DNA of 64,000 bases from Actinoplanes derwentensis. Its GTDB lineage: Bacteria > Actinomycetota > Actinomycetes > Mycobacteriales > Micromonosporaceae. This document shows, piece after piece, positions 1 through 64,000 of this stretch. A model generated the notes under the pieces. The model searched no databases and was not told where the DNA came from. It saw only the letters and a list, made by a program, of their open reading frames with translations. Position 1 is the stretch's first letter; every line of letters begins with the position of its first letter. The translations under genes and the position numbers were made by a program. The stretch lies in NCBI RefSeq assembly GCF_900104725.1, contig NZ_LT629758.1, positions 1,736,001 to 1,800,000 on the forward strand, read 5' to 3'.

Positions 1-241
1 GTTCGACGGCGACGACATCCCCGAGCGCATGCAGTTCGAGCAGCTCCCGGTGGACATCGGGGAAGACGCCGGCGAAGCCGGCCACCGCCTGGGCGACCTG
101 ATCGCCGCGGAAACTCAGCGCGTTCGGAATGTCGTTGAACGACCCGTCCTCGGTGAACAGGGCGCGGAAGCCGGCACCGTCGAGGGCGTTCCCCTCCGCG
201 AGCCGGTAAGCCTCGCGAACGATCTCCTCGTTGCTCTTCAC
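1..241 (-). CDS. SnoaL-like / NTF2-fold protein, N-terminal part
   Basis: Only the first 80 codons are inside the window; the gene runs off the left edge. The visible protein begins MKSNEEIVREAYRLAEGNAL and continues with residues typical of SnoaL-like polyketide-cyclase/NTF2-fold proteins: a helix, then a loop with FTEDGSFNDIP, then a hydrophobic helix before PDVHRELLEL. The GTG start at 239-241 has a GGGAG ribosome-binding site about 9 bases upstream. It is divergent from the TetR gene at 327, which probably controls it. The substrate cannot be told; the family call rests on pattern only. Confidence 0.6.
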   Translation of the reverse strand, partial: MKSNEEIVREAYRLAEGNALDGAGFRALFTEDGSFNDIPNALSFRGDQVAQAVAGFAGVFPDVHRELLELHALGDVVAVE

Positions 242-292
242 GTCTGCTTCTCCCGGGGCTCGATGTCTGTCGTGGGCAAAGCTAGCTCGTTT

Positions 293-308
293 TTGACTAA
301 ATGGTCAA
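293..308. promoter_or_regulatory. TetR-type operator dyad
   Basis: TTGAC-TAAATG-GTCAA is a 16-bp inverted repeat lying between the SnoaL-like gene and the TetR gene, 18 bases before the TetR start. Position and symmetry suggest the autoregulatory operator of the adjacent TetR protein, which would also cover the divergent promoter. Confidence 0.55.
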
Positions 309-326
309 TAACGTAGGCTGGCTCAC

Positions 327-914
327 ATGGCACGTCCCCGGAAGTTCGTCGAGAGTGATGTCGTCAGCAGCGCCGGTGAGGTGTTCGCTGTGCACGGCCT
401 CGCCGCCGCGACACTCGACGACCTGGTGCGGGCGACCGGTCTGGGGAAGCAGAGCCTGTACAACGCGTTCGGCGGAAAACGGGAACTGTTCCTCCGGGCG
501 CTCTCCGAGGACCGGGAGGAGGCGGCGCGGGCCGTCTCGGAAGCCCTCGGCCACGGCGACGCGCTGCCGCTGGAACGGATCCGGGGCCACATGCTCCTGA
601 TGGCGATCGATTTCAGCCACAGCGATCGGCGGGTCTCGCTCACCACCCGGGCACTGGTCGAGTCGACCGGCGAGGACGACGCGCTCTCCACCGCCACCAG
701 AGCCGGCATCGACCAGCTCGCCGGGATCTACGCCCAGTGCCTGGAACACGCGCGGGAGAACGGCGACCTCCCGGCGGACGCGAACGTGCCGTCGCTGGCG
801 ATGTACTTCGTCGCCATCACCCGTGGAATGGAACTGCTCGGCCGTGCCGGTGTCGGCCGCGCCGCCCTCACCGCGGTCGCCCTCGACGCGCTGCGCGTGC
901 TCCGCGCCCCATGA
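327..914 (+). CDS. TetR/AcrR family transcriptional regulator
   Basis: The 195-residue protein has the usual TetR length and layout: an N-terminal three-helix DNA-binding domain (residues 5-55, with TLDDLVRATGLGKQSLYNAF as helix-turn-helix) followed by an all-helical ligand domain. It is divergent from the SnoaL-like gene, with a dyad operator between them, and its stop overlaps the start of the next gene (ATGA), so the two are probably co-translated. Local repressor is the likely role; the ligand is unknown. Confidence 0.85.
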   Translation: MARPRKFVESDVVSSAGEVFAVHGLAAATLDDLVRATGLGKQSLYNAFGGKRELFLRALSEDREEAARAVSEALGHGDALPLERIRGHMLLMAIDFSHSDRRVSLTTRALVESTGEDDALSTATRAGIDQLAGIYAQCLEHARENGDLPADANVPSLAMYFVAITRGMELLGRAGVGRAALTAVALDALRVLRAP

Positions 915-1420
915 CCAGGCTGATCCTGCTCAACGGGCCGCCGGCGTGCGGCAAGTCGACGATTGCCCGGCTGTTCGTGGAGCGCCATCCGCTCGCGCTG
1001 ACCCTGGACATCGACCGGATCCGGGACCTGATCGGCGGCTGGCGCGACCAGGCCGGCCCGGCTGGGCTGCTGGCCCGCGACATCGCCCTGGCCGCCGCCC
1101 GGACCCACCTGACCAGCGGGTACGACGTCGTAGTGCCGCAACTGCTGGCCCGCCCGCAGTTCATCGAGCGGGCCGAAGCGCTCGCCGCCGAACTGGGCTG
1201 CCCGTTTCACGAGGTGGTCCTGATGGACGGCCGGGAGAACGCGCTCCGGCGCTGCGCCGTCCGCGACGGCGAGGTTCCCGCCGAGATCGGTGCCTTCTAC
1301 GACCGGCTGGTGGCCCTGATGGCGACCCGCCCGGCCGTGCGTTTCGTGCACAGCCGGGAAGGCGAGATCGAACAGACCTATCAGGACTTCCTAGCCGTGC
1401 TCGGCGGCGGCCTGCCGTAG
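911..1420 (+). CDS. P-loop kinase-like protein (AAA/zeta-toxin-type ATPase fold)
   Basis: The start ATG at 911 overlaps the TetR stop by 4 bases. The 169-residue product has a clean Walker A motif, GPPACGKS at residues 9-16, then LDIDRIRDLIGGW, resembling the small kinases that phosphorylate sugars, nucleotides or antibiotics. A later LMDGRENALRR and a C-terminal helix fit the lid and adenine-binding parts of such kinases. Substrate is unknown. Coupling to a TetR gene may hint at drug or metabolite modification, but this is only inference. Confidence 0.7.
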   Translation: MTRLILLNGPPACGKSTIARLFVERHPLALTLDIDRIRDLIGGWRDQAGPAGLLARDIALAAARTHLTSGYDVVVPQLLARPQFIERAEALAAELGCPFHEVVLMDGRENALRRCAVRDGEVPAEIGAFYDRLVALMATRPAVRFVHSREGEIEQTYQDFLAVLGGGLP

Positions 1421-1434
1421 GTCGATCTCCTCGA

Positions 1435-2331
1435 TCATCTCGCGAGCCGTCTCCTGGTCAGCTTCCGGTCGCGGTCTGCCGGGAGTGTGCTCAGGAACGC
1501 CGCCACGGCCGGGTGGCTGGCGGCGCCCCGGCGGAAGGCGACCCTGGTACGTCGGCGGGTCGGCAACGGCAGCAGCGTCACCCCGGCAGGCAGCCGGCCG
1601 GTCGCGAGCTGTGGCACCATCGCGACACCCTGACCGGCGGCGACCAGGGCCAGGACGGTTCCGAAGTCGTCCACCCGATGCCGGCCGCGCGGGGCGAACC
1701 CGGCCGCCCGGCAGATCTGCAGGGTCGCGGTGTGGCAGAGCGTTCCCGGGGTGGCCAGGATCCAGTTCGCGTCGCGGTGATCGGACAGATCGGTGCCCGG
1801 GCCGGTGCCGGCGAGATGGACCGCCTCGTCGAGCATCGGGACACTGTCCAGCCCCGGATCCCACTGCTGCGGCACCACGTCGTAGTCCTGGATCAGTCCG
1901 ACGTCCAGCCGCCGGTCCAGCAGCGCGGCGGGCACTGCGGCCGGATCGATCTCGGTCACCATCAGGTCCAGGGCGGGGTGTCGTTCGCCCAAGGTGACCA
2001 GCGCCGGGGTGAGCAGGGTGCTGATCGCACTGGGGAAGGCGCCGATCCGCAGTTCGCCGGACGGCCCGGAACTCGCGGCGGCGAGCGCGGCCTCGGTGCG
2101 TTCCAGCGCGGCCAGCACGGTTTCGGCGTGTGTCACCAGGACGCGTCCGGCGCCGGTCAGGGTGACGCGGCGGCCGGTGCGTTCCAGCAGCGCGGTGCCG
2201 GCTTCGCGTTCCAGCGCGGACAACTGCTGGGAGACCGCGGACGGGGTGTAGGTGTGGGTCTCGGCGACGGCGGCGATCGTGCCGAGGCGGGACAGGTCGC
2301 AGAGCAGACGCAAGCGGCGTACGTCGAGCAT
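1435..2331 (-). CDS. LysR family transcriptional regulator
   Basis: A 298-residue LysR-type regulator. Residues 1-60 form the winged helix-turn-helix (GTIAAVAETHTYTPSAVSQQ followed by LEREAGTALLERTGRRVTLT), and residues 90-290 match the periplasmic-binding-like effector domain. It is divergent from the dihydrodipicolinate synthase-like gene at 2402, its probable target. A second LysR at 3206 has the same relation to an EamA exporter, and the two promoter regions share a decamer. Confidence 0.9.
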   Translation of the reverse strand: MLDVRRLRLLCDLSRLGTIAAVAETHTYTPSAVSQQLSALEREAGTALLERTGRRVTLTGAGRVLVTHAETVLAALERTEAALAAASSGPSGELRIGAFPSAISTLLTPALVTLGERHPALDLMVTEIDPAAVPAALLDRRLDVGLIQDYDVVPQQWDPGLDSVPMLDEAVHLAGTGPGTDLSDHRDANWILATPGTLCHTATLQICRAAGFAPRGRHRVDDFGTVLALVAAGQGVAMVPQLATGRLPAGVTLLPLPTRRRTRVAFRRGAASHPAVAAFLSTLPADRDRKLTRRRLAR

Positions 2332-2364
2332 CAGTTCAGCTTACGGAGGTCCGCAGGAACGTGA

Positions 2365-2374
2365 ACTGGACCTG
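2365..2374 (+). promoter_or_regulatory. Shared decamer ACTGGACCTG upstream of the aldolase gene
   Basis: ACTGGACCTG ends 27 bases before the ATG at 2402. The same 10 bases end 28 bases before the ATG at 4197, the other LysR-divergent target. The matched spacing suggests a promoter element or regulator half-site used by both gene pairs. Confidence 0.4.
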
Positions 2375-2401
2375 ATGCTCGGCAGCGCCGAGGCTTGTCG
2401 C

Positions 2402-3268
2402 ATGGCATTGAACGGAATCCTCGTACCGCTGATCACGCCCTTCGACACCGACGGCAAGGTGGCCCTCGACGCCCTGGAACGTCTGGCCCACCAGGTCCTC
2501 GACGACGGCGCGGCCGGCCTCGTCGCGCTGGGCACGACGGGGGAGCCGGGCTCGCTCGACCCGTTCGAGCAGGAGGCGGTGGTCGGCGTGGCCGCGACGG
2601 TCAGCCGGGAACACGGCACACCACTGCTGGTCGGAGCCCGCCCCGACCTCGCGGCGTTGCCGGGGGTGACGGCAGCGCTGAGCACGGTTCCGGCGTTCGT
2701 CCGGCCGGGTGAGGCCGGGGTGATCGCGCACTTCGAAGCGCTCGCCGCGACCATGCCGCTGGTGATCTATCACGTTCCCCATCGGACCGGGCAGGCCTTG
2801 TCGGCACAGACGCTGTTGCGGCTGGCCGGGATCCCCGGGGTGATCGGTATGAAGTATGCGACCGGGGTGATCGACGACGCGACAGTGGCCCTGGTCGCGG
2901 GCATGCCGGACGGGTTCGCGCTGCTCGGCGGCGACGACGCGCTCCTCTCGCCGCTGCTCGCGATCGGTGCGCACGGCGGCGTCTCGGCCTCGGCGCACGT
3001 GGACACCCGGTCGTTCGTGGACCTCGCCACCGCCTGGCACTCGGGAGATCATTCGCGGGCACGGGCTCTCGGCAACCGGCTCGCCGGGCTGTCCCGGGCA
3101 CTGTTCGCCGAACCCAACCCCACCGTGATCAAGGGGGTGCTGCACGAGCAGGGCCGGATCCCGACCCCGGCGGTGCGGCTGCCCCTGCTCGCGGCGAGCC
3201 CGGAGTCAGTGCGCCACGGCTCGGGCCTGGGCGGTGACGGCGGTCAGGAACGCGGTCAGCGCTGGTGA
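2402..3268 (+). CDS. Dihydrodipicolinate synthase/N-acetylneuraminate lyase family aldolase
   Basis: The 288-residue product belongs to the DapA-type class I aldolases. GTTGEPGSL (residues 44-52) corresponds to the pyruvate-carboxylate loop, Tyr123 in VIYHVPHRTG is the proton relay, and Lys151 in IGMKYATG is the Schiff-base lysine. Start chosen at ATG 2402 because homology starts there. The last ~20 residues overlap the converging LysR gene by 63 bases. DapA itself is normally with lysine genes, so this regulator-linked copy may act on another pyruvate-derived substrate. Confidence 0.8.
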   Translation: MALNGILVPLITPFDTDGKVALDALERLAHQVLDDGAAGLVALGTTGEPGSLDPFEQEAVVGVAATVSREHGTPLLVGARPDLAALPGVTAALSTVPAFVRPGEAGVIAHFEALAATMPLVIYHVPHRTGQALSAQTLLRLAGIPGVIGMKYATGVIDDATVALVAGMPDGFALLGGDDALLSPLLAIGAHGGVSASAHVDTRSFVDLATAWHSGDHSRARALGNRLAGLSRALFAEPNPTVIKGVLHEQGRIPTPAVRLPLLAASPESVRHGSGLGGDGGQERGQRW

Positions 3269-4129
3269 CGGTGGAGCGTCGCGGGTCACCGCGAACAGGC
3301 GGCGGCCCAGCACCGATTCGGCGGCTTCGCGGTAGGCGAGGGCCGGTTCGGGTGGCGGCAGGGTGATCCGGGGCAGGAGGGCGACGGCGCCGGTCAGACG
3401 GACCAGCTCCAGCTGTACGTCGGCGTCGTTGGAGTGGTGCCGCAGATCCGGGTCGAACCCACCGAGTGCCCGGCAGGTCCCGACGACCATCGCGTGATGG
3501 CCGGTGCCCTCGTGCGACGACACCCACGCCTCAGCGCGCAGAGCCGCCAGCGACACCGGGCCGCCCGCCAACGCCAGCGGATGCGCCGACGGCAGCACCA
3601 GCCGGGACGGCTCGGACAGCAGCGGCACGAAACGCAGCCCGTCCGGTCGCGGGCGGGGATGGCCGTCGTACTCGTCGCTGATCACCAGGTCCACCGCACC
3701 CAGCCTTAGACCCGGTAACGCCTGCTCCAGCTCCAGTTCGGCGACCTCCAAGCGAACACCCGGATGCTCGGCCGTCACCCGTGCCACCGCCGGGACCAGC
3801 AGCCGCCGGGCCGCCGACTGGAGACCACCCGCGCGGACCGTCCCCCGGATCTCGCCACCGAGCGCCGCCAGAGCCGCCAGATCGGAGGTCGCCGCCTCCG
3901 CCGCGGCCAGCAGGATCCGCGCGTGCCGGGCCAGCACCCGCCCGGCGTCGGTGAGCCGGACTCCCCGGCCCGCCTTCTCCAGCAGAACCGTCCCGACCTC
4001 TTTCTCCAGCACGGTGAGCTGCTGCGACACGGCTGACGGGCTGTAGCCGAGGGCGGCGGCCACCGCGCCCAGGGTGCCCCGCTCCTCGAACTCCCGCAGG
4101 AAACGCAGCCGCCGCAGATCCATGCACAA
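3206..4129 (-). CDS. LysR family transcriptional regulator
   Basis: A 307-residue LysR regulator with an N-terminal helix-turn-helix (GAVAAALGYSPSAVSQQLTV, then LEKEVGTVLLEKAGRGVRLT) and a C-terminal effector-binding domain. An alternative ATG lies two codons in (4123). It is divergent from the EamA exporter gene, the probable target, and its 3' end overlaps the aldolase gene tail to tail. It resembles the LysR at 1435 in its first 60 residues, so the two may be old paralogues. Confidence 0.9.
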   Translation of the reverse strand: MCMDLRRLRFLREFEERGTLGAVAAALGYSPSAVSQQLTVLEKEVGTVLLEKAGRGVRLTDAGRVLARHARILLAAAEAATSDLAALAALGGEIRGTVRAGGLQSAARRLLVPAVARVTAEHPGVRLEVAELELEQALPGLRLGAVDLVISDEYDGHPRPRPDGLRFVPLLSEPSRLVLPSAHPLALAGGPVSLAALRAEAWVSSHEGTGHHAMVVGTCRALGGFDPDLRHHSNDADVQLELVRLTGAVALLPRITLPPPEPALAYREAAESVLGRRLFAVTRDAPPSPALTAFLTAVTAQARAVAH

Positions 4130-4158
4130 ACCCTAACCAGTCAACTCCAAAAACCATC

Positions 4159-4168
4159 ACTGGACCTG
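4159..4168 (+). promoter_or_regulatory. Shared decamer ACTGGACCTG upstream of the EamA gene
   Basis: Second copy of the decamer seen at 2365-2374, here ending 28 bases before ATG 4197, in the divergent spacer between LysR and EamA genes. Neither target gene has a clear ribosome-binding site. Confidence 0.4.
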
Positions 4169-4196
4169 TACGGTTCGGCGTTCGATGCTCGTACCC

Positions 4197-5120
4197 ATGG
4201 GTCCGTTGCTCTGTCTGTTCTCCGCCGCCTGCTTCGGGGCGATGGCTGTCTTCGGCAAGTACGCCTACCAGGCCGGAGTCACCCCGCCGACCCTGCTGCT
4301 GATCCGGTTCACCCTGGCCGCGGTGCTGCTGGGACTGTTCCTGCCGTTCGCCACGACCCGGCCGGCCCGGGTGCCAGGGCGGGTTCTGGCGATCGCACTC
4401 GGGCTGGGCGCCATCGGGTACGCCACCCAGGCGAGCCTCTACTTCGCCGCGCTGACAGTGATGGACGCTTCCCCGCTGGCGCTGATCCTCTACACGTATC
4501 CGCTGATGGTGACCGTCGCCGCCGTCCTGCTCGGCCGGGATCGCCTGACCCCCGCCCGGGGCGTGGCCCTGATCGCGGCCACCGGCGGAACACTGTTGGT
4601 GCTGCTCGGATCCGGCGCCGCGTCGTTCCACCCGCTCGGGGTGGCCCTGGGAATCGGATCGGCGCTCACCTACACGGTGTACATCCTGGTCTCCGACCGG
4701 GTGGTGCGGGAACTGCCGCCGCTGCTGCTGGCCACGCTGGTGATGGCCGGTGCGGCGGTGGCCCTGGCCGGCCGGTCGGCGGCGACCGGCGGCCCCGACC
4801 TGAACTTCGCCCCGGCCGGCTGGCTGTGGCTGGCGTGCATCGCGGTGGTGTCCACGGTGCTGGCGATGCTGACGTTCTTCGCCGGGCTGCGCCGCACCGG
4901 TCCGTCGACGGCGGCCATCCTGTCCACCTTCGAACCGGTGGTCACCGCGGCCCTGGCCACCCTGCTGCTGGGCGAGTCCCTGTCGCCGCTCCAACTGGTG
5001 GGCGGTGCCCTGGTGCTGATCTCGGCCATGAGTCTCGGCTCGGCCGGTGCCGCCGCCCGCGGTGCGCCTCAGCCGGCCGGTGGCGGTGGGTCAGAGCACC
5101 AGCTTCATCCGCGGGGCTGA
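4197..5120 (+). CDS. EamA/DMT family transporter
   Basis: The protein (about 307 residues) has ten predicted hydrophobic helices arranged as two five-helix halves, the EamA layout: helices from GPLLCLFSAACFGAMAVF at the start to LVGGALVLISAMSLGS near the end, and the usual Glu/Pro in STFEPVVTA. It probably exports an amino acid or other small metabolite through the inner membrane. Another ATG at 4185 would add four residues; I prefer 4197 because its spacing to the upstream decamer matches that of the aldolase gene. Confidence 0.85.
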   Translation: MGPLLCLFSAACFGAMAVFGKYAYQAGVTPPTLLLIRFTLAAVLLGLFLPFATTRPARVPGRVLAIALGLGAIGYATQASLYFAALTVMDASPLALILYTYPLMVTVAAVLLGRDRLTPARGVALIAATGGTLLVLLGSGAASFHPLGVALGIGSALTYTVYILVSDRVVRELPPLLLATLVMAGAAVALAGRSAATGGPDLNFAPAGWLWLACIAVVSTVLAMLTFFAGLRRTGPSTAAILSTFEPVVTAALATLLLGESLSPLQLVGGALVLISAMSLGSAGAAARGAPQPAGGGGSEHQLHPRG

Positions 5121-5561
5121 GGTCATCGTGAAACCCAGCTTCGCGTAGAGCGGCAGGGCCGCCGGGGTGGCGCTCAGGTCGACGCGGTCGGCGGCGACCG
5201 AGCGGGCCCAGGCCAGCACGTCGAGGACGAGCGTGGTCGCGAAGCCGTGGCCACGGTGCTCGGCCAGGGTGATCACGTTCATCAAGCGGACGGTGCGGCC
5301 CTTGGCGCAGTACGGGTTCGGCACGCCGAGTTCCAGGGTGCCGATCGCGGTGGCGACGATCGCGCCGTCGACTTCGATCACCGGGAACCGGGCGTTGTCC
5401 GCGTCGTCGACGAGCCGGGTGAACCACCCAGCCGCGTGCTGGCGCCACGGTTCGTTCGTGGTAGCCGCGACATCGCCGAACAGCAGCCCCCAGAGCCGGA
5501 CCAGGTCACCACAGTCCTGGGCGGTAGCAGCCCGCAGGCGACCGTTGACAATCCTTGACAC
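5091..5561 (-). CDS. GNAT family N-acetyltransferase
   Basis: A 156-residue single-domain GNAT. The acetyl-CoA loop is seen in VITLAEHRGHGFATTLVLDVL (residues 96-116, with the R-G-H-G variant of the Q/R-x-x-G-x-G/A signature), and the C-terminal YAKLGFTMTS matches motif B. The first half, with DCGDLVRLWGLLFGDVA, is typical of the substrate-binding helices. It overlaps the 3' end of the EamA gene by 30 bases tail to tail. The acceptor substrate is unknown. Confidence 0.85.
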   Translation of the reverse strand: MSRIVNGRLRAATAQDCGDLVRLWGLLFGDVAATTNEPWRQHAAGWFTRLVDDADNARFPVIEVDGAIVATAIGTLELGVPNPYCAKGRTVRLMNVITLAEHRGHGFATTLVLDVLAWARSVAADRVDLSATPAALPLYAKLGFTMTSAPRMKLVL

Positions 5562-5574
5562 GCCGCCATGTTGA

Positions 5575-5913
5575 CACGCCCCGCTTCCGGGCCTGCTGCG
5601 GGGGCGGTGCCACGGCGGTCAGGGCCGGCGGGATTCAGGGTTGGCGACGGGGAGGTCTGTGCTGGGGAGTGAACGGGCTACCGCATATGCCCGGTGGTCG
5701 CGGGGGGACCTTGCGCCGGGAACACCTTGCGGGGACGGGGCGGGACCGTTTTGTTGATCGTACGAAATGGGCATTTTTGCCTTGTGAGGTTACGAAGTTT
5801 GGCTTGGGTCAACGGAAAGCTTGGGTTTGATTGGCCTGGGCAACGGAATCCCTTGCGTTTGGGGGTAATGGCTACCATATTGAGCGAATGGCGTTCGGTG
5901 GATGAGGGTGGTC
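5575..5913. other. Intergenic region upstream of the agmatine operon
   Basis: About 340 bases without a gene between two start codons. The half nearer the operon is clearly poorer in GC than its surroundings and must carry the operon promoter. Two similar stretches, GGCTTGGGTCAACGG and GGCCTGGGCAACGG, follow each other here and could be binding sites; I see no known riboswitch. Confidence 0.4.
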
Positions 5914-6828
5914 ATGGAGCTGATCCGGGCGGCGACGTTCGACTCGCCCGCGCGTGTCGAGGAGCCGGTTCGGCCGTTGCTGCGGGTCGGGGTGGTGCAG
6001 CATCGGTGGCGTTCGGATCCGGCTGAGCTGCGGGAAGTGTTGTTCGGCGGGATTGCTCGGGCGGCTGCGGAAGGGGCTTCGGTGGTGTTTCTGCCGGAGT
6101 TGACGCTGTCGCGGTATCCGGCGTTCGAGGAGCCGGTCGGGAAGCCGGTCGATGCGGCTGAGGACCTGGTCGGTGGGCCTACCGTGGCGTTCGCTGCCGA
6201 GGCTGCCCGGCGGTACGGGATTCTGGTGCACGCGTCGTTGTATGAGAAGGTCGATCTGGGGGACGGCCTGGGATACAACACCGCGATATTGGTGGACGAG
6301 TCCGGAAATGTCGTTGCGAAGACTCGGAAGACGCATATTCCGGTTACCGAGGGCTACGTCGAGGACAAGTATTTCCGGCCCGGGCCGGCTGACGACGCCT
6401 ACCCGATCCACCGTGTCGGTGATGTCGCGTTCGGGCTGCCGACCTGCTGGGACGAATGGTTTCCGGAGGTCGCCCGCGCGTATGCGCTGGCCGGCGCCGA
6501 CATTCTGGCCTACCCGACTGCGATCGGCTCCGAACCCGACCATCCGGGGTTCGACACCCAGCCGCTGTGGCAGCAGGTCATCGTCGGGCACGCCATCGCC
6601 AACGGCCTCTTCATGATCGTCCCGAACCGGACCGGTGACGAGGGCGGCATCAGTTTCTACGGTTCGTCGTTCATCGCCGACCCGTACGGCCGGATCCTCG
6701 CCCGAGCACCCCGCGACGACGAAGCCGTGCTGGTCGCCGACCTCGACCTCGACCAGCGTAAAGACTGGCTGACGCTGTTCCCGTTCCTGCGGACCCGGCG
6801 CCCCGACACCTACGGTGGCCTGGCGTGA
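5914..6828 (+). CDS. aguB: N-carbamoylputrescine amidohydrolase (carbon-nitrogen hydrolase)
   Basis: A nitrilase-superfamily enzyme of 304 residues with the full catalytic triad: Glu62 in FLPELTLSRYP, Lys139 in KTRKTHIP and Cys178 in LPTCWDEWFPE. The sequence around the triad is that of AguB, which hydrolyses N-carbamoylputrescine to putrescine, CO2 and ammonia. ATG 5914 is preferred over ATG 5902 because GAGGGTGG sits just before it. The stop overlaps the start of the agmatine deiminase gene, and the amine oxidase follows, so the operon logic supports the function strongly. Confidence 0.88.
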   Translation: MELIRAATFDSPARVEEPVRPLLRVGVVQHRWRSDPAELREVLFGGIARAAAEGASVVFLPELTLSRYPAFEEPVGKPVDAAEDLVGGPTVAFAAEAARRYGILVHASLYEKVDLGDGLGYNTAILVDESGNVVAKTRKTHIPVTEGYVEDKYFRPGPADDAYPIHRVGDVAFGLPTCWDEWFPEVARAYALAGADILAYPTAIGSEPDHPGFDTQPLWQQVIVGHAIANGLFMIVPNRTGDEGGISFYGSSFIADPYGRILARAPRDDEAVLVADLDLDQRKDWLTLFPFLRTRRPDTYGGLA

Positions 6829-7817
6829 CGTGGCGGATGCCGGCCGAGACCGAGCCGCACACCTGCACCTGGATGGCCTGGCCGTCCTCGGGGTACACCG
6901 ACGGTGACGACGCCCGCGAGGCGTGGGCCTCGGTGGCCCTGGCGGTCGCCGAGTTCGAACCGGTCCGGATGGTCGTCGACCCGTCGGCCGTCAAGGACGC
7001 CCGCCGCTGGCTGGGTAACGCCGTCGAGTACTTCGAGGCGCCACTCGACGACGCCTGGATGCGTGACATCGGCCCCACCTTCGTCGTCGGCCCGGACGGC
7101 CTCGGTGCGGTGGACTGGGTGTTCAACGGCTGGGGCGGGCAGAGCTGGGCGACGTGGGAACGGGACGCGAGGATCGCCCGGCAGGTCGCCGAGTGGGCCG
7201 GTGCCACGATCATCGGCTCGGAGCTGGTCAACGAGGGCGGCGGCATTCACGTGGACGGCCAAGGCGCCGTGCTGGTGACCGAAACCGTTCAGCTTGATCC
7301 GGGTCGTAACCCGGGCTGGTCGAGAAATGACGTCGAGGCCGAGTTGTTTCGTACGCTCGGCGCTGACCGGGTGGTGTGGTTGCCGCGTGGCTTGACTCGT
7401 GACTATGCAGAGTTCGGGACGCGCGGCCATGTCGACATCGTGGCGACGTTCACCGCGCCGGGGGCCGTGCTGCTTCATCTCCAGACCAACCCGCGGCACC
7501 CGGATCACGCCGTGTATGACGCGATAAAAGCGGCATTCCCGGCGGGTTGGATCGTGGAAAACCTGCCGGCCCCCGAGAAGATCAACGACGCCACCGGGCC
7601 AGTTGATCATTCTTACGTCAATCACCTAGTCTGCAACGCCGGTGTCGTCGCCTGCACGTTCGACGATCCCCGGGACGCCGCGGCTCTGGACATCCTGGCC
7701 GCCGCCTATCCCGGCCGCCGGGTGATCGGCGTCGACGCCCGGGCGATCTTCGCCCGCGGAGGCGGCATCCATTGCATCACCCAGCAGGAACCCGCCGTAC
7801 CTGGAGGAAAACCGTGA
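6825..7817 (+). CDS. aguA: Agmatine deiminase
   Basis: A 330-residue member of the peptidylarginine-deiminase superfamily. Key features are the substrate Asp in WMRDIGPTF (Asp81), the NEGGGIHVDG loop, the catalytic His-Asp in TRGHVDIV, and the nucleophile Cys317 in GGGIHCITQQ near the C-terminus, where AguA places it. The enzyme turns agmatine into N-carbamoylputrescine and ammonia. It begins with GTG in a GTGA overlap with aguB and ends in a GTGA overlap with the oxidase gene, so the three are translated as a unit. Confidence 0.9.
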   Translation: MTWRMPAETEPHTCTWMAWPSSGYTDGDDAREAWASVALAVAEFEPVRMVVDPSAVKDARRWLGNAVEYFEAPLDDAWMRDIGPTFVVGPDGLGAVDWVFNGWGGQSWATWERDARIARQVAEWAGATIIGSELVNEGGGIHVDGQGAVLVTETVQLDPGRNPGWSRNDVEAELFRTLGADRVVWLPRGLTRDYAEFGTRGHVDIVATFTAPGAVLLHLQTNPRHPDHAVYDAIKAAFPAGWIVENLPAPEKINDATGPVDHSYVNHLVCNAGVVACTFDDPRDAAALDILAAAYPGRRVIGVDARAIFARGGGIHCITQQEPAVPGGKP

Positions 7818-9163
7818 CCGACTTCGACGTCGTGGTGGTCGGTGCCGGTGTCACCGGACTGACCGTCGCCAACCGCCTGCACGCCGCCGGGAAGAGCGTG
7901 ATCGTCCTGGAAGCGCGCGACCGGGTCGGCGGGCGCCTGCTCACCGAGGACATCGAGGGGGTCCGCCTGGAAGTCGGCGGCCAGTGGGTCTCCCCGGACC
8001 AGACCGCCCTGCTCGCACTGATCGACGAGCTGGGCCTGGAGATGTACTCCCGCTACCGCGCCGGCGAGTCGGTCTACATCGGCGCCGACGGGGTGCGCCG
8101 CACGTTCGAGGGCGAGAAGTTCCCGGTCTCGGCCACCACCGAAGCCGAGATGGCCCGCCTCACGGACGAACTCGACCGTCTGGCCGCCGCGATGAACCCG
8201 CTCCGCCCGTGGGAGCACCCGGACGCCGACGAACTGGACCGCATCTCGTTCGCGACCTGGCTCGCCGCGCAGACCGACGACGCTGAAGCCCGCGACAACA
8301 TCGGCCTTTACATCGGCCCGGCGATGCTGACCAAACCGGCCCACTCGTTCTCGGCCCTGTCCGCGGTGCTGATGGCGGCGTCGGCGGGCGGTTTCAGCAA
8401 CCTCGTCGACGCCGACTTCATCCTGGACCGCCGGGTCGTCGGCGGCCTCCAGCGGGTACCGCTCGCACTCGCGGACCGGCTCCCCGACGGCACCGTGCAC
8501 CTGTCGGAAGCGGTCACGAAGATCGAATGGGACGACGACGGCGGCACGGTCTTCACCGGCCGGGGCAGTTACTCCGGCCGCAAGATCGTGATGGCGGTGC
8601 CGCCGACACTGGTCAGCCGGGTGCAGTACATCCCCGCGCTCCCGCCGGTCCAGGCCCAGATGCGCCAGCACATCTCGTTCGGCCTGGTGGTGAAACTGCA
8701 CATCACCTATGACACGCCGTTCTGGCGCGCGCAAGGCCTGTCCGGAACGGCGTTCAGCCCCTATGCGCTGGTCCACGAAGCCTATGACAACACCAATGAG
8801 GACGTCGACGGCGAAACCCGCGGCACCCTGGTCGGATTCGTCTCCGACGTGAAAGCCGACAGCATCCTGTCGCTCGATCCGGACACCCGCAAGAAGGCGG
8901 TCCTGGATTCACTGGCCGCCTATTACGGCCCGGAGGCACTGACGCCGGTCGCCTATTACGAGAGCCCGTGGATGGCCGACGAATGGACCGTCGGCGCCTT
9001 CGGCACCAGCTTCGACATCGGTTCGCTGACCCGTTACGGCCGCCATCTGCGCCAGGAGGTGGGCCCGCTCTCGTTCGCGAGCAGCGACATCGCGGGTCTC
9101 GGTTTCCAGCACGTGGACGGTGCGATCCGGATGGGCGAAGAGATCTTTTCTCGGTACGAATGA
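7814..9163 (+). CDS. Flavin monoamine oxidase, probably putrescine oxidase
   Basis: A 449-residue FAD amine oxidase. The dinucleotide fold is at the N-terminus (VVVVGAGVTGL, glycines 10, 12 and 15), followed by LEARDRVGGRL and GGQWVSP, and the C-terminal FAD-binding stretch GPLSFASSDIA..GAIRMGEE. GTG 7814 has GGAGG just upstream. Within an aguB-aguA operon the most likely substrate is putrescine, giving 4-aminobutanal, ammonia and hydrogen peroxide on the way to GABA. Substrate is inferred from context; the amine oxidase family is clear. Confidence 0.85.
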   Translation: MTDFDVVVVGAGVTGLTVANRLHAAGKSVIVLEARDRVGGRLLTEDIEGVRLEVGGQWVSPDQTALLALIDELGLEMYSRYRAGESVYIGADGVRRTFEGEKFPVSATTEAEMARLTDELDRLAAAMNPLRPWEHPDADELDRISFATWLAAQTDDAEARDNIGLYIGPAMLTKPAHSFSALSAVLMAASAGGFSNLVDADFILDRRVVGGLQRVPLALADRLPDGTVHLSEAVTKIEWDDDGGTVFTGRGSYSGRKIVMAVPPTLVSRVQYIPALPPVQAQMRQHISFGLVVKLHITYDTPFWRAQGLSGTAFSPYALVHEAYDNTNEDVDGETRGTLVGFVSDVKADSILSLDPDTRKKAVLDSLAAYYGPEALTPVAYYESPWMADEWTVGAFGTSFDIGSLTRYGRHLRQEVGPLSFASSDIAGLGFQHVDGAIRMGEEIFSRYE

Positions 9164-9198
9164 CGAAACGGTCGCCTGACTACCGCGCGAGGTAGGTG

Positions 9199-9240
9199 CC
9201 CGCTCCCGCCCGGTCCCGCGACCGCCGGGGGCGGGCGGCC
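9199..9240. terminator. GC-rich hairpin after the agmatine operon
   Basis: GCCCGCTCCCGCCCGG pairs with the later CCGGGGGCGGGCGGCC with small bulges, about 35 bases after the oxidase stop. It lacks a long T-run, as is common for actinobacterial terminators. Confidence 0.5.
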
Positions 9241-9420
9241 CCACCGGAAACCTTCGTTTGCCGTCTCTTGTCCGAACGCTGGCATTCGAGGCGGCATTCG
9301 TCGCCATAACGTGTGCATGCGATGACCCGTTGTCATGCCGGGTTCCGAATGGAAGCCCACGACCAGCGGAATCGTTGTCGGCCACCGTTGGTGACCGACG
9401 GCCGGTCCGCTCGCGCCGCC

Positions 9421-9588
9421 AGCCCCTGTGACCTGGTGCTGCTGGACCTGGGGCTGCCCGACACCGACGGCCTCGACGTGTGCCGCGAACTGCGGGCCCG
9501 CGGTGCCGTCCCGATCATCGTGATCAGCGCCCGGGCCGGGGGGATCGACCGGGTGGTCGGCCTGGAACGCGGCGCCGACGACTACGTC
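9421..9588 (+). pseudogene. Response-regulator receiver domain fragment
   Basis: About 56 codons read SPCDLVLLDLGLPDTDGLDV and on to IIVISARAGGIDRVVGLERGADDYV, the middle of an OmpR-type receiver domain with the phosphorylatable Asp in LLDLGLPD. The N-terminal acidic pocket, the helix with the conserved Lys, and the whole DNA-binding domain are missing on both sides. The surrounding frame is unrelated. This is a relic of a deleted two-component gene in the otherwise empty stretch 9164-9646. Confidence 0.75.
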
Positions 9589-9646
9589 GGATTCCAGTCT
9601 TACCAGACATATGATCAACTTTCGGCCGCCGAAGGGATCCCCATGC

Positions 9647-9709
9647 TTGAGCGGTCGCTCAAAAACTTCGCTACTCTGCACTCGGGCAGCGAATTGAGCG
9701 ACTGCTCAA
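9647..9709. promoter_or_regulatory. Paired TetR-type operators
   Basis: Two near-identical dyads, TTGAGCGGTCGCTCAA (9647-9662) and TTGAGCGACTGCTCAA (9694-9709), lie 47 bases apart just before the gene at 9723. A possible -10 element, TACTCT (9672-9677), sits between them, so a bound protein would block transcription. The TetR gene at 11924 at the end of this gene set is the obvious candidate regulator. Confidence 0.55.
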
Positions 9710-9722
9710 ACGGGGGAGACCG

Positions 9723-10601
9723 ATGGTGGAGAAGAAGCGGATACGGGCGGCGAACCTGGTGCTGGTCGGCCTGATCGCCGTCTTCGGGGCGGTGTTCCTG
9801 TGGCTCACCGTCCGCGCCGGGCGCGCCGACAGCGCCCTGCTGTTCGTGGTTCTGCCGACCGTGGTGGCCGCGTCCCTGGCACTCGTGCCCGGGGGCACCA
9901 CACACGGGAAGGTGTTCCGGCTGACCACCATCGGTCTGCTGCTCGCGGCCGTGGCCCTGCACGAGGGAGCGATCTGTGTCGTGCTCGCCGCGCCGCTCGT
10001 CTACGGGGTCGCGCACATCGTCACCGGCGTGGTCGGCTCGATCCGGGAGTCCCGGCGGCTGCCGGCACTGATCCCGCTGCCCCTGCTGCTGCTCGGTGTG
10101 GAAGGCGTGCAACCGCAGTGGCGGATCAACCCGGACCAGTCCGTCGAGGTCAGCCGGGTGATCGCCGCCGACCCGGCGACCGTGCCGGCCCTGCTCGCCG
10201 CCGGCCCGCGACCGGCTGACCCGCGACCGCTGTCACTGCGGCTGCTCGGCGTCCCGACTCCGGGTCACGTGCACGGCGACGGGCTGGCCGCGGGGGACCG
10301 GTGGACGTTCGGATACCACGGCAGCTCACACGGGCCGGGCGGGCAGATCGTCACCGAGGTCACCGAGGCCGGGCCGCAGCGGATCGTCTTCCGGGTCGTC
10401 GAGGACAGTTCGATCACCGGCCGCTGGGTGGACCTGCGCGACGCCACCCTGAGCTGGCAGCAGCTGGGAACCGGCACCGAGGTCACCGTGCGGATCGACT
10501 ACCGGCGCGGACTCGACCCGTCCTGGTACTTCGGGCCACTCCAGGACAGCCTGATGAGCGCCGGCGCCGAACACCTGCTGGACATGCTGGTCCTGCGGTG
10601 A
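9723..10601 (+). CDS. Membrane protein with C-terminal SRPBCC-like domain
   Basis: The 292-residue product starts with about four hydrophobic helices (residues 10-30, 40-56, 66-85, 90-110) and then a soluble half from residue 130 to the end. That half looks like an SRPBCC/START-type ligand-binding fold: mixed strands, GDRWTFGYHGSSHGPGGQIVTEV, then a long C-terminal helix GPLQDSLMSAGAEHLLDML. The stop overlaps the next start (GTGA), so it probably works with the methyltransferase-DCC fusion. Function is unknown; the domain call is by pattern only. Confidence 0.55.
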   Translation: MVEKKRIRAANLVLVGLIAVFGAVFLWLTVRAGRADSALLFVVLPTVVAASLALVPGGTTHGKVFRLTTIGLLLAAVALHEGAICVVLAAPLVYGVAHIVTGVVGSIRESRRLPALIPLPLLLLGVEGVQPQWRINPDQSVEVSRVIAADPATVPALLAAGPRPADPRPLSLRLLGVPTPGHVHGDGLAAGDRWTFGYHGSSHGPGGQIVTEVTEAGPQRIVFRVVEDSSITGRWVDLRDATLSWQQLGTGTEVTVRIDYRRGLDPSWYFGPLQDSLMSAGAEHLLDMLVLR

Positions 10602-11851
10602 CCATCACGCTGGCCCGCTACCTGTGCCTGCTGATCCCGCTGGTGGCACTGCTGGCGGCGGCCCGCGCGAACCCGCGCCGGGCGGGTGCCGCCCTGGCCT
10701 TCACCGCCGCCGCCACCGGCATCGCGGCCCTCCACGAGGTGTCCAGCTGGTACACGTTCGCAGCGGTCGACGGCTCCTACCGGGGTATGCCGGTGGACCT
10801 GTGGCTGGGCTGGGCCGTGCTCTGGGGGCCGATCCCCGTGCTGCTCCGGCGCCACCTGCCGCTGCCGGTGGCGCTCGGCCTGCTCCTGTGGATCGACGCG
10901 ATCGCGATGCCGGCCCTGGAACCACTGGTGGTCCTCGGCCCGCACTGGCTGACCGGCGACATCCTCGGCCTGCTCCTGATCGCCCTGCCCGCGCAACTGC
11001 TGGGCCGCTGGACCGACGACCGCCGCCACCTGATCCTCCGGGTCCTGCTGCAGATGGCCGTCTTCACCGCATTGGTGATGTGGCTGGCCCCGAGCGTCGC
11101 CTACACCTTCGGCGACGGCGGCTGGCAGCACCTGCGTGGCCTGCCCGCCGAAGTACGGTTCCTGCTCGCCCAAGCGGGGCTGGTGGTGGCCCTGCCCGCA
11201 CTCGCCGCGGTCCGCGAGTTCGCCATCCGCGGCGACGGCACCCCGTTCCCCTGGGACCCACCACAGAAGATCATCACCACCGGGCCGTACGCCTACCTCG
11301 CCAACCCGATGCAACTCAGCGCCGTACTCCTGCTGCTCCTGCTGGCCGCTGTCACCCACAGCACGGTCCTCGCGGCGGCGGCCGTGACCGCAGTCGCCTT
11401 CTCCGCCGCGGTCGCCGGTCCGCACGAGGAACACGACATGGCCCGGCGGTACGGCGAACAGTGGCGTGCCTACCGGCGGCACGTGCGGGACTGGTGGCCG
11501 TCGCCGGTGCCCTACCGGGCGTCGACACCGGCGACCGTGTGGCTCGACGACGACTGCGGGCCGTGCCGGGCGTTCCGTGACGCCCTGAACAGGAGAAACC
11601 CGGTCAACCTGACGATCCGTCCGGCCGCCGACCACGAGCGGACACTGTGGCGGGCCCGCTACGAAGCCGCCGACGGCTACACCGTCGACGGAGTCGGTGC
11701 CGTCGCCAGAGCCCTCGAACACACCAGCCTGCTCCCCGCGTACGCCAGTTGGCTCCTGCTCCTCCCGGTTTTCAAGCACCTGGCCCAGCTCGTCACCGAT
11801 GCCCTGATCGCACCTCCCCATCCCGCCCTGCGGCAGAATGAGCGCCAATGA
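10598..11851 (+). CDS. Isoprenylcysteine methyltransferase-like membrane protein fused to a DCC (DUF393) domain
   Basis: The 417-residue product has several membrane helices, then an ICMT/phospholipid-methyltransferase signature (GPYAYLANPMQL at 229-240 and EEHDMARRYGEQWRAYRRHV at 277-296, ending DWWP). From residue 310 a second domain begins with VWLDDDCGPCRAFRDAL, the thioredoxin-like DCC motif with Cys320 and Cys323. Such a fusion suggests lipid or thiol methylation linked to redox chemistry, which is inference. GTG 10598 overlaps the stop of the gene before. A TetR gene follows in the same direction. Confidence 0.65.
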   Translation: MTITLARYLCLLIPLVALLAAARANPRRAGAALAFTAAATGIAALHEVSSWYTFAAVDGSYRGMPVDLWLGWAVLWGPIPVLLRRHLPLPVALGLLLWIDAIAMPALEPLVVLGPHWLTGDILGLLLIALPAQLLGRWTDDRRHLILRVLLQMAVFTALVMWLAPSVAYTFGDGGWQHLRGLPAEVRFLLAQAGLVVALPALAAVREFAIRGDGTPFPWDPPQKIITTGPYAYLANPMQLSAVLLLLLLAAVTHSTVLAAAAVTAVAFSAAVAGPHEEHDMARRYGEQWRAYRRHVRDWWPSPVPYRASTPATVWLDDDCGPCRAFRDALNRRNPVNLTIRPAADHERTLWRARYEAADGYTVDGVGAVARALEHTSLLPAYASWLLLLPVFKHLAQLVTDALIAPPHPALRQNERQ

Positions 11852-11923
11852 GCGAGCTTGCGAGCGAATCATCAGCACAGTGGAAAATTCATGGCGGCGC
11901 CGGAGCGAAGCGGAGGTGACGTC

Positions 11924-12574
11924 ATGAACGACACCAAGCAGCGCCTTCTCGACGGAGCTTTGACCGCGCTGCGCGAGCACGGTGTCACCGGGGTCTCGGC
12001 CCGGACCATCGGAGCCGCCGCCGGGGTCAACCAGGCGCTCGTCTTCTACCACTACAAGAGTGTCGACGAACTGCTCGGCGCGGCCTGCCTGGCGGCTACC
12101 CGGGAGCGGGTGACCGCCTACGCGGACCGGTTCGCGGCGGTCGGTTCGCTGCGGGAGTTGTTGCAGGTCGGGCTTGATCTGCACGCCTCGGAACTGGCCG
12201 GCGGCAACGTGTCGGTGCTGGCGCAGATGCTGGCCGCGGCGCAGACCGGGGAACGGCTGGCCACACCCACCGCCGCCGCTCTGCAACTCTGGACCGACGA
12301 GATCGAGATCGTGCTGAACCGGCTGCTCACCGGTTCGCCGGTCGCTGAGGTGGCGGACATTCCGGGACTGTCCCGGGCGGTTTCGGCGGCTTTTGTGGGC
12401 CTCGAACTGTTCGAGGGGGTGGACCCGGCGGGGGCCCGGCAGGCGCTGGCCGCGCTGGATCAGCTCGCGGTGCTGGTCGAGGTGGTGGACGAGCTGGGGC
12501 CGATCGCGCGGCGGGCACTGCGATCGAAGGTCAAGAGTCACCTGAAAGTGCGGGAACCTTCCGGTCCGCAGTAG
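11924..12574 (+). CDS. TetR family transcriptional regulator
   Basis: A 216-residue TetR protein; the DNA-binding domain is in residues 5-50 (GVSARTIGAAAGVNQALVFY, then HYKSVDELLGAA). ATG 11924 is chosen because GGAGG is 7 bases upstream; an upstream extension of 22 codons is open but has no ribosome-binding site. It closes the set of genes starting at 9723 and probably acts at the two dyads at 9647-9709. The ligand is unknown, though control of a membrane-lipid-type enzyme hints at a lipid or hydrophobic signal. Confidence 0.85.
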   Translation: MNDTKQRLLDGALTALREHGVTGVSARTIGAAAGVNQALVFYHYKSVDELLGAACLAATRERVTAYADRFAAVGSLRELLQVGLDLHASELAGGNVSVLAQMLAAAQTGERLATPTAAALQLWTDEIEIVLNRLLTGSPVAEVADIPGLSRAVSAAFVGLELFEGVDPAGARQALAALDQLAVLVEVVDELGPIARRALRSKVKSHLKVREPSGPQ

Positions 12575-12586
12575 CGACCAACCGCC

Positions 12587-12916
12587 GTGACACTTCCTGA
12601 TTTAACGGCATATGTCCCGCATCGCATCACCGCGGACGCGGACTTCGAGGGGACCGTGGTGCCCGGACTGCGCGCCGAGTTCTTCCGCCGCCCCGACGGG
12701 GACCGGATCGCTTCGGTGGGGCGGTATTCGTACCTGGGCCGCGAGGTCTTGATGGCCTGGGGTTTCGTGGACGAACAGCACTGCCGGTGGCACGCGGTCC
12801 ACGACCCGGTCGACGGCTGGCAGGCGACCGTCGACGGATGCCCCGACATCCGCAAGAATCCGGACACCATCGAGGTCCGCACCCCGACCGGCGCGTGGCT
12901 ACCGGTAGGAGCGTGA
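12587..12916 (+). CDS. Conserved hypothetical small protein
   Basis: A 109-residue soluble protein starting at GTG 12587, 12 bases after the TetR stop. It is rich in Trp, Tyr and charged residues (GREVLMAWGFVDEQHCRWHA, then VDGWQATVDG) with no signal peptide or membrane helix, and codon use matches the host. I do not recognise a family. Position suggests co-transcription with the TetR gene; a strong hairpin terminates the unit just after it. Confidence 0.55.
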   Translation: MTLPDLTAYVPHRITADADFEGTVVPGLRAEFFRRPDGDRIASVGRYSYLGREVLMAWGFVDEQHCRWHAVHDPVDGWQATVDGCPDIRKNPDTIEVRTPTGAWLPVGA

Positions 12917-12919
12917 ACA

Positions 12920-12946
12920 GGGCCAGGGTCCGGCGGACCCTGGCCC
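12920..12946. terminator. Bidirectional terminator hairpin
   Basis: GGGCCAGGGTCC and GGACCCTGGCCC form a perfect 12-bp stem with a 3-base loop between two converging genes. Confidence 0.8.
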
Positions 12947-12955
12947 CACCACGAA

Positions 12956-14035
12956 CTAAGCGTGGGAACGGGACTTCCGGCCGGCCCGGCGAGCCGCGTC
13001 GATGACCGGATCGGTCTCGTCGTCGAACTGCCCGATCACCTGCTCCAGCAGGTCCTCCAGCGCGACGAGCCCGATCACCGACCCGTCGTCGACGACCAGC
13101 GCCACCTGATTGCGCAACTGCCGCATCGAGGCGATCGCGTCGAGCACCGTGGTGTCCGCGGGCAACCGCAACGCCGACGTCATCAGCGACCCGGCAGTGG
13201 CGTCCGTCCCGCCGCCGACCGCCTTCGCGGCCTCCCGCACATGCACGATCCCGGCGATCTCCCCGGACGCGTCGGTGACGGCCAGCCGCGAACGCCCGGC
13301 CTCGGTACTGCGCAACTCCACGGTCCGGGCGTCGTCGGCGGCGGTCACCGTGACGATCCGGTCGTTCGGGGTCATCACCTCACGCACGGTCCGCGACTCG
13401 ATCTGCAACATCGCGGTCAACAGCTCGTGCTCGGCGGCCGGAATGGTGCCGTGCTCCTTGGACGTCTGCAGCAGCAGCCGCAACTGCTCGGCGTTGTGCA
13501 CCTGCGCCAGCTCGTCCTGCGGTTCCACCTTGAACAGCTTCAGAACCGCGTTGGCCAGCCCGTTCAGAGCCAGCAACACCGGCTTCAGCACGGTGGTGAA
13601 CCCGACGAACGGGATCGCCAGCAGCGTCGCCGACGTCTCCGGGTGACTGATCGCCCACGACTTCGGGGCCATCTCACCGACCACCACGTGCAGGAAACTG
13701 ACCAGGACGACGGCGAACAGGAACGCCACCACGTACGCCGCGTCACCGGGGATGCCGACCGCGGTGAACACCGGCTCCAGCAGGTGTGCGACCGCCGGTT
13801 TCGCCAAGGCACCGAGGCCCAGCGTGCACAGGGTGATGCCGAGCTGCGCGCCGGCCAGCATCAGCGACAGCCGCCGGGTGCCGGCCATCGCCGCCCGGGC
13901 CCCACGGGACCCCTCGGCGGCGGCGGACTCCAGCCGGTGCCGTTTCGCGGCGACCAGGGCGAACTCGGCCGCCACGAAGAACGCGTTGGCGACGAGCAGG
14001 AAGAACGAGATCGTCAGCGACAGGGTGGTGCTCAT
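12956..14035 (-). CDS. CNNM/CBS-pair transporter (hemolysin C-like), second of two
   Basis: A 359-residue membrane protein: an N-terminal CNNM (DUF21) domain with helices at 5-30, 55-80 and 95-120 including HVVVGEMAPKSWAI, then a CBS pair (VMTPNDRIVTV; GIVHVREAAKAV; VLDAIASMRQLRNQVALVVD; GLVALEDLLEQVIG). Unlike the partner gene it ends after the CBS pair and lacks the CorC/HlyC C-terminal domain. Proteins of this family are linked to magnesium or cobalt efflux. ATG overlaps the partner stop by 4 bases, so the two are co-translated. Confidence 0.85.
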   Translation of the reverse strand: MSTTLSLTISFFLLVANAFFVAAEFALVAAKRHRLESAAAEGSRGARAAMAGTRRLSLMLAGAQLGITLCTLGLGALAKPAVAHLLEPVFTAVGIPGDAAYVVAFLFAVVLVSFLHVVVGEMAPKSWAISHPETSATLLAIPFVGFTTVLKPVLLALNGLANAVLKLFKVEPQDELAQVHNAEQLRLLLQTSKEHGTIPAAEHELLTAMLQIESRTVREVMTPNDRIVTVTAADDARTVELRSTEAGRSRLAVTDASGEIAGIVHVREAAKAVGGGTDATAGSLMTSALRLPADTTVLDAIASMRQLRNQVALVVDDGSVIGLVALEDLLEQVIGQFDDETDPVIDAARRAGRKSRSHA

Positions 14036-15384
14036 GCCGGCACCTCGACTTCGACCTCACTGAGAGCGACGCGGGACGGCACACGCCTGCGGACTTCGAG
14101 CACGGTCAAACGTACCGCCGCCTGGGGTTGAGGGTTTCCGTCGTCGTCGATCGAGGGCGTCGGTGTCAGCTCGACGCTCTCCTGGACCTCCGGCAGCCGG
14201 CCGAGCCGGGCCAGGACCAGGCCGGACAGCGTGTCGTAGAGGTCGTCCTCGGGCAGGCTGATCCCGGTGGCCTCGGCGATCTCGTCCATCCGGGCCCGCC
14301 CCGGAACCACCCAGGAACCGTCGGTCCGCTGCTCGATCACCGGCTCCGGCAGGTCGTCCTCGTCACGGATCTCACCGACCAGCTCCTCGGCCACGTCCTC
14401 CAAGGTGATGATCCCGGCGAAACCACCGAACTCGTCGACGACGATCGCCATCTGCCGGTGCGCGGCCTTGAGCCGGTCCAGCACCACCGGCAGCCGGCAC
14501 GACTCGGGCAACGCCACCGGGGGAGTGGCGAGCGTGCTCACCGGCGTGCTGTCACGCACCGCCGGGTCCAGGGCTACGACCTCGGCGATCGACACCACCC
14601 CGAGCACGTCGTCCAGCCCGTCACCGATCACCGGGAACCGGGAATGCCCGGTGTCCAGCAACTCGACCACCCGCGACGCCGGCTCGTGCCCGCCGATCGA
14701 CGTGACGTCCACCCGCGGGCGCATCACCTCGGCGGCCGTCCGAATCCGGAAGTCCAGCCCGTGATCCAGCAACCGGGCCGCCCGCGCGTCCAGCAGACCG
14801 TGCGCGCTGGACGCCTCGATGATCCGGTCCAGGTCCTCCGAAGTGGCACCCTGCGGCAGCTCCTCGATCGGCTCGATGCCGATCGCACGCAACAATCGGG
14901 TCGCCGTCGAGTCGAACAACCGGATCAGCGGGCCCATCACGGTCAGGTAGATCGCCGTCGACCGGGACAGCGCCCGCGCCACCGCGACCGGCTCGGCGAT
15001 CGCCAGGTTCTTCGGCGCCAGCTCGCCCAGCACCATCTGCACGACGGTCGCGAACAGCAGCGCGAACACCATCGACACCGAGGTGGTCAACGCCTCCGGC
15101 AACCCGGTCGCGCCGAGCAGCTCCGCGGTGCCCTCACCCAGGAACGGCTCGGCCACATAACCCGCGAGCAGCGCGGTCACCGTGATGCCGACCTGCGATC
15201 CGGAGAGCACGAACGACAGTTTCTGAGTGACCTTGAGGGCCCGCGCGGCTGCCGCGTCACCCTCGTCGGCGAGAGCGCGCAGACGCTCCCGGTCCACCGC
15301 CACGTAGGCGAACTCCTGGGCCACGAAATATCCGGTGGCCGCTGTGAGCAACACAATCGCCACGATGCCGATCGTGATCAGCAA
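14032..15384 (-). CDS. CNNM/CBS/CorC_HlyC family transporter (hemolysin C-like), first of two
   Basis: A 450-residue protein with an N-terminal CNNM domain (LLITIGIVAIVLL, then VLGELAPKNLAI), a CBS pair (MRPRVDVTSIGG; VVDEFGGFAGIITLEDVAEEL) and a C-terminal CorC_HlyC domain (GSWVVPGRARMDEI onwards). TTG 15382-15384 is chosen: GGAGGG lies 7 bases before it and the membrane domain starts there. The frame stays open into prophage DNA but that extension is chance. It is divergent from the MerR gene that the prophage interrupts, so that MerR may control this pair. Confidence 0.85.
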   Translation of the reverse strand: MLITIGIVAIVLLTAATGYFVAQEFAYVAVDRERLRALADEGDAAAARALKVTQKLSFVLSGSQVGITVTALLAGYVAEPFLGEGTAELLGATGLPEALTTSVSMVFALLFATVVQMVLGELAPKNLAIAEPVAVARALSRSTAIYLTVMGPLIRLFDSTATRLLRAIGIEPIEELPQGATSEDLDRIIEASSAHGLLDARAARLLDHGLDFRIRTAAEVMRPRVDVTSIGGHEPASRVVELLDTGHSRFPVIGDGLDDVLGVVSIAEVVALDPAVRDSTPVSTLATPPVALPESCRLPVVLDRLKAAHRQMAIVVDEFGGFAGIITLEDVAEELVGEIRDEDDLPEPVIEQRTDGSWVVPGRARMDEIAEATGISLPEDDLYDTLSGLVLARLGRLPEVQESVELTPTPSIDDDGNPQPQAAVRLTVLEVRRRVPSRVALSEVEVEVPA

Positions 15385-15410
15385 CCGGGTTCCCTCCGCA
15401 CGTTCAAATG

Positions 15411-15422
15411 TATGTTTGCCCG
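15411..15422 (+). promoter_or_regulatory. Original promoter end of the merR gene (leaderless type)
   Basis: TATGTT ends 6 bases before ATG 15423, the spacing of a TANNNT -10 box in leaderless actinobacterial transcripts. No ribosome-binding site is present and no good -35 is seen. After integration this promoter reads only a 29-codon stub and then prophage DNA. Confidence 0.45.
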
Positions 15423-15512
15423 ATGAGCGATCTGTTGCGCATCGGGGAGCTCGCCGCTCAGGCCGGGGTCTCCACCCGCACCGTTGACTATTACACGCAA
15501 CAGTTCGAGTAG
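15423..15512 (+). pseudogene. 5' stub of the MerR-family gene left at attL
   Basis: ATG 15423 opens MSDLLRIGELAAQAGVST and runs into phage DNA, ending at TAG 15510-15512 after 29 residues (last four QQFE). The same 62 bases recur at attR, where the rest of the gene continues. The stub has only the first part of the DNA-binding domain, so it should be inactive. Confidence 0.9.
15438..15499 (+). repeat. attL core, 62-bp direct repeat
   Basis: The 62 bases starting CGCATCGGGGAGCTCGCCGC and ending TATTACACGCA are identical to 42153-42214. They code for part of the MerR helix-turn-helix. The repeat bounds a block of phage genes, with the integrase next to the other copy, so this is the left attachment core. 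Confidence 0.93.
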
Positions 15513-15947
15513 ACCGGCATGCGCAACACATCATCGGGCTGTTGACCAGGGAATATGGAAACCTATTGATTTGTGTCCTCCGTACCCGGTAATCGGGCGT
15601 TAGAGGCGCTGAAGTCCATAGTACCTCGGTCAAGATCACCGTTCTCAGGCCCACGGTCGCTATGTTGACGTTAACAACAGGCTGAGAAGCCCTCAGAGTT
15701 CACGGCAACCCCTGTTCATCGGATCACCCAGGGGTCAATTGGTTCGTCGCTCAGCGGCCACTACAGCGGGCTAAGCAATTCGTATAGCCGCTGAACTAAT
15801 GAAACCGTTCGTTCCCGGAAAACTGTCAACACCCGATCACCGGATATTCAAAAGGCCGATATCCAGATATCCTTGTATCTGTCGGCAGGGAATCGCGAAG
15901 TCTTTGCAGCAAATGATTCCTGCAACCAAGCTGCACCCGTTTGGCAA
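15513..15947. other. Prophage left-end non-coding region
   Basis: About 435 bases with no convincing gene on either strand. It includes GGATAT (15842-15847) and ATATCC (15859-15864) as an inverted repeat followed by another GATATCC. Being next to attL it may hold integrase arm sites or repressor sites, but nothing here can be named. Confidence 0.4.
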
Positions 15948-15977
15948 CTGACAAAGAATGGCTCTACAGCGTATACT
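15948..15977 (+). promoter_or_regulatory. Putative prophage early promoter
   Basis: CTGACA (15948-15953) and TATACT (15972-15977) are 18 bases apart, close to sigma-70-type consensus, about 80 bases before the first early gene at 16056. Confidence 0.55.
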
Positions 15978-16055
15978 AGAACCACACCCGGAAAGACATG
16001 CCCTGCCAAATCGGTGGGGCATTTCGCAACCCCGAAAGTTAGAGGAGAGAACAGC

Positions 16056-16517
16056 ATGATGGTTTCTGTTCGGACGCGTTGGATGCAGGTCAACGCCCCT
16101 ACCCGTAAGGCCGTGATGGAGCAGCTTCGCACCCTCGGAATCGACATCAGTAGCGAACTGCCGATCGTTGACACTGAGGTTCGCATGATGCCTGCCGCAC
16201 AGTTGATGACGATGATCGATGAGGAGTTCTTCGCAGAGATCGGGCAGCACCCGATGAAGGTTCTCGTTATGCACCTCAACCACCTGAAGCACTTCGGGTA
16301 CACCCCCGAACAGCAGGCGGGGATTGAGAAGTTCGTTGCCGACAACATCACGTGGTGCGAGATCGATCTGTCTAGCAACAAGATCACGATGGCGGATCAC
16401 GAGGAGTGCGACCACACCGTTCGGGCCGAGTGCTGGCACGTCGGCGGTTGGGCCAACCGCTACTTCCCGAACGAGAACACCAGCCCCCTTCGGCTTATGT
16501 GCAGCCAGGACATCTGA
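16056..16517 (+). CDS. Prophage early protein of unknown function
   Basis: A 153-residue protein; ATG 16056 has AGAGGAGAG 5 bases upstream, so I start there and not at the more distant in-frame start. The sequence begins MMVSVRTRWMQVNAPTRKAV and has a His/Cys/Trp-rich C-terminal third (DHEECDHTVRAECWHVGGWANRYF) that might bind a metal. No family recognised. It is the first gene after the early promoter, and its TGA overlaps the start of the next small gene. A regulatory role is possible but unproven. Confidence 0.7.
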   Translation: MMVSVRTRWMQVNAPTRKAVMEQLRTLGIDISSELPIVDTEVRMMPAAQLMTMIDEEFFAEIGQHPMKVLVMHLNHLKHFGYTPEQQAGIEKFVADNITWCEIDLSSNKITMADHEECDHTVRAECWHVGGWANRYFPNENTSPLRLMCSQDI

Positions 16518-16669
16518 TGCGTTGCCCGGAACATCGATGGAAGAAGCACTACCGGTCAATCAGTGACGCTGATCGGGTGGCCCTGCTCTGGGGCTCGTAC
16601 GTCTACGACTGCGGTACCGGCACCGGGTACCACATCACTACCAACATTAATTTTGAGGAGAACCGATGA
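16517..16669 (+). CDS. Small prophage protein, coupled on both sides
   Basis: A 50-residue protein, MRCPEHRWKKHYRSISDADR followed by VALLWGSYVYDCGTG and a basic/polar end. Its ATG overlaps the previous stop (TGATG), and its TGA overlaps the ATG of the antirepressor gene at 16666. This double coupling is the main evidence that it is real. It has Cys-Pro-x-His at the N-terminus. Function unknown; a small DNA-binding or adaptor protein would fit the place. Confidence 0.6.
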   Translation: MRCPEHRWKKHYRSISDADRVALLWGSYVYDCGTGTGYHITTNINFEENR

Positions 16670-17469
16670 ACTACAACGATCCCGGTAAAGACGCCTGGGG
16701 ACTTGCGCCGCCGAACGGTCTGGAGATCTTCCAGGTCGAGGGTCACCACATCCGTTTCGGGTACGACACCGAGCGGGACGCTGCTTACGCCGTTGGCCCC
16801 GACTTCGCTAAGGCGATGGGACATCGGGATGCCGCTGACGCTGCGCGTCTGCTGGAAGACTCTGAGAAGGGTACGCAAAATGTGCGTACCCTTGGCGGTC
16901 TACAAGAGATGACTGTCTTCTATGAGGATGGCCTCTGGGAGTTGATCTTCCGGAGTTCCCTTCCCGGCGCTAAGGCTATCAAGGGACGAGTCAAAGAGAT
17001 TCTGAAGCAGATCCGCAAAACCGGGTCCTACTCAGCTACACCAGCGATCCCTACCAGCTTCGCTGAGGCGTTGCAGCTTGCTGCCGATCAGGCCCGTGAG
17101 ATCGAAGCTCAGCGAGCCATCAGTGCGGCTCAGTCTGCACAGCTTGAGATTCAGGCCCCGATGGTGGATGCCTATCGGTCCTACCTGGAATCGGCTACAG
17201 ACAAGAACATCTCGGACGTCTTCGGGATCATCAGCTCAAAGATCAACGAGCGATACGGCCTGAAGGTCAAGAACAAGCACGTCAAGTTGCTCCGTCGGAC
17301 GTGGTTCACGTTCAAAGCCGGTACTGATCAGGTCACCGGTAGTACGGCGTACGCCCGCACGAACGGATATCTGACCGAAGAACCCGGAACATACGGTAAC
17401 CAGGTTCGATTCACGACAAAGGGCGCACTGCGTCTGGCTGAGATCGCCGAGAAGCACTTCAAGCGATAG
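16666..17469 (+). CDS. Phage antirepressor (Bro-N plus KilA-C-type domain)
   Basis: The 267-residue product has an N-terminal Bro-N region (residues 17-115: LEIFQVEGHHIRFGYDTERD, VGPDFAKAMGHRDAADAARL, then MTVFYEDGLWELIFRSSLPG and AIKGRVKEILKQIRKTG). A helical linker follows (130-165), then a KilA-C-like C-terminal domain (NKHVKLLRRTWFTFKAGTDQ and TTKGALRLAEIA). Such proteins relieve repression during induction or act as operator-binding regulators. It starts 4 bases inside the previous gene. No recognisable target repressor is present in the prophage. Confidence 0.85.
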   Translation: MNYNDPGKDAWGLAPPNGLEIFQVEGHHIRFGYDTERDAAYAVGPDFAKAMGHRDAADAARLLEDSEKGTQNVRTLGGLQEMTVFYEDGLWELIFRSSLPGAKAIKGRVKEILKQIRKTGSYSATPAIPTSFAEALQLAADQAREIEAQRAISAAQSAQLEIQAPMVDAYRSYLESATDKNISDVFGIISSKINERYGLKVKNKHVKLLRRTWFTFKAGTDQVTGSTAYARTNGYLTEEPGTYGNQVRFTTKGALRLAEIAEKHFKR

Positions 17470-17474
17470 GTAGT

Positions 17475-17500
17475 GGGGCCGGGCCTACGGGTTCGGCCCC
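17475..17500 (+). terminator. Hairpin terminator after the antirepressor gene
   Basis: GGGGCCG and CGGCCCC pair across a 12-base loop, followed by TT, six bases after the stop codon. Confidence 0.65.
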
Positions 17501-17515
17501 TTCCCAGCCGAGTAA

Positions 17516-17565
17516 CTTTAACCGCGCGGTTAAAGAAATCAAGGGTACTTACCAGAGCAGTACCC
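17516..17565. promoter_or_regulatory. Two dyads before the next early genes
   Basis: CTTTAACCGCGCGGTTAAAG (17516-17535) is a perfect 20-bp palindrome. It is followed by GGGTACT (17543-17549) and AGTACCC (17559-17565) with a 9-base spacer. Both sit between a terminator and the gene at 17591, where an operator-controlled promoter is expected. Confidence 0.5.
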
Positions 17566-17590
17566 CGTCACACCACAGAGGAGATTTGAA

Positions 17591-17746
17591 GTGAGCGAGA
17601 ACGTAGGCAAAAACGGCAGTTCCCTGGGTCCGCCGGAAGAGGAAATCTTCTTTCCACTGAGCGAAGAGCGTGACCCGTGGTGCGACTGCTACAGCGACGT
17701 AGACGATTGGGAGAGTTCAAAATGGGATGATGGGGAGGAGTTCTGA
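17591..17746 (+). CDS. Small, very acidic prophage protein
   Basis: A 51-residue protein starting at GTG 17591 with an AGAGGAG site 8 bases upstream. It ends YSDVDDWESSKWDDGEEF, and about one third of its residues are Asp or Glu, with two Cys in DPWCDCY. Its TGA overlaps the next ATG (TGATG), so it is translated with the 254-residue protein. Small acidic phage proteins sometimes mimic DNA or bind host enzymes, but nothing proves this here. Confidence 0.65.
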   Translation: MSENVGKNGSSLGPPEEEIFFPLSEERDPWCDCYSDVDDWESSKWDDGEEF

Positions 17747-18510
17747 TGACTGAATTTATCAACCGCGACAACAGTCCAGAGGAGAATCTTAGGATCGCTC
17801 AACTGATGTACGCCGGGGCAGAGACGATCATCGAACGGGATGCATACTCCGATGTCCCATCCGTCAACCAGGCCCGTTTGCTGGTTATGGAAGCGATCAT
17901 CGCTGGCGCACTTCACCATCGAGATCACTACCCGATTATCAGCACGCCGCTGATTAGAGAGTTCGCCATAGCCAAGGCCGGTAGGTCTTTGGCTCGCGGT
18001 CAGATTGACGATGCCCTGAAGTTCTGGGGAAAGACCAACGGTGGAACAACCAGGAAGGGATCTCGATACATCGAATTCCAGCCTGGCACTAAGGGGTCCA
18101 GGAAACCTAGGAAGTACATCCTTGGCCACTTCCTGATTGAGCACGCCGACGAAGAGTCGCCGGTCAACTTCCGGGCCGATCTGTTTGGTCCGATCTACGA
18201 AGCGAGTCGCAAGGCGAAGGAGGTGGTAGGAACTGCCGTCTCCAAAAGTGACCGAGCAGATCGACCAGCTAAACCGTCTGTCGTGGCTGAACTTCCCGGT
18301 GATGCCGAAGACGTTCCTGCTGGCAACCGAGCGAGGGGTGAGGATTCACGCGACGTTGTGAAGGTCTATCCATGGCAGCTCAAGGGTGTCTCGGCCAATC
18401 CAACGACCGAGGACTTCGCCGTGTGGGAGGAGTTCAACCCAGACGAATCGGAGACAGCTTTCGATGAGTTGTGCGAGCTGTTCGTACAGGGTCGACTGGA
18501 GAGTCTGTAG
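17746..18510 (+). CDS. Prophage early protein of unknown function
   Basis: A 254-residue protein with no signal or membrane helix. The first 140 residues look folded and partly helical (NLRIAQLMYAGAETIIERDA, then a basic KGSRYIEFQPGTKGSRKPRK). The stretch 165-205 is low-complexity and charged, and an acidic C-terminal part follows (VWEEFNPDESETAFDELCEL). No family recognised. It is coupled to the small acidic protein before it and followed at once by a hairpin terminator. An immunity or DNA-binding role is possible, as no other candidate repressor is seen. Confidence 0.65.
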   Translation: MTEFINRDNSPEENLRIAQLMYAGAETIIERDAYSDVPSVNQARLLVMEAIIAGALHHRDHYPIISTPLIREFAIAKAGRSLARGQIDDALKFWGKTNGGTTRKGSRYIEFQPGTKGSRKPRKYILGHFLIEHADEESPVNFRADLFGPIYEASRKAKEVVGTAVSKSDRADRPAKPSVVAELPGDAEDVPAGNRARGEDSRDVVKVYPWQLKGVSANPTTEDFAVWEEFNPDESETAFDELCELFVQGRLESL

Positions 18511-18515
18511 TGATC

Positions 18516-18541
18516 AGGGGGCGGGCTTCGGTCTGCCCCCT
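18516..18541 (+). terminator. Hairpin terminator after early genes
   Basis: AGGGGGC and GCCCCCT pair with an inner GGC-TTCG-GTC loop, directly after the stop at 18510. Confidence 0.7.
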
Positions 18542-19284
18542 AGGTCTCATTTGGCTAGTCGATAGCTGTCACTTAGCTGCACGCTAGCTAGTCAACTAAA
18601 GAAGACCATGACCGAGACCAAGACGAGGTCAATGACGAAGATTAAGACGAAGACAAAAACCACAGATCGCCAGCAACCGAAGCTGGCTCAGTGAAGATCT
18701 TCCATCTGCTCCGAATCCGGGATTCGGGCCACATACAAAGAACTTGAAAACCTTGGTCGTCGCAAGCTCCTCCTACCTTGGTCGCTGTCGCTCCTCGTCT
18801 CCGGGGCTTTGGCCCTACGACCAATTGAAGGACCGAGCCGGTAGAGCGAAGGTCAAGGGCAAAGAGGAATGCCACTCTGAAGAACCGAGTGTCATGGTGG
18901 GTCAAGGTCAAGGGCTGTTGCTGTGTCTACTACGGAAGCAGATCTCCCAAACTCAGGTCGATGGAACTGACCTTCGGAACTTTGGTCGATGCTTCCTTAC
19001 CAGCTAGGTCGTCGATGACTCCCTTACGCTGTCCTGTAGGAATATTGCAGCAATAGATCATTTAAGGTGCCCAGCAAAGCCGTACAGGCGTCAGAAGCTA
19101 ATTCAGGTACTCGGCTTAGGGTCTGCAATTCCCAACGGCTTAGAATGGCTCTCAAGTCACAGGGCGACTCTCAGCCTGGTGACGGCTCTCACGCAGTCAA
19201 GCCGAGTGCGCTCTCCTGCTCACGCTCAAAGTCAAGAGCGGACTTTTCGCTCTGACGCTGGCGCTCAGAGGGTTACAGTCTTAG
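18542..19284. other. Gene-poor prophage segment
   Basis: About 740 bases without a convincing gene. It holds a purine-rich stretch (18608-18660, repeated GACGAAG/AAGACC units, which could code a 28-residue Lys/Thr peptide), near-repeats of ACCTTGGTCG around 18752-18783, and the dyad TATTGC-A-GCAATA (19043-19055). An open frame at 19067-19255 contains the residues KSQGDSQPGD in common with the protein at 20046, but lacks a ribosome-binding site. It may be decayed coding DNA or a regulatory/RNA region. Confidence 0.45.
19152..19179 (+). repeat. 28-bp direct repeat, copy 1
   Basis: TCAAGTCACAGGGCGACTCT continuing CAGCCTGG is identical to 20086-20113. After one mismatch four more bases match. 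Copy 2 lies inside a real gene; this copy lies in gene-poor DNA but in a frame giving the same peptide. Confidence 0.85.
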
Positions 19285-19401
19285 CCGGCATACTATGCCG
19301 GGCGGCTTGATGAAGGATGATGTCGGTAGTACCGACGTCATCTGTAGACATTCTGAAGGGTCCGCAGATTGTGCGGGCAGACCTCGGTAGTACCGAGGTC
19401 T
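19285..19401. promoter_or_regulatory. Cluster of three odd-centred dyads
   Basis: CCGGCATA-C-TATGCCGG (19285-19301); ATGATGTCGGTA-G-TACCGACGTCAT with one mismatch (19317-19341); AGACCTCGGTA-G-TACCGAGGTCT, perfect (19379-19401). All have a one-base C or G centre flanked by TA. A fourth, matching the first core, is at 40998-41012. They could be operators, or hairpins ending the leftward holin transcript; none has a T-run. Confidence 0.55.
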
Positions 19402-19429
19402 GGTCTCAGTTACCGTCTCAGACCTCCCG

Positions 19430-19603
19430 TCACTTCTTAGTCTCTCTGTTGGGCACCAACCAAACGCTGAACGCTCCAACGACGATTAGGCCCGTGGTGA
19501 TCCACGGTGTGTCGTACTGAGCTGCGAGTCCTGTGAGCACCAGCCACAGCAGGGCGACAATCGATTTCGCGTACTCCAAAGCCTTGCCGGTCAGAAGACC
19601 CAT
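19430..19603 (-). CDS. Small membrane protein, putative holin
   Basis: A 57-residue protein on the minus strand, start ATG 19601-19603 with a strong GGGAGG site 5 bases upstream. It has a short polar start (MGLLTGKALEYAK), a helix SIVALLWLVLTGLAAQ, a short loop DTPWIT, a second helix TGLIVVGAFSVWLV and a charged end PNRETKK. This two-helix small protein with basic tail is the pattern of actinophage holins. It points against all surrounding phage genes and is 20 kb from the endolysin gene, which is unusual. Confidence 0.7.
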   Translation of the reverse strand: MGLLTGKALEYAKSIVALLWLVLTGLAAQYDTPWITTGLIVVGAFSVWLVPNRETKK

Positions 19604-19709
19604 TGAAACCTCCCAGTTGGATTGATTAGTAGCTCTTACGGGTTATCACGTCACTATCGACCAATCATGCACTGATAGAGGGGGTGAGCTGAGAAACCGA
19701 GGAGGACGA

Positions 19710-19892
19710 ATGCGTACCTATATCGAAGACGGTGTGTTCCGGAACCAGTACAAGCGCTGTGCCTGTTGCAGTCTTGAACTGCACGTCTACCACTATCCAT
19801 TGAGCAACGGCGTCCGAAGTCTGATCACATGCGTCGCCTGTAAGCGTGACTGCCGTGGGTCTGCGGACTGCAAGCTCGGAATGCTGGTTTAA
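19710..19892 (+). CDS. Small zinc-finger-like prophage protein
   Basis: A 60-residue protein with GAGGAGG 4 bases before its ATG. It has paired cysteines: KRCACCSLELHVYHY, then LITCVACKRDCRGSADC. The CxxC...CxxC arrangement with nearby His residues suggests one zinc site. It is divergent from the holin-like gene, so a promoter pair must lie in 19604-19709. Function unknown. The stretch after it, to 20045, has an AGCCTC/GAGGCT stem (19893-19933) and no gene. Confidence 0.65.
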   Translation: MRTYIEDGVFRNQYKRCACCSLELHVYHYPLSNGVRSLITCVACKRDCRGSADCKLGMLV

Positions 19893-20045
19893 AGCCTCGG
19901 TGTAAATCCCGGGCGGGCATCGCCTCTGAGGCTCCAGAAATACGAACTGGTGGGATTGGATGCACGACCTATTACAGCCGCTCTGAGCGGCACTGAACAC
20001 TTCACGAGCAAGCTCGCTTGTGAGAGTAACGATTGGAGATTGAAG

Positions 20046-20240
20046 ATGACTGAGCGAAAGAAGACCGAACCGAAGACTGACGACATCAAGTCACAGGGCG
20101 ACTCTCAGCCTGGAGACGACAAAGCTGAGACCTTCCGACTGATGAAAGAGGCGGTCGAGAAGAGTGGAGTCAACCCGACGCCGTGCTCTGTATGCGGGTC
20201 GGTTGTGGAGCCTCACCAGCACGCTGAAGCGGATGAGTGA
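20046..20240 (+). CDS. Small prophage protein with CxxC/HxH motif
   Basis: A 64-residue protein: a highly charged, probably disordered N-terminal half (MTERKKTEPKTDDIKSQGDS) and a C-terminal CSVCGSVVEPHQH that could bind zinc. GGAG lies 7 bases before ATG 20046. The first half contains the duplicated 28-bp segment. It overlaps the HNH gene by 8 bases (ATGAGTGA), so the two are linked in translation, and it may assist the HNH protein. Confidence 0.65.
   Translation: MTERKKTEPKTDDIKSQGDSQPGDDKAETFRLMKEAVEKSGVNPTPCSVCGSVVEPHQHAEADE
20086..20113 (+). repeat. 28-bp direct repeat, copy 2
   Basis: Identical to 19152-19179. Here it encodes part of the KSQGDSQPGD stretch of the small CxxC protein. 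Confidence 0.85.
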
Positions 20241-20496
20241 CGGCTGGCGCGGAACCAACACCTATCAATGGCGGAAGGTACGCGACTACGTCCTACAGCG
20301 CGACAACTATGAATGTCAGCTTAAGCGTCCAGGGTGCACACAGCGTGCCACCACTGGGGATCACATCGTCCCACTTAGCAAAGGCGGCAGCCTACTCGAT
20401 CCGAACGGAATCAGAGCTGCGTGTCATCACTGCAACTCAAGCCGACAGGCAGGCAAAGGCAACCCTGAATGGAAGCCCGGTCTGACGCAATGGTAA
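20233..20496 (+). CDS. HNH endonuclease
   Basis: An 87-residue HNH protein with WRKVRDYVLQRDNYECQ, two CxxC-like pairs for structural zinc (YECQLKRPGC and AACHHCNSSR), and the catalytic DHIVPLSKGGS with N-G-I-R. This is the small HNH type placed just before terminase genes in many siphophages, where it helps cut DNA during packaging. ATG 20233 overlaps the previous gene. No small terminase subunit is recognised, so this region may partly replace it. Confidence 0.88.
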   Translation: MSDGWRGTNTYQWRKVRDYVLQRDNYECQLKRPGCTQRATTGDHIVPLSKGGSLLDPNGIRAACHHCNSSRQAGKGNPEWKPGLTQW

Positions 20497-20587
20497 CCGG
20501 ACAGGAAAAAGTTCAGCGGAACTCGTTCAGTTCGGGAAAAAGACAGTGATAACCCAGGTGTAGAGCAACCAAACACTTGGAGGATCA

Positions 20588-21112
20588 ATGGAGCGCGGGC
20601 GACCGATTAAGCACGAGATCAACGTCGGGGATGTATTCGGCAAGCTGACTGTACTGGACGCGTCAGTTCGGGTGCCGATGAAGAACGGCTACACCAAACG
20701 TGGCGTAGTCGTTGAGTGCGCATGCGGTAGCAAACTGACAATCGGAATGGAGAAGCTTTACAACGGTCGAGAAAAATGCTCAAAGGATTGCTCTGCTGTT
20801 GAGCGGCTGACATTGCAATACGCGAGCCCCATCGGACCTAAGCCCGTCTCATCGTCGTATATGTCAGCGCACCAGCGTCTCAAGCGTCGTCGTGGCAAGG
20901 CTACTGAACACACATGCCCTTGCGGTAAGCCTGCCAAGGAATGGGCGTACAACCACGCGTGTCCTAACGAGATGAAGGAATGGCGGGAAGCGCGCCAAAT
21001 CAAGGGACACGGTACGCAGTCAGGTCGATGGATGCCATTCAGCCAGGACATCGAGATGTATGACGCTCTGTGCTATGAGTGCCACGCTGCGCGTGATGGG
21101 AACGGACACTAA
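20588..21112 (+). CDS. Cys-rich HNH-like/zinc-ribbon prophage protein
   Basis: A 174-residue protein with TTGGAGG 5 bases before ATG. The first half has a small beta fold with CACGSKLTIGMEKLYNGREK and CSKDC. The second half has HQRLKRRRGKATEHTCPCGK, WAYNHACPNE and a final ALCYECHAARDGNGH. The C-terminal part matches the actinophage HNH-type pattern of CxC...CxxC...H. It lies between the HNH gene and terL, so a packaging-related or homing nuclease role is plausible; it could instead be a small terminase-type DNA-binding protein. Confidence 0.6.
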   Translation: MERGRPIKHEINVGDVFGKLTVLDASVRVPMKNGYTKRGVVVECACGSKLTIGMEKLYNGREKCSKDCSAVERLTLQYASPIGPKPVSSSYMSAHQRLKRRRGKATEHTCPCGKPAKEWAYNHACPNEMKEWREARQIKGHGTQSGRWMPFSQDIEMYDALCYECHAARDGNGH

Positions 21113-21212
21113 GGTCGTCTTTCCCTCAATCGGAACATAAGCGCAGTCCCCGCTCTGTCTGTTTCCCCCCGGAGGAATTTGACGAAACTGCTTGACACTT
21201 AGAGGAGATTCA

Positions 21213-21972
21213 TTGACAACTACGACTATTCAAGAAGATCGTCCCGTTCTTGGGTACACACTCCCAAGACTGTTTACCGAACCCAAGGTTTCGCTACTGA
21301 CGAGGCGTACGACTCTGGGATATGAGGTCATCGAGTTTGGACAGCGGATCGGGATCAACGTCCTTCCGTGGCAACGCTGGTGGTTGCTGCACTTCCTCGA
21401 ACTGAACCCAGACGGCACTCTGCGGTTTAAGCGTGCTCTGCTGCTGGTGAGTCGGCAGCAAGGCAAGTCATTCCTGTGCTCGCTGTTGGCCCTGTGGATT
21501 CTCAGTCGCGGTAGAACGGTTCTCTACAGCTCGACAACCATCGACACCGCTAAGGAGCAGTGGGAGATCACTGCCGATTATGCCGAGGACCACCCAGAAT
21601 ACTTCGGTGGTGAGGTCAAGCTCCGCAAACCGAACGGACAGTACGCAATCGAGTGTCCAGGCTTGAAGTGCAAATACAAGATCGTCTCTGCCGGTAGACG
21701 AGGGGGTCGCGGTTTGAGCGGTGTGGGTCTCGTCCTAGTCGATGAATTGCGCGAGCATATGGACTTCGATGCACTTAACGCTGTCGAATCGACGACTCTA
21801 TCTGTTCCTGATGCTCTGCTCGTTATGCTCTCGAATGCTGGTGATGTCCGGTCTGTTGTGCTCAATCATTGGAGGGCGGTAGCCCAATCCGGTGAGGACC
21901 CTGAACTGTTCTATGCTGAGTGGTCGGCTGCTGATGGCTCTGAGATCGACGACGTTGAAGCACTGAGGCAGG
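21213..21972 (+). pseudogene. terL: Large terminase subunit, 5' part (split by ISAs1-type element)
   Basis: TTG 21213 has GAGGAG 5 bases upstream. The ATPase domain is intact: the Walker A-like SRQQGKSF (residues 80-87) and Walker B LVLVDE (173-178), followed by motif III near VMLSNAGDVRS. The frame breaks inside codon 254, where an IS enters after the 10-bp target CTGAGGCAGG. Joining 21972 to 23349 restores one 483-residue protein with no other defect, so the insertion looks recent. Packaging should be blocked. Confidence 0.92.
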
Positions 21973-23338
21973 CAGGGTCATTGCGTTCTGGGGTAACTGC
22001 TGGTCACGGCGGTGATGAGGTCGTGTGATCGGCGGTCGGCGCGTCGGTTGGCGCGGGCGATGTTGGTGGCGCCGTTGATGCGGTGCCAGCCGATCGCGGT
22101 GTTACGCAGGGTGGCCATGACGGCGGGTCCGGTGCCGGTCCGGGCTTGGTGAAGATCCTCACGGAAAGTGACGTCTCTGACGTTGTGGACCTGGTTCTCG
22201 ATCAACCACTCTGCCCTGGCCCATTTTTGCAGGTCAGTGGGCTGGGCGTTGGCGGCGCTCAGGGAGGTGATCAGGTAGGTGGTCTCGCGGCTGGTCTTGC
22301 CGTCGATGGTGCGGGTCCGGGTGATCCGGGCGGCCTGCTGGGCTTTCGGGAAGGCGATTCCGCCCGGGGTGTGCAGGGTGACGGCCTTGACCGTGCGGGT
22401 CTCCTTACGGCCGTGCCCGCGGTCGCGGGTGCGGTCACCGACCGGGATCTGCGCCCACGGCAGGGTCTTGAGCTGGGTGTGAAGGGTGGGCTGGTTCCCC
22501 TTCGCCTGCAGCAACAGGTGTGCTCCGCGGCGGGTGATCTGCTCGGCGTGATCGGTCTGGGTATGCATCGCGTCGGCGACGAACAGGACCCCGGTCAGGC
22601 TGCCCAGCACGTTTTCGACGGCGGTGAGCAGGGGTGTGAAGGCTGGGATTTCGTTGCTTTTGGTGTCGACGGTGACCTGGGCCAGGACGATGCCGGTGCT
22701 GGTGTCCAGCGCGGACAGCAGATGCACCTGGCGGCCCTCGGGCAGGCGGGCGCCCCGCAAGGTCTTGCCGTCGACGGCTATCACGGTCCGATAGCGGCGT
22801 GGCCGGGCGGGTGCCGGCGGTGTCCGCGACCGCAGCCAGCCGGCCAGAACAGTGCTGACCACACTCGCGTCGAGGCGGGTCAGCAGCCGCCACATCGTCG
22901 TGCCGGCCGGCACGCCCCGGGTGAACCCGAGCCGGACCTGGTCGGGCTCGTCGAGGTCGTACAGCCAGTCGGCGATCGCAGCGAACGAGGTGGCACCGGC
23001 CAGGACCGCGCAGACCGCGACTGTCAGCAACGCCACCAGGGAATACCGGGTCCCGTGCGGGTTACGCGGGTCCGGAATCCGGCCCAGGGCTTCGGCGAGC
23101 CCGGTGTGTTCACTATCGGTGACCGGTGATGGTGGAGTGTCGGAGCCGGGGGTTGTCACGGTCAGTGCGCGAATCAGAGATGATGCCATCGGCGGGTGGA
23201 GTTCCTCGGTGGTCGTGCAGCGTGAAGAACTCCATGATCACCTTGAGGGCTTCACCCGCTTCCACTGCCTCCACAGAGGCCGATCACCCCACGAAATCCC
23301 TGTTCAGCGGGTCAAGGACCGAGAACGCAACAGCCCTG
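21973..23338 (-). mobile_element. ISAs1-family insertion sequence in terL
   Basis: 1,366 bases with ends beginning CAGGG; the first 22 bases of the two ends are similar (CAGGGTCATTGCGTTCT against CAGGGCTGTTGCGTTCT). The 10-bp duplication CTGAGGCAGG lies at 21963-21972 and 23339-23348. GC content is host-like and higher than the phage genes around it. Confidence 0.93.
21978..23189 (-). CDS. ISAs1 family transposase
   Basis: A 403-residue transposase: an N-terminal DDE_Tnp_1-associated domain (GLAEALGRIPDPRNPHGTRY, typical of this family) and a DDE domain with VIAVDGKTLRGAR, FVADAMHTQ and the C-terminal ENQVHNVRDVTFREDLHQAR stretch containing the catalytic Glu. Full length with no frameshift, so it may be active. 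It runs opposite to the phage genes and ends five bases from the IS edge. Confidence 0.93.
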   Translation of the reverse strand: MASSLIRALTVTTPGSDTPPSPVTDSEHTGLAEALGRIPDPRNPHGTRYSLVALLTVAVCAVLAGATSFAAIADWLYDLDEPDQVRLGFTRGVPAGTTMWRLLTRLDASVVSTVLAGWLRSRTPPAPARPRRYRTVIAVDGKTLRGARLPEGRQVHLLSALDTSTGIVLAQVTVDTKSNEIPAFTPLLTAVENVLGSLTGVLFVADAMHTQTDHAEQITRRGAHLLLQAKGNQPTLHTQLKTLPWAQIPVGDRTRDRGHGRKETRTVKAVTLHTPGGIAFPKAQQAARITRTRTIDGKTSRETTYLITSLSAANAQPTDLQKWARAEWLIENQVHNVRDVTFREDLHQARTGTGPAVMATLRNTAIGWHRINGATNIARANRRADRRSHDLITAVTSSYPRTQ

Positions 23339-23348
23339 CTGAGGCAGG

Positions 23349-24040
23349 CAAACCCGAGTCTCGGTAGGACCGTGACTCTCAGGTCGTTGAAGGCATTAGC
23401 CGGCGGTCCAGTGAACGCATTCAAGACTGAGAATATGTGCATGAGTATTCCGAGTCTCAATAGCTGTGTCTCTCCGGAGGCGTGGCAGAACTGCCTAGAC
23501 CCCAATCCGATCAAAGACAGATCGAGGGTATGTCTCGGTATCGATGCTAACGACGATCTCAGTCACATCACCGTTGTGGGTGCAGTTACAGGCTCAGACG
23601 GACGTACACGAGTTGAAACCGTAGCTGTCTACCAGTCCACCAGAGAGTTTCGTTCGGAGTTCGGTGACCTCCTCAGCAGGGTTAGGCCACGCTTCGTGGG
23701 CTGGGGTCCTACAGGACCGATGAGTGCGCTCCGCAGCGACTTCGGAAAGCTGAAGTTCAAGCGCTTCAACGAGTTCAAGGGTGATCAGCTTTGCTCTGCC
23801 GCAATGGAGCTTGCCGACCAGGTAGCCGCTGGCAGAATTTCCCACAGTGGAGACGAACTTCTCACCACTCAACTGCTGTCTGCTGCTCGATTGAACGTCG
23901 GTGACGGTTGGCGTTTCGGTCGTAAAGGCGACATCGACTGTGACTCAAGCTACGCGCTCAGTTTCGCTGTTCGTCTGGCTCGCTCTATTCCGGAATCTCA
24001 GGGTCTTCGTGTCGTCACCCTCGACGACGAAGCTGCCTAA
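23349..24040 (+). pseudogene. terL: Large terminase subunit, 3' part
   Basis: Continues terL after the IS: QANPSLGRTVTLRSLKALAG, then the nuclease domain with CLGIDANDDLSHITVVGAV, VGWGPTGPMS and DCDSSYALSFAVRLAR. These match the RNaseH-like nuclease of HK97-type terminases, with acidic residues at the ends of strand 1 and the last helix. The frame is exactly in phase with the 5' part once the IS and one target copy are removed. Confidence 0.92.
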
Positions 24041-24169
24041 ATCGGTCGATCGAAAAGAAGTTTCCAAAACTGACGCACTTACCGGGATCTTGCACTGATA
24101 AGGAAAAGCGAAGGGAGTGATGCATTTGCATACAGCTAAAAGCCCCTTGAAGAGATTGGAGGTACTGCC

Positions 24170-25285
24170 GTGAAGTTCTGGACACCCTGGAAAACCCAAG
24201 CGGAATCGTTCGCCAGCACTGCCACTTCCGGCGGTACCCCCATCCTCTCCACACTGCCCAATGACTGGAGTACGTGGCAGGCACTCATCAATGGCACCGA
24301 ATCCCCGACTCAGGTCAGTCGTGATGAGATCATGGCCCTTCCTGGTTTCGTCCGGGCAAGAGATGTCTTCTGTTCGCTCGGCAACCTGCCGCTCCACTCA
24401 ATCAACGGTAGTGGTCAGAAGATCGATCGGAAGCTGTTCACTCAGCCTGAGTCGACCATCGGTCGTGTTCGGTCAGTCACTATGGCGAACCTTTTTGAAG
24501 ACCTCTTGTTCGATGCCGTATCGCTCTGGGTCGTTGTTGCTCGTGACGCTACCGACTATCCGACCGCTATCCGGCATTACAAGTTCGGTGAGTGGAGTCA
24601 GGACGAAAAGACCGGGCGTATCCGCATCGGAACCGATCTAGTTCCCGCTGAGGACGTGATCCTCTTTGAGTCTCCAAATGCTCCGCTCCGCAAGACTGCT
24701 GCTGGCACCGTCCAGACCGCAAAGCTGCTGGCCGCTACTGCCAATCGGTACGCCAATTCTCCTCAAGCCGTCGGCATCTTCAAGCCAAACGACGGCAGTG
24801 AACCAGAAGACGATGTCATCCAGTCATTCCTCGGCAAGTATCGCGCCGCTCGTCAGAAGAATGTGGATGCCTTCCTCCCAGAGAACATCGATTACGTCCC
24901 CGGTCAGATGCTCACCGCTGACGAACTTCAGCTCATCGGTGCACGCGAGTTCCTGATCTCTGAGGCTAGCCGGCTAACTGGTCTGCCGTCCTCATGGCTC
25001 GGTCTGAACACGACTACCAGGACGTACAGCAACGCGATCGACGAGCGTAAAGACCTGATCGACTTTGCGGCTAAGCCGTTCCTGTCAACGATTGAACAGC
25101 GGCTCTCGTTGGGTGACGTAACCCCTAACGGTCAGGTCGCGAAATGGAGCCTTGACGGTTTCCTTCGTAGTAACACAACGGAGCGATACCAGAGCTATAA
25201 GACCGCCCTTGAAGGTGGCTGGTTGACCGTCGATGAAATCCGATCCTACGAAGACCTTCCCAAACTGAACGGAGGTGCCGAGTGA
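24170..25285 (+). CDS. Phage portal protein (HK97 type)
   Basis: A 371-residue portal: VFCSLGNLPLHSI near residue 65, MANLFEDLLFDAVSLWVVV, GREFLISEASRLTGLPSSW-like C-terminal stretch and the typical TTRTYSNAIDERKDLIDFAA. GTG 24170 has GGAGGT 7 bases upstream. A 17-codon open frame from ATG 24120 ends in a GTGA overlap with this start and might be a coupling leader, but its own ribosome site is poorly spaced. The stop overlaps the next gene by 4 bases. It forms the dodecameric DNA entry ring. Confidence 0.88.
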   Translation: MKFWTPWKTQAESFASTATSGGTPILSTLPNDWSTWQALINGTESPTQVSRDEIMALPGFVRARDVFCSLGNLPLHSINGSGQKIDRKLFTQPESTIGRVRSVTMANLFEDLLFDAVSLWVVVARDATDYPTAIRHYKFGEWSQDEKTGRIRIGTDLVPAEDVILFESPNAPLRKTAAGTVQTAKLLAATANRYANSPQAVGIFKPNDGSEPEDDVIQSFLGKYRAARQKNVDAFLPENIDYVPGQMLTADELQLIGAREFLISEASRLTGLPSSWLGLNTTTRTYSNAIDERKDLIDFAAKPFLSTIEQRLSLGDVTPNGQVAKWSLDGFLRSNTTERYQSYKTALEGGWLTVDEIRSYEDLPKLNGGAE

Positions 25286-26817
25286 CTGACCGATTCGATC
25301 TCGAAGCTACCGAGCTTTTTAGCGACCGTGATTCACGGGTCATCCGTGGACTTCTGATTCCTGCCGATGACGTTACCAAACGCGGAGGCTATGACCTTCG
25401 ATTTGCACGCGACTCGGTGACCTTCTCGGATCGGACCCCGGCTCTTCTTCATCACGACAGTAAGCGTCCCGTTGGTCGACTGAGCACTTACGAGTGGACT
25501 GATCGAGGACTTGAGATTGCCGTCAAGGTCTCCAAAACCGTCGATGGTGATGAAGCCCTTGAGCTTGCCAGTGAAGGTGTCCTCGGCTTCAGCGTTGGGG
25601 TCAACATCCGCTCTGTCCACGATGAAGGTAAGAGCCGTACGGTGCTCGCCGGTGACGGCGTAGAGGTGTCCATGGTTGCACTGCCCGCGTTCTCTAAGGC
25701 GCTTGTCGATTCTGTTTCATTCAGTGAAGAAATCAATCATCAGGAGGTAAATATGTCCGAGGAAATCCTTGCCGCTCTCGCTGGTCTCAGTGAGAAGCTT
25801 GACCGTCCTACCGTCACTCCCGTTCCCGTTGCCACCGTGACCAAGGAAGAGCCGCTTTACGACCTCAATGGTGGGTCTGCTCGATTCAACTTCTCCGAGG
25901 ATGTCGTTGCGTCCTTCAAGGGTGATGCTGCCGCTCACCAGCGCGTGGACGGTTTCATCAATGAGACGTTCTCTGTCTCCAGTGCCGATGTCACCCCCGG
26001 CAAGGCTCCCGGTTGGCGACCCGAGGTCGGCTACAGCAACCTTCGTCCCTACGGCCGTGTCCTCGATCGTGTCATCACCCGTGGGTCGCTCAGCGACAAC
26101 CAGCCGTTCGCCTACCCGATCCTCAATGGTGTCACTGGCACCCTCGTGGCGCCTCATGTGGAAGGTGTTGAGCCTGTGGTTGCTGGCGGTGCCACCTGGG
26201 GAACCCAGACTGTCATCCCTTCGGCTCTGTCCGGCAAGGTCGGCTTCAACCGCGAAACGATCGACCTCATCGGTGGGATGGCTCAGAGCCTCCTGTTTGC
26301 CGAGATGACGAAGGCTTCGGAGAAGGCGGCTGAGCTCCGTCTCGTTGCTCTGCTCGATGGTCTGTCGCTCCCCGCCGGTCAGATCAAGACTGTCAATGGC
26401 TCGAACGATGTCCTGATGGACAACCTGGACGCTATGCACCTTGGCTTGCTCGAACCTCAGCGGTTCGACGGGGCTGTGGCCTCTCCTGCCCTTTACTCCA
26501 AATTGTTTTTGGCGAAGGACTCCACGGGTCGCCGACTCAACAGTGCTCTCAACCCCAGCAACGCTAACGGTCGTGCCGATGGTCTCTCGGCTATCTCTGC
26601 GAACGGGCTTACGTTCATCCAGGGGCGTGACACTCTCGGTAACGGCACCGTGAACAGCTACCTCATCGATTCGAGCTGCGTCTATCAGTGGCTGTCTGCC
26701 CCCAAGCGCCTTGACTTCGATATTGCTGTCGCAGTCGTCTACATGGGTTTCTGGCAGTACTCGGCTGAGGCGGTCACTGACAAGTCCGGGATCATCCGAA
26801 TCAACACCGGAGCCTGA
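25282..26817 (+). CDS. Capsid maturation protease fused to major capsid protein
   Basis: One 511-codon frame carries two head functions. Residues 1-150 are an S78-type prohead protease: TPALLHHDSKRPVGRL with His57/58 and GFSVGVNI with Ser104. From residue 158 follows an HK97-fold capsid protein (GWRPEVGYSNLRPYGRVLDR, AGGATWGTQTVIPSALSGKV, ending VYMGFWQYSAEAVTDKSGII). A perfect AGGAGG before the internal ATG 25753 would give a free 354-residue capsid protein, so both long and short products are expected. ATGA overlap with the portal gene. Confidence 0.88.
   Translation: MTDRFDLEATELFSDRDSRVIRGLLIPADDVTKRGGYDLRFARDSVTFSDRTPALLHHDSKRPVGRLSTYEWTDRGLEIAVKVSKTVDGDEALELASEGVLGFSVGVNIRSVHDEGKSRTVLAGDGVEVSMVALPAFSKALVDSVSFSEEINHQEVNMSEEILAALAGLSEKLDRPTVTPVPVATVTKEEPLYDLNGGSARFNFSEDVVASFKGDAAAHQRVDGFINETFSVSSADVTPGKAPGWRPEVGYSNLRPYGRVLDRVITRGSLSDNQPFAYPILNGVTGTLVAPHVEGVEPVVAGGATWGTQTVIPSALSGKVGFNRETIDLIGGMAQSLLFAEMTKASEKAAELRLVALLDGLSLPAGQIKTVNGSNDVLMDNLDAMHLGLLEPQRFDGAVASPALYSKLFLAKDSTGRRLNSALNPSNANGRADGLSAISANGLTFIQGRDTLGNGTVNSYLIDSSCVYQWLSAPKRLDFDIAVAVVYMGFWQYSAEAVTDKSGIIRINTGA
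25743..25755 (+). promoter_or_regulatory. Internal ribosome-binding site and start for free capsid protein
   Basis: GGAGG followed by TAAAT and ATG 25753, in frame inside the fused gene, at the boundary between protease and capsid domains. Spacing is ideal, which supports a second translation start. Confidence 0.65.
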
Positions 26818-26829
26818 TCACTCTAAGCC

Positions 26830-26873
26830 CCCGGTGTTGGCATGGGCTCCTCCTCTCCTGTGCCAGCACCGGG
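26830..26873 (+). terminator. Hairpin after the capsid gene
   Basis: CCCGGTGTTGGCA and TGCCAGCACCGGG form a 13-bp stem with one G-U pair and an 18-base loop, followed by TTT. It probably terminates part of the transcription or protects the abundant capsid mRNA. Confidence 0.65.
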
Positions 26874-26893
26874 TTTCACCTGGAGGTGATTAA

Positions 26894-27196
26894 ATGATCT
26901 CTGTCTCTGTCGCGGCGGTCTACGTCAACGCGTCTGTTGAGGATGTCCAAAGCAGCTACGACACTGCTGTAACGATGGTCTCCGATTTCCTCGGACCGGT
27001 TACATCTTGCCCTGTGGAGCTTCAAGAGCTTGCTGTACTGATGGGCACTGCTCGTCTTTTCGAACTCCGGAACAGTCCGAACGCTTCGGTTCAGTGGTCA
27101 CCTGACGGTTCCACGATGGCATTCACTCCCAAGGATCCGTTCACGACCGTCAAGAGTTTGCTTCGCAAATACAAGCCTATCGGTGGTTGTGGCTGA
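26894..27196 (+). CDS. Head-tail connector protein
   Basis: A 100-residue protein with GGAGG before ATG 26894. The mainly helical sequence (VYVNASVEDVQSSYDTAVTM, then LQELAVLMGTARLFELRNSP) and the place just after the capsid gene fit a gp6-like head-tail adaptor. Its TGA overlaps the next ATG. Confidence 0.6.
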   Translation: MISVSVAAVYVNASVEDVQSSYDTAVTMVSDFLGPVTSCPVELQELAVLMGTARLFELRNSPNASVQWSPDGSTMAFTPKDPFTTVKSLLRKYKPIGGCG

Positions 27197-27561
27197 TGGA
27201 CATCCAATCGATCCGAGCCAGACTCAAGGCAGCTTTGGAATCCACGGGCCTCACAGTCACCGATGGCGAAGACGCAAGGGTTCAGGTTCCTGCTCTGCTG
27301 ATCTCTCAGCCTGCCGGTCAGTTCATCGAGGCCAGCGGCAACGGATACACCCTGTACTTCGAAGTCACAGCCATAACCCGTATCGGGTCGATGAAACAGA
27401 ACGTCGAAGAACTCGATGCCATGGTCCAGGCGGTCATACTCGCCGCAGACGAACACTTCTTCGGTTTCCGTGGCTGTACGAGCTACGCACTAGCCAACAT
27501 CAATGGCGCTGATACTCCGTGCGCCGTCATCACACTCTCATACTTGGAAGGGGTTCAATAA
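27196..27561 (+). CDS. Putative tail terminator / neck protein
   Basis: A 121-residue protein starting in a TGATG overlap. The alpha/beta pattern (MDIQSIRARLKAALESTGLT, VPALLISQPAGQFIEA, MKQNVEELDAMVQAVILAAD, ANINGADTPCAVITLSYL) resembles lambda gpU/tail-terminator proteins that cap the tail tube below the neck. The family call is from pattern and gene order only. The stop shares one base with the next start. Confidence 0.5.
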   Translation: MDIQSIRARLKAALESTGLTVTDGEDARVQVPALLISQPAGQFIEASGNGYTLYFEVTAITRIGSMKQNVEELDAMVQAVILAADEHFFGFRGCTSYALANINGADTPCAVITLSYLEGVQ

Positions 27562-27971
27562 TGGCTCTCAATGGTCTTCGCGCAAACCGACTCAGCATCC
27601 TTGTTGGTGCAGTCGAGAAAAACTACGAATGCACATCCGTCGCTATCAGCTCCGAGGACACTGACGCCGGTTTCGTGTCGTTCGCTGACACCTCGGATGG
27701 CAAGTCCTACAGCCTCGTGATCACTGTCGCCCAGGGCGACACTCTGTCGCTCGTTGGGTACAACAACGCTGGTGAAACCCGTACCGTCACGGTCGATTTC
27801 AACCGCATGGATGGTTCTAAGATCCGTGTCACTGGCACCGTTACCGTGGCCGCTACCGATGGCACCGTGTTCGGTGGGGATGTCGACAAGTCCGGCAGTG
27901 CTCTGTTCACATCGGAGATGACGTGGCCGTTCCTGGCGAAGCCGACTCAGACTCTGATCGCTGCTCCCTGA
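27561..27971 (+). CDS. Putative major tail tube protein
   Basis: A 136-residue, beta-rich, Thr/Val/Gly-rich protein (DTSDGKSYSLVITVAQGDTL, GETRTVTVDFNRMDGSKIRV) that ends with EMTWPFLAKPTQTLIAAP. Size, strand content and place between terminator-like and chaperone genes fit a small tail tube protein. ATG 27561 overlaps the stop before it. A decoration or head-completion protein is the alternative. Confidence 0.5.
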   Translation: MALNGLRANRLSILVGAVEKNYECTSVAISSEDTDAGFVSFADTSDGKSYSLVITVAQGDTLSLVGYNNAGETRTVTVDFNRMDGSKIRVTGTVTVAATDGTVFGGDVDKSGSALFTSEMTWPFLAKPTQTLIAAP

Positions 27972-27974
27972 TCA

Positions 27975-28352
27975 ATGAGAGATTCCGGTGGTGTTCGGAT
28001 CGAGGGTCTTGCTAGAGCCGTCAACGGTCTAATCCGATCCGGTGTAGAACTTCAGGATCTCAAGGCTGCCTTTGGTCGGATTGCGGATCTGGGTGTGGAG
28101 CTGGCTAGCCGGTTCGCACCCATCCGTACCGGTGCCCTTCGTCGATCCATCAGAGGCAGCAAGGCGAAGAACAAAGCCACAGTCCGCGCTGGTGGTGCCA
28201 GGCTCCGATATGCCGGACCGATCAACTACGGCTGGCCACGCCGCGAGATCCAGCCAAACCTATTCCTTCAGCGTGCGGAGACAGTCCTCCGCCCTGATGT
28301 ACTCCCGATTCTCGAACGCGAGATCAACACAATCCTTGAACGACAATTCTGA
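27975..28352 (+). CDS. HK97 gp10-like neck protein
   Basis: A 125-residue protein with the clear HK97-gp10 signature: LGVELASRFAPIRTGALRRS followed by a basic stretch, YAGPINYGWPRREIQPNLFL and a final helix LPILEREINTILERQF. These proteins join head and tail. The gene starts 3 bases after the preceding stop. Here it lies after the tube-like gene, not before it, a somewhat unusual order. Confidence 0.8.
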   Translation: MRDSGGVRIEGLARAVNGLIRSGVELQDLKAAFGRIADLGVELASRFAPIRTGALRRSIRGSKAKNKATVRAGGARLRYAGPINYGWPRREIQPNLFLQRAETVLRPDVLPILEREINTILERQF

Positions 28353-28364
28353 AAGAGGTACCCA

Positions 28365-28613
28365 ATGTCTACCTTCACCGCCCTTGACCTCACCGTTGAG
28401 GAAGCCTTCAAATCCCTGACTGGTTTCCAGAGCATCGCGATTCGGCAGACGTTCGGTAAGCCGGTCCAGGAACTCGACAACCTCCTCATGGTGTATGCCC
28501 TCCTGATGTGCCACAGCGGACGTTCCTATGAAGAGGTTATGAAGCTTTCGATCTCGGAGGTTGACGCTCTGTTCAAGGCGGAGGATGAGGACCCCTTTCG
28601 CGGAAAAGCGTGA
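28365..28613 (+). CDS. Tail assembly chaperone, short form
   Basis: An 82-residue acidic, helical protein directly before the overlapping frame and the tape measure gene, the place of the gpG-type chaperone. It ends EVDALFKAEDEDPFRGKA. The next frame overlaps it and is in the +1 phase; the shift could occur at CCC-TTT (28593-28598), where Pro-tRNA may slip from CCC to CCT. GAAAGAGGT is upstream of the ATG. Confidence 0.7.
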   Translation: MSTFTALDLTVEEAFKSLTGFQSIAIRQTFGKPVQELDNLLMVYALLMCHSGRSYEEVMKLSISEVDALFKAEDEDPFRGKA

Positions 28614-28746
28614 CCTCAGCAACGACCCGTGGGGACACCTCGGGTTGTTCATCACCTTTGGCTTCACCCCTGATCAATACCGATCTATGACCTTTGCGGA
28701 AATCGACTGTGCCTTGGAGGCATACAGCAAAAAGAACAGGATGTGA
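28594..28746 (+). CDS. Tail assembly chaperone, frameshifted extension
   Basis: About 50 codons in the +1 frame read PFAEKRDLSNDPWGHLGLFI, then TFGFTPDQYRSMTFAEIDCA and LEAYSKKNRM. They have no good independent start (an ATG at 28585 has a badly placed GGAGG). By analogy with gpG-gpGT pairs, they are probably made as an extension of the 28365 product by +1 frameshifting at the Pro codon 28593-28595, giving a fusion of about 127 residues. A -2 shift would give the same frame. The stop overlaps the tape measure start region. Confidence 0.55.
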   Translation, partial: PFAEKRDLSNDPWGHLGLFITFGFTPDQYRSMTFAEIDCALEAYSKKNRM

Positions 28747-28748
28747 CC

Positions 28749-29278
28749 ATGGCGGGATCGTCGATTGTAATCAGCATTCTCAGCAACAGTGCTAGGGCTC
28801 GTGCGGACTTCGTTAGAACCTCACGATCTCTGGACCGGCTAGGGGATTCGAGCAGGGCTGTAGGCAGAACCCTCAGTGGTGTTACGTCAGGTCTGACATC
28901 GATCGGTCGAAGCGTCAGCAACGTCGGTGGCAACATCCTGAGTGTCACTACGAAGGTCGGATCTCTTGCTACCGCTCTAGTAGGTGTCGGTGCTGCTATT
29001 CCTGTGATTGCTGGACTCGGTGTCGAGTTCAAGAACCTCACAGGACTGCTGTTCCTGGTGCCTGCTATCGGTGCCAGCATCGCGGCAACCATCGGTGCAA
29101 TCGCCATCGGTTCTAAGGGCCTGGGTGATGCTCTTGAAGCTGCCTTCCTGCCTCTGACTGCCAAAGGCAATGAGGACTTCGCGAAGCAGATCGAAGGACT
29201 CTCACCGGCTATTCAGCGGCTAGCTGTTCGTGTCCGTCGTCTGTCACCTGCTCTGGTCAAGGTTCGGGAGAACGTCTC
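28749..29278 (+). pseudogene. Tape measure protein, part 1 of 3
   Basis: Start of the tail length gene: MAGSSIVISILSNSARARAD, then a long glycine/serine/alanine region with hydrophobic helices (VGSLATALVGVGAAIPVIAG, LVPAIGASIAATIGAIAIGS). ATG 28749 has AGGA 7 bases upstream; GTG 28743 overlapping the previous stop is an alternative. The frame is broken at 29278 by an IS30-type element with the 3-bp duplication CTC. Joined parts give 702 residues. Confidence 0.88.
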
Positions 29279-30326
29279 GGCGAGTTCAGTCAGTCGTAGC
29301 ATTTGATCTTGATGGGTCGGTGGGACAGGATGCCCGCCGTGCGCAACATGTTGACCCTGGTCGATCGTGAAGAGATCTCCCGTGGCTTGGCCGAGGGCCT
29401 GGAATTCAAGGAGATTGCCCGGCTGATCAGCCGGAACCCGTCGGTGGTCTCACGGGACGTGGCCCGCCACGGCGGCCGGGCGGAGTACCGGGCCGTGACT
29501 GCGGACCAGTTGGCGCTGACCGGTCGGTTGCGGCCGAAGGCGTACGCGGTCGACCGGTCACCACGGCTGCGGACGGTGGTCACGCAGCTGCTCAAGGGCG
29601 GCTGGTCGCCGGCGTCGATCGCGGGCCGGTTGCCGCGCGACTACCGCGACGATCAGGCTGTACGGGTGTCACACGAAGCGATCTACCAGTGGGTCTACGC
29701 CCAGCCGGTGTCCGCCCTGGCTCGGGAACTGCTGAAGCTGCGCACCGGCCGGACCGCCCGCCGTTCGGGCCCCCGCCCGGCCCCGGCCCCGCGGATCCGT
29801 GAGCCCCGCTACCTCGACGAACGCCCCGCCGAGGTCGAGGACCGGCAGGTGCCCGGCCACTGGGAAGGCGACCTCGTGATCGGCAAGGCCGGCAGGTCCG
29901 CAGTCGCGACCCTGGTCGAGCGGACCTCCCGGATGCTGGTCCTGGTCCCGTTGACCGGACGCGACGCGCTGACCGTCGGCGACGCGGTGATCGCCGCCGC
30001 CGGAACGCTGCCGCCACAGATCGCCCGCTCGCTGACCTGGGACTGCGGCTCCGAGATGGCCGGACACGCACGGATCACCGCCGCCGGGCTGCCGGTCTAC
30101 TTCGCCCGCCCGCACTCACCATGGCAGCGCGGCAGCAACGAGAACGCGAACCGCATCCTGCGCGAGTACTTCCCGAAAGGCGTCCCGATCACATCAGATC
30201 CGAAATACCTGGCAATGGTGGCTTCCGAAATCAATGACCGACCCCGTAAGATCCACAATTGGAAGAAGCCCTCCGAGATATTCGCCGAACTCGTAGAGGA
30301 AAATGCTTCGACTGCCTGAATCTGCC
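29279..30326 (+). mobile_element. IS30-family insertion sequence, copy A
   Basis: 1,048 bases from GGCGAGTTCAGTCAGTCG to GACTGCCTGAATCTGCC. The two ends form imperfect inverted repeats of about 26 bases. CTC duplicates at 29276-29278 and 30327-30329. It is in plus orientation. An equally long copy with the same 338-residue transposase lies in opposite orientation at 31389-32436. Confidence 0.93.
29303..30319 (+). CDS. IS30 family transposase, copy A
   Basis: A 338-residue transposase: an N-terminal helix-turn-helix (LVDREEISRGLAEGLEFKEI, ARLISRNPSVVSRDVARHGG), and a DDE core with GHWEGDLVIGKAG, TWDCGSEM and SNENANRILREYFPKG. Domain order and length are typical for IS30. Intact, so probably active. 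Its GC-rich codon use contrasts with the phage gene it interrupts. Confidence 0.95.
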   Translation: MILMGRWDRMPAVRNMLTLVDREEISRGLAEGLEFKEIARLISRNPSVVSRDVARHGGRAEYRAVTADQLALTGRLRPKAYAVDRSPRLRTVVTQLLKGGWSPASIAGRLPRDYRDDQAVRVSHEAIYQWVYAQPVSALARELLKLRTGRTARRSGPRPAPAPRIREPRYLDERPAEVEDRQVPGHWEGDLVIGKAGRSAVATLVERTSRMLVLVPLTGRDALTVGDAVIAAAGTLPPQIARSLTWDCGSEMAGHARITAAGLPVYFARPHSPWQRGSNENANRILREYFPKGVPITSDPKYLAMVASEINDRPRKIHNWKKPSEIFAELVEENASTA

Positions 30327-30329
30327 CTC

Positions 30330-31388
30330 TGCTGCTTTGGTGGAGCCTTTCAGTCGCAGACTGGAGAGTGCAGCTAGCCGGCTGCTGCCAACCCTGGACC
30401 GTGGACTTACGAAGATAGCTGGGACTCTCGGCAACTTCGGTGGTCGCTTCCTGGAGTTCCTGGCTGACAGTCGTTCTCTGTCCGTTCTGGAGAAGGTCTT
30501 CACCAACACCGCTGTCGCTCTTCAGAACTCTTCCGATGGTGCCTTCAGCCTGTTCCGGCAACTGCGGCGCATCACCGGGATCGGTGCCGACTTCCTGCCC
30601 CGTATCGGTACCGCCGTAGGGGACTTGCTTCAGAACATCAGTGACCGTCTCGCAAAGGTGAACGTCCGTAAGGCTATCGAGGACGGTATCCAGGCAGCGA
30701 AGGATCTCTACAGTGACTTCAAGCTGGTGCTCAGTATCGGCAAAAAGCTGGGCTCGGTGTTCAGCTCGATCTTCGGTGACGACATCAATACGACGTTCCT
30801 TAATGTCATCGATGAGGCTGCTAAGTCCCTCGACAAGTTCTTCAAGACCGCTGGTGCTCAGGAAGACATCCGTCTACTGAAGACCACCATCAACGATCTG
30901 GCTCGGATCTTCACCAGGGACCTCAAGGCGCAGTTACCGGACATCCTGTCGTCGATTCGTATCCTGCTGCCACAGGCTGTCTCGCTGTTTGATTCGATCA
31001 GCAGATTTGGTGCCTCACTGTCTCCGTCGCTGCCGTTGCTCAGTCAGGTGCTGGTCGGTATCGCTGAGTTCGTGGGTTCTGGACTGGACGCAATCACTGA
31101 CAAGCTGATCAAGCCGTTGACCAAATTCGGCGGTGGCAGTGAGGTCGCTACGTTGACGGCTCTGTTCGTCGCCATCGGTGCGGTGAAGGGCTTGAGCGCT
31201 CTCGCAGGCCTCGGTGACAAACTTTTCGGTGGTCCTCTCGGTCAGATCTTCGATCGTTTCGGCAAGCGTGGGGAAAGCCCTGCCAAACCGTGGTACGTCT
31301 TCGTGGTCAACCCCTCTGGCGGCTCCAGTGATGTCGTCCCTGGTGGTGGTGCCGGTAGGGGCAGACGAATTCTCGACACCCTGAAGAC
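30330..31388 (+). pseudogene. Tape measure protein, part 2 of 3
   Basis: Middle of the tape measure gene, between two IS30 copies: AALVEPFSRRLESAASRLLP, then long amphipathic helices (FLEFLADSRSLSVLEKVFTN, LLPQAVSLFDSISRFGASLS, LTALFVAIGAVKGLSALAGL). The frame is in phase with parts 1 and 3 when both IS and one target copy each are removed. Inverted IS copies on both sides mean that recombination could flip this segment. Confidence 0.88.
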
Positions 31389-32436
31389 GGCAGATTCAGG
31401 CAGTCGAAGCATTTTCCTCTACGAGTTCGGCGAATATCTCGGAGGGCTTCTTCCAATTGTGGATCTTACGGGGTCGGTCATTGATTTCGGAAGCCACCAT
31501 TGCCAGGTATTTCGGATCTGATGTGATCGGGACGCCTTTCGGGAAGTACTCGCGCAGGATGCGGTTCGCGTTCTCGTTGCTGCCGCGCTGCCATGGTGAG
31601 TGCGGGCGGGCGAAGTAGACCGGCAGCCCGGCGGCGGTGATCCGTGCGTGTCCGGCCATCTCGGAGCCGCAGTCCCAGGTCAGCGAGCGGGCGATCTGTG
31701 GCGGCAGCGTTCCGGCGGCGGCGATCACCGCGTCGCCGACGGTCAGCGCGTCGCGTCCGGTCAACGGGACCAGGACCAGCATCCGGGAGGTCCGCTCGAC
31801 CAGGGTCGCGACTGCGGACCTGCCGGCCTTGCCGATCACGAGGTCGCCTTCCCAGTGGCCGGGCACCTGCCGGTCCTCGACCTCGGCGGGGCGTTCGTCG
31901 AGGTAGCGGGGCTCACGGATCCGCGGGGCCGGGGCCGGGCGGGGGCCCGAACGGCGGGCGGTCCGGCCGGTGCGCAGCTTCAGCAGTTCCCGAGCCAGGG
32001 CGGACACCGGCTGGGCGTAGACCCACTGGTAGATCGCTTCGTGTGACACCCGTACAGCCTGATCGTCGCGGTAGTCGCGCGGCAACCGGCCCGCGATCGA
32101 CGCCGGCGACCAGCCGCCCTTGAGCAGCTGCGTGACCACCGTCCGCAGCCGTGGTGACCGGTCGACCGCGTACGCCTTCGGCCGCAACCGACCGGTCAGC
32201 GCCAACTGGTCCGCAGTCACGGCCCGGTACTCCGCCCGGCCGCCGTGGCGGGCCACGTCCCGTGAGACCACCGACGGGTTCCGGCTGATCAGCCGGGCAA
32301 TCTCCTTGAATTCCAGGCCCTCGGCCAAGCCACGGGAGATCTCTTCACGATCGACCAGGGTCAACATGTTGCGCACGGCGGGCATCCTGTCCCACCGACC
32401 CATCAAGATCAAATGCTACGACTGACTGAACTCGCC
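31389..32436 (-). mobile_element. IS30-family insertion sequence, copy B
   Basis: Same 1,048-base element as copy A in minus orientation, with its own 3-bp duplication GAC (31386-31388 and 32437-32439). Separate perfect duplications show two independent insertions and argue against an inversion between the copies. Confidence 0.93.
31396..32412 (-). CDS. IS30 family transposase, copy B
   Basis: 338 residues, identical to the product of copy A over its whole length, with the same helix-turn-helix and DDE motifs (EGDLVIGKAG, TWDCGSEM, NENANRILREYF). The identity implies that one copy recently gave rise to the other or both came from the same source. Confidence 0.95.
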   Translation of the reverse strand: MILMGRWDRMPAVRNMLTLVDREEISRGLAEGLEFKEIARLISRNPSVVSRDVARHGGRAEYRAVTADQLALTGRLRPKAYAVDRSPRLRTVVTQLLKGGWSPASIAGRLPRDYRDDQAVRVSHEAIYQWVYAQPVSALARELLKLRTGRTARRSGPRPAPAPRIREPRYLDERPAEVEDRQVPGHWEGDLVIGKAGRSAVATLVERTSRMLVLVPLTGRDALTVGDAVIAAAGTLPPQIARSLTWDCGSEMAGHARITAAGLPVYFARPHSPWQRGSNENANRILREYFPKGVPITSDPKYLAMVASEINDRPRKIHNWKKPSEIFAELVEENASTA

Positions 32437-32439
32437 GAC

Positions 32440-32959
32440 TGCTGGTGGAACCGTCGCCATCTACTACGGTGCTGGCAAGTTCCTTGAGTCGATGAACCTC
32501 GTTTCCGAGAGGGACTGGAATGTGTTCAGCACGTCTTTTTGGACTGAGGCCCTGAAGACGTTCACCGGAGACGGCACTGTCGGACCTCTGGGTCAAGCGA
32601 TCACGAAGTACATCGACGAGCCGCTGGCGAAGTTCTTCACTGTGTCGCTTCCTGGGTACTGGACCTCCCTAAAGGTGTCTGGTGTAGAAGCGATCAACTA
32701 CCTCATCACTAAGTTCAACGGTTTCCTGTCTTACCTCGATGAGATCGGCAAGACGGTTCCGTTCTTCGGCGACAGTTTCAAGTCCTCTTCGAAGATTCCT
32801 CCGCTGTCTACCGAGCTTGCGACTAGGGATGTCACCAGCGATCGGAAGATCAATCAGGGTGTCGTCATCAATGTCAATGGCGCCTATATGACGAAGCAGG
32901 ACGTAGGCGCTGCGGTCCAGGACGCTCTCAACAGCTTCAACAAATACCGGGGTCGATGA
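32440..32959 (+). pseudogene. Tape measure protein, part 3 of 3
   Basis: C-terminal part after IS copy B: AGGTVAIYYGAGKFLESMNL, then FWTEALKTFTGDGTVGPLGQ, and a final polar part NVNGAYMTKQDVGAAVQDAL ending NSFNKYRGR. The stop overlaps the start of the distal tail gene (ATGA). As the part cannot be reached by ribosomes from part 1, no functional tape measure protein is expected. Confidence 0.88.
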
Positions 32960-33594
32960 TGGTTGACATTTACGATCCCGATCCTTCAGGTATCCACTTG
33001 ATAGTTGAGCGCTGGTATCCAGATGAGGCCACCTGGATTCAGCTCGCATTTTCCCAGTTCACGAACACCAAATTTGCGTATTCGACTACTGCGGTCCTGG
33101 AAGATCCTGAGTTGCCTGCCGACGAGCAGACCAACCCTCGATCAGTTCCGATCCTTCAACCTGGTTTGGCTACGGTGTCGTTCTCCAGATTGCACTCACA
33201 GCTCTACCGACCGCTGAAGGTAGGGGACGAAGTCCGTTGCCGATACGACAATAGGACGCTCTTCGATGGGATCGTTTCACAGACGAGTGTCAGTGGACGT
33301 TTAGACCGCCCTGGAGTGTTCGTCTGGGATTTCACTGCAACACTCATTAGCGATTCGGTTCTGGCATTGACTGAGGAGTATTGCTGGGTTGGCAGTCTGC
33401 CTGAAGAGCGTGCCATTGAACGATTGAAACGCGTAGAAACCCTCGGCTGGACTGTGGCTGTCCAGCAACCCACGACGGTCTCTTCAAACCGCAAGCTCCA
33501 GACCCAAACATTGATCCGTGAACCTGTCGTATTCGAAACATCGAATGGTGTCATCGAGTTCGTCGGTTCTGGATACCTCAACGAGATTGATTGA
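32956..33594 (+). CDS. Distal tail / minor tail protein
   Basis: A 212-residue, beta-rich protein directly after the tape measure gene (ATGA overlap), the usual place of a Dit-like protein. It contains QLYRPLKVGDEVRCRYDNRT and LFDGIVSQTSVSGRLDRPGV, the pattern of tail proteins with a small OB-like beta barrel found in actinophage minor tail proteins. It probably forms the ring at the tail tip. Exact family cannot be assigned from sequence reading. Confidence 0.6.
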   Translation: MMVDIYDPDPSGIHLIVERWYPDEATWIQLAFSQFTNTKFAYSTTAVLEDPELPADEQTNPRSVPILQPGLATVSFSRLHSQLYRPLKVGDEVRCRYDNRTLFDGIVSQTSVSGRLDRPGVFVWDFTATLISDSVLALTEEYCWVGSLPEERAIERLKRVETLGWTVAVQQPTTVSSNRKLQTQTLIREPVVFETSNGVIEFVGSGYLNEID

Positions 33595-33604
33595 GAGGCA
33601 CCCA

Positions 33605-33879
33605 TTGATTATCTTCGTCAAACGTCCAGCTTCCGGAGTCGCATCGGCTCCCATGGATAAGGTCGCGGTGTTCGTCGACAGTGATGGACTGCTTCAGTCT
33701 AAGGATCAGGCTGGAGTTTTGAAGACCCTTGGTGATGGGATTACGTCGGTCGCTCTGATCAACACTGCCGGTCTTAACAAGACGTACCGCATCACCCGTG
33801 ACTCGGGTGGAACCTTCGACTTCGTTGTCGCCGATGGTGCTCAGGGCATCCAGGGTCCACAGGGCATTCAGGGTCCTCA
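33605..33879 (+). pseudogene. Tail fibre protein, 5' part (split by IS1031-type element)
   Basis: TTG 33605 with GAGAGG 6 bases upstream. The protein begins MIIFVKRPASGVASAPMDKV, has an N-terminal tail-binding domain, and enters a collagen-like run (GAQGIQGPQGIQGPQ) where the IS lies. The target is TCA (33877-33879). Joined to 35289-36081 it gives 355 residues with the collagen-like run continuing in frame, so no base was lost. Confidence 0.85.
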
Positions 33880-33896
33880 GAGGGCGGTAAGAAAGA

Positions 33897-34304
33897 TTAG
33901 GTCCGTTTCGGGATGAGAGTGAATATTCCGGGTTCGTTCTCGATCAGGATTCCGCGGCTGACCATGCGTTTGAGTCGTGCCCGCGCGCCTTCGACGTGTT
34001 TCGGCGCGGGGTCGACGCCGACGGCGAGGCAGACGTCCTTGGCGCGCATCCCGGCCGGGTTCGCCGCGAGAGCGGCGAGAATCTGTTGGTAAGGGGCGCT
34101 GGCGATCGTCGGGTCGTCGTCGGTGAACTGCTCGGCGGCAAGGTCGCGCAGGGTCGTGCGGGTAGTCGCCAGATCGGCCAGCTCGCTGTCAAGGCGGGCG
34201 AGTTCGGCGGTGAGTGCGGTGATCTGCTCGCGGAGCTGGTCGGCGGCGTGACCAGCGGTGGTCTCTCGCTCGGCGATCAGGTCGAGGATCGCGGTCAGGT
34301 ACAC
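33897..34304 (-). CDS. IS passenger protein: coiled coil plus winged-helix-like domain
   Basis: A 135-residue protein 7 bases downstream of the transposase gene and in the same direction. Residues 1-60 form a long coiled coil (LIAERETTAGHAADQLREQI, TALTAELARLDSELADLATT). Residues 70-135 resemble a winged helix (ILAALAANPAGMRAKDVCLA, RLKRMVSRGILIENEPGIFT). It could bind IS ends or regulate the transposase. I know no named family; that it belongs to the IS is clear from the element boundaries. Confidence 0.7.
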   Translation of the reverse strand: MYLTAILDLIAERETTAGHAADQLREQITALTAELARLDSELADLATTRTTLRDLAAEQFTDDDPTIASAPYQQILAALAANPAGMRAKDVCLAVGVDPAPKHVEGARARLKRMVSRGILIENEPGIFTLIPKRT

Positions 34305-34311
34305 GGCGGAT

Positions 34312-35184
34312 TCACCGCCAGGTCGGCGTGACGGCGTTCGTCAGCCGACGCACGATGTTGGCCGTGGAGGCCCAGAGCGTGCGTGACACGCTCGATTCGG
34401 GCCGGCTCTCGTATTCGCGGGTCAGCCGCCGGTGCAGCATCAGGGTGCCGTTGACCTGCTCGACCAGCCATCGCTTCTTCACCGGCACGAACCCGGGCCG
34501 GACATCGGAGCGTTTCACGACCTCCACGTCGATGCCCAGCACGGCACCGTGCAGGGCGAAGTCCTGTTTGAACCCGGCGTCGACGAAGGCACGGGTCACC
34601 GTCGGCGTGTGTTCGGCGACCTTGTCCAGCAGCCGGATCCCGATCGCGTTGTCGGTCACGGACGCGGCGGTCACGATCACCGCGATGATCAGGCCGAGAG
34701 CGTCCACGGCCAGGCCGCGTTTGCGGCCGGGAACCTTCTTGCCGGCGTCTTTGCCGGTGGTCGCGGCGGGGACGTGGTTCGCGGCCCGGATCGACTGGGT
34801 GTCCAGGATGACCGCGGTCGGGTCCTCGGCACGGCCGGCCTTCTCGCGGGCCTGACAGCGCAGCAGGTCATGAATCGCGGCATCGGTGCCGTCATCACGC
34901 CACAACCCGAAGTAGTAGTAGGTCACCGGCTTCTGGGGCAGATCGTGCGGCAGGTACGCCCACTGGCAGCCGGTCCGGTTCTGATACAGGATCGCGTTCA
35001 CGATCTCTCGGAGATCCTGGTCGCCCACGCGTCCCGCGACCGAGACCCGTTTGGCTCTCCAGGCGTCCAGGAACGGGCCGATCAGCGCCCACTGTTCATC
35101 GGTGACGTCACTGGGGTACGGCTTACGCACGTTCATGACCAGCCCAACCGTGCAGCCGACCGGCCTGACGTGACCGATGTTCAT
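34312..35184 (-). CDS. IS5 family transposase (IS1031 group)
   Basis: A 290-residue transposase with the IS5-type N-terminal domain (YPSDVTDEQWALIGPFLDAW, TGCQWAYLPHDLP, YYYFGLWRDDGTDAAIHDLL) and a DDE core: AVILDTQSI, AFVDAGFKQDF and KKRWLVEQVNGTLMLHRRLT. Intact. The true start may be the internal ATG before NVRKPYPSD, 16 codons in. Divergent from nothing in the IS; the passenger gene follows it. Confidence 0.93.
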   Translation of the reverse strand: MNIGHVRPVGCTVGLVMNVRKPYPSDVTDEQWALIGPFLDAWRAKRVSVAGRVGDQDLREIVNAILYQNRTGCQWAYLPHDLPQKPVTYYYFGLWRDDGTDAAIHDLLRCQAREKAGRAEDPTAVILDTQSIRAANHVPAATTGKDAGKKVPGRKRGLAVDALGLIIAVIVTAASVTDNAIGIRLLDKVAEHTPTVTRAFVDAGFKQDFALHGAVLGIDVEVVKRSDVRPGFVPVKKRWLVEQVNGTLMLHRRLTREYESRPESSVSRTLWASTANIVRRLTNAVTPTWR

Positions 35185-35288
35185 CTATCACGCCATCGAG
35201 TGATCACTATCTACCGCGTACCCGCAGAACGATCTCCAAACGGACCCAACGCATAGATCAACCTAAACAGTCCGTGACCGCCCTCTCA

Positions 35289-36081
35289 GGGGAACGTCGG
35301 ACCACAGGGACCGGCAGGCACACCTTCACCTGTCGCTTCGGTCCACGGGCGGACAGGTGCTGTCGTTGGTGTCCTCGGTGATTATGCGGGCATCTACACA
35401 ACGACTGCTCAAGCTGCTGCTGCCGCACCAGTTCAGAACTTCAACGGTCGTACCGGGAACATCGTTCCTCAACAGGCTGACTATGACGCGTTCTTCACGA
35501 CGGTTGCTGAGGCCAGTGCTGCTGCTCCTGTTCAGAGTGTCCAGGGTCAGACCGGCAACGTCACGATCGCCCCTGCTGACATCGGTCTAGGCACGATCAC
35601 GGTCCCTGCCACTACACGATTCCAGTCGACTGCCGCTCAGGCTCTGACAACCACTGCCGCTACTGCTGGCACCCTGACGATTCCGGCGAACAAACTGGTT
35701 GCTGGCTCCACCTTCGATGTCGTCGTTCTGTTCTCGTCTCTGATCAACACCACGGCGGCATCCAACCTGGTGCTAACGATCCGGTCCAACGCCATTCAAG
35801 TGACGACTGCAACCATCGCTCTAGGCACTACCCCTGTTGCCTCCCCAGGTCGTGGCGGAGAGGCACGCTTCCGTGTGGTGTTCCGAAGCGCCGGATCTAG
35901 TGGGTCAGTGATCGCTAACGGCGCGGTTCAGGTCAACAACTTGATGCCGATGGCAAGCAACACAGCCGGAACAATCACTGTCAACACGACTGCGTCAGTG
36001 ACTCTGGATGTCCTGGTGAACGTCTCTGCTGCAACGACTACCGGTCAGGTCCAGTCCGTTTCTATCGACCAGATTCTCTGA
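35289..36081 (+). pseudogene. Tail fibre protein, 3' part
   Basis: After the IS the frame continues GNVGPQGPAGTPSPVASVHG, finishing the collagen-like run, followed by repeated fibre units (HGRTGAVVGVLGDYA, NGRTGNIVPQQADYD, QGQTGNVTIAPADIG) as in many siphophage fibres, and a beta-rich C-terminal domain of about 160 residues that probably forms the receptor-contact head. Ends at TGA 36079-36081. Confidence 0.85.
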
Positions 36082-36090
36082 GGGGTAACT

Positions 36091-37080
36091 GAACTGATCT
36101 CAGCAAGGAATTGAAGCCGATTCGGGATGACACGGGTGAATAGGTAGTTTCGGACGGTCCTCGAAAAAGACGTGGAGCCATCGATAGACAGGTCTTGCGA
36201 CAGATCCACGTCTTCGAGAGGGCTCCACGTGCTGGCTTATCGTGCCATGGTCGACGTCCCGAGGGAACTGGTGCAGTACGTGGCGCGGTTGCTCCATGCC
36301 GAGCGCCGCGCCCGTGGCACGCGGAAGAAGACACGTGCGCTGACCTGCTTCTACCAGGCGTTACTCGTACTCGTCTGGTTCCGTAAGCAGGAAGACCTGA
36401 CACTGCTGGGCGCCGGTTTCGGGGTCTCCCGGGCGACCGCGTACCGCTACCGCGACGAGGGCATCGCGGTGCTCGCCGCCCAGGCACAGGACCTGCACAC
36501 CGCTCTGAAGCGGGTCGCCGCCGACGGCTGGTCGTACGTCATCCTCGACGGCAAACTGTTCGACTGCGACCGGCTGACCGAGACCACCCTGTCGGTCAAG
36601 GGAAAGACGATCGACGCCTGGTTCTCCGGAAAGCACCGCGACTTCGGCGCGAACATTCAGGCGATCATGCGCCCGGACGGACTGCCGATCTGGACATCGG
36701 CGGCGATGCCGGGGCATCTGCACGACACCAGCTGCGCCCGCGACCTCGGCGTCACCGCCGCCCTGAACTGGTCCGCCGCCGAACTCGACCTGCCGGCCTT
36801 GGCCGACTCCGGCTACGAAAGCACTGGTCAGGGCATCAAAACCCCAATCAAGCAACCGGCCGACGGTAAACCCCTCGCCGTCGACAACCGCGCCTACAAC
36901 CGGCTCCTACGCGGTCTGCGCTGGCAGGGCGAACGCGGCTTCGCGATCCTCGTCGGACGCTGGAAAGCCCTGCGCCGCACCACGATAAGCCCACGCCGCA
37001 CCGGCGATGTCGTCGCCGCCGCGCTGCACCTGACCCATTTCGAATACAAATACCTAACCGGATCTTGCTGAGATCAGTTC
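36091..37080 (+). mobile_element. IS5-family (ISL2-type) insertion sequence between RBS and start codon
   Basis: 990 bases with perfect 17-bp terminal repeats, GAACTGATCTCAGCAAG and its complement. The duplication ACT (36088-36090, 37081-37083) fits the ANY target of the ISL2 group. Before insertion AGGGG (36081-36085) lay 7 bases from ATG 37084; the element now parts them. Confidence 0.92.
36229..37071 (+). CDS. IS5 family transposase (ISL2 group)
   Basis: A 280-residue transposase with a helix-turn-helix-like N-terminal domain (QEDLTLLGAGFGVSRATAYR) and a DDE_Tnp_4-type core (SYVILDGKLFDCDRL, ALADSGYES, GERGFAILVGRWKALR). GTG 36229 is preferred as start because GAGAGGG lies just upstream; a frame extension of 19 codons runs into the IS end. 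Intact, so possibly active. Confidence 0.9.
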   Translation: MLAYRAMVDVPRELVQYVARLLHAERRARGTRKKTRALTCFYQALLVLVWFRKQEDLTLLGAGFGVSRATAYRYRDEGIAVLAAQAQDLHTALKRVAADGWSYVILDGKLFDCDRLTETTLSVKGKTIDAWFSGKHRDFGANIQAIMRPDGLPIWTSAAMPGHLHDTSCARDLGVTAALNWSAAELDLPALADSGYESTGQGIKTPIKQPADGKPLAVDNRAYNRLLRGLRWQGERGFAILVGRWKALRRTTISPRRTGDVVAAALHLTHFEYKYLTGSC

Positions 37081-37083
37081 ACT

Positions 37084-37260
37084 ATGTCTAACCACATTGA
37101 ATTCAGGATCGTCAACACACTCGCTCCCAGCGGTCAGGTAGCCGGCAGTCGACTCCAGGTCCGCACCAAGGATGTCGTCGCTTCGGTTCTGGGGCTGATC
37201 CCTCTTGCTGCCACATGGTCTGCGTGGACAGACGTTTCCGTTGAAGTAGTGAACGAATGA
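37084..37260 (+). CDS. Small tail-region protein, cut from its RBS by an IS
   Basis: A 58-residue protein, MSNHIEFRIVNTLAPSGQVA and then SRLQVRTKDVVASVLGLIPL, ending WTDVSVEVVNE. Codon use fits the phage. Its stop overlaps the start of the 362-residue gene (ATGA). The ISL2-type element lies between AGGGG and this ATG, so translation should be weak unless the IS supplies signals. The role is unknown; it may be a short minor tail component. Confidence 0.65.
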   Translation: MSNHIEFRIVNTLAPSGQVAGSRLQVRTKDVVASVLGLIPLAATWSAWTDVSVEVVNE

Positions 37261-38345
37261 CCTTCACAGCTATAGAGCCATCTCTGTTCTGGAGCTCAGC
37301 TACCGTAATCGATGTCACCCGATACAAATACGAGCTGGAAGTCAGCAACGTCAACGTCGTCAACCATCGTCGATTCGAAGCCCTCACCAACGGCAACAAC
37401 TACCCCGATGATAGTCGATGGATGGGTCCTCCGGCTGGCGGTAATCCTGGCACGACTTCGTTCGAAACCAACGGCGTCTATCCGTTCGCAGCCTTCGCTT
37501 TCATCGGGGACGGTCTCACTCATACGTTCGTTGTCGAGGCGTTCGCCAACCCGCAGCGTGGCGCTCTGATCGCCATCTACAGCAAAGCCAACTACCCGCC
37601 TGGAACTCGGTCACCGCAGTCGATGGGATTTGGCTCGACCACTCTTCCGATTCCTCCGAACAGTCCCACCATCACAGTCAATTTCCCGACGATCGACGGT
37701 CGTTTGTACTACTTCGAGGTGGCTCCTCCGAGTGCTGAAGCCGACACCCCAGGGCAGCCCGGCAGCGGTACCCACCAGTCGTTTCGGATCACGGTCAATC
37801 CGTCCGGGTTTCCTGATGCTCCAGCACCCGGCACTGAGGACGACGACGGTACTCCTAAAGACACACCGATTGGTGAAGACCCTCGGGATGTAGATGTCCC
37901 TCGTCCTACCACTCCTGCCGAACCTGAGACCTGTAGGTCTGTTTTGGACATGTGTAATGACTACAGCATCGCTACGGGTTCTGCGGTGCGCATCGATTGG
38001 CGTAACCGACGCATCCTGATCGTCGATCCTCAAGAGGCCTTACCTCCGGGTGTCGTCAACGGTCTAGGTGCCTCGTACTACAGCCGGATCACTGTCGACG
38101 TAGAAGCTGGAGACGAAACGCTACGTCTCGATGAAGGGTCTCAGGTCCAGACTGCTAGCGGTGACTGGCTAGACAACGACCTGAGGGTCTTGGATACCCA
38201 AGGGTGTCAACGGCTTCCTATGCCGAATCTGCCTCCTGGCAAAACTGTCCGTCTGCAGTACACGTTCACTCCGGATCGGTTCACTGCTCAGGTGGATTTG
38301 GTGTACGACGAAGTGCCATTGAAGAGCAAGATCTACTCAGACTAA
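37257..38345 (+). CDS. Minor tail / virion structural protein
   Basis: A 362-residue protein between two fibre genes. The first part is beta-rich with aromatic residues and a HTFVVEAFANPQRGALIAIY stretch like a carbohydrate-binding or bacterial Ig-type fold. Then comes a Pro/Asp-rich linker (residues 185-225: APAPGTEDDDGTPKDTPIGE) and a C-terminal beta domain (YYSRITVDVEAGDETLRLDE to LPPGKTVRLQYTFTPDRFTA). It is probably part of the tail tip or adhesin. Starts in an ATGA overlap. Confidence 0.6.
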   Translation: MTFTAIEPSLFWSSATVIDVTRYKYELEVSNVNVVNHRRFEALTNGNNYPDDSRWMGPPAGGNPGTTSFETNGVYPFAAFAFIGDGLTHTFVVEAFANPQRGALIAIYSKANYPPGTRSPQSMGFGSTTLPIPPNSPTITVNFPTIDGRLYYFEVAPPSAEADTPGQPGSGTHQSFRITVNPSGFPDAPAPGTEDDDGTPKDTPIGEDPRDVDVPRPTTPAEPETCRSVLDMCNDYSIATGSAVRIDWRNRRILIVDPQEALPPGVVNGLGASYYSRITVDVEAGDETLRLDEGSQVQTASGDWLDNDLRVLDTQGCQRLPMPNLPPGKTVRLQYTFTPDRFTAQVDLVYDEVPLKSKIYSD

Positions 38346-38403
38346 GAACCAAACACAAAGAGCAATACTCTAAGGGTGGTTTCTAAGAAAGGAAGTGGCA
38401 TCC

Positions 38404-38748
38404 ATGAAAGTCCGTGAACGCAAACCTATCGACCTACCGGCCGGTACGACGCTCATCAAGAACTACCGATTCGCTGTGATGGTGGACGGTGAGAAGGTCT
38501 ACCTCACCGATGAAGACATCGACTCTGTTCTGTTCCGCATCCGCGACGCTTCGAAGAGTCTGGTGATGTCGTATCCGCTGGTGTGCACAGGCGACCTCTG
38601 GTCTGTGGAGATCCCTGCCACCGAAACTCAGACGTGGTCCGACCACCGAGCTTTGTACTACGTCGTTGACAAGATCGTCGTTGACCGTGTGAGCCGCTAT
38701 ATCGAAGGACCAATCCGAGTGTCGCCCTATGGAGGTTTTGGAAAATGA
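38404..38748 (+). CDS. Small tail protein before the collagen-like fibre gene
   Basis: A 114-residue protein beginning [20 protein letters not shown] and containing [20 protein letters not shown] and [20 protein letters not shown]. The pattern resembles the small N-terminal domain of baseplate/upper-fibre proteins. AAGGAA lies before ATG 38404; an in-frame GTG at 38395 is less likely. The stop overlaps the fibre gene start (ATGA), so it may be a fibre adaptor. Confidence 0.6.
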
Positions 38749-40277
38749 GTGAGATCGAGATTGTAGAGATTCTGGAAGGTACCCCCGGTCCTCGGGGTGA
38801 GAAGGGAGATCCCGGTGCGGCGTCTACTGTCCCTGGTCCGGCTGGACCTGCTGGCGTTGCGGGACCTCCGGGTCCTACTGGCGCGGCATCTACCGTTGCG
38901 GGTCCGATGGGTCCTGCTGGTCCTGTTGGTCCGCAAGGCGTTGCTGGTGTTACAGGTCCGACAGGCTCTCAGGGACCGACAGGGCTAACCGGTCCTACCG
39001 GTCCTGCTGGGAGTACAGGCGCAACCGGTCCGGCTGGGCCTACCGGTGCAGCTTCTACTGTTCCTGGACCAATTGGACCTGCTGGTGCTACCGGTCCTGC
39101 TGGTCCCACGGGACCTGCTGGTGCTGATTCGACTGTGCCCGGTCCTGCTGGCGCAACGGGTGCCACGGGTCCTCAGGGTTTGACGGGAGCGACCGGACCT
39201 CAAGGCATTCAGGGTGTCAAGGGCGATACCGGTAACACCGGTGCCACTGGAAGTACGGGTGCCACAGGTCCACAGGGTTCGCCGAACACCCTTTCCATCG
39301 GGACGGTCACAAAGATTTCTGCTGGTGGAACTCCTACTGCTTCGGTCACTGGCACTGCTCCCAACCAGACTCTGAACCTCGGTTTGGTCACTGGTGACGG
39401 TGGAGCTGCTGGTGGGTCTCTGACTTACACCGTAATCGGTAGTGGTAGTTCTGCGGTCAGCGCCACAACAGGCAACCTGTACGTCATCGATACATCAACG
39501 TCAGTGCGACAGGTCAACCTTCCTGGCTCTCCGGCTGCTGGCGCGACTGTCGCATTCAAGAAAGCAACATCTGACCTCAATTACATCACGATCACGGACC
39601 CCAGTAGCTACACCATCGACGGAGAAGCGAACCTCCGGCTGTTCGGTCGCGATCAAACAGTGACTCTGATGTGGTCGGGATCTACGGCTACCGGTTGGAA
39701 GGTCGTTAACAAAGCCAATCCTGCACCCACCCAATACATCCCTTCCCTTGGGGTTTACGGCTCCAACTGGCAGTCAAATCAGATATTGAGCGGTTTAGCT
39801 CAGGGTGCGAACATGAGCCTCGCCGCCGGTACTGCGTATTACGTTCCAGTCTGGAATCCGACTCCGTGCCGGATCTCGACGGTTGGACTTCAGCTCCAAT
39901 CAAACTTTGGGGGGTCGGCGTTGTATGCGGGGGTGTTCTCGTGCAGCACTACTAACGCATCGATGCCGGGTGCTCTGTTGGGTTCGGGAAACCTTGACGA
40001 CTCTGTAGCTGGATTTAGGCAGTCCACTCTGGGAGGTACCCCCGTAACAGTCCCGGCAGGATGGAATTTCATTGCCTGGCTTGCAATCGGTGGCGCAGCT
40101 AGTGTCGTTTCGGCAGTTGGCACTCCTGCGTGGGCTGGGCACGTGAATTCGTCGACTTTTATTCCTGCTACGTGTGCCACGAAATCGGGTCAGGTCACTC
40201 TGGTGTCAAATCCGGCATCGCCGGGGCTCGTCTCGGGTGTCGGGTCCTGCCCTGCGTCTCTCTACTTCGTAAGCTGA
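38745..40277 (+). CDS. Collagen-like tail fibre protein
   Basis: A 510-residue fibre. After a short N-terminal part ([20 protein letters not shown]) comes a Gly-x-y collagen-like run from about residue 12 to 184, with repeated units such as [14 protein letters not shown]. Then a beta domain ([20 protein letters not shown]), a trimerisation-type stretch and a C-terminal head ([20 protein letters not shown] onwards). It should form a long triple-helical spike for host binding. It is the only large structural gene past the tape measure, besides the 37257 gene, left whole by the IS elements. Confidence 0.88.
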
Positions 40278-40296
40278 TCAGGAGGTAAAAAGGTTT

Positions 40297-40983
40297 ATGC
40301 CAGCACTGAACAATTTCCTTCGAACGTTCCGAGAGAAGGTGAACAAGAAGTACCCGAACCGCAAGAAGACTTCGGACGGAACCCTGGGTGACCAGGCACA
40401 TAAGTCTCGGGTTTCGGAACACAACCCAGATGGTGACGGCACGATCGACGCTTGGGACATGGACTGTAACCTCCTCGGCTCCTCTAACGACACTGGTTCT
40501 GCTGCTGAAGACGCAGAGGTTCGTAAGGTCATAGCCGAATTCTTGAAGCAGCCACAGGCTCAACTCGTCATCTACAACAAGCACATTCATAACGTCGACA
40601 TCGACGAACCTGGTGAATGGCGTTGGTACGGCGACTGGTCTAGCGGCAAAAACCCCCATGACCATCACGCTCATTTGCAGTCTAAGCAGTCCAGAGAAGA
40701 CATCACCTACAAGGGCAACCTTGACGGTGTGGTGAATGCTCAGCCGAAGCCTGCTACTGGTGAGCTCAGTCGAGGCGACACGGGCGAACGAGTGAAAGCT
40801 CTTCAGCGTGGTTTGCGCAAAGTCTTTCCGCTGTACTCCGGTGACCTCGAAGTCGATGGGCAGTACGGTTTGCGCACGGAAAAAGCTGTAGCCCAGTTCC
40901 AGAAACGCTCTGGACTGAAGGTCGATGGTGTCGTCGGCGGCATCACGAGAGCAGCGCTCGCGAAGCACGGAATCAAACTCTGA
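40297..40983 (+). CDS. Endolysin: M15-like peptidase plus peptidoglycan-binding domain
   Basis: A 228-residue lysin with GGAGGT before its ATG. Residues 20-140 are an M15-type peptidase: SRVSEHNPDGDGTIDAWDMD supplies the His/Asp zinc ligands and NPHDHHAHLQ the later catalytic/ligand histidines. Residues 155-228 are a PG_binding_1 domain (LSRGDTGERVKALQRGLRKV, TEKAVAQFQKRSGLKVDGVV). It should cleave peptide bonds in the host cell wall. The holin-like gene is far away on the other strand. Confidence 0.9.
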   Translation: MPALNNFLRTFREKVNKKYPNRKKTSDGTLGDQAHKSRVSEHNPDGDGTIDAWDMDCNLLGSSNDTGSAAEDAEVRKVIAEFLKQPQAQLVIYNKHIHNVDIDEPGEWRWYGDWSSGKNPHDHHAHLQSKQSREDITYKGNLDGVVNAQPKPATGELSRGDTGERVKALQRGLRKVFPLYSGDLEVDGQYGLRTEKAVAQFQKRSGLKVDGVVGGITRAALAKHGIKL

Positions 40984-40997
40984 CAAAGTTAGATGCT

Positions 40998-41012
40998 CGG
41001 CATAGTATGCCG
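40998..41012. promoter_or_regulatory. Odd-centred dyad, second location
   Basis: CGGCATA-G-TATGCCG, the complement of the core of the dyad at 19285-19301, placed between the endolysin stop and the shared terminator. Reuse of the same 15 bases at two prophage sites 21.7 kb apart suggests a protein-binding site. Confidence 0.5.
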
Positions 41013-41083
41013 TCCCTTTTCGTCCGATTCGTGGTCACGGACCGATGTGCGAGGATCGAGCACCTGAAGCGCACACCACAAAG

Positions 41084-41113
41084 AAGGACCCCCACCGGTT
41101 GGTGGGGGTCCTT
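41084..41113. terminator. Strong bidirectional terminator
   Basis: AAGGACCCCCACC and GGTGGGGGTCCTT form a perfect 13-bp stem with a GGTT loop, with A-rich and T-containing flanks. It ends both the late operon and the converging integrase gene. Confidence 0.9.
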
Positions 41114-41169
41114 TGCCATTCCTGCTGGGGACTGACCAGCGCTATTCTACTGGATTGGTCGGCTAGCGG

Positions 41170-42054
41170 TTACAGCCTGTCTCCGAGCTTGGCTGAACGA
41201 GCAGCACCTAACGCCCGTTGCTGAGCACGTGCTCTGCCGTAGACACTCGTCATGATGCTTCGCTCAGACCATCCAAACAGCTTGTTCATGTCCGGTGTCG
41301 AGATACCAGCTTCCATAGCTCGATCTGCTGCTGTGTGGCGGATCGACTTTGCATCCACGTGACCCAGACCAGCTTTCTTGGCCCGACGGACGACGATGTC
41401 TCTGAGAGTTGTGATACCCATCCCCAGGTCCGATTGCCTTCCGGTAAGCCACAACCAGGGTGATCCGGATTGCCTGTGCTTCTCGCGTAGCTTCATATAT
41501 TGCTCGATGGCTCGCGCTGTCTTGTCTCCGAACGGGATCGGACGCAGATAGGTCTTGGAGACGGAGACGTTAGCCACCTGATTCAACCAATCGATGTCTT
41601 CGACGCGCAGCAACCGAACCTCTGTGTTGCGCATCCCACCAGCTTCACTCATCAGACGGATTATGGCGGCGTCCCGCTTGTCTCGCAGATTGGGTCCGTC
41701 ACACGCTTTGATCAGCTTCCGGAGTTCAACCTCAGAGAGCACCCGAGGTGGTACGTCGTCGATGCTCGGTTGTGGCAGGCCCTTGAGCGGGTTCCGGGAG
41801 ATGTGTTCCTCGGAGACGCACCAGTTGAAGTAGGCACCCAGGTTGATGTAATGGTGCAGCCGTGTGGAGCCTTTGAACTTGCCGATCCAGGACTCTAACA
41901 GTTCTTCCAGGTCTAGCCTGCTGGCAGTGTGTACAGGCCCACCAGTGAAGTCAGCGACTTTGGCTCTGGACTTCCGGTAGTTGGTGACTGTCTGAGCGCT
42001 GATGCCGCGTAGCCGTAAGTGCCGCTCGTAGCTGAGCCAGACGCGATCGTCCAT
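41170..42054 (-). CDS. int: Tyrosine recombinase (phage integrase)
   Basis: A 294-residue integrase from ATG 42054 (GGGGAG 11 bases upstream); GTG 42090 would add 12 residues. Residues 1-90 are the core-binding domain (YERHLRLRGISAQTVTNYRK). The catalytic domain has Arg142 in GMRNTEVRLL, Lys167 in SKTYLRPI, Arg239 in KSIRHTAAD, Trp262 in FGWSE and Tyr272 in SVYGRA. The usual first His of the HxxR box is Lys here, an unusual but conservative change. It lies beside attR and reads away from it, as expected. Confidence 0.93.
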   Translation of the reverse strand: MDDRVWLSYERHLRLRGISAQTVTNYRKSRAKVADFTGGPVHTASRLDLEELLESWIGKFKGSTRLHHYINLGAYFNWCVSEEHISRNPLKGLPQPSIDDVPPRVLSEVELRKLIKACDGPNLRDKRDAAIIRLMSEAGGMRNTEVRLLRVEDIDWLNQVANVSVSKTYLRPIPFGDKTARAIEQYMKLREKHRQSGSPWLWLTGRQSDLGMGITTLRDIVVRRAKKAGLGHVDAKSIRHTAADRAMEAGISTPDMNKLFGWSERSIMTSVYGRARAQQRALGAARSAKLGDRL

Positions 42055-42101
42055 GAGTGCCGGATCTCCCCAATAGTTAGGGGTCTCCACAGTCCCTGTG
42101 C

Positions 42102-42140
42102 CTGACAGGCCGGAAGTTAGGGCGTAGATTCGCCCTGGTG
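42102..42140 (+). promoter_or_regulatory. Phage-borne promoter and start codon for the interrupted merR gene
   Basis: CTGACA (42102-42107), a 17-base spacer, TAGATT (42125-42130), 7 bases, then GTG 42138. This is a good sigma-70-type promoter in the leaderless arrangement; no ribosome-binding site is present. The hairpin AGGGCG/CGCCCT (42119-42136) overlaps it. All of it is prophage DNA, left of the attR core. Confidence 0.65.
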
Positions 42141-42743
42141 ACCGGTTTACTCCGCATCGGGGAGCTCGCCGCTCAGGCCGGGGTCTCCACCCGCACCGTT
42201 GACTATTACACGCAGTTGGGGCTGCTCACGTGCGCCGACCGCACCGGGGGTGGCTTCCGTCTCTATGATCAGACTGCTGTTGACACGATCGCCACGGTGA
42301 AGAGCCTGGAAGTCCACGGCCTGAACCTGCAGACCATCGCCACTGCCCTGCACGGTGAAGCCGACCGTGACCTCGCCGCCGGACTGGCCGACCTCTCCAC
42401 CGACCTGCACGCCCTCCAGCAGGCCGCCGAGGGAGCCCCGCATGCGCACGCCCTTCTCACCTTGATCAGCGGCCGGGCACACGCCCTGATCGACCTCGCC
42501 CTCGCGATAGTCGACTCCCCGCTGGTCTGGCAACCATACAGTCGCACGTACCGGTGTCCGGTTAACCCCTTTCTGGTACGCCAGGGTGAAGCCCCGGCCC
42601 CGGCCCCGCGAGGCGGCGACGGAGGCCTCAGTTCCGTTACACCAGCGGTTCGGCGACGTTGCGGGCCTGGGCGTGAGCGGTGCGCCGAGCCGGATCCGGA
42701 TCGGTCACGTCGGGCCCGAACCGGATCGGGTGGATCTCGGTGA
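42138..42743 (+). CDS. MerR family regulator, restored at attR
   Basis: A 201-residue MerR-type protein. The winged helix-turn-helix lies at residues 4-72 (LLRIGELAAQAGVSTRTVDY, then GFRLYDQTAVDTIATVKSLE), and a helical C-terminal part follows. The first five codons come from the prophage (MTGLL in place of MSDLL), the rest from the host, so the protein is almost unchanged. The last ~45 residues look random and overlap a pseudogene tail to tail, so the original end may have been lost. Before integration it was divergent from the CNNM gene at 15384. Confidence 0.85.
   Translation: MTGLLRIGELAAQAGVSTRTVDYYTQLGLLTCADRTGGGFRLYDQTAVDTIATVKSLEVHGLNLQTIATALHGEADRDLAAGLADLSTDLHALQQAAEGAPHAHALLTLISGRAHALIDLALAIVDSPLVWQPYSRTYRCPVNPFLVRQGEAPAPAPRGGDGGLSSVTPAVRRRCGPGRERCAEPDPDRSRRARTGSGGSR
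42153..42214 (+). repeat. attR core, 62-bp direct repeat
   Basis: Identical to 15438-15499. To the left is phage DNA with the integrase gene; to the right the host merR gene continues QLGLLTCADRTGGG. Recombination of the two copies would give the intact host gene and a circular phage. Confidence 0.93.
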
Positions 42744-43097
42744 CCCCGGCCCAGCGCAGCCAGCCCTCCAGGTACGGGGACTGGAAGTCCGCGCCGAACT
42801 CGGGCGGCAGGCCGGGCCGGTAGACCGCGCTCGTGTAGATGATCGCGGCACGCTTGCCGCGCAGCAGCCCTCGATAGCCGGACGCCGGATCGAACGCGAA
42901 GACCAGGCCCGGCTGGCTGATCACGTCGATCAGCTGCTTGAGGATGTAGGGGATGCCGGCGTTCCACATCGGGACGCTGAACAGGTAGGTGTCGGCGGCG
43001 TCGAAGCGCCGGAACACGGCGGCCGAGGCGTCCCGGGCGGTGGTGGCGGGCCCGGACGGGGTCCGCGCGGTGAGGCGGAGATGTGCAGCAGGTTCAT
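42637..43097 (-). pseudogene. FMN-dependent NADH-azoreductase / flavodoxin-fold quinone reductase, internally deleted
   Basis: The start (MNLLHISASPRG, ATG at 43095-43097) is the FMN-phosphate loop of AzoR. After about 12 residues the frame changes, and the rest continues as FRRFDAADTYLFSVPMWNAG, IPYILKQLIDVISQPGLVFA and GVTEIHPIRFGPDV in another frame. About 65-70 residues of the normal ~200 are missing between the parts. So the gene is broken by a deletion with frameshift. It lies divergent from a MarR gene that probably once repressed it. Confidence 0.8.
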
Positions 43098-43165
43098 GAC
43101 GGCTCCTCGGTTGGTGCGTGCGCCCGGGTTCTTCTCTCCGCAGCGTGGGTCACTCTCCCCGTAGA

Positions 43166-43210
43166 GTGCGTGCGCACGCACATTCAAATGCTGATGTGTG
43201 CGTGCGCACA
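43166..43210. promoter_or_regulatory. MarR-type operators
   Basis: GTGCGTGCGCACGCAC (43166-43181) is a perfect 16-bp palindrome, and TGTGCGTGCGCACA (43197-43210) is a close second copy. They lie between the azoreductase remnant and the MarR gene, where MarR would control both. Confidence 0.65.
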
Positions 43211-43231
43211 AGAAATCGCTACCATCGGGTG

Positions 43232-43666
43232 ATGAGCGACACTGACGTGGCTGCCTGGTCAGCCCTGCTCCGGGTGCACGCCGCCCTGGTGCCGGCCCTC
43301 GACCGCGAACTGCAGAACACCTGCAACCTGCCGCTGACCTGGTACGACGTGCTGTTGGAGCTATACCACGCCCCCGACCGCCGGCTGAGCATGGGCGAAC
43401 TCGGACAGAAAGCCGTCGTCAGCCGCACCCGCGTCAGCCGCGTGGTGGAAGCCCTCGGGGCAGCCGGCCTGGTCACCCGGGAAGGCAACCCCGACGACCG
43501 GCGCAGCGCCTACGCGACGCTGACCGAAGCCGGCCGCGAACGGTTCCGGGCCGCCGCCCCCGTCTACATGGCCGGCATCAAACGCCACTTCACCGACCTG
43601 ATGACAAAGGGTGAGGCCCGGACGGTGGCGCTAGCCCTGGAGAAGGTCCTGACCCAGACCCGCTGA
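43232..43666 (+). CDS. MarR family transcriptional regulator
   Basis: A 144-residue MarR protein with the winged helix at residues 35-100: LTWYDVLLELYHAPDRRLSM, LGQKAVVSRTRVSRVVEALG, then the wing LVTREGNPDDRRSAYATLTE. ATG 43232 is chosen because homology begins there. Operators with strong symmetry lie just upstream. Its likely old target, the divergent azoreductase gene, is broken, so it may now regulate only itself or distant genes. Confidence 0.88.
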   Translation: MSDTDVAAWSALLRVHAALVPALDRELQNTCNLPLTWYDVLLELYHAPDRRLSMGELGQKAVVSRTRVSRVVEALGAAGLVTREGNPDDRRSAYATLTEAGRERFRAAAPVYMAGIKRHFTDLMTKGEARTVALALEKVLTQTR

Positions 43667-43910
43667 ACCCCGGCTGGCGCGCGGCAGCAGGTTGATTACG
43701 GCCCGGCCCGGCTTCTTCTGGCTCGGCCTCTCCTGGCTCGGCTTACCTTGGCCTGGTTCCGTGAACGCTCCCCGGCGAGCGGGTGACCGATGTCAGCGAG
43801 CCGGTCACGATCCCGTATCGGGCCGTCTCGGTGCTGGAAACAGGGCAGAAGCGGCAATCGAAGCTCTGGTACGTTGCGGGCTTCAACGGGGTACTGAGTA
43901 AGGATTGACA

Positions 43911-44378
43911 TTGCTTCACAAGCGCTTTGGGCTGCTTCTCTCCTCCGTCGCCATGGTCGCGCTGATCGGTGCCTGTGACTCGGCCACCGAGTCGACCGAC
44001 ACTGCGGGCACGCCCGCCAGCCCGGCAGTTCCGGCCGAGGCGGCCAGCGCGGCACCGACCGTGGACGAGGCCACCAAGAAGGCCTGCACCGAACTACTCG
44101 CCGCGATCGACGACAATGCGAAACTGGTCGCTGAAGCCGAGAAGATCGGCCCGCCAGCCGGCCACATCGCCGTCGGCGCTCAGTACATCGCCGGCTCCAT
44201 GGACCTCTACGCCAAGGCCATCGGTGCCGGCCCCGCAGTCACCGAAGCCGCGAGCAAGGTGGCCGACGAGATGGACGCGCTGGACAAGGCCTACCAGAAG
44301 AACCCCGACAAAAAGCCGAGCAAGGCCGACTTGGCCGAGGCGATAACCGGCTTGGAAGCAGCCTGCGGCCAGGGCTGA
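43911..44378 (+). CDS. Secreted lipoprotein of unknown function
   Basis: A 155-residue protein starting at TTG 43911 (AAGGA 7 bases upstream; TTG 43905 is an alternative). The signal sequence FGLLLSSVAMVALIGAC ends in a lipobox with Cys at about residue 22. It is followed by a Ser/Thr/Ala/Pro linker and a helical domain (TKKACTELLAAIDDNAKLVA to ITGLEAACGQG) with two Cys that may form a disulfide. It should be anchored on the outer face of the cell membrane. No family recognised. Confidence 0.7.
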   Translation: MLHKRFGLLLSSVAMVALIGACDSATESTDTAGTPASPAVPAEAASAAPTVDEATKKACTELLAAIDDNAKLVAEAEKIGPPAGHIAVGAQYIAGSMDLYAKAIGAGPAVTEAASKVADEMDALDKAYQKNPDKKPSKADLAEAITGLEAACGQG

Positions 44379-44711
44379 TCACCCAGCCCAGCCCCGCCCC
44401 GCCCGGCAACCAGCTGGCCTCGTCTCGCCCAGGCCTGGCCTGGCCTCGCCTGGCCCGGCGCGGTCACCAGTCGGCCCCGCCGGCCACAAATCGGCTGCGC
44501 CTCGCCCGGCCCGGTCGCCATTCGGCCCCGCTCTGCCGCCCTCGGTAACTGGCCGGTCCGCCGGATCGGAGCGGCGCCCGGCCTCCCGGCGGGTGACGGC
44601 TGATACCCGGTGGTTCGTAGGCGAGCGGGTTGGCGGTGAGTATCGCTCACGCCCGGCGGTCGCGTTGGGCACCGTGCGTGGTGGCGCTACCTCGCGGGGT
44701 AGATACGGGCG
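44379..44711. other. GC-rich low-complexity intergenic region
   Basis: About 330 bases of repeated GGCC, CCTGG and GCCCCG units in irregular order (for example CCAGGCCTGGCCTGGCC). Open frames here are chance results of the base composition. It could form many hairpins and end the lipoprotein transcript. Confidence 0.5.
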
Positions 44712-45077
44712 GTGTGGTTGCGGTTGTGGGGTGTCGACTCGTACCGGAAAGCGGGGTTGATCCTCATGGGCCGGGAGCGGACGACCATCGCTGAGATCAC
44801 CGACGTTACCGAGGCTTCGCTGGCCACCGTGCCGAAGGTGTGGATCGGGCGGGCCGAGGTGTGGGACCGGACGCGGCGGCGGGTCAAGAACCTGCTGCGG
44901 GGGCGCGGTTATCGTGGCCGCTCGGTGCTGTGTGTCCGTTCCCGATCAGCGGTGCCCCGGCTCGTCTCTCCAACCTCTCGCACCGACCACAGCTCTCCCC
45001 GGCCCGTCTCCCCCCAGCCGATTTCATCCCGGCCCGTCCTCCCCAGCCCTACTTCCATTTCGGCTAGCCGTAGCTGA
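44712..45077 (+). CDS. Doubtful hypothetical protein
   Basis: A possible 121-residue product whose first 70 residues look protein-like (GRERTTIAEITDVTEASLAT, VPKVWIGRAEVWDRTRRRVK) with host-like codon use, but whose C-terminal 45 residues are Ser/Pro/Arg low-complexity from a CCCGG-rich stretch. It has no clear ribosome-binding site. It may be a remnant that has lost its true end. No family recognised. Confidence 0.25.
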   Translation: MWLRLWGVDSYRKAGLILMGRERTTIAEITDVTEASLATVPKVWIGRAEVWDRTRRRVKNLLRGRGYRGRSVLCVRSRSAVPRLVSPTSRTDHSSPRPVSPQPISSRPVLPSPTSISASRS

Positions 45078-45185
45078 GCAATGTCATAGCGGGTCCATGA
45101 CGTTGCTGAACTACGGCTCGGCTTGCCTGGCCGTAGTTCAGACCTGTTATGGAGCTCCAGAACCTGGCTGAGCTACGGCTAGCCG
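45061..45185. repeat. Nested inverted repeats
   Basis: Outer arms CGGCTAGCCGTAGCT (45061-45075) and AGCTACGGCTAGCCG (45171-45185) match over 15 bases. Inside lie CTGAACTACGG (45106-45116) and CCGTAGTTCAG (45131-45141), 11 bases. The two arm pairs are also similar to each other. It could be a miniature element or a structured RNA; the rest of 45186-45355 holds nothing I can name. Confidence 0.6.
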
Positions 45186-45355
45186 TGGGGCATGAGTTTG
45201 ATTGGGAGCGGCATGTTGGACACCAGTCTGGGCGGGACGGGAGAGTCTTAGCCGGTAGTGCGCTTGCCGTGGCCGAATCCGCGCCTTGACCGTCGGCCTC
45301 GGTTTACACGGCCGGTGGCGGGGGTTCGGGGGGCGCCGTGTGTGTTGTTGTCCGG

Positions 45356-46003
45356 TCAGTTGCTGGTTGCGGCCCAGAGCAGGCCGCGTTCGGTGAGGGT
45401 CTGGATCTGTGGGACCTTCAGGTCGGCGGGGGAGTGGCCCAGCGTCGACACGAAGACGCGGCCCTTGCCGAAGTGTCGTGTCCACACGACGGGCATCACC
45501 ACGCCGGCGGTGTCCGGCTCGTCGTGTGCGCCGTCGAAGGTGGTGGTGGCCAGCACGTTCAGGCTCGGGTCGACGTGGCAGTAGTACTGCTCGGTGTGTA
45601 CGGCGAACGAGTCCAGGCCGGCGGTGATCGGGTGGTCGGCGGTGAAGTCGACCGTGTGGTCGATGAGGCCGCCGGGGTGGCAGACGAAACGGCCGCCGAC
45701 CATGAACTGGTAACGGGCCGCCTGATAGCCGAACGCGATGATCCCGCCGTGCCATCCGGCGAAACCGGCCCCGGCGCGCACTCGGCCGACCAGCCCGTCC
45801 TCCTGTTCGGCGGTGAGGTCGCCCCGGGTCCAGCACTGCACGATCAGGTCAGCGGCGTCGAGGATCGCCTTGTCGGTGTAGACGTCGAGAGTGTCGGCGA
45901 CGGTCACCGTGAAGTCCCGCGACTCGAGGAATCCCCGGAACTGGTCGGTGCAGGCTACCGGCTCGTGGCCGGTCCATCCGCCGCGGACGATCAACACGTT
46001 CAT
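45356..46003 (-). CDS. ThuA-like domain protein
   Basis: A 215-residue protein of the ThuA (class I glutamine amidotransferase-like) fold: MNVLIVRGGWTGHEPVACTD at the N-terminus, VRAGAGFAGWHGGIIAFGYQ, AARYQFMVGGRFVCHPGGLI, and DGAHDEPDTAGVVMPVVWTR with HFGKGRVFVSTLGHSPADL near the end. The family is linked to trehalose and other sugar use, but the reaction is not known. No sugar genes are adjacent. Nothing suggests membrane association. Confidence 0.82.
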   Translation of the reverse strand: MNVLIVRGGWTGHEPVACTDQFRGFLESRDFTVTVADTLDVYTDKAILDAADLIVQCWTRGDLTAEQEDGLVGRVRAGAGFAGWHGGIIAFGYQAARYQFMVGGRFVCHPGGLIDHTVDFTADHPITAGLDSFAVHTEQYYCHVDPSLNVLATTTFDGAHDEPDTAGVVMPVVWTRHFGKGRVFVSTLGHSPADLKVPQIQTLTERGLLWAATSN

Positions 46004-46234
46004 GATCGGTCCAGCTTAGCCCGGCGGCGCGGCGCTGATCCGCGGCGCGGCGCAGGGCAGCGCTGGCCACGTCCGGCTCTCGGCCTCCAGAAGGGCGGAG
46101 AAGCCGTTGCGACCCATGCTGAGACGGCGTTCGAAGACCGCATCGGATCGTGTCCAAGGCTGTCCAACCCCGGCCGACATCGCGGGCGCCCGTCGATGTC
46201 GCCGCGCTAGCGTCCGCGCGCAGACACGCTGACG

Positions 46235-48067
46235 ATGGGGGATGTCTTGCGAGGCAACAGGATTCGCCGGGTCGTGACCGGACTGACGGGGTCCGCGATG
46301 CTGCTGGCACTGGGGGCGGTGCCGGCGCACGCCAAGGATCAGAACGACGTCGAGAGCCGCAAACGGCAGGTCACCTCGACCGGCGCAGGGACGCCCCGGC
46401 CGGCGGTGACGGCGCCCGGTGACACGGTTCAGCTCGTCGTCGGTTTCGACGCGGGGGTGAGCGCGGCCACCGCGACCCGCAGCCTCGGCACCGCCGGTGT
46501 GCGCGCCGCGGACAGCGCGCCACTGGCGAAGCTGGGTGTGCGCACGGTGAGCGTGCCGCGGTCGCGGAGTGCGGCGGTGACGGCGACGCTGCGGTCGGCG
46601 CCGGGCGTCACCTATGTGGAGGTCGACTCCGGGGTGCGGGCCGACGCGGTGGTCCCGAACGACCCGCGCTGGTCGGATCAGGGTGAGTTGCGGCAGATCA
46701 CCGTGCCGGACGCGTGGAGTCTCACGACCGGTTCGGCGGTGACCGTGGCGGTGGTCGACGGCGGGGTCGACGCGATCGGGGACCTGGCCGGGGCGGTCCT
46801 CAGCGGCCGTGACCTGGTGAACAACGACGCGATCGCCAACGACGAGAGTGGTCACGGCACCGCGGTGGCCTCGCTGATCGCGGCTCGGGGCAACAACGGG
46901 GCGGGGATCGCCGGGACCTGCTGGGCCTGCAAGATCCTGCCGGTGAAGGTGCTCGGTGCGGCGGGTGACGGCAGTATCGCCATCACCGCGGCGGGCATCG
47001 TGTACGCCGCCGATCGTGGGGCGAAGATCATCAACGCGTCGCTGGGCACTTCGCAGGACCTGGCGGTGCTCCGTGACGCGGTGTCGTACGCCCAGCGCAA
47101 GGGTTCCCTGGTGGTGGCGTCGGCGGGCAACGACGCGGTGAAGACGCGGCGTTACCCGGCGGCCTACCCGGGGGTGATCGCGGTCGGTGGTACCGACGAG
47201 ACGAGTGACATCTTCCTGACGTTCGACCCGTGGACCTACGAGATCTACGGATCGAACTACGGGCCGGACTGGGTGGACGTCGCCGCGCCGTGGTGCACGC
47301 TCGCCGCTGACCTGGCGACCAAGGGCTACGCGAACTTCTGCGGCACCTCGGCGTCGGCACCGTTGGTGGCCGGGACGATCGCGCTGATGAAGTCCAGGCA
47401 TCCCGGTGCGACCAACACGGCGCTGGTGCAGAGCCTGACGGCGACCGCCAAGGCCACCGAGACCACGGGTTTCACCCAGTTCGGTGAGATCCGCGCGGGC
47501 CGGGCGGTGGCCGGTGTGGACACGAGCGCACCGCGGATCACCGGATCGAGCCCGCGCCAGTCGGCCCGGTTCCGGGGCACGCTCACCGTGCAGGCGACCG
47601 GGGTCTCCGACTCCGGTTCCGGGGTGGCCTACGCCGACCTGTACGCCGACGGCCGTTTCGTCGGCCGGGACACCACCGCGCCGTACGCGGTGCGGTTCAA
47701 CGGCAGCAAGCTCAACCGCGCGGTCGCCCTGCAGTGGCGGGTGTCGGACCGGGCCGGCAACCAGGCCCGTTACAACCGCAAGGTGATCGCCGACAACCGC
47801 GGTCCGGCTCTGAAGATCACCAAGGCCCCGCGCAACGGTGCGAAGGTGCGGGGCACGGTCACCGTCACGGTCAAGGCCACCGATGCGGCAGGTGTCGCCC
47901 GCACCGAGGTCCTGATCAACGGCAAGGTCGTGGCGCGGGACACCAAAGCCCCGTGGACCTTCAAGATCAAGGTCGCTAAATACGGCAAGACGTTGACCGT
48001 GCGGGTCCGCGCGGTGGACAAGGTCGGCAACGTCACCACCACCGGCGCCCGTACCTGGAAACGCTGA
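46235..48067 (+). CDS. Secreted subtilisin-like serine protease (S8) with Ig-like C-terminal repeats
   Basis: A 610-residue protease. Signal peptide at residues 8-33 (ending VPAHA), propeptide to about 140, catalytic domain 145-410 with Asp175 (VAVVDGGVD), His207 (ESGHGTAVASLIA), the oxyanion Asn299 (SAGND) and Ser372 (GTSASAP). Two Ig-like beta repeats follow (DTSAPRITGSSPRQSARFRG and NRGPALKITKAPRNGAKVRG), which may bind the cell wall or substrate. One Cys pair is at FCGTS/WCTLAA. The start codon is uncertain by a few codons. It acts outside the cell. Confidence 0.9.
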   Translation: MGDVLRGNRIRRVVTGLTGSAMLLALGAVPAHAKDQNDVESRKRQVTSTGAGTPRPAVTAPGDTVQLVVGFDAGVSAATATRSLGTAGVRAADSAPLAKLGVRTVSVPRSRSAAVTATLRSAPGVTYVEVDSGVRADAVVPNDPRWSDQGELRQITVPDAWSLTTGSAVTVAVVDGGVDAIGDLAGAVLSGRDLVNNDAIANDESGHGTAVASLIAARGNNGAGIAGTCWACKILPVKVLGAAGDGSIAITAAGIVYAADRGAKIINASLGTSQDLAVLRDAVSYAQRKGSLVVASAGNDAVKTRRYPAAYPGVIAVGGTDETSDIFLTFDPWTYEIYGSNYGPDWVDVAAPWCTLAADLATKGYANFCGTSASAPLVAGTIALMKSRHPGATNTALVQSLTATAKATETTGFTQFGEIRAGRAVAGVDTSAPRITGSSPRQSARFRGTLTVQATGVSDSGSGVAYADLYADGRFVGRDTTAPYAVRFNGSKLNRAVALQWRVSDRAGNQARYNRKVIADNRGPALKITKAPRNGAKVRGTVTVTVKATDAAGVARTEVLINGKVVARDTKAPWTFKIKVAKYGKTLTVRVRAVDKVGNVTTTGARTWKR

Positions 48068-48161
48068 CCGGAATCGAGGACACCATGGACCGGAGCCGGG
48101 CGGTAACGTCGTGGCTCCGGTCCGTTCGCGCGGCCGGGCGGAGAACGACGAAGGGTTCCAG

Positions 48162-50423
48162 GTGCCGGCCGACATCATCACCGTGGCGGAGTTCGGACAG
48201 TTGCTCCGCCGGCTCCGGCGCCGGCAGGCCCGCAACGCCGGCAGCAAGGAGTTGACGTACCGGCAGCTGGCCGAGCGGACCGGATGGTCGCACGGGATCG
48301 TCGGGGAATACCTGGCCGGGCGAGTGCTGCCGCCGACCGACCGCCTCGATGTCCTCGTCCGGCTGCTCGGCGCCACACCGGCGGAACAGGGCCAGTTCGC
48401 GACCGCCCGGGACCGGCTGGAGGAACAGCGCCGCCCGGGGACCGCCACCCGCGCCCCGGTGCCCCGGGAACTGCCCGCACCGTCGGGGACGTTCGCCGCC
48501 CGCACCGCGGAGATGTCCCGGCTGGACGCGATGTTGCCCGACCGGCGCCCGGTGGTGATCAGCGGGATGGCGGGCGTCGGCAAGACGACCCTGGCCCTGC
48601 ACTGGGCGCGCGGCGTCGCCGACCGTTTCCCGGACGGCCAGTTGTACCTGAACCTGCGCGGTTTCCACCCGGCCGGCGCGGTCGGCACCCACGAAGCCCT
48701 GCAACAGCTCCTCGGCTCGCTCGGCGTGCCGCCGGAACGGCTCCCGGCGAGCCCGGAGGCTCAGGAACGTTTGTACCGCACGATGCTCAGCGGCCGGCGG
48801 TCGCTGGTGGTCCTTGACAACGTCGCCGACGCCGAGCACGTCCGGCCGCTGCTGCCGCCGGAGGGCTGCCTCTGCGTGCTGACCAGCCGTGATCATCTGA
48901 CCGGCCTGATCGTGGCCGAGGGCGCCCAGTCGTTGACCCTGCAGCCGTTCGGCGTTCCGGACGGCCGGGAGCTGCTGGCCCGCAGACTGGGCGCGGACCG
49001 GCTCGCCGGCGACGACACCGCGGTCGGCCGTATCGTCGCAGCCTGCGGTGGCCTCCCGCTGGCGCTGGCCCTGGTCGCCGCCCGGGCCACGATCCATCCG
49101 ACCTTCGAGCTGGCGGAGATCGCCGCGCGGCTGGATCAGGCTGCCGGTGGACTGTCCGCGTTGCGCAGCGACGACGTGAACACCGATGTCCGGGCCGCGT
49201 TCTCCTGCTCCTACCGCCTGCTTGCGGACGCCGGGCAGCGCATGTTCCGGCTGCTCGGGCTGCATCCGGGGCCCGACGTGTCCGACCGTGCCGCGGCTGC
49301 CCTGGCCGGGACGACACCGGGCGAGGCCCGCGCCGTCCTCGACGATCTCGCCCGCGCCCAGCTCCTCACCGAGCACCGGCCGGGCCGCTACGTCTCCCAC
49401 GACCTGCTGCGCGCCTACGCCGCGGAACTGACCGCCGAGGCCGATCCACCTGCTGAACGCCGGGCGGCGCAGCTCCGGCTGATGAATTACATGGTGTCCG
49501 CGGCGTGCGAGGCCGCCATCACGATCAACCCGCTGCGTAAACCCCTCACACCCGGAGCCGGGGAACCGTACGACAGCGAGGCGCACGCGATGGCCTGGTT
49601 CCGCGACGAGCATCAGGTGCTGCTCGCCGTCTTCCGGCTCGCGGCCAGCCTCGGGGCGGATCGTCTCACCTGGCGACTCGCCTGGGGCATCGGCGAATTC
49701 CTCGACCGCAACGGCAGCCTGCAGGACTGGACCGCGGTCCAGTCCACCGCGCTCGCCGCGGCGGAACGCCTGGACGACCCCGCCGCCCAGGCGTTCTCCC
49801 ACCGGGTCCTCGCCAACGGCTGCATCCGGCTGGACCGGCCGCACGACGCGCTCAGTCACCTGGCCCGGGCCCTCGACCTGTATCTGTCGCTGGACGACCT
49901 GGCCGACGCCGCGACGACCCTCTACCTGACGGCCTGGGCCCACAGCCTCAGAGGCGACTGGCCGCAGGCCATCGACCACGGTGAACGGGCCATCGCCCTG
50001 GCCCGCCGCGCCGACGACCCGGTGGTGCTGGGCCTGGCCCTGAACATGGCCGGGCACCTGCACGCCGAACAGGGTCGGTACGACGTCACGCTGGACCGTT
50101 GCGGGGAGGCGGCCCGGTTGCAACGCGCGATCGGCCACCGGGTCGGGCTGTCCGCGACCCTGGACACCCTCGGTGTCGCCCACCAGGCGCTCGGCCGTCC
50201 CGAACTGGCCGTCGAACACTACCGCGAGGGGATGCGGCTGCACGCCGAGCTGGGTGACCGGTACAACGAGGCGGACATGGCGGTGCGACTCGGCGACGCG
50301 TACGCCGCGGTCGCCGACCACACCGCCGCCGCCGGGACCTGGCAGCGCGGGCTCGCCGTCATCGAGGCCATGGACCATCCCGCCGAGGCCGGTCTCCGCG
50401 AGCGCCTCGCCGCCCTGGGGTGA
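48162..50423 (+). CDS. STAND ATPase regulator: XRE-type HTH, NB-ARC and TPR domains
   Basis: A 753-residue protein from GTG 48162 (GAAGG 7 bases upstream; GTG 48111 is possible). Residues 7-70 resemble an XRE helix-turn-helix (VAEFGQLLRRLRRR, LAERTGWSHGIVGEYLAGRV). The NB-ARC ATPase has Walker A GMAGVGKTT at 135-143, Walker B SLVVLDN and ACGGLPLALAL. From about residue 500 TPR-like helix pairs run to the end. Such proteins resemble the AfsR/SARP-linked group but without the SARP domain. It starts 95 bases after the protease, so may be co-transcribed. Confidence 0.85.
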   Translation: MPADIITVAEFGQLLRRLRRRQARNAGSKELTYRQLAERTGWSHGIVGEYLAGRVLPPTDRLDVLVRLLGATPAEQGQFATARDRLEEQRRPGTATRAPVPRELPAPSGTFAARTAEMSRLDAMLPDRRPVVISGMAGVGKTTLALHWARGVADRFPDGQLYLNLRGFHPAGAVGTHEALQQLLGSLGVPPERLPASPEAQERLYRTMLSGRRSLVVLDNVADAEHVRPLLPPEGCLCVLTSRDHLTGLIVAEGAQSLTLQPFGVPDGRELLARRLGADRLAGDDTAVGRIVAACGGLPLALALVAARATIHPTFELAEIAARLDQAAGGLSALRSDDVNTDVRAAFSCSYRLLADAGQRMFRLLGLHPGPDVSDRAAAALAGTTPGEARAVLDDLARAQLLTEHRPGRYVSHDLLRAYAAELTAEADPPAERRAAQLRLMNYMVSAACEAAITINPLRKPLTPGAGEPYDSEAHAMAWFRDEHQVLLAVFRLAASLGADRLTWRLAWGIGEFLDRNGSLQDWTAVQSTALAAAERLDDPAAQAFSHRVLANGCIRLDRPHDALSHLARALDLYLSLDDLADAATTLYLTAWAHSLRGDWPQAIDHGERAIALARRADDPVVLGLALNMAGHLHAEQGRYDVTLDRCGEAARLQRAIGHRVGLSATLDTLGVAHQALGRPELAVEHYREGMRLHAELGDRYNEADMAVRLGDAYAAVADHTAAAGTWQRGLAVIEAMDHPAEAGLRERLAALG

Positions 50424-51299
50424 CTACTTCACCTCGATCCGGCCGATCGGGCCGGGAGCCGCGCTGACCTCGGTCTGCCAGGCGGTGGTGTCGATGCCGA
50501 GAGCCGTCCGCAGGAACGCGGTCGAGGTCCGGCGGATCAGTTCCACCCGCTCCGGGCTCTCGTCGGTCGTGTCGGCGGCCCGGTAGGCGTGGATGCCGCC
50601 GAGCAGATGCTGCCCGCCGAACACGGTGACCAGGCCCTGGGCGCCGGGGCTGTGGTGGTACACGTCGGTGAACCAGTCCGGGCCGCGGGTCGAGAGCGCC
50701 GACTGGTCGTCATCACCGGCGACGACCAGGGTCGGAGTCTTCAGCGCGTCGAAGTCCGGGTGCATGAACGAGAAGTGCTCCCGCGCGAACGGAGCCAGTT
50801 CCTCCCCGCCGATTCCGGTGGTGGCCAGCAGGACGCCGGCTTTCACCCGAGGATCGGTGCGGTCGTTGTCGTCGCCGATGACGCGGGCGCCGAGCAGCAT
50901 TCCAGCGGACTGGCCGCCCCACGAGTGACCGGCGACCGCGAGACGCTCGTGGTCGACGCGACCGGCCAGGCCGGGCACCGCGGCGAGGATCGTGGTGAGG
51001 TCGTCGATGACGCGGGTCAGGTCGTCTACGCGGGTCTGCCAGATGGTGGGGTACCGCGGGTCGGCCGGGGTGACAGCGAGTGTCGTGGAGTCCAGGAAGG
51101 TGGGCTGGACGACGACGAAGCCGTTCGCGGCCCAGTGGTCGACGAGCGGGTCGTACCAGTCCATCGCGCCGCCGAAGCCGTGCGCGAAGACGATCACCGG
51201 CAGCCCGGTGCCGGAGTCGGGTGCGGAGACCCGGATCTGCAGGTCGTCGCCGCGGCCGGGGGCGGGCAGCACGACAGGTTTGAGGGACAGGATCGACAT
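50424..51299 (-). CDS. Alpha/beta hydrolase, chlorophyllase/dienelactone hydrolase-like
   Basis: A 291-residue hydrolase. The oxyanion loop is FAHGFGGAMDWYDPL, the nucleophile Ser126 lies in AVAGHSWGGQ, the acid is probably the Asp in VVAGDDDQSALS, and the His is in FGGQHLLGGIHAY. No signal peptide, so cytoplasmic. It is divergent from a TetR gene with a perfect 21-bp stem between them, so expression is probably induced by a ligand of that TetR. Substrate could be an ester or lactone; unknown. Confidence 0.85.
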   Translation of the reverse strand: MSILSLKPVVLPAPGRGDDLQIRVSAPDSGTGLPVIVFAHGFGGAMDWYDPLVDHWAANGFVVVQPTFLDSTTLAVTPADPRYPTIWQTRVDDLTRVIDDLTTILAAVPGLAGRVDHERLAVAGHSWGGQSAGMLLGARVIGDDNDRTDPRVKAGVLLATTGIGGEELAPFAREHFSFMHPDFDALKTPTLVVAGDDDQSALSTRGPDWFTDVYHHSPGAQGLVTVFGGQHLLGGIHAYRAADTTDESPERVELIRRTSTAFLRTALGIDTTAWQTEVSAAPGPIGRIEVK

Positions 51300-51348
51300 G
51301 GGGAGTCCTTACCGGAAAGTGAATCGGAACAACGTTCCACATCAACAT

Positions 51349-51395
51349 ACGGAGCGTGGTTCCGTTTCGCAAGCCGAAACGGAACCACGCTCCGT
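51349..51395. promoter_or_regulatory. Long perfect dyad between hydrolase and TetR genes
   Basis: Arms of 21 bases (51349-51369 and 51375-51395) with a 5-base centre; each arm contains CGTGGTTCCG. A shorter related dyad, GGAACAACGTTCC, is at 51326-51338. It is likely the TetR operator. The half CCGTTTCGCAAG (51362-51373) recurs at the other TetR pair (54966-54977). Confidence 0.7.
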
Positions 51396-51423
51396 TTTGT
51401 GCGGGGCGTGACACAATCCCGGG

Positions 51424-52035
51424 GTGACGACGGATTCAGGCAGTACGACACCGAAGCGGCGCTCGGACGTCGCGCGCAACGAGCGCGCGCTGCTCGACGC
51501 GGCGGCCGAGGTGTTCGCGACCTCCGGCGTCGACGCCACGGTCCGCGAGGTGGCCGCGGCTGCCGGTGTGGGCATCGGCACGCTCTACCGGCACTTCCCG
51601 ACCCGGGCGGACCTGATGGTGGCGGTCTACCGGCACCAGATCGACGCGTGCGCCGACGCCGGCCCGGCTCTGCTCGCGACGGCGCCGTCACCGTTCGCCG
51701 CACTGCTCGACTGGGTGCACCTGTTCGTCGACTTCCTCGGCACCAAACACGGCCTGGCCAAGGTGCGCCAGGGCGACGACGCCGGGTACGCGGCGCTGCA
51801 CCAGCTCTTCCTCGACCGCCTCGTCCCGGTGCTGAAGGATCTGCTCGACGCGGCCGGCGAGTCCGGCGAGGTGGTCGCCGACATCCGGCCGTACGAGCTG
51901 ATCCGCGCCGTCGGCGACCTCGTCGCGTGGAACGTGCGGGACCCGGACTACGACGTCCGGCGGATCGTCACCCTGCTGGTCACCGGCCTGCGCCAGGATC
52001 AGCCGGCGTGGAAACCGGCCGGAGACAGGCCGTAG
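51424..52035 (+). CDS. TetR family transcriptional regulator
   Basis: A 203-residue TetR protein with helix-turn-helix at residues 30-62 (ATVREVAAAAGVGIGTLYRH, FPTRADLMVAVY) and a C-terminal domain typical of the SACE_7040-like group with HGLAKVRQGDDAGYAALHQL. GTG start 51424. Divergent from the hydrolase, with a long operator between. Its HTH is very like that of the TetR at 54988 (both have GVGIGTLYR-FPTR), consistent with their similar operators. Confidence 0.9.
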   Translation: MTTDSGSTTPKRRSDVARNERALLDAAAEVFATSGVDATVREVAAAAGVGIGTLYRHFPTRADLMVAVYRHQIDACADAGPALLATAPSPFAALLDWVHLFVDFLGTKHGLAKVRQGDDAGYAALHQLFLDRLVPVLKDLLDAAGESGEVVADIRPYELIRAVGDLVAWNVRDPDYDVRRIVTLLVTGLRQDQPAWKPAGDRP

Positions 52036-52133
52036 AGGTCGCGCAGCGTCCGGCCGGTGTACTCGGTGCGGAACAAGCTCCGGCACTGCGGACAGCGGGT
52101 CGTCCAGGGGCAGGCCGGTCAGGTCGGCTCCGA
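51999..52133 (-). pseudogene. Remnant of an LLM-class flavin monooxygenase C-terminus
   Basis: On the minus strand the stretch reads DLTGLPLDDPLSAVPE in one frame and then SLFRTEYTGRTLRDLYGL in another, ending at TGA 51999-52001. Both pieces match the C-terminal end of nitrilotriacetate-monooxygenase-type LLM oxidoreductases, here with a frameshift or small deletion between them. The rest of the gene is absent. It overlaps the TetR 3' end. The following 52134-52346 holds no gene I can support. Confidence 0.6.
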
Positions 52134-52346
52134 CCTAGACCCCATTCTCCTATCGAAGATAAATGCTATCCCGAGCCATGCTGGCCCGCATGAACGCGGA
52201 ACTGGAATGGTGGGCCAACAGTTCGGTCATGCTCGGCCCGTTCCCGGCCGTCCGGTGGAAGTGACCGAAGCCGACTCGTGCGAGGTCGCGGAGGTCACCG
52301 GGGGACCGTAAGATCACCGCGATCGTATGGGGGATGAGGTTTTCTC

Positions 52347-53477
52347 GTGGTGAACGCACGTAGTGGCGCGGCACTGTTGGGTATCGGGGCGCTCACCGGA
52401 GCCCTGTTCGCGGGAACACCGGCGCAGGCCGACGGTCACCCGCTCTACTTCTTGATCGACCCAATGGTCAACAACGGCAGACCGGTCGTTCTCGGCAACG
52501 ATCCCAAGGTGAAGATCACGGTTCCGGTCCGGGCCGAGGTCTGGGACCAGTCCGGTGGTGTGGACATCGCGGACGGCATGCTGAAGGGCCGCGGCGGCTA
52601 CTTCTTCCAGTTCCTGAACGGGCCGTCCGGCGACAACATGGAGTGCGTGCAGGCCTCCTCGGAATCGTCGATCTGCACCGGTACCGCGACGTTCGGATCG
52701 TCCGACATGTCCAACCCGGACGCCGGCGGGACGATCATGGTGGACATCAGCGGGTTCGCCCGCGACGCCGCCCAGTTCCACCGGATCAGTGAGCCCGCCG
52801 ACGAGGTGGCGATCCTCAAGCAGACCCGGCTCACCACCGCGGACGCCACGCCGGAGCCGTCCCGCAAGGGCGGCACTCTCACGGTGACCGGGAAGCTCAC
52901 CCAGCCGGACTGGAACTACTACGAGGCCGACGGCACGCAGGCGATGGTCGGCTACGCCGGTCAGCAGGTGGTGTTGCAGTTCCGCAAGACCGGGTCGGCG
53001 AACTTCAGCACCGTCAAGACGGTCAGGACCGCGAGCGACGGCACTCTGCGCACCACTGCTGCGGCGACCTGGCCGGGTGAGTGGCGCTGGTCGTTCGCCG
53101 GTAGTGCCTCGGCCGCCGGTTCGACCTCCGGGATGGACGCGGTCACCCTCTACAAGGTGGCGAGACTGACCGCGAACGCGGCACCGGAGCCGGTCCGCAA
53201 GAACCGGAATCTCACCGTGACCGGCCGGCTGACCAGGGCCACCACGGATGCGGCTACCACTTTCACCGGGTACGGCAGCCAGTCGGTGAGACTCCAGTTC
53301 CGCAAGACCGGTAGCGGCCGGTACAAGACGGTCAAGACGGTCCGGGCCGATGCCAAGGGCAACCTGAAGACCGTGGTCAAGGCCACCGCGACCGGCTACT
53401 GGCGGTGGGTCTTCGCAGGCAGCGCGACAGTCGCCCCGGTGTCCGCTGCGGGCGACCACGTCAAGGTCACCAAGTAG
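52347..53477 (+). CDS. Secreted protein with two tandem beta repeats
   Basis: A 376-residue protein with a signal peptide (residues 5-27, GAALLGIGALTGALFAG, then PAQA cut site). A first domain to about 165 has two Cys that may pair (ECVQASSESSICTG). Two repeats of about 95 residues follow, each starting RLTTADATPEPSRKGGTLTV or RLTANAAPEPVRKNRNLTVT and ending GEWRWSFAGSA or GYWRWVFAGSA, with QLQFRKTGS in the middle of both. Such repeats are common in exported actinobacterial proteins. Function unknown. Confidence 0.75.
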   Translation: MVNARSGAALLGIGALTGALFAGTPAQADGHPLYFLIDPMVNNGRPVVLGNDPKVKITVPVRAEVWDQSGGVDIADGMLKGRGGYFFQFLNGPSGDNMECVQASSESSICTGTATFGSSDMSNPDAGGTIMVDISGFARDAAQFHRISEPADEVAILKQTRLTTADATPEPSRKGGTLTVTGKLTQPDWNYYEADGTQAMVGYAGQQVVLQFRKTGSANFSTVKTVRTASDGTLRTTAAATWPGEWRWSFAGSASAAGSTSGMDAVTLYKVARLTANAAPEPVRKNRNLTVTGRLTRATTDAATTFTGYGSQSVRLQFRKTGSGRYKTVKTVRADAKGNLKTVVKATATGYWRWVFAGSATVAPVSAAGDHVKVTK

Positions 53478-53484
53478 TGAGGTC

Positions 53485-54939
53485 CTACGCGGTGGCCATG
53501 AAGTTCGCCGCGACCGGCTCCACCACGGGTGCGGGGACCAGCAGGGCCACCGCGAAGGCGGCCGCGGCCGCACCGGCCAGGATCAGGAACGACATCGTGT
53601 AACCGGACTCGGCGGGCAGGCCGTGGGCGCCGGGGTGGGCGGTGACCACCGCGCTGACCACGGCCGTGCCGATCGAGGCGCCGATGGTACGGATGTTGGT
53701 GTTCATGCCGCTGGCGGCGCCGGTCTGGTGCCGGGGGACGCTCTGCACGATCAGGTTGACCATCGACGAGTAGATCAGGCCCAGCCCGACCCCGAAGATC
53801 GCGGCGGCCAGTACGACCGTCCACTTCTCGTCATGTGCCAGGGCCAGTGTCAGGCAGGACAGGGTGCCCATCGCGGAACCCCACAGCAGCTGCGCCTTGT
53901 TGCTGACCCATCGGGTGAGGGGACCGCTCAAGGAACCGAAGATCGCCATCGCGACCAGCATCGGGGCCATCAGCAGGCCGGCTCCGGTGACGGTGGCGCC
54001 GAACCCGTACCCGCTGATCGTCGGAATTTGAATCAGCTGGGGGAGGAAGGCGAAGACACCGAACATCGCGGCCCCGAAGAGCAGCGCGGACAGGTTGGTG
54101 GCCCAGACCGTGGGCAGGCGCATCATCCGCATGTCGATCAGCGGCTCGGCGGAGCGCAACTCGGCGACCAGCCACGCGGCGAGCAGGACCAGGGCAAGAC
54201 CGAAGAGGATCAGCGTACGCCCGGACGACCAGCCCCAGACGGCTCCTTTGCTGAGCGGAAGCAGCAGGGCGACCAGCCAGCCGGCCAGCAGCACGGCCGA
54301 CACGATGTTGACGCGTCCGGGGCTGCGCACCGGGGACGCGGGGACGATCCGCCACGCCGCCACCGTGACGAGCGTGACCACGGCCATCGGGATCCAGAAC
54401 AGCCAGCGCCAGTCGAGGAAGCCGACGATCGGCCCGGCCAGCACGATGCCGATACCGCTGCCGGTGGCGATCACGGCGGCCATCGTGCCGATCGCGGAGG
54501 CGACCCGGTCCGGCGGGAACTCGTCGCGGATGATCCCGAACGACACCGGGAACACGGCGGCGCCGAGGCCTTGGAGCACGCGGGCGGCGATCAGCACGCC
54601 GATGCTGGGGGCGAGCGCGGCGATCAGGCAGCCGAGTGCGATGGCGCCGAGCGCGACGAGCAGGGTGCGGTCCTTGCCGATGATGTCGGCGATCCGGCCC
54701 ATCAGTGGGGTGGCGACCGAGGCGGCGAGGAGCCAGGCGGTCAGCACCCAGGTGACGGTGCCGGTGGTGGTGTGCAGGTCCCGCTGGATGGTCGGCAGGA
54801 CCGGGGTGAGCAGGCTCTGCATCAGCGCGAACGCCGCTGCCGCCGCGGCGAGCACGGCGAAGGTCGTTCGCGGCGTGGCCGGTGAGGTCCGCGTCGCGGC
54901 GGGGATCACCGATGGCGCGGCCTGATAAAGTCGAGGCAT
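53485..54939 (-). CDS. MFS drug exporter, DHA2-type (14 helices)
   Basis: A 484-residue transporter with 14 predicted helices. Motif A-like GRIADIIGKDRTLLVA lies between helices 2 and 3, motif C-like GSGIGIVLAGPIVGFLDWRW in helix 5, and LDWRWLFWIP is typical of DHA2/EmrB proteins. It should export drugs or antibiotics in exchange for protons. It is divergent from a TetR gene, with an operator-like dyad between them, so induction by its substrate is likely. Confidence 0.9.
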   Translation of the reverse strand: MPRLYQAAPSVIPAATRTSPATPRTTFAVLAAAAAAFALMQSLLTPVLPTIQRDLHTTTGTVTWVLTAWLLAASVATPLMGRIADIIGKDRTLLVALGAIALGCLIAALAPSIGVLIAARVLQGLGAAVFPVSFGIIRDEFPPDRVASAIGTMAAVIATGSGIGIVLAGPIVGFLDWRWLFWIPMAVVTLVTVAAWRIVPASPVRSPGRVNIVSAVLLAGWLVALLLPLSKGAVWGWSSGRTLILFGLALVLLAAWLVAELRSAEPLIDMRMMRLPTVWATNLSALLFGAAMFGVFAFLPQLIQIPTISGYGFGATVTGAGLLMAPMLVAMAIFGSLSGPLTRWVSNKAQLLWGSAMGTLSCLTLALAHDEKWTVVLAAAIFGVGLGLIYSSMVNLIVQSVPRHQTGAASGMNTNIRTIGASIGTAVVSAVVTAHPGAHGLPAESGYTMSFLILAGAAAAAFAVALLVPAPVVEPVAANFMATA

Positions 54940-54952
54940 GCCTCCACCTTAC

Positions 54953-54977
54953 CGGAGGGGTGCCTCCGTTTCGCAAG
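54953..54977. promoter_or_regulatory. Operator-like site between MFS and TetR genes
   Basis: CGGAGG-GGTG-CCTCCG (54953-54968) is a dyad followed by TTTCGCAAG. The 12 bases CCGTTTCGCAAG are shared with the operator at 51349-51395, suggesting related TetR proteins with similar targets. Confidence 0.6.
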
Positions 54978-54987
54978 GGACTTGCCG

Positions 54988-55536
54988 ATGATCACAGTGC
55001 GACGCCCGCAACGCGCCGACGCCCGGCGCAACTTCGACGCGCTCCTGATCGCCGCTCGCGCCGCCTTCGCCGAACACGGCGCCGACACCTCCCTCGAGGA
55101 GATCGCCAAACAGGCCGGCGTCGGCATCGGCACCCTCTACCGCAACTTCCCGACCAGGCAGGACCTGATCGAGGCGGTTTACGTGGAGGAGGTCAACCAG
55201 CTCGCCGAGGCCGCCACGGCCCTGGCCGGTCAGCCCCCGTGGCCGGCGTTGCGGGCCTGGCTGGAGCGTTTCGTGGCGTACGCGGCGACCAAACGCGCCC
55301 TGATCGACCTGCTCAATCGCGACTCGCAGATGTTCGGTTCCTGCCGCGCGGTGATGTATTCCGCGGGCCAGCCCCTGTTCGACCGCGCGCAGCAGGCCGG
55401 CGAGATCCGCCCGGAGGCCGCCTTCGACGACGTCCTGCGGATGGTCGCCGGCCTGACCTCAGCCGCCTTCGTCGACGACGGCCAGCGCGCCCGGGTGCTG
55501 AACTTCGCCCTCGACGGCCTCCGGCCCCGCACCTGA
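54988..55536 (+). CDS. TetR family transcriptional regulator
   Basis: A 182-residue TetR protein (ATG 54988 with AAGGGA 8 bases upstream; TTG 54982 is an alternative). Helix-turn-helix: TSLEEIAKQAGVGIGTLYRN, FPTRQDLIEAVY. The C-terminal domain contains RFVAYAATKRALIDLLNRDS, the same SACE_7040-like type as the TetR at 51424. Divergent from the MFS exporter, it probably represses it. Confidence 0.9.
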   Translation: MITVRRPQRADARRNFDALLIAARAAFAEHGADTSLEEIAKQAGVGIGTLYRNFPTRQDLIEAVYVEEVNQLAEAATALAGQPPWPALRAWLERFVAYAATKRALIDLLNRDSQMFGSCRAVMYSAGQPLFDRAQQAGEIRPEAAFDDVLRMVAGLTSAAFVDDGQRARVLNFALDGLRPRT

Positions 55537-55586
55537 CCGCGTTCCTGTTCGCTGGCGCGAGCCGGCCTACCAGGGGCGCCGGAAAC

Positions 55587-55625
55587 GGCCCGGCCGGAGC
55601 CCCGTGGCGAGGGGCCGGCCGGGCC
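55587..55625. terminator. Strong hairpin after the sugar ABC operon
   Basis: GGCCCGGCCGG (55587-55597) pairs with CCGGCCGGGCC (55615-55625), with an inner CCCC/GGGG stem. It lies between the converging TetR and substrate-binding protein genes and serves both. Confidence 0.85.
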
Positions 55626-55630
55626 GGTCG

Positions 55631-56728
55631 TCACTTGGTCAGCGGGGCCAGTTTCGGGTCGTCGGCGTAGGCCTCGGCGGCGGTCGCCTTCGTGACGATC
55701 ACCGGCGGGAGCAGGTAGGCGGGAACGACCTTCTTGCCGTTGTCGTACGACTTGGTGTCGTTGACCTCGGGCTCGGCACCGGTCTGCAGCGTCTTGACCA
55801 TGTTGATCGTCTCGGTGACCAGCTTTCGGGTGTCCTTGTTGATCGTCGAGTACTGCTCACCCAGCATGATCGACTTCACCGACTCGACCTCGGAGTCCTG
55901 GCCGGTCACCACCGGGACCGGCTTGCCGGCGCCCTTGACCGAGGTGATGATCGCGCGGGCCAGGGTGTCGTTCGGTGACAGCACCCCGTCCAGGGTCTTG
56001 CTGCCGTAGGTGGAGGTCAGCAGCGCGTCCATCCGGCTCTGCGCGTTCTCCGCCTTCCAGCCCTGGGTGGCGGTCTGCTTGACGTCGGTCTGACCCGACC
56101 CGACGACCACGTCACCGGAGGCGATGGCCGGTTTGAGTACCTCCATCGCGCCGTTGAAGAACACCCCGGAATTGTTGTCGTCCGGCGAACCGGAGAACAG
56201 TTCGATCGTCCACGGCCCGGTGGCCTTCTTCGCCTTCATGCCGTCCAGCAGTGCCTGCCCCTGCAACTGCCCGACCTTGAAGTTGTCGAACGCGATGTAA
56301 TAGTCGACGTCCGGAGTGTTCGTGATGAGCCGGTCATAGGCGATGATCACCGCGCCGGACTGTTTGGCCTGCGCGACCTGGGTGGACAGCTGCGCCGCGT
56401 CGGTCGCGCCGATCACGATGACCTTCGCGCCCTTGGTGATCATCGCGGTGATCTGGGCCTGCTGGTCGGCGACCGTGGTGGACGCGCCGGCGTACTGCAC
56501 GTCGCCCTGGAACCCGGCCTCCTGCAGCCCGGCGGTGAAGAGCCCACCGGCGAGCACCCAGTTCTCCGACGTCTTGGACGGCAGCGCCACACCGATCAGC
56601 GAATCCGCCGCGAATCCCTTCGCCGGAGCGCTCGAGCCATCGGTCGAGCCGGCGCCCTCCCGTTCCGATCCACAGCCACCGGCCACCATGGCAAGGGCAA
56701 CACCGACAGCAATGATTTTGGTACGCAT
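55631..56728 (-). CDS. chvE: Sugar ABC transporter substrate-binding lipoprotein (ChvE-like)
   Basis: A 365-residue binding protein from ATG 56726-56728, with a signal ending in lipobox VAGGC (Cys19). The type I periplasmic-binding fold begins LIGVALPSKTSENWVLAGGL and has MITKGAKVIVIGATDAAQLS, VIIAYDRLITNTPDVDYYIA and LDGVLSPNDTLARAIITSV. These match the ChvE/multiple-monosaccharide group. It should deliver pentoses or hexoses (xylose, galactose, glucose or arabinose) to the permease. It is the last gene of the operon. Confidence 0.88.
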   Translation of the reverse strand: MRTKIIAVGVALAMVAGGCGSEREGAGSTDGSSAPAKGFAADSLIGVALPSKTSENWVLAGGLFTAGLQEAGFQGDVQYAGASTTVADQQAQITAMITKGAKVIVIGATDAAQLSTQVAQAKQSGAVIIAYDRLITNTPDVDYYIAFDNFKVGQLQGQALLDGMKAKKATGPWTIELFSGSPDDNNSGVFFNGAMEVLKPAIASGDVVVGSGQTDVKQTATQGWKAENAQSRMDALLTSTYGSKTLDGVLSPNDTLARAIITSVKGAGKPVPVVTGQDSEVESVKSIMLGEQYSTINKDTRKLVTETINMVKTLQTGAEPEVNDTKSYDNGKKVVPAYLLPPVIVTKATAAEAYADDPKLAPLTK

Positions 56729-56736
56729 AAAGGCGA

Positions 56737-58047
56737 TCACCTTCCTGACGAAGAAGTACTGGCTTTCTCGCTCTCGGAACTGGGGACTGCCGGTTCTGCC
56801 GTGGGGGCGGCGACCGAACCTCGGAAGGGCCGGGTCAACGATCCGATGATCGAGAAGCGGCCCTGTCTCTTGTTGTAGACGTCCAGCGCGACGGCGGCGA
56901 GCAGGAAAAGCCCGCGGATGATCTGGTCCATGTCGGATCCGACGCCGGTGAGCTGCAGACCGTTCTTGAGTACGGCCATGACCAGGCCGCCGACGATCGA
57001 GCCGCTGACCGTGCCGAGACCGCCGGAGACCGCCGCCCCGCCGATGAAGACCGCGGCGATGGCGTCGAGTTCCCAGTTGAGCCCGTCCTGCGGGCCGGAT
57101 GCCGTCGACCGGGCCACGAAGATCATGCCGGCCACCGCGGCCAGGACGCCCATGTTCGTCATCACCAGGAAGTTGACCCGGCGCAGTTTCACTCCGGACA
57201 GTTCGGCGGCCCGGGCGTTGCCGCCGACCGCGTAGATGTGCCGGCCGCCGGCGGTGTTGCGGGTGTAGAACGAGTACGCGATGACCAGGACGGCCAGGAT
57301 GATGCCGGAGACCGGGAAACTGGTGCCCAGCCGCCCGCCGGCGAACCGGAAGGTGGCGAAGACGATCACCCCGATGAGCACGGCCAGCCGTAGCCCGGAC
57401 ACCCAGAGCGGGGCCGGTTCGGCGCCCTCCATCTGCTGGCGCACCCGTCGCGACCGCCACTCCCGCCAGATCACCGCGAGGCACAGCAACAGCCCGAGCA
57501 GCAGCGTCAGGTTGTTGTAACCGGTCTCCGGCCCGGCTTCGGGCAGGTAACCGGCGCCGATCACCCGGAAACCCTCCGGGACCGGCACCGTGTCGGCGTT
57601 GCCGATGTACTGGTTGCCGCCCCGAAACAGCAGCATCCCGGCGAGCGTGACGATGAACGCCGGCACTCCGATGTAGGCGACCCAGAACCCCTGCCACGCC
57701 CCGATCAGCGCGCCCACGACCAGACCGAGCACGATGCCGGCCGGCCACGGTACGCCGTGTTCGGTGATCGCCTTGGCCACCACGATGCCGGTGAACGCGG
57801 CGACCGAACCCACCGACAGGTCGATGTGACCGGCGACGATCACCATCAGCATGCCGATCGACAGGATCGAGATGTAGGCGTACTGCTGGGTCAGCGCGAT
57901 CAGGTTGCCCGACGTCAGGGTCAGCCCGCCGGTGCGGAACTGGAAGAACGCGATGATCGCCACGAGCGTGAAGATCATGCCGAATTGGCGGGCGTTGGAG
58001 GTGGTCCCCCCGAAAAGGTTCTTCTGTAGGTCTTTCCAGCGGCTCAT
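56737..58047 (-). CDS. gguB: Sugar ABC transporter permease (GguB/MmsB-like)
   Basis: A 436-residue permease of the BPD_transp_2 family with about ten helices ([87 protein letters not shown]). The cytosolic loop [14 protein letters not shown] contacts the ATPase. Length is typical for the multiple monosaccharide permease. It starts 4 bases inside the ATPase gene and lies 8 bases before the binding protein gene. Confidence 0.9.
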
Positions 58048-59585
58048 GGCGTGGTCAGCTTCCGGTTCGAGGTCATCCGCCTCATCAGCAGTTCCGGTTC
58101 GGCGTCCGCGCGGGCCACCTCACCGGTGATCGCGCCTTCGAAGACGGTGTAGATGCGGTCGCAGAGCCCGATCAGTTCGGGCAGTTCCGAGGAGATGACG
58201 ATGACGCCTTTGCCCTCGTCGGCGAGCCGCTGGATGATGCCGTAGATCTCGTATTTCGCACCGACGTCGATGCCCCGGGTCGGCTCGTCCAGGATCAGCA
58301 GATCCGGGTCGGTGAACATCCATTTCGCCAGCACCACTTTCTGCTGGTTGCCGCCGGACAGCCGGGTGACGCCCTCGTCGACGGTCGGTGTCTTGATCCG
58401 CAGACTGCGGCGGTAACTCTCCGCCTCGTGATACTGCACGGTCTGATCGAGCACCCCACGGCGAGTGATCTTCGACAGTTTCGCGGCGACCACCGAGGTC
58501 TTCACGTCGTCGAGCAGATTCAGGCCGATCGCCTTGCGGTCTTCGCTGACATAGGCGAGCCCGTTCTTGATGGCTTCGGCCACCGAGTTCACCGGGATCT
58601 CGTGGCCGTCCTTGAAGACCTTTCCCTGCAGGTGTACGCCGTACGAGTGGCCGAAGACGCTCATCGCCAGCTCGGTCCGGCCGGCACCCATCAGCCCCGC
58701 GAATCCGACGATCTCGCCCCGGCGCACCGTGAAACTCGAATTCTTGCAGACCAGCCGCTCGGCCGAGATCGGATGCCGCACCGTCCAGTCCCGGACCTCG
58801 AAGAACACGTCCCCGATCTGCGGCGTGTGCTCCGGGAACCGGCTCCGCAGATCACGGCCGACCATGCCCCGGACGATCCGGTCCTCGTCGACCCCGCCCT
58901 CGCCGACCGTGATGGTCTCGATGGTCCGCCCGTCACGCAGAATGGTGATCGCGTCCGCGATCGCCTCCACCTCGTTGAGCTTGTGCGAGATCATGATCGA
59001 GGTGATGCCGCGTTGTTTGAACCCGCGCAGCAGATCCAGCAGATGCCGCGAGTCGTTCTCGTTGAGCGCGGCCGTCGGCTCGTCCAGGATCAGCAGCCGC
59101 ACGTCCTTGGCGAACGCTTTCGCGATCTCGACGAGCTGCTGTTTCCCGACGCCGATGTCCTTGACCAGGGTGTCCGGGTCCTCTTTCAGCCCGACCAGGC
59201 CCATCAACTCCAGGGCCCGGTGGTTGGCGGCCTTCCAGTCGATGCGGCCCCAGCGCCGAGGTTCGTTACCGAGGAAGATGTTCTCGGTGATCGACATGCC
59301 CGGAACCAGCGCCAGCTCCTGATGGATGATGACGATCCCGGCGTTCTCGCTGGCCCGGATGTCGGCGAACCGGCACTCCCGGCCCTGGTACAGAATCGTG
59401 CCCTGATAGGTCCCGAACGGGTGCACCCCGCTGAGCACCTTCATCAGAGTGGATTTACCGGCGCCGTTCTCTCCACAGATCGCGTGGATCTGCCCGGCCG
59501 GCACGGCCAGGCTGACGTCGGCCAATGCGACGACGCCGGGGAACTCCTTGGTGATCGATCGCATTTCGAGCAGGGCTTCGCCCAC
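58044..59585 (-). CDS. gguA: Sugar ABC transporter ATP-binding protein (GguA/MmsA-like)
   Basis: A 513-residue double ABC ATPase. N-terminal half: Walker [10 protein letters not shown] (residues 38-46), degenerate signature [12 protein letters not shown], Walker [13 protein letters not shown]-terminal half: [13 protein letters not shown] in place of Walker A, signature [14 protein letters not shown], and [14 protein letters not shown]. One active and one degenerate site is usual in this family. First gene of the leftward operon; a promoter must lie in 59586-59700, and no local regulator is evident. Confidence 0.92.
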
Positions 59586-59710
59586 GGATACCCCCGGACG
59601 GTTTGATCAAGTTCGATGAACAGGGCGTTTCCGCACTGTAAATCCAATTGACTGTCGCCGCCATCCCGGCAAGCGAAGATCCGGTTCCGGAACCTCGGAG
59701 CCGTCCCGGA

Positions 59711-59744
59711 GGCGACTCTCCCCTTACGGAAGGGTAGAGTCGCC
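59711..59744 (+). promoter_or_regulatory. Perfect hairpin in the SulP leader
   Basis: GGCGACTCT and AGAGTCGCC form the outer stem and CCCTT/AAGGG the inner stem with an ACGG loop, 42 bases before the SulP start. It may be an attenuator or a terminator of read-through transcription in the divergent spacer. Confidence 0.5.
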
Positions 59745-59785
59745 GGGCCCGCTCCCGGGTGCCGTCCGAGAGGAACCCTGAAGTC

Positions 59786-61228
59786 ATGCCGGTTTGGCTC
59801 ACGTCACCCAAGGTGCTGCGCACCGAGATCCTGGCCGGGCTGGTCGTGGCGCTCGCCCTGATCCCGGAGGCGATCTCGTTCTCGATCCTCGCCAACGTCG
59901 ACCCGAAGGTCGGGCTCTTCGCCTCGTTCACGATGGCCGTCACGATCGCGATCTGCGGCGGCCGCCCAGCGATGATCTCCGCGGCCACCGGTGCCATCGC
60001 CCTGGTCGTCGCGCCGCTGGCCAAGGAACACGGGCTCGGCTACCTGACCGCCGCGGTGGTGCTCGGCGGCCTGCTGCAGATCGCCCTCGCCGCGGCCGGA
60101 GTGGCGAAACTGATGCGTTTCATCCCGCGCAGCGTGATGGTCGGCTTCGTCAACGCCCTCGCGATCCTGATCTTCACCGCGCAACTGCCGCACCTGATCG
60201 GCGTGCCCTGGCTGGTCTACCCCCTGGTCGCGGTCGCGCTGGCGATCATGTTCGTGCTGCCCCGGTTCTTCACCGCGATCCCGGCGCCGCTGATCGCGAT
60301 CGTGCTGATCACCGCATTCGTGCTGATCGCGCACGTCACCGTGCCGAACGTCGGTGACGAGGGCACCCTGCCGGACAGCCTGCCAGTCTTCGGTATCCCC
60401 GAGGTCCCGTTCAGCCTGGCCACTCTGACCCTGATCGCGCCCTACGCGCTCGGTATCGCCCTGGTCGGGCTGATGGAATCGCTGATGACCGCCAAGCTGG
60501 TCGACGACGTCACCGACACCCGCTCCGACAAGACCCGCGAGTCGTGGGGACAGGGCGTCGCCAACATCGTCACCGGCTTCTTCGGCGGTATGGGCGGCTG
60601 CGCCATGATCGGCCAGACGATGATCAACGTGAAGGCGTCCGGCGCCCGCACCCGGCTGTCCACGTTCCTGGCCGGTGTCTTCCTGCTGATCCTGGTGGTG
60701 GTCCTCGGTGACGTGGTCGCACTGATCCCGATGGCCGCCCTGGTCGCCGTCATGATCATCGTGTCGGTGGGCACCTTCGACTGGCACAGCATCGCCCCCG
60801 CCACCCTCAAGCGGATGCCGGCCGGCGAGACCGTCGTCATGCTGATCACCGTCGCCGGCACCCTGGTCACCCACAACCTCGCGGTCGGCGTGATCCTCGG
60901 TGTCCTGGCCGCCATGGTGGTCTTCGCCCGGCGGGTGGCCCACTTCACCGAGGTCACCAGGATCGAGGACACCTATGTCGTACGCGGGGAACTGTTCTTC
61001 GCCTCCAGCAACGATCTCGTCCACCAGTTCGATTACGCCGGCGACCCGGACCACGTGGTCATCGACCTGAGCGCCGCCCACATCTGGGACGCGTCCTCGG
61101 TGGCCGCCCTCGACGCGATCACCCAGAAATACCGGTCACGCGGCAAGAACGTCGAGATCGTCGGCCTGAACGAGACCAGCGCCGGATTCCACCAGAACCT
61201 CGCAGGCAGGCTGAACGCCGGACACTGA
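59786..61228 (+). CDS. SulP family anion transporter with STAS domain
   Basis: A 480-residue transporter. About 12-14 helices cover residues 8-385, with SulP signatures LVVALALIPEAISFSILANV, GGRPAMISAATGAIALVV and FGGMGGCAMIGQTMINVKAS. A C-terminal STAS domain follows (VVIDLSAAHIWDASSVAALD). It probably takes up sulfate, bicarbonate or another anion. ATG 59786 has GAGAGGA upstream; GTG 59759 would add 9 residues. The MerR gene 6 bases downstream may be co-transcribed. Confidence 0.88.
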   Translation: MPVWLTSPKVLRTEILAGLVVALALIPEAISFSILANVDPKVGLFASFTMAVTIAICGGRPAMISAATGAIALVVAPLAKEHGLGYLTAAVVLGGLLQIALAAAGVAKLMRFIPRSVMVGFVNALAILIFTAQLPHLIGVPWLVYPLVAVALAIMFVLPRFFTAIPAPLIAIVLITAFVLIAHVTVPNVGDEGTLPDSLPVFGIPEVPFSLATLTLIAPYALGIALVGLMESLMTAKLVDDVTDTRSDKTRESWGQGVANIVTGFFGGMGGCAMIGQTMINVKASGARTRLSTFLAGVFLLILVVVLGDVVALIPMAALVAVMIIVSVGTFDWHSIAPATLKRMPAGETVVMLITVAGTLVTHNLAVGVILGVLAAMVVFARRVAHFTEVTRIEDTYVVRGELFFASSNDLVHQFDYAGDPDHVVIDLSAAHIWDASSVAALDAITQKYRSRGKNVEIVGLNETSAGFHQNLAGRLNAGH

Positions 61229-61234
61229 CAGACT

Positions 61235-61630
61235 GTGGCGATGACCGGACGGCACATGCAGATCGGGGAAGCAGCGGAACGGGTCGGGCTCAGCATCCGC
61301 ACCATCCGCCACTACGAGGAAGCCGGGCTGATCGTGCCGTCCGCCCGCAGCGACGGCGGCTTCCGGCTCTACACCGACCCCGATCTGGACCGCCTGCGCG
61401 TGGTGAAACGCATGAAACCACTCGGCTTCACCCTCGACGAGATGCGCGACCTGCTGCACATCCTGGACGAACTCACCGCCGGCACCGGCGACCGGGGCGC
61501 CCTGATCCAACGCCTCGCCGGTTACCACGAAGCCGCCGAAACCCGGGTCCAGGCATTACGCGACCAGCTGGCGCACGCCGAGGGCTTCGCCCAGCAGATG
61601 CGCGAACACCTGGACCAGCACAGCCGTTAG
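61235..61630 (+). CDS. MerR family transcriptional regulator
   Basis: A 131-residue MerR protein: winged helix-turn-helix at residues 8-75 (MQIGEAAERVGLSIRTIRHY, EEAGLIVPSARSDGGFRLYT, LGFTLDEMRDLLHILDELTA) and a C-terminal coiled-coil dimerisation helix. No cysteine-based metal site is seen, so the signal is probably not a metal. It starts 6 bases after the SulP gene and may regulate it. Confidence 0.88.
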   Translation: MAMTGRHMQIGEAAERVGLSIRTIRHYEEAGLIVPSARSDGGFRLYTDPDLDRLRVVKRMKPLGFTLDEMRDLLHILDELTAGTGDRGALIQRLAGYHEAAETRVQALRDQLAHAEGFAQQMREHLDQHSR

Positions 61631-61641
61631 CCCGCCGCTAT

Positions 61642-61672
61642 CCGGCGGTCACCGGTTCGTGGCGACCGCCGG
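61642..61672. terminator. Bidirectional hairpin terminator
   Basis: CCGGCGGTC and GACCGCCGG (9 bp) with a 13-base loop, between the MerR gene and the converging repeat-protein gene. Confidence 0.7.
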
Positions 61673-61703
61673 CACCCGGCCCGTCGGCCGGGGCCGATGG
61701 CTG

Positions 61704-62219
61704 TCAGAGGTGCGGGAGGACGAACATGTAGCCCTGCGCCGAGTGGCCGCCGCCGCTGGGGCACCGGCCCTTGTTCTCGTAACCGTCGTAGAACATCACG
61801 TGACATTTACGGCAGTAGCGCCACTCCGACTGGGAGCCGGCGCCGGTCACCATGTCGTGCGGCAGCACGAAGTTCAGGCCCTGGGCGGCGTGCCCGCCTC
61901 CGGCGGGGCAGACGCCCGCCGGTGAGTAGCCGTTGTAGAACATCGCCTGGCACTTGCGGCAGTACCGCCACTGCGCCTGCGCGGTGGGTGTCTCCACACT
62001 GCTGTGCGGCAGCGCGAAGTACAGCCCGCTCGCCACGTGCCCGCCGCCGCCGGGGCAGGAGCCCTTGCCGGCGTACCCGTCGAAGAACATCTCGTGGCAG
62101 TGGTCGCAGTAGCGCCAGTAGTTCTGCGTCGGCGCGCCGGCCCGGGCCGGCGCCGGGATCGTCAAGGCCCCGGCGGCGACCGCGGCGCCCAGTAAAGTCC
62201 GTCGTGTCAGGTTTGTCAT
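61704..62219 (-). CDS. Tat-exported protein with three Cys/His repeats
   Basis: A 171-residue protein. The start MTNLTRRTLLGAAVAAG is a twin-arginine signal with cut after PARA (about residue 27). The rest is three repeats of about 47 residues, each of the form WRYC-x2-C-x2-MF-x2-GY-x3-G-x-CP-x-GGGH-x2-G-x2-F-x-LPH. Three Cys and one or two His per repeat could bind zinc. Tat export of a folded, metal-loaded protein would fit. No known function. The frame is open further upstream, but the Tat signal decides the start. Confidence 0.75.
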   Translation of the reverse strand: MTNLTRRTLLGAAVAAGALTIPAPARAGAPTQNYWRYCDHCHEMFFDGYAGKGSCPGGGGHVASGLYFALPHSSVETPTAQAQWRYCRKCQAMFYNGYSPAGVCPAGGGHAAQGLNFVLPHDMVTGAGSQSEWRYCRKCHVMFYDGYENKGRCPSGGGHSAQGYMFVLPHL

Positions 62220-62317
62220 GTTTTCATGATAGATATCAGCCTTGGGGGATTTCGAACCGGCGGGCGTAGAGTCGAGGCACATCACCGGTACCGGTGGTCC
62301 TGACGACGGGACGTCCG

Positions 62318-63232
62318 ATGGCATCACCGATCGTTTCCCGCGCCCGCGCGCAGGCCTTCTACCGTGCCGTGGTCACGGCGGGCCGGGCACCCTCGGCGCA
62401 CAACACCCAACCGTGGCGGTGGCGCGCCTCCGGCCCGGTGCTGGACCTGCTCGCCGGCCCGGCCGGGCACCTCGCGATGATCGGCTGCGGCGCGGCCCTG
62501 CACCACGCCCGGCTGAGTCTGGCCGCGCAGGGCTGGCGGGCGACCGTCGAGCGCCGCTCCCGTTCGGCCCGCTCCGGCCCGCTGGCCCGGTTGCGCCTGG
62601 AGGGCCGGGCCCCGGCCAGTCCCGGCACCGCCCGGCTGGCCCGTGCCGTCCGTCAGCGGCACACCGACCCGCGGCCGGTCACCGGCCGGGCGATCACCGC
62701 CGAGGAGATGCGCAACCTGGTCCGGGCGTTCCACTCGCACGATGTCGGGTTGCACGTGCTGCGTCCGCATCAGGTTCTCGACCTGGCGGTGGCGGTGGCC
62801 GGCGAGGGTGCCGCCGACCCGGCTGAGCAGCAGTGGCACGAGCAGCTGGCGCTGTGGACCGGCGGTGACCGGATCGTCGGCGCCGCCGACCGTGGCCGGC
62901 TGCCCGTGCGGTGCGGCTCGCGGGACCGGGCGGCGACGTTCGCTGTCCTGCACGGGCGCGGCGATCACGACATGGACTGGTTGTACGCGGGGGAGGCGCT
63001 GTCGGCGGGCTGGCTGGCGGCTACTCAGCAGGGGGTGTCGGTGCTGCCGTTCTCGGCGCCGATCGAGCGGGCGGACGCGCGGGAGATGCTGCGGCGGGCG
63101 GTGCCCGAGGCGGCCCAGCCGTACGTGATGATCCGCCTGGGCCGCCACGCCACCCAGGCTGTCGCGGGCCCCACCTCGCGGCTGGGTGTCCGGCAGATCA
63201 TCGACCGGGGTACACGCCGGCAAACGGTGTGA
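62318..63232 (+). CDS. Acg-like nitroreductase-family protein
   Basis: A 304-residue protein of the Acg/nitroreductase-like group: APSAHNTQPWRWRASGPVLD near the N-terminus (the FMN-binding HNTQPW motif), then RQRHTDPRPVTGRAITAEEM, and the C-terminal GWLAATQQGVSVLPFSAPIE and PYVMIRLGR. In mycobacteria Acg proteins are dormancy-linked and bind FMN without clear reductase activity. It is divergent from the Tat repeat protein and followed by a GAF/PAS sensor, which suggests a stress or redox signalling context. Confidence 0.82.
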   Translation: MASPIVSRARAQAFYRAVVTAGRAPSAHNTQPWRWRASGPVLDLLAGPAGHLAMIGCGAALHHARLSLAAQGWRATVERRSRSARSGPLARLRLEGRAPASPGTARLARAVRQRHTDPRPVTGRAITAEEMRNLVRAFHSHDVGLHVLRPHQVLDLAVAVAGEGAADPAEQQWHEQLALWTGGDRIVGAADRGRLPVRCGSRDRAATFAVLHGRGDHDMDWLYAGEALSAGWLAATQQGVSVLPFSAPIERADAREMLRRAVPEAAQPYVMIRLGRHATQAVAGPTSRLGVRQIIDRGTRRQTV

Positions 63233-63295
63233 TTCGCGGCGGCCGTCCGGGGAACATCATCGACGACCCGTTGCCGCACCCGAATCAGGTTGATC

Positions 63296-64000
63296 ATGCT
63301 GTTCGTCGACGAGACAGTGCTGGGCGATCCCGCGCGCCTGGCGGCGGTGGACCGGGCGCGACGGTTGTTACCCGTACAGCCGCTGCCGTTGAACGCGCTG
63401 GTCCGGATGGCCGCCCGGCTGTTGCACGCGCCGCTGGCGACGATGGCCCTCGCGGGCCGTGACGGGGAGCACCTGGTGAGCGCGCACGGAGCCGGGGAGG
63501 CGGGCGCCGAGGGGGCGTGCGGGCACGTGGTCAGCCTGAACCGCCCGGTGCGCAGCGGTTTCCTGGGGGTGCCGATCCGTGACGACGGCGGCCAGCCGGT
63601 CGGGGCCCTCGCCGTCTTCGACTCCGCGGAGCGGGTGTGGACCGACGGTGAGGAGGCGGCGCTGACCGAGATCGCCGAGCTGCTGCGGGCCACCGGCGAG
63701 GCGGAGGCACGGGACCGTAGCCTGCTGTCGGTGCTGCTGGAGAACCTGTCGGCGTCGGTCATCGCCTGTGACGACACCGGCCGGGTGATCGCGTTGAACC
63801 GGTCGGCGCGGGAGGCGCACGGGCTGTCCGCGACCGGGCCGATGCCGCCGGACTACGAGTCGACCGCCGACGGGGTGCTGCGCGACTCCGCGATGCGGCC
63901 GCTGGCCGGGGATCACACTCCGTTGATCCGCGCGCTGCACGGGGAACACCTCGACGCGGTGGACGTGCTGACCACCACGCCCGGCGACCAGATCCGCACC
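63296..64000 (+). CDS. GAF/PAS sensory protein, N-terminal part
   Basis: The frame is open from ATG 63296 to the window edge (235 codons, cut off). Residues 35-140 form a GAF domain (LNALVRMAARLLHAPLATMA, FLGVPIRDDGGQPVGALAVF, WTDGEEAALTEIAELL). A PAS domain begins near residue 155 (LLSVLLENLSASVIACDDTG, RVIALNRSAREAHG). The output domain (kinase, PP2C phosphatase or diguanylate cyclase) lies beyond the window. Start is fair: AGG lies 7 bases upstream and the first residues precede the GAF domain by the usual length. Confidence 0.75.
   Translation, partial: MLFVDETVLGDPARLAAVDRARRLLPVQPLPLNALVRMAARLLHAPLATMALAGRDGEHLVSAHGAGEAGAEGACGHVVSLNRPVRSGFLGVPIRDDGGQPVGALAVFDSAERVWTDGEEAALTEIAELLRATGEAEARDRSLLSVLLENLSASVIACDDTGRVIALNRSAREAHGLSATGPMPPDYESTADGVLRDSAMRPLAGDHTPLIRALHGEHLDAVDVLTTTPGDQIRT

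Follow-up and report, generated by a model that had tools for sequence, protein, structure and literature searches.

Some integrative elements replace the 5' end of the coding gene they insert into. Islands at dusA replace the dusA 5' end and carry putative -10/-35 boxes (PMC4482086), expression from IMEVchUSA3, likewise at dusA, has been shown by lacZ (PMC8409611), and SXT at prfC is cited in the latter paper as a 5'-end-replacing element. Two further arrangements are described. Phage HK022 substitutes promoters of its own for the native ones of torS, with mapped transcription starts and a demonstrated effect on host genes (PMC6814406). In M. abscessus, attB-12 and attB-13 overlap the translational starts of host genes, which therefore depend on transcription that begins in the prophage (PMC8092301). 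In the titles and abstract openings of the literature searched, we found no prophage attachment site in merR and nothing on a leaderless start codon as a prophage attB.

We analysed a 64-kb stretch of DNA (the window) from a single-contig genome of 10.65 Mb, in which direct repeats flank an integrase-bearing element inside the 5' part of a gene for a MerR protein (PF13411, PF00376; Table 1). The repeat is exact over 62 bp, the prophage between the two copies measures 26.7 kb, and its tyrosine integrase lies next to attR. A genome search that took as its query the initial 401 bp of the merR open reading frame (ORF) gave two places, attL and attR. Left of the core, attL reads ATGAGCGATCTGTTG, encoding MSDLL from the host ATG; attR reads GTGACCGGTTTACTC, encoding MTGLL from a prophage-borne GTG. 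The attL frame continues through the core, adds QFE and stops, for a total of 29 codons, and the attR frame passes from the core into the remainder of the MerR ORF. The in-frame start and the N-terminus at attR thus come from the element.

Table 1 Features of the merR attachment locus, in window positions
Feature	Position	Strand	Evidence
CNNM/CBS/CorC_HlyC protein gene, divergent neighbour of native merR start	14032..15390 (5' end approximate)	-	Pfam
Operator-like motif CAAATGTATGTTTG, 4 nt before native merR ATG, beside CNNM at attL	15405..15418	+	Same motif in G013; predicted function
Native merR start and 29-codon stub (MSDLLRIGELAAQAGVSTRTVDYYTQQFE, stop) at attL	15423..15511	+	Translation; first 15 nt as in the uninterrupted gene of G013
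attL copy of 62-bp core	15438..15499	+	Exact repeat
Prophage between cores: antirepressor, HNH, terminase, portal, head, tape measure, endolysin, integrase	15500..42152		Pfam and PHROGs, on part of the ORFs
Tyrosine integrase, divergent from merR	41170..42090	-	PF00589, phrog_1
Promoter-like CTGACA-17-TAGATT, prophage-supplied	42102..42130	+	sigma70-like scan, leaderless signature
Chimeric merR ORF, 201 aa	42138..42743	+	MerR_1 4.4e-14; relatives end near codon 130
Prophage-supplied start and first five codons, GTG ACC GGT TTA CTC, MTGLL	42138..42152	+	
attR copy of 62-bp core	42153..42214	+	Exact repeat; 58/62 identical to G013
Inverted fuller copy of operator-like motif, at former merR end	42532..42554	-	Position; exact copy at same place in G013

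An uninterrupted copy of the gene identifies the host arm. In the genus search a MerR was found in 8 of 67 genomes, the window's own counted, and the closest genus relative, G013, carries merR uninterrupted, with the attL-type start. We joined the window's two host flanks by script and aligned them with the G013 locus. They matched end to end, from the CNNM side to just beyond the end of merR, with 15/15 nt identical in the first five codons and 58/62 in the core. The attL start is therefore native and the attR start belongs to the prophage. By this alignment the native 5' end lies at the opposite junction, where excision would reunite it with the gene.

These results bear on most of what the sequence-only reading had claimed. 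Its 62-bp coding core, with the prophage inside the 5' part of merR, is borne out by the exact repeat and both junctions. It had also held that the native signals stay at attL with a 29-codon stub, in keeping with the attL translation and the G013 match, and that the prophage replaces the upstream signals, the start codon and the first codons, in keeping with an attR that reads GTG/MTGLL and leaves the whole regulator readable. The divergent orientation of the integrase gene relative to the merR start likewise holds, whether the integrase begins at GTG 42090 or ATG 42054. A tRNA-type attachment site, which it had excluded, can be set aside, as the core encodes part of MerR both in the window and in G013. 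It had named in advance, as evidence against itself, a prophage-free relative with the 42138-type start; G013 carries the attL-type start instead. The claim that integration cuts after codon 5 stands in part: identity begins there, and the crossover would lie somewhere within codons 6–26. The 62 bp of identity to this host exceed what recombination needs, and G013 differs at four of these positions, a point against the explanation favoured below. An 11-mer, GGGGTCTCCAC, read by eye at 42080–42090 near the integrase start and again at 42181–42191 inside the core, is possibly an integrase-related site.

As the whole explanation we favour a gene-preserving replacement of the merR 5' end by the prophage, with a probability of roughly 0.8. 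A temperate phage with a tyrosine integrase would have entered the 5' part of host merR, its attP carrying a diverged merR 5' end, in which a promoter-like sequence precedes the GTG, the five codons and the core of 62 bp. A crossover inside that core would then restore the full-length regulator at attR and strand the native start with its 29-codon stub at attL; selection probably favoured this arrangement because it keeps the host gene working. Thereafter MerR would depend on a prophage promoter of leaderless type and be separated from the upstream region it had natively, and a short operator-like motif would remain beside CNNM at attL. With its start codon replaced and a likely promoter provided by the prophage, production of the host protein remains possible.

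The proposed promoter consists of CTGACA, a 17-nt spacer and TAGATT, which ends 7 nt before the GTG; first pointed out in the sequence-only reading, this arrangement proved to be the sole sigma70-like match in the 801 bp from 41900 to 42700 (mean 0.1 in 50 shuffles), and we accept it as promoter-like sequence. Across the prophage such matches are no commoner than in shuffles (2 versus 4.1 in 15500–30000, and 2 versus 2.7 in 30000–42137), and for this reason the local result carries weight. A leaderless signature was defined as a -35 box matching at least 5/6, TANNNT, 6–8 nt, a start codon and 29 open codons. With both strands of the 64-kb window counted, it has a single occurrence, against 0.25 expected from 20 Markov sequences; both the promoter scan and this signature test were post hoc. 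A 6-bp inverted repeat around the -10 box (AGGGCG-TAGATT-CGCCCT) was considered and dropped as not significant (191/2062 window versus 84/2000 Markov segments).

The promoter-like site could instead serve the phage itself, for example in rightward early transcription in the circle, so that the reading of merR would be a by-product. The three rightward promoter-like matches listed in the prophage all begin with CTGACA (15948, 40980 and 42102), and once the phage is circular, transcription from the 42102 site would pass through the stub toward the genes at 16 kb. Against this, such matches do not outnumber those in shuffles, and the site stands a leaderless spacing away from a start that, like the codons after it, resembles merR; the first ORF in the circle would moreover be the 29-codon merR stub. 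We consider a promoter dedicated to the phage unlikely.

The integrase had a match at E ≤ 1e-38 in 12 of 354 family genomes, window included. The core lies in a tRNA gene in 4 of the 12 (G098, G031, G204 and G319), at the 5' end of a protein gene in two (the window and G059), at a 3' end with the C-terminus replaced in one (G053) and in a gene interior, with the target disrupted, in one (G036); G103 has a tRNA beside the integrase and no core was recognised, and the tally leaves G048, G084 and G139 without an assigned site type. As the G036 relative disrupts its gene, the integrase group does not always preserve its target. The 3.7-kb element of G053 (L015), whose integrase is the closest relative (53%), gives a superoxide-dismutase-like gene a new 3' end that stays in frame. 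In G139 (L081, G139:C184) the integrase gene starts near the point where a primary-sigma-factor-like gene ends, and a second sigma-like gene with shared segments is found ~22 kb away; the repeated segments may be paralogues or att sites.

The G059 element (L018, G059:C1, ~4886833–4891753) is 4.9 kb long, and the ATG of a small gene falls within its 23-bp core; the element therefore replaces all sequence upstream of the start and leaves the ORF intact. One of the 11 integrase relatives thus carries out a 5'-end replacement, at a gene other than merR. The small gene has a match in all 67 genus genomes, and 29 of its 30 best-scoring loci (L103–L132) have the expected start motif. In these, NANNNT stands 7 nt before the ATG in 29/29 (CATATT in 20) and TANNNT in 0/29, and a Shine-Dalgarno-like string occurs 4–20 nt upstream in 16/29, so that translation of the small gene need not be leaderless. 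Two upstream types can be distinguished, CATATT-7-ATG and GCTTGTCG ... CAnnCT-7-ATG. The second, with GCTTGTCG as in the G059 element, is present at 10 of the 29 loci, mostly with no integrase recognised: a nearby integrase match was seen at two of the ten, L103 (G059 itself) and L112 (a fragment). At L107, which has GCTTGTCG and no integrase, the upstream gene, read by eye, resembles that of the other type. Because its carriers include L107 and others lacking an integrase, GCTTGTCG is probably a promoter type of the small gene.

Together, G059 and the window suggest repeated 5'-end replacement within this integrase group, a mode of insertion perhaps well matched to genes with only a few bases between promoter and start codon. 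A broader proposal is that this actinobacterial group repeatedly uses gene starts of leaderless geometry and that at merR lysogeny would amount to a heritable regulon setting, with the operator left with CNNM. Promoter and start codon would span less than 45 bp, so attP could carry a complete substitute expression signal. We regard this generalization as quite doubtful.

Searches for recurrence at merR itself returned nothing clear. The window integrase had no match in 30 other merR loci (30 of 41 other places found, with ~1.5 kb of flank each), a query that would miss another kind of integrase. Conversely, no clear MerR lay beside 47 integrase loci, which include the window's own prophage (L172, not reaching attR) and some with little DNA on the integrase start side; the sole MerR match was weak (E 0.007, L164). 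A search of genome contigs with integrase P0002 confirmed no relative, and neither the merR-core nor the prophage-arm pattern had a match in viral contigs. One viral contig (L012), with a 100% integrase match, is identical to window 38173–42054 and probably comes from the same strain. Compared with phage records by megablast, 25 kb of the prophage gave just a 38-nt match, in two records of one phage.

The neighbourhood of the native start suggests what MerR might control. The CNNM gene lies upstream of merR in 8/8 other genus loci (7 genomes) and adjoins merR in 14 of 30 relatives' loci, for which only ~1.5 kb of flank was available each. In 22 of 30 relatives the 130 nt preceding merR contain a TGTAYG-centred motif, often in the form CTARCACGTGnnACTGTAYGGTT; the motif is absent in the other eight, three of which have a TGTAGG variant, and is short in the window and G013 alike (CAAATGTATGTTTG). 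The inverted copy at the merR stop is exact in G013 and has 3 mismatches to the pattern in the window; at up to 3 mismatches the window's genome holds 2 matches versus 3 for a reversed control, so matches at this level mean little. In G013 the inverted copy lies between merR and a spo0M-like gene; of two more copies there, one (2 mismatches) immediately precedes a second CNNM gene. MerR may act on such operator-like motifs. The 130 nt ahead of the attR start contain no TGTAYG motif. After integration CAAATGTATGTTTG remains beside CNNM at attL and merR is 26.7 kb away; the native promoter region is thereby parted from the regulator gene, the former at attL and the latter at attR.

This separation raises the question of whether integration is favoured because it rewires MerR, and through it CNNM, with excision restoring native control. 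Such a switch tied to lysogeny, advanced in the sequence-only reading, has in its favour that the target is a regulator, that the native upstream region and the operator-like motif stay with CNNM at attL, and that HK022/torS shows such rewiring to be possible. The state of the prophage and the lack of recurrence argue against it. A DDE transposase gene (21978–23189) separates two pieces of the terminase large subunit (phrog_9 56–411 and 407–670), and an HTH_38/rve transposase gene (29303–30319) separates two pieces of the tape measure (phrog_6435 228–385 and 386–607); with both genes split, the prophage is probably defective and makes no particles by itself. No excisionase was identified among the prophage ORFs searched, a subset that may have missed one, or a repressor, and no second such insertion in merR was found among the loci examined. 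We therefore regard the switch as an improbable hypothesis, and because the prophage is probably defective the replacement may be close to fixed. Elsewhere in the prophage, a 33-nt repeat (19152–19184 and 20086–20118) is 97% identical over copies 934 bp apart, and a collagen-repeat protein (38745–40277) that adjoins the endolysin is probably a tail or fibre protein.

Evidence for a diverged merR 5' end in attP comes from the prophage arm. Some in-frame start within 60 nt with no intervening stop exists for 41% of prophage positions. A start in the exact register together with Leu-Leu or Leu-Met at codons 4–5 is found in 26 of 53,050 prophage 15-mers (0.05%), and the pair is kept in 29 of 30 merR relatives; the host and prophage arms use different codons for the two leucines. 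The arm reaches 10/15 identity to its best relative, as do 2.3% of random prophage 15-mers, and a mean of 6.7/15 to the 30 relatives, as do 0.8%. It is best read as a diverged 5' end of merR, and a chance ORF as the source of the attR start is unlikely.

Near relatives of the regulator end in DSPLV, SPLI or similar followed by TGA (TAA in G013); the window reads TGG at this point, so its MerR is ~70 residues longer. The tail (42500–42743) runs antisense into a gene for a flavodoxin-fold protein. The lost stop could reflect relaxed selection on the window's merR. For merR, dN/dS between the window and G013 was 0.18 counted from codon 6 and 0.22 when counting started at codon 27; the initial 280 codons of CNNM gave 0.15. 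Much of this divergence may be older than the integration. NCBIfam profiles gave 13 matches to MerR, all under the cut-off. That the frame at attR is open by accident and merR effectively inactivated, as the 41% of positions with some usable start, the missing stop and the disruptive relative in G036 might suggest, is improbable given the 0.05% frequency of the exact register with its leucine pair and the promoter-like site 7 nt before the start codon.

At the level of sequence, the merR locus is a clear example of a host transcription factor whose start, and probably promoter too, must come from a prophage, and the unoccupied site of a congener allows comparison. Should transcription be borne out, lysogeny would prove able to reset a regulator and yet leave it intact.

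Among the systems cited above, the locus resembles the dusA and prfC elements, which also insert into the 5' part of a coding gene, supply a new start, N-terminus and promoter-like boxes, and leave the native 5' end at the other junction. It differs from them in having a transcription regulator as target and in its leaderless geometry; the dusA elements have 21-bp semiconserved repeats, in contrast to the identical 62-bp core here, and expression from IMEVchUSA3 was shown by lacZ, whereas the window shows promoter-like sequence. With HK022/torS it shares a host regulatory gene whose own promoters have given way to prophage sequence. The HK022 attB, however, lies between torS and torT and leaves the TorS protein unchanged (PMC6814406), and its transcription starts are mapped and its effect on host genes shown, where our case is read from the DNA. 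The M. abscessus attB-12 and attB-13 likewise place the core at a host gene start and need prophage-derived transcription; their cores are 3–25 bp long and include the ribosome-binding site, whereas at merR the start codon and five codons are prophage-borne as well. Integration-dependent immunity in actinobacteriophages (PMC8092301) shares with our locus a change in the length of a regulator frame that spans attP. There attP lies in the phage repressor gene, which is truncated, whereas here the attP frame would be a 29-codon, host-like merR stub that integration lengthens, rebuilding a host regulator in full. We conclude that the mechanism is most likely of a known kind, and that what is particular to this locus is the regulator as target, the 62-bp core and the leaderless geometry.
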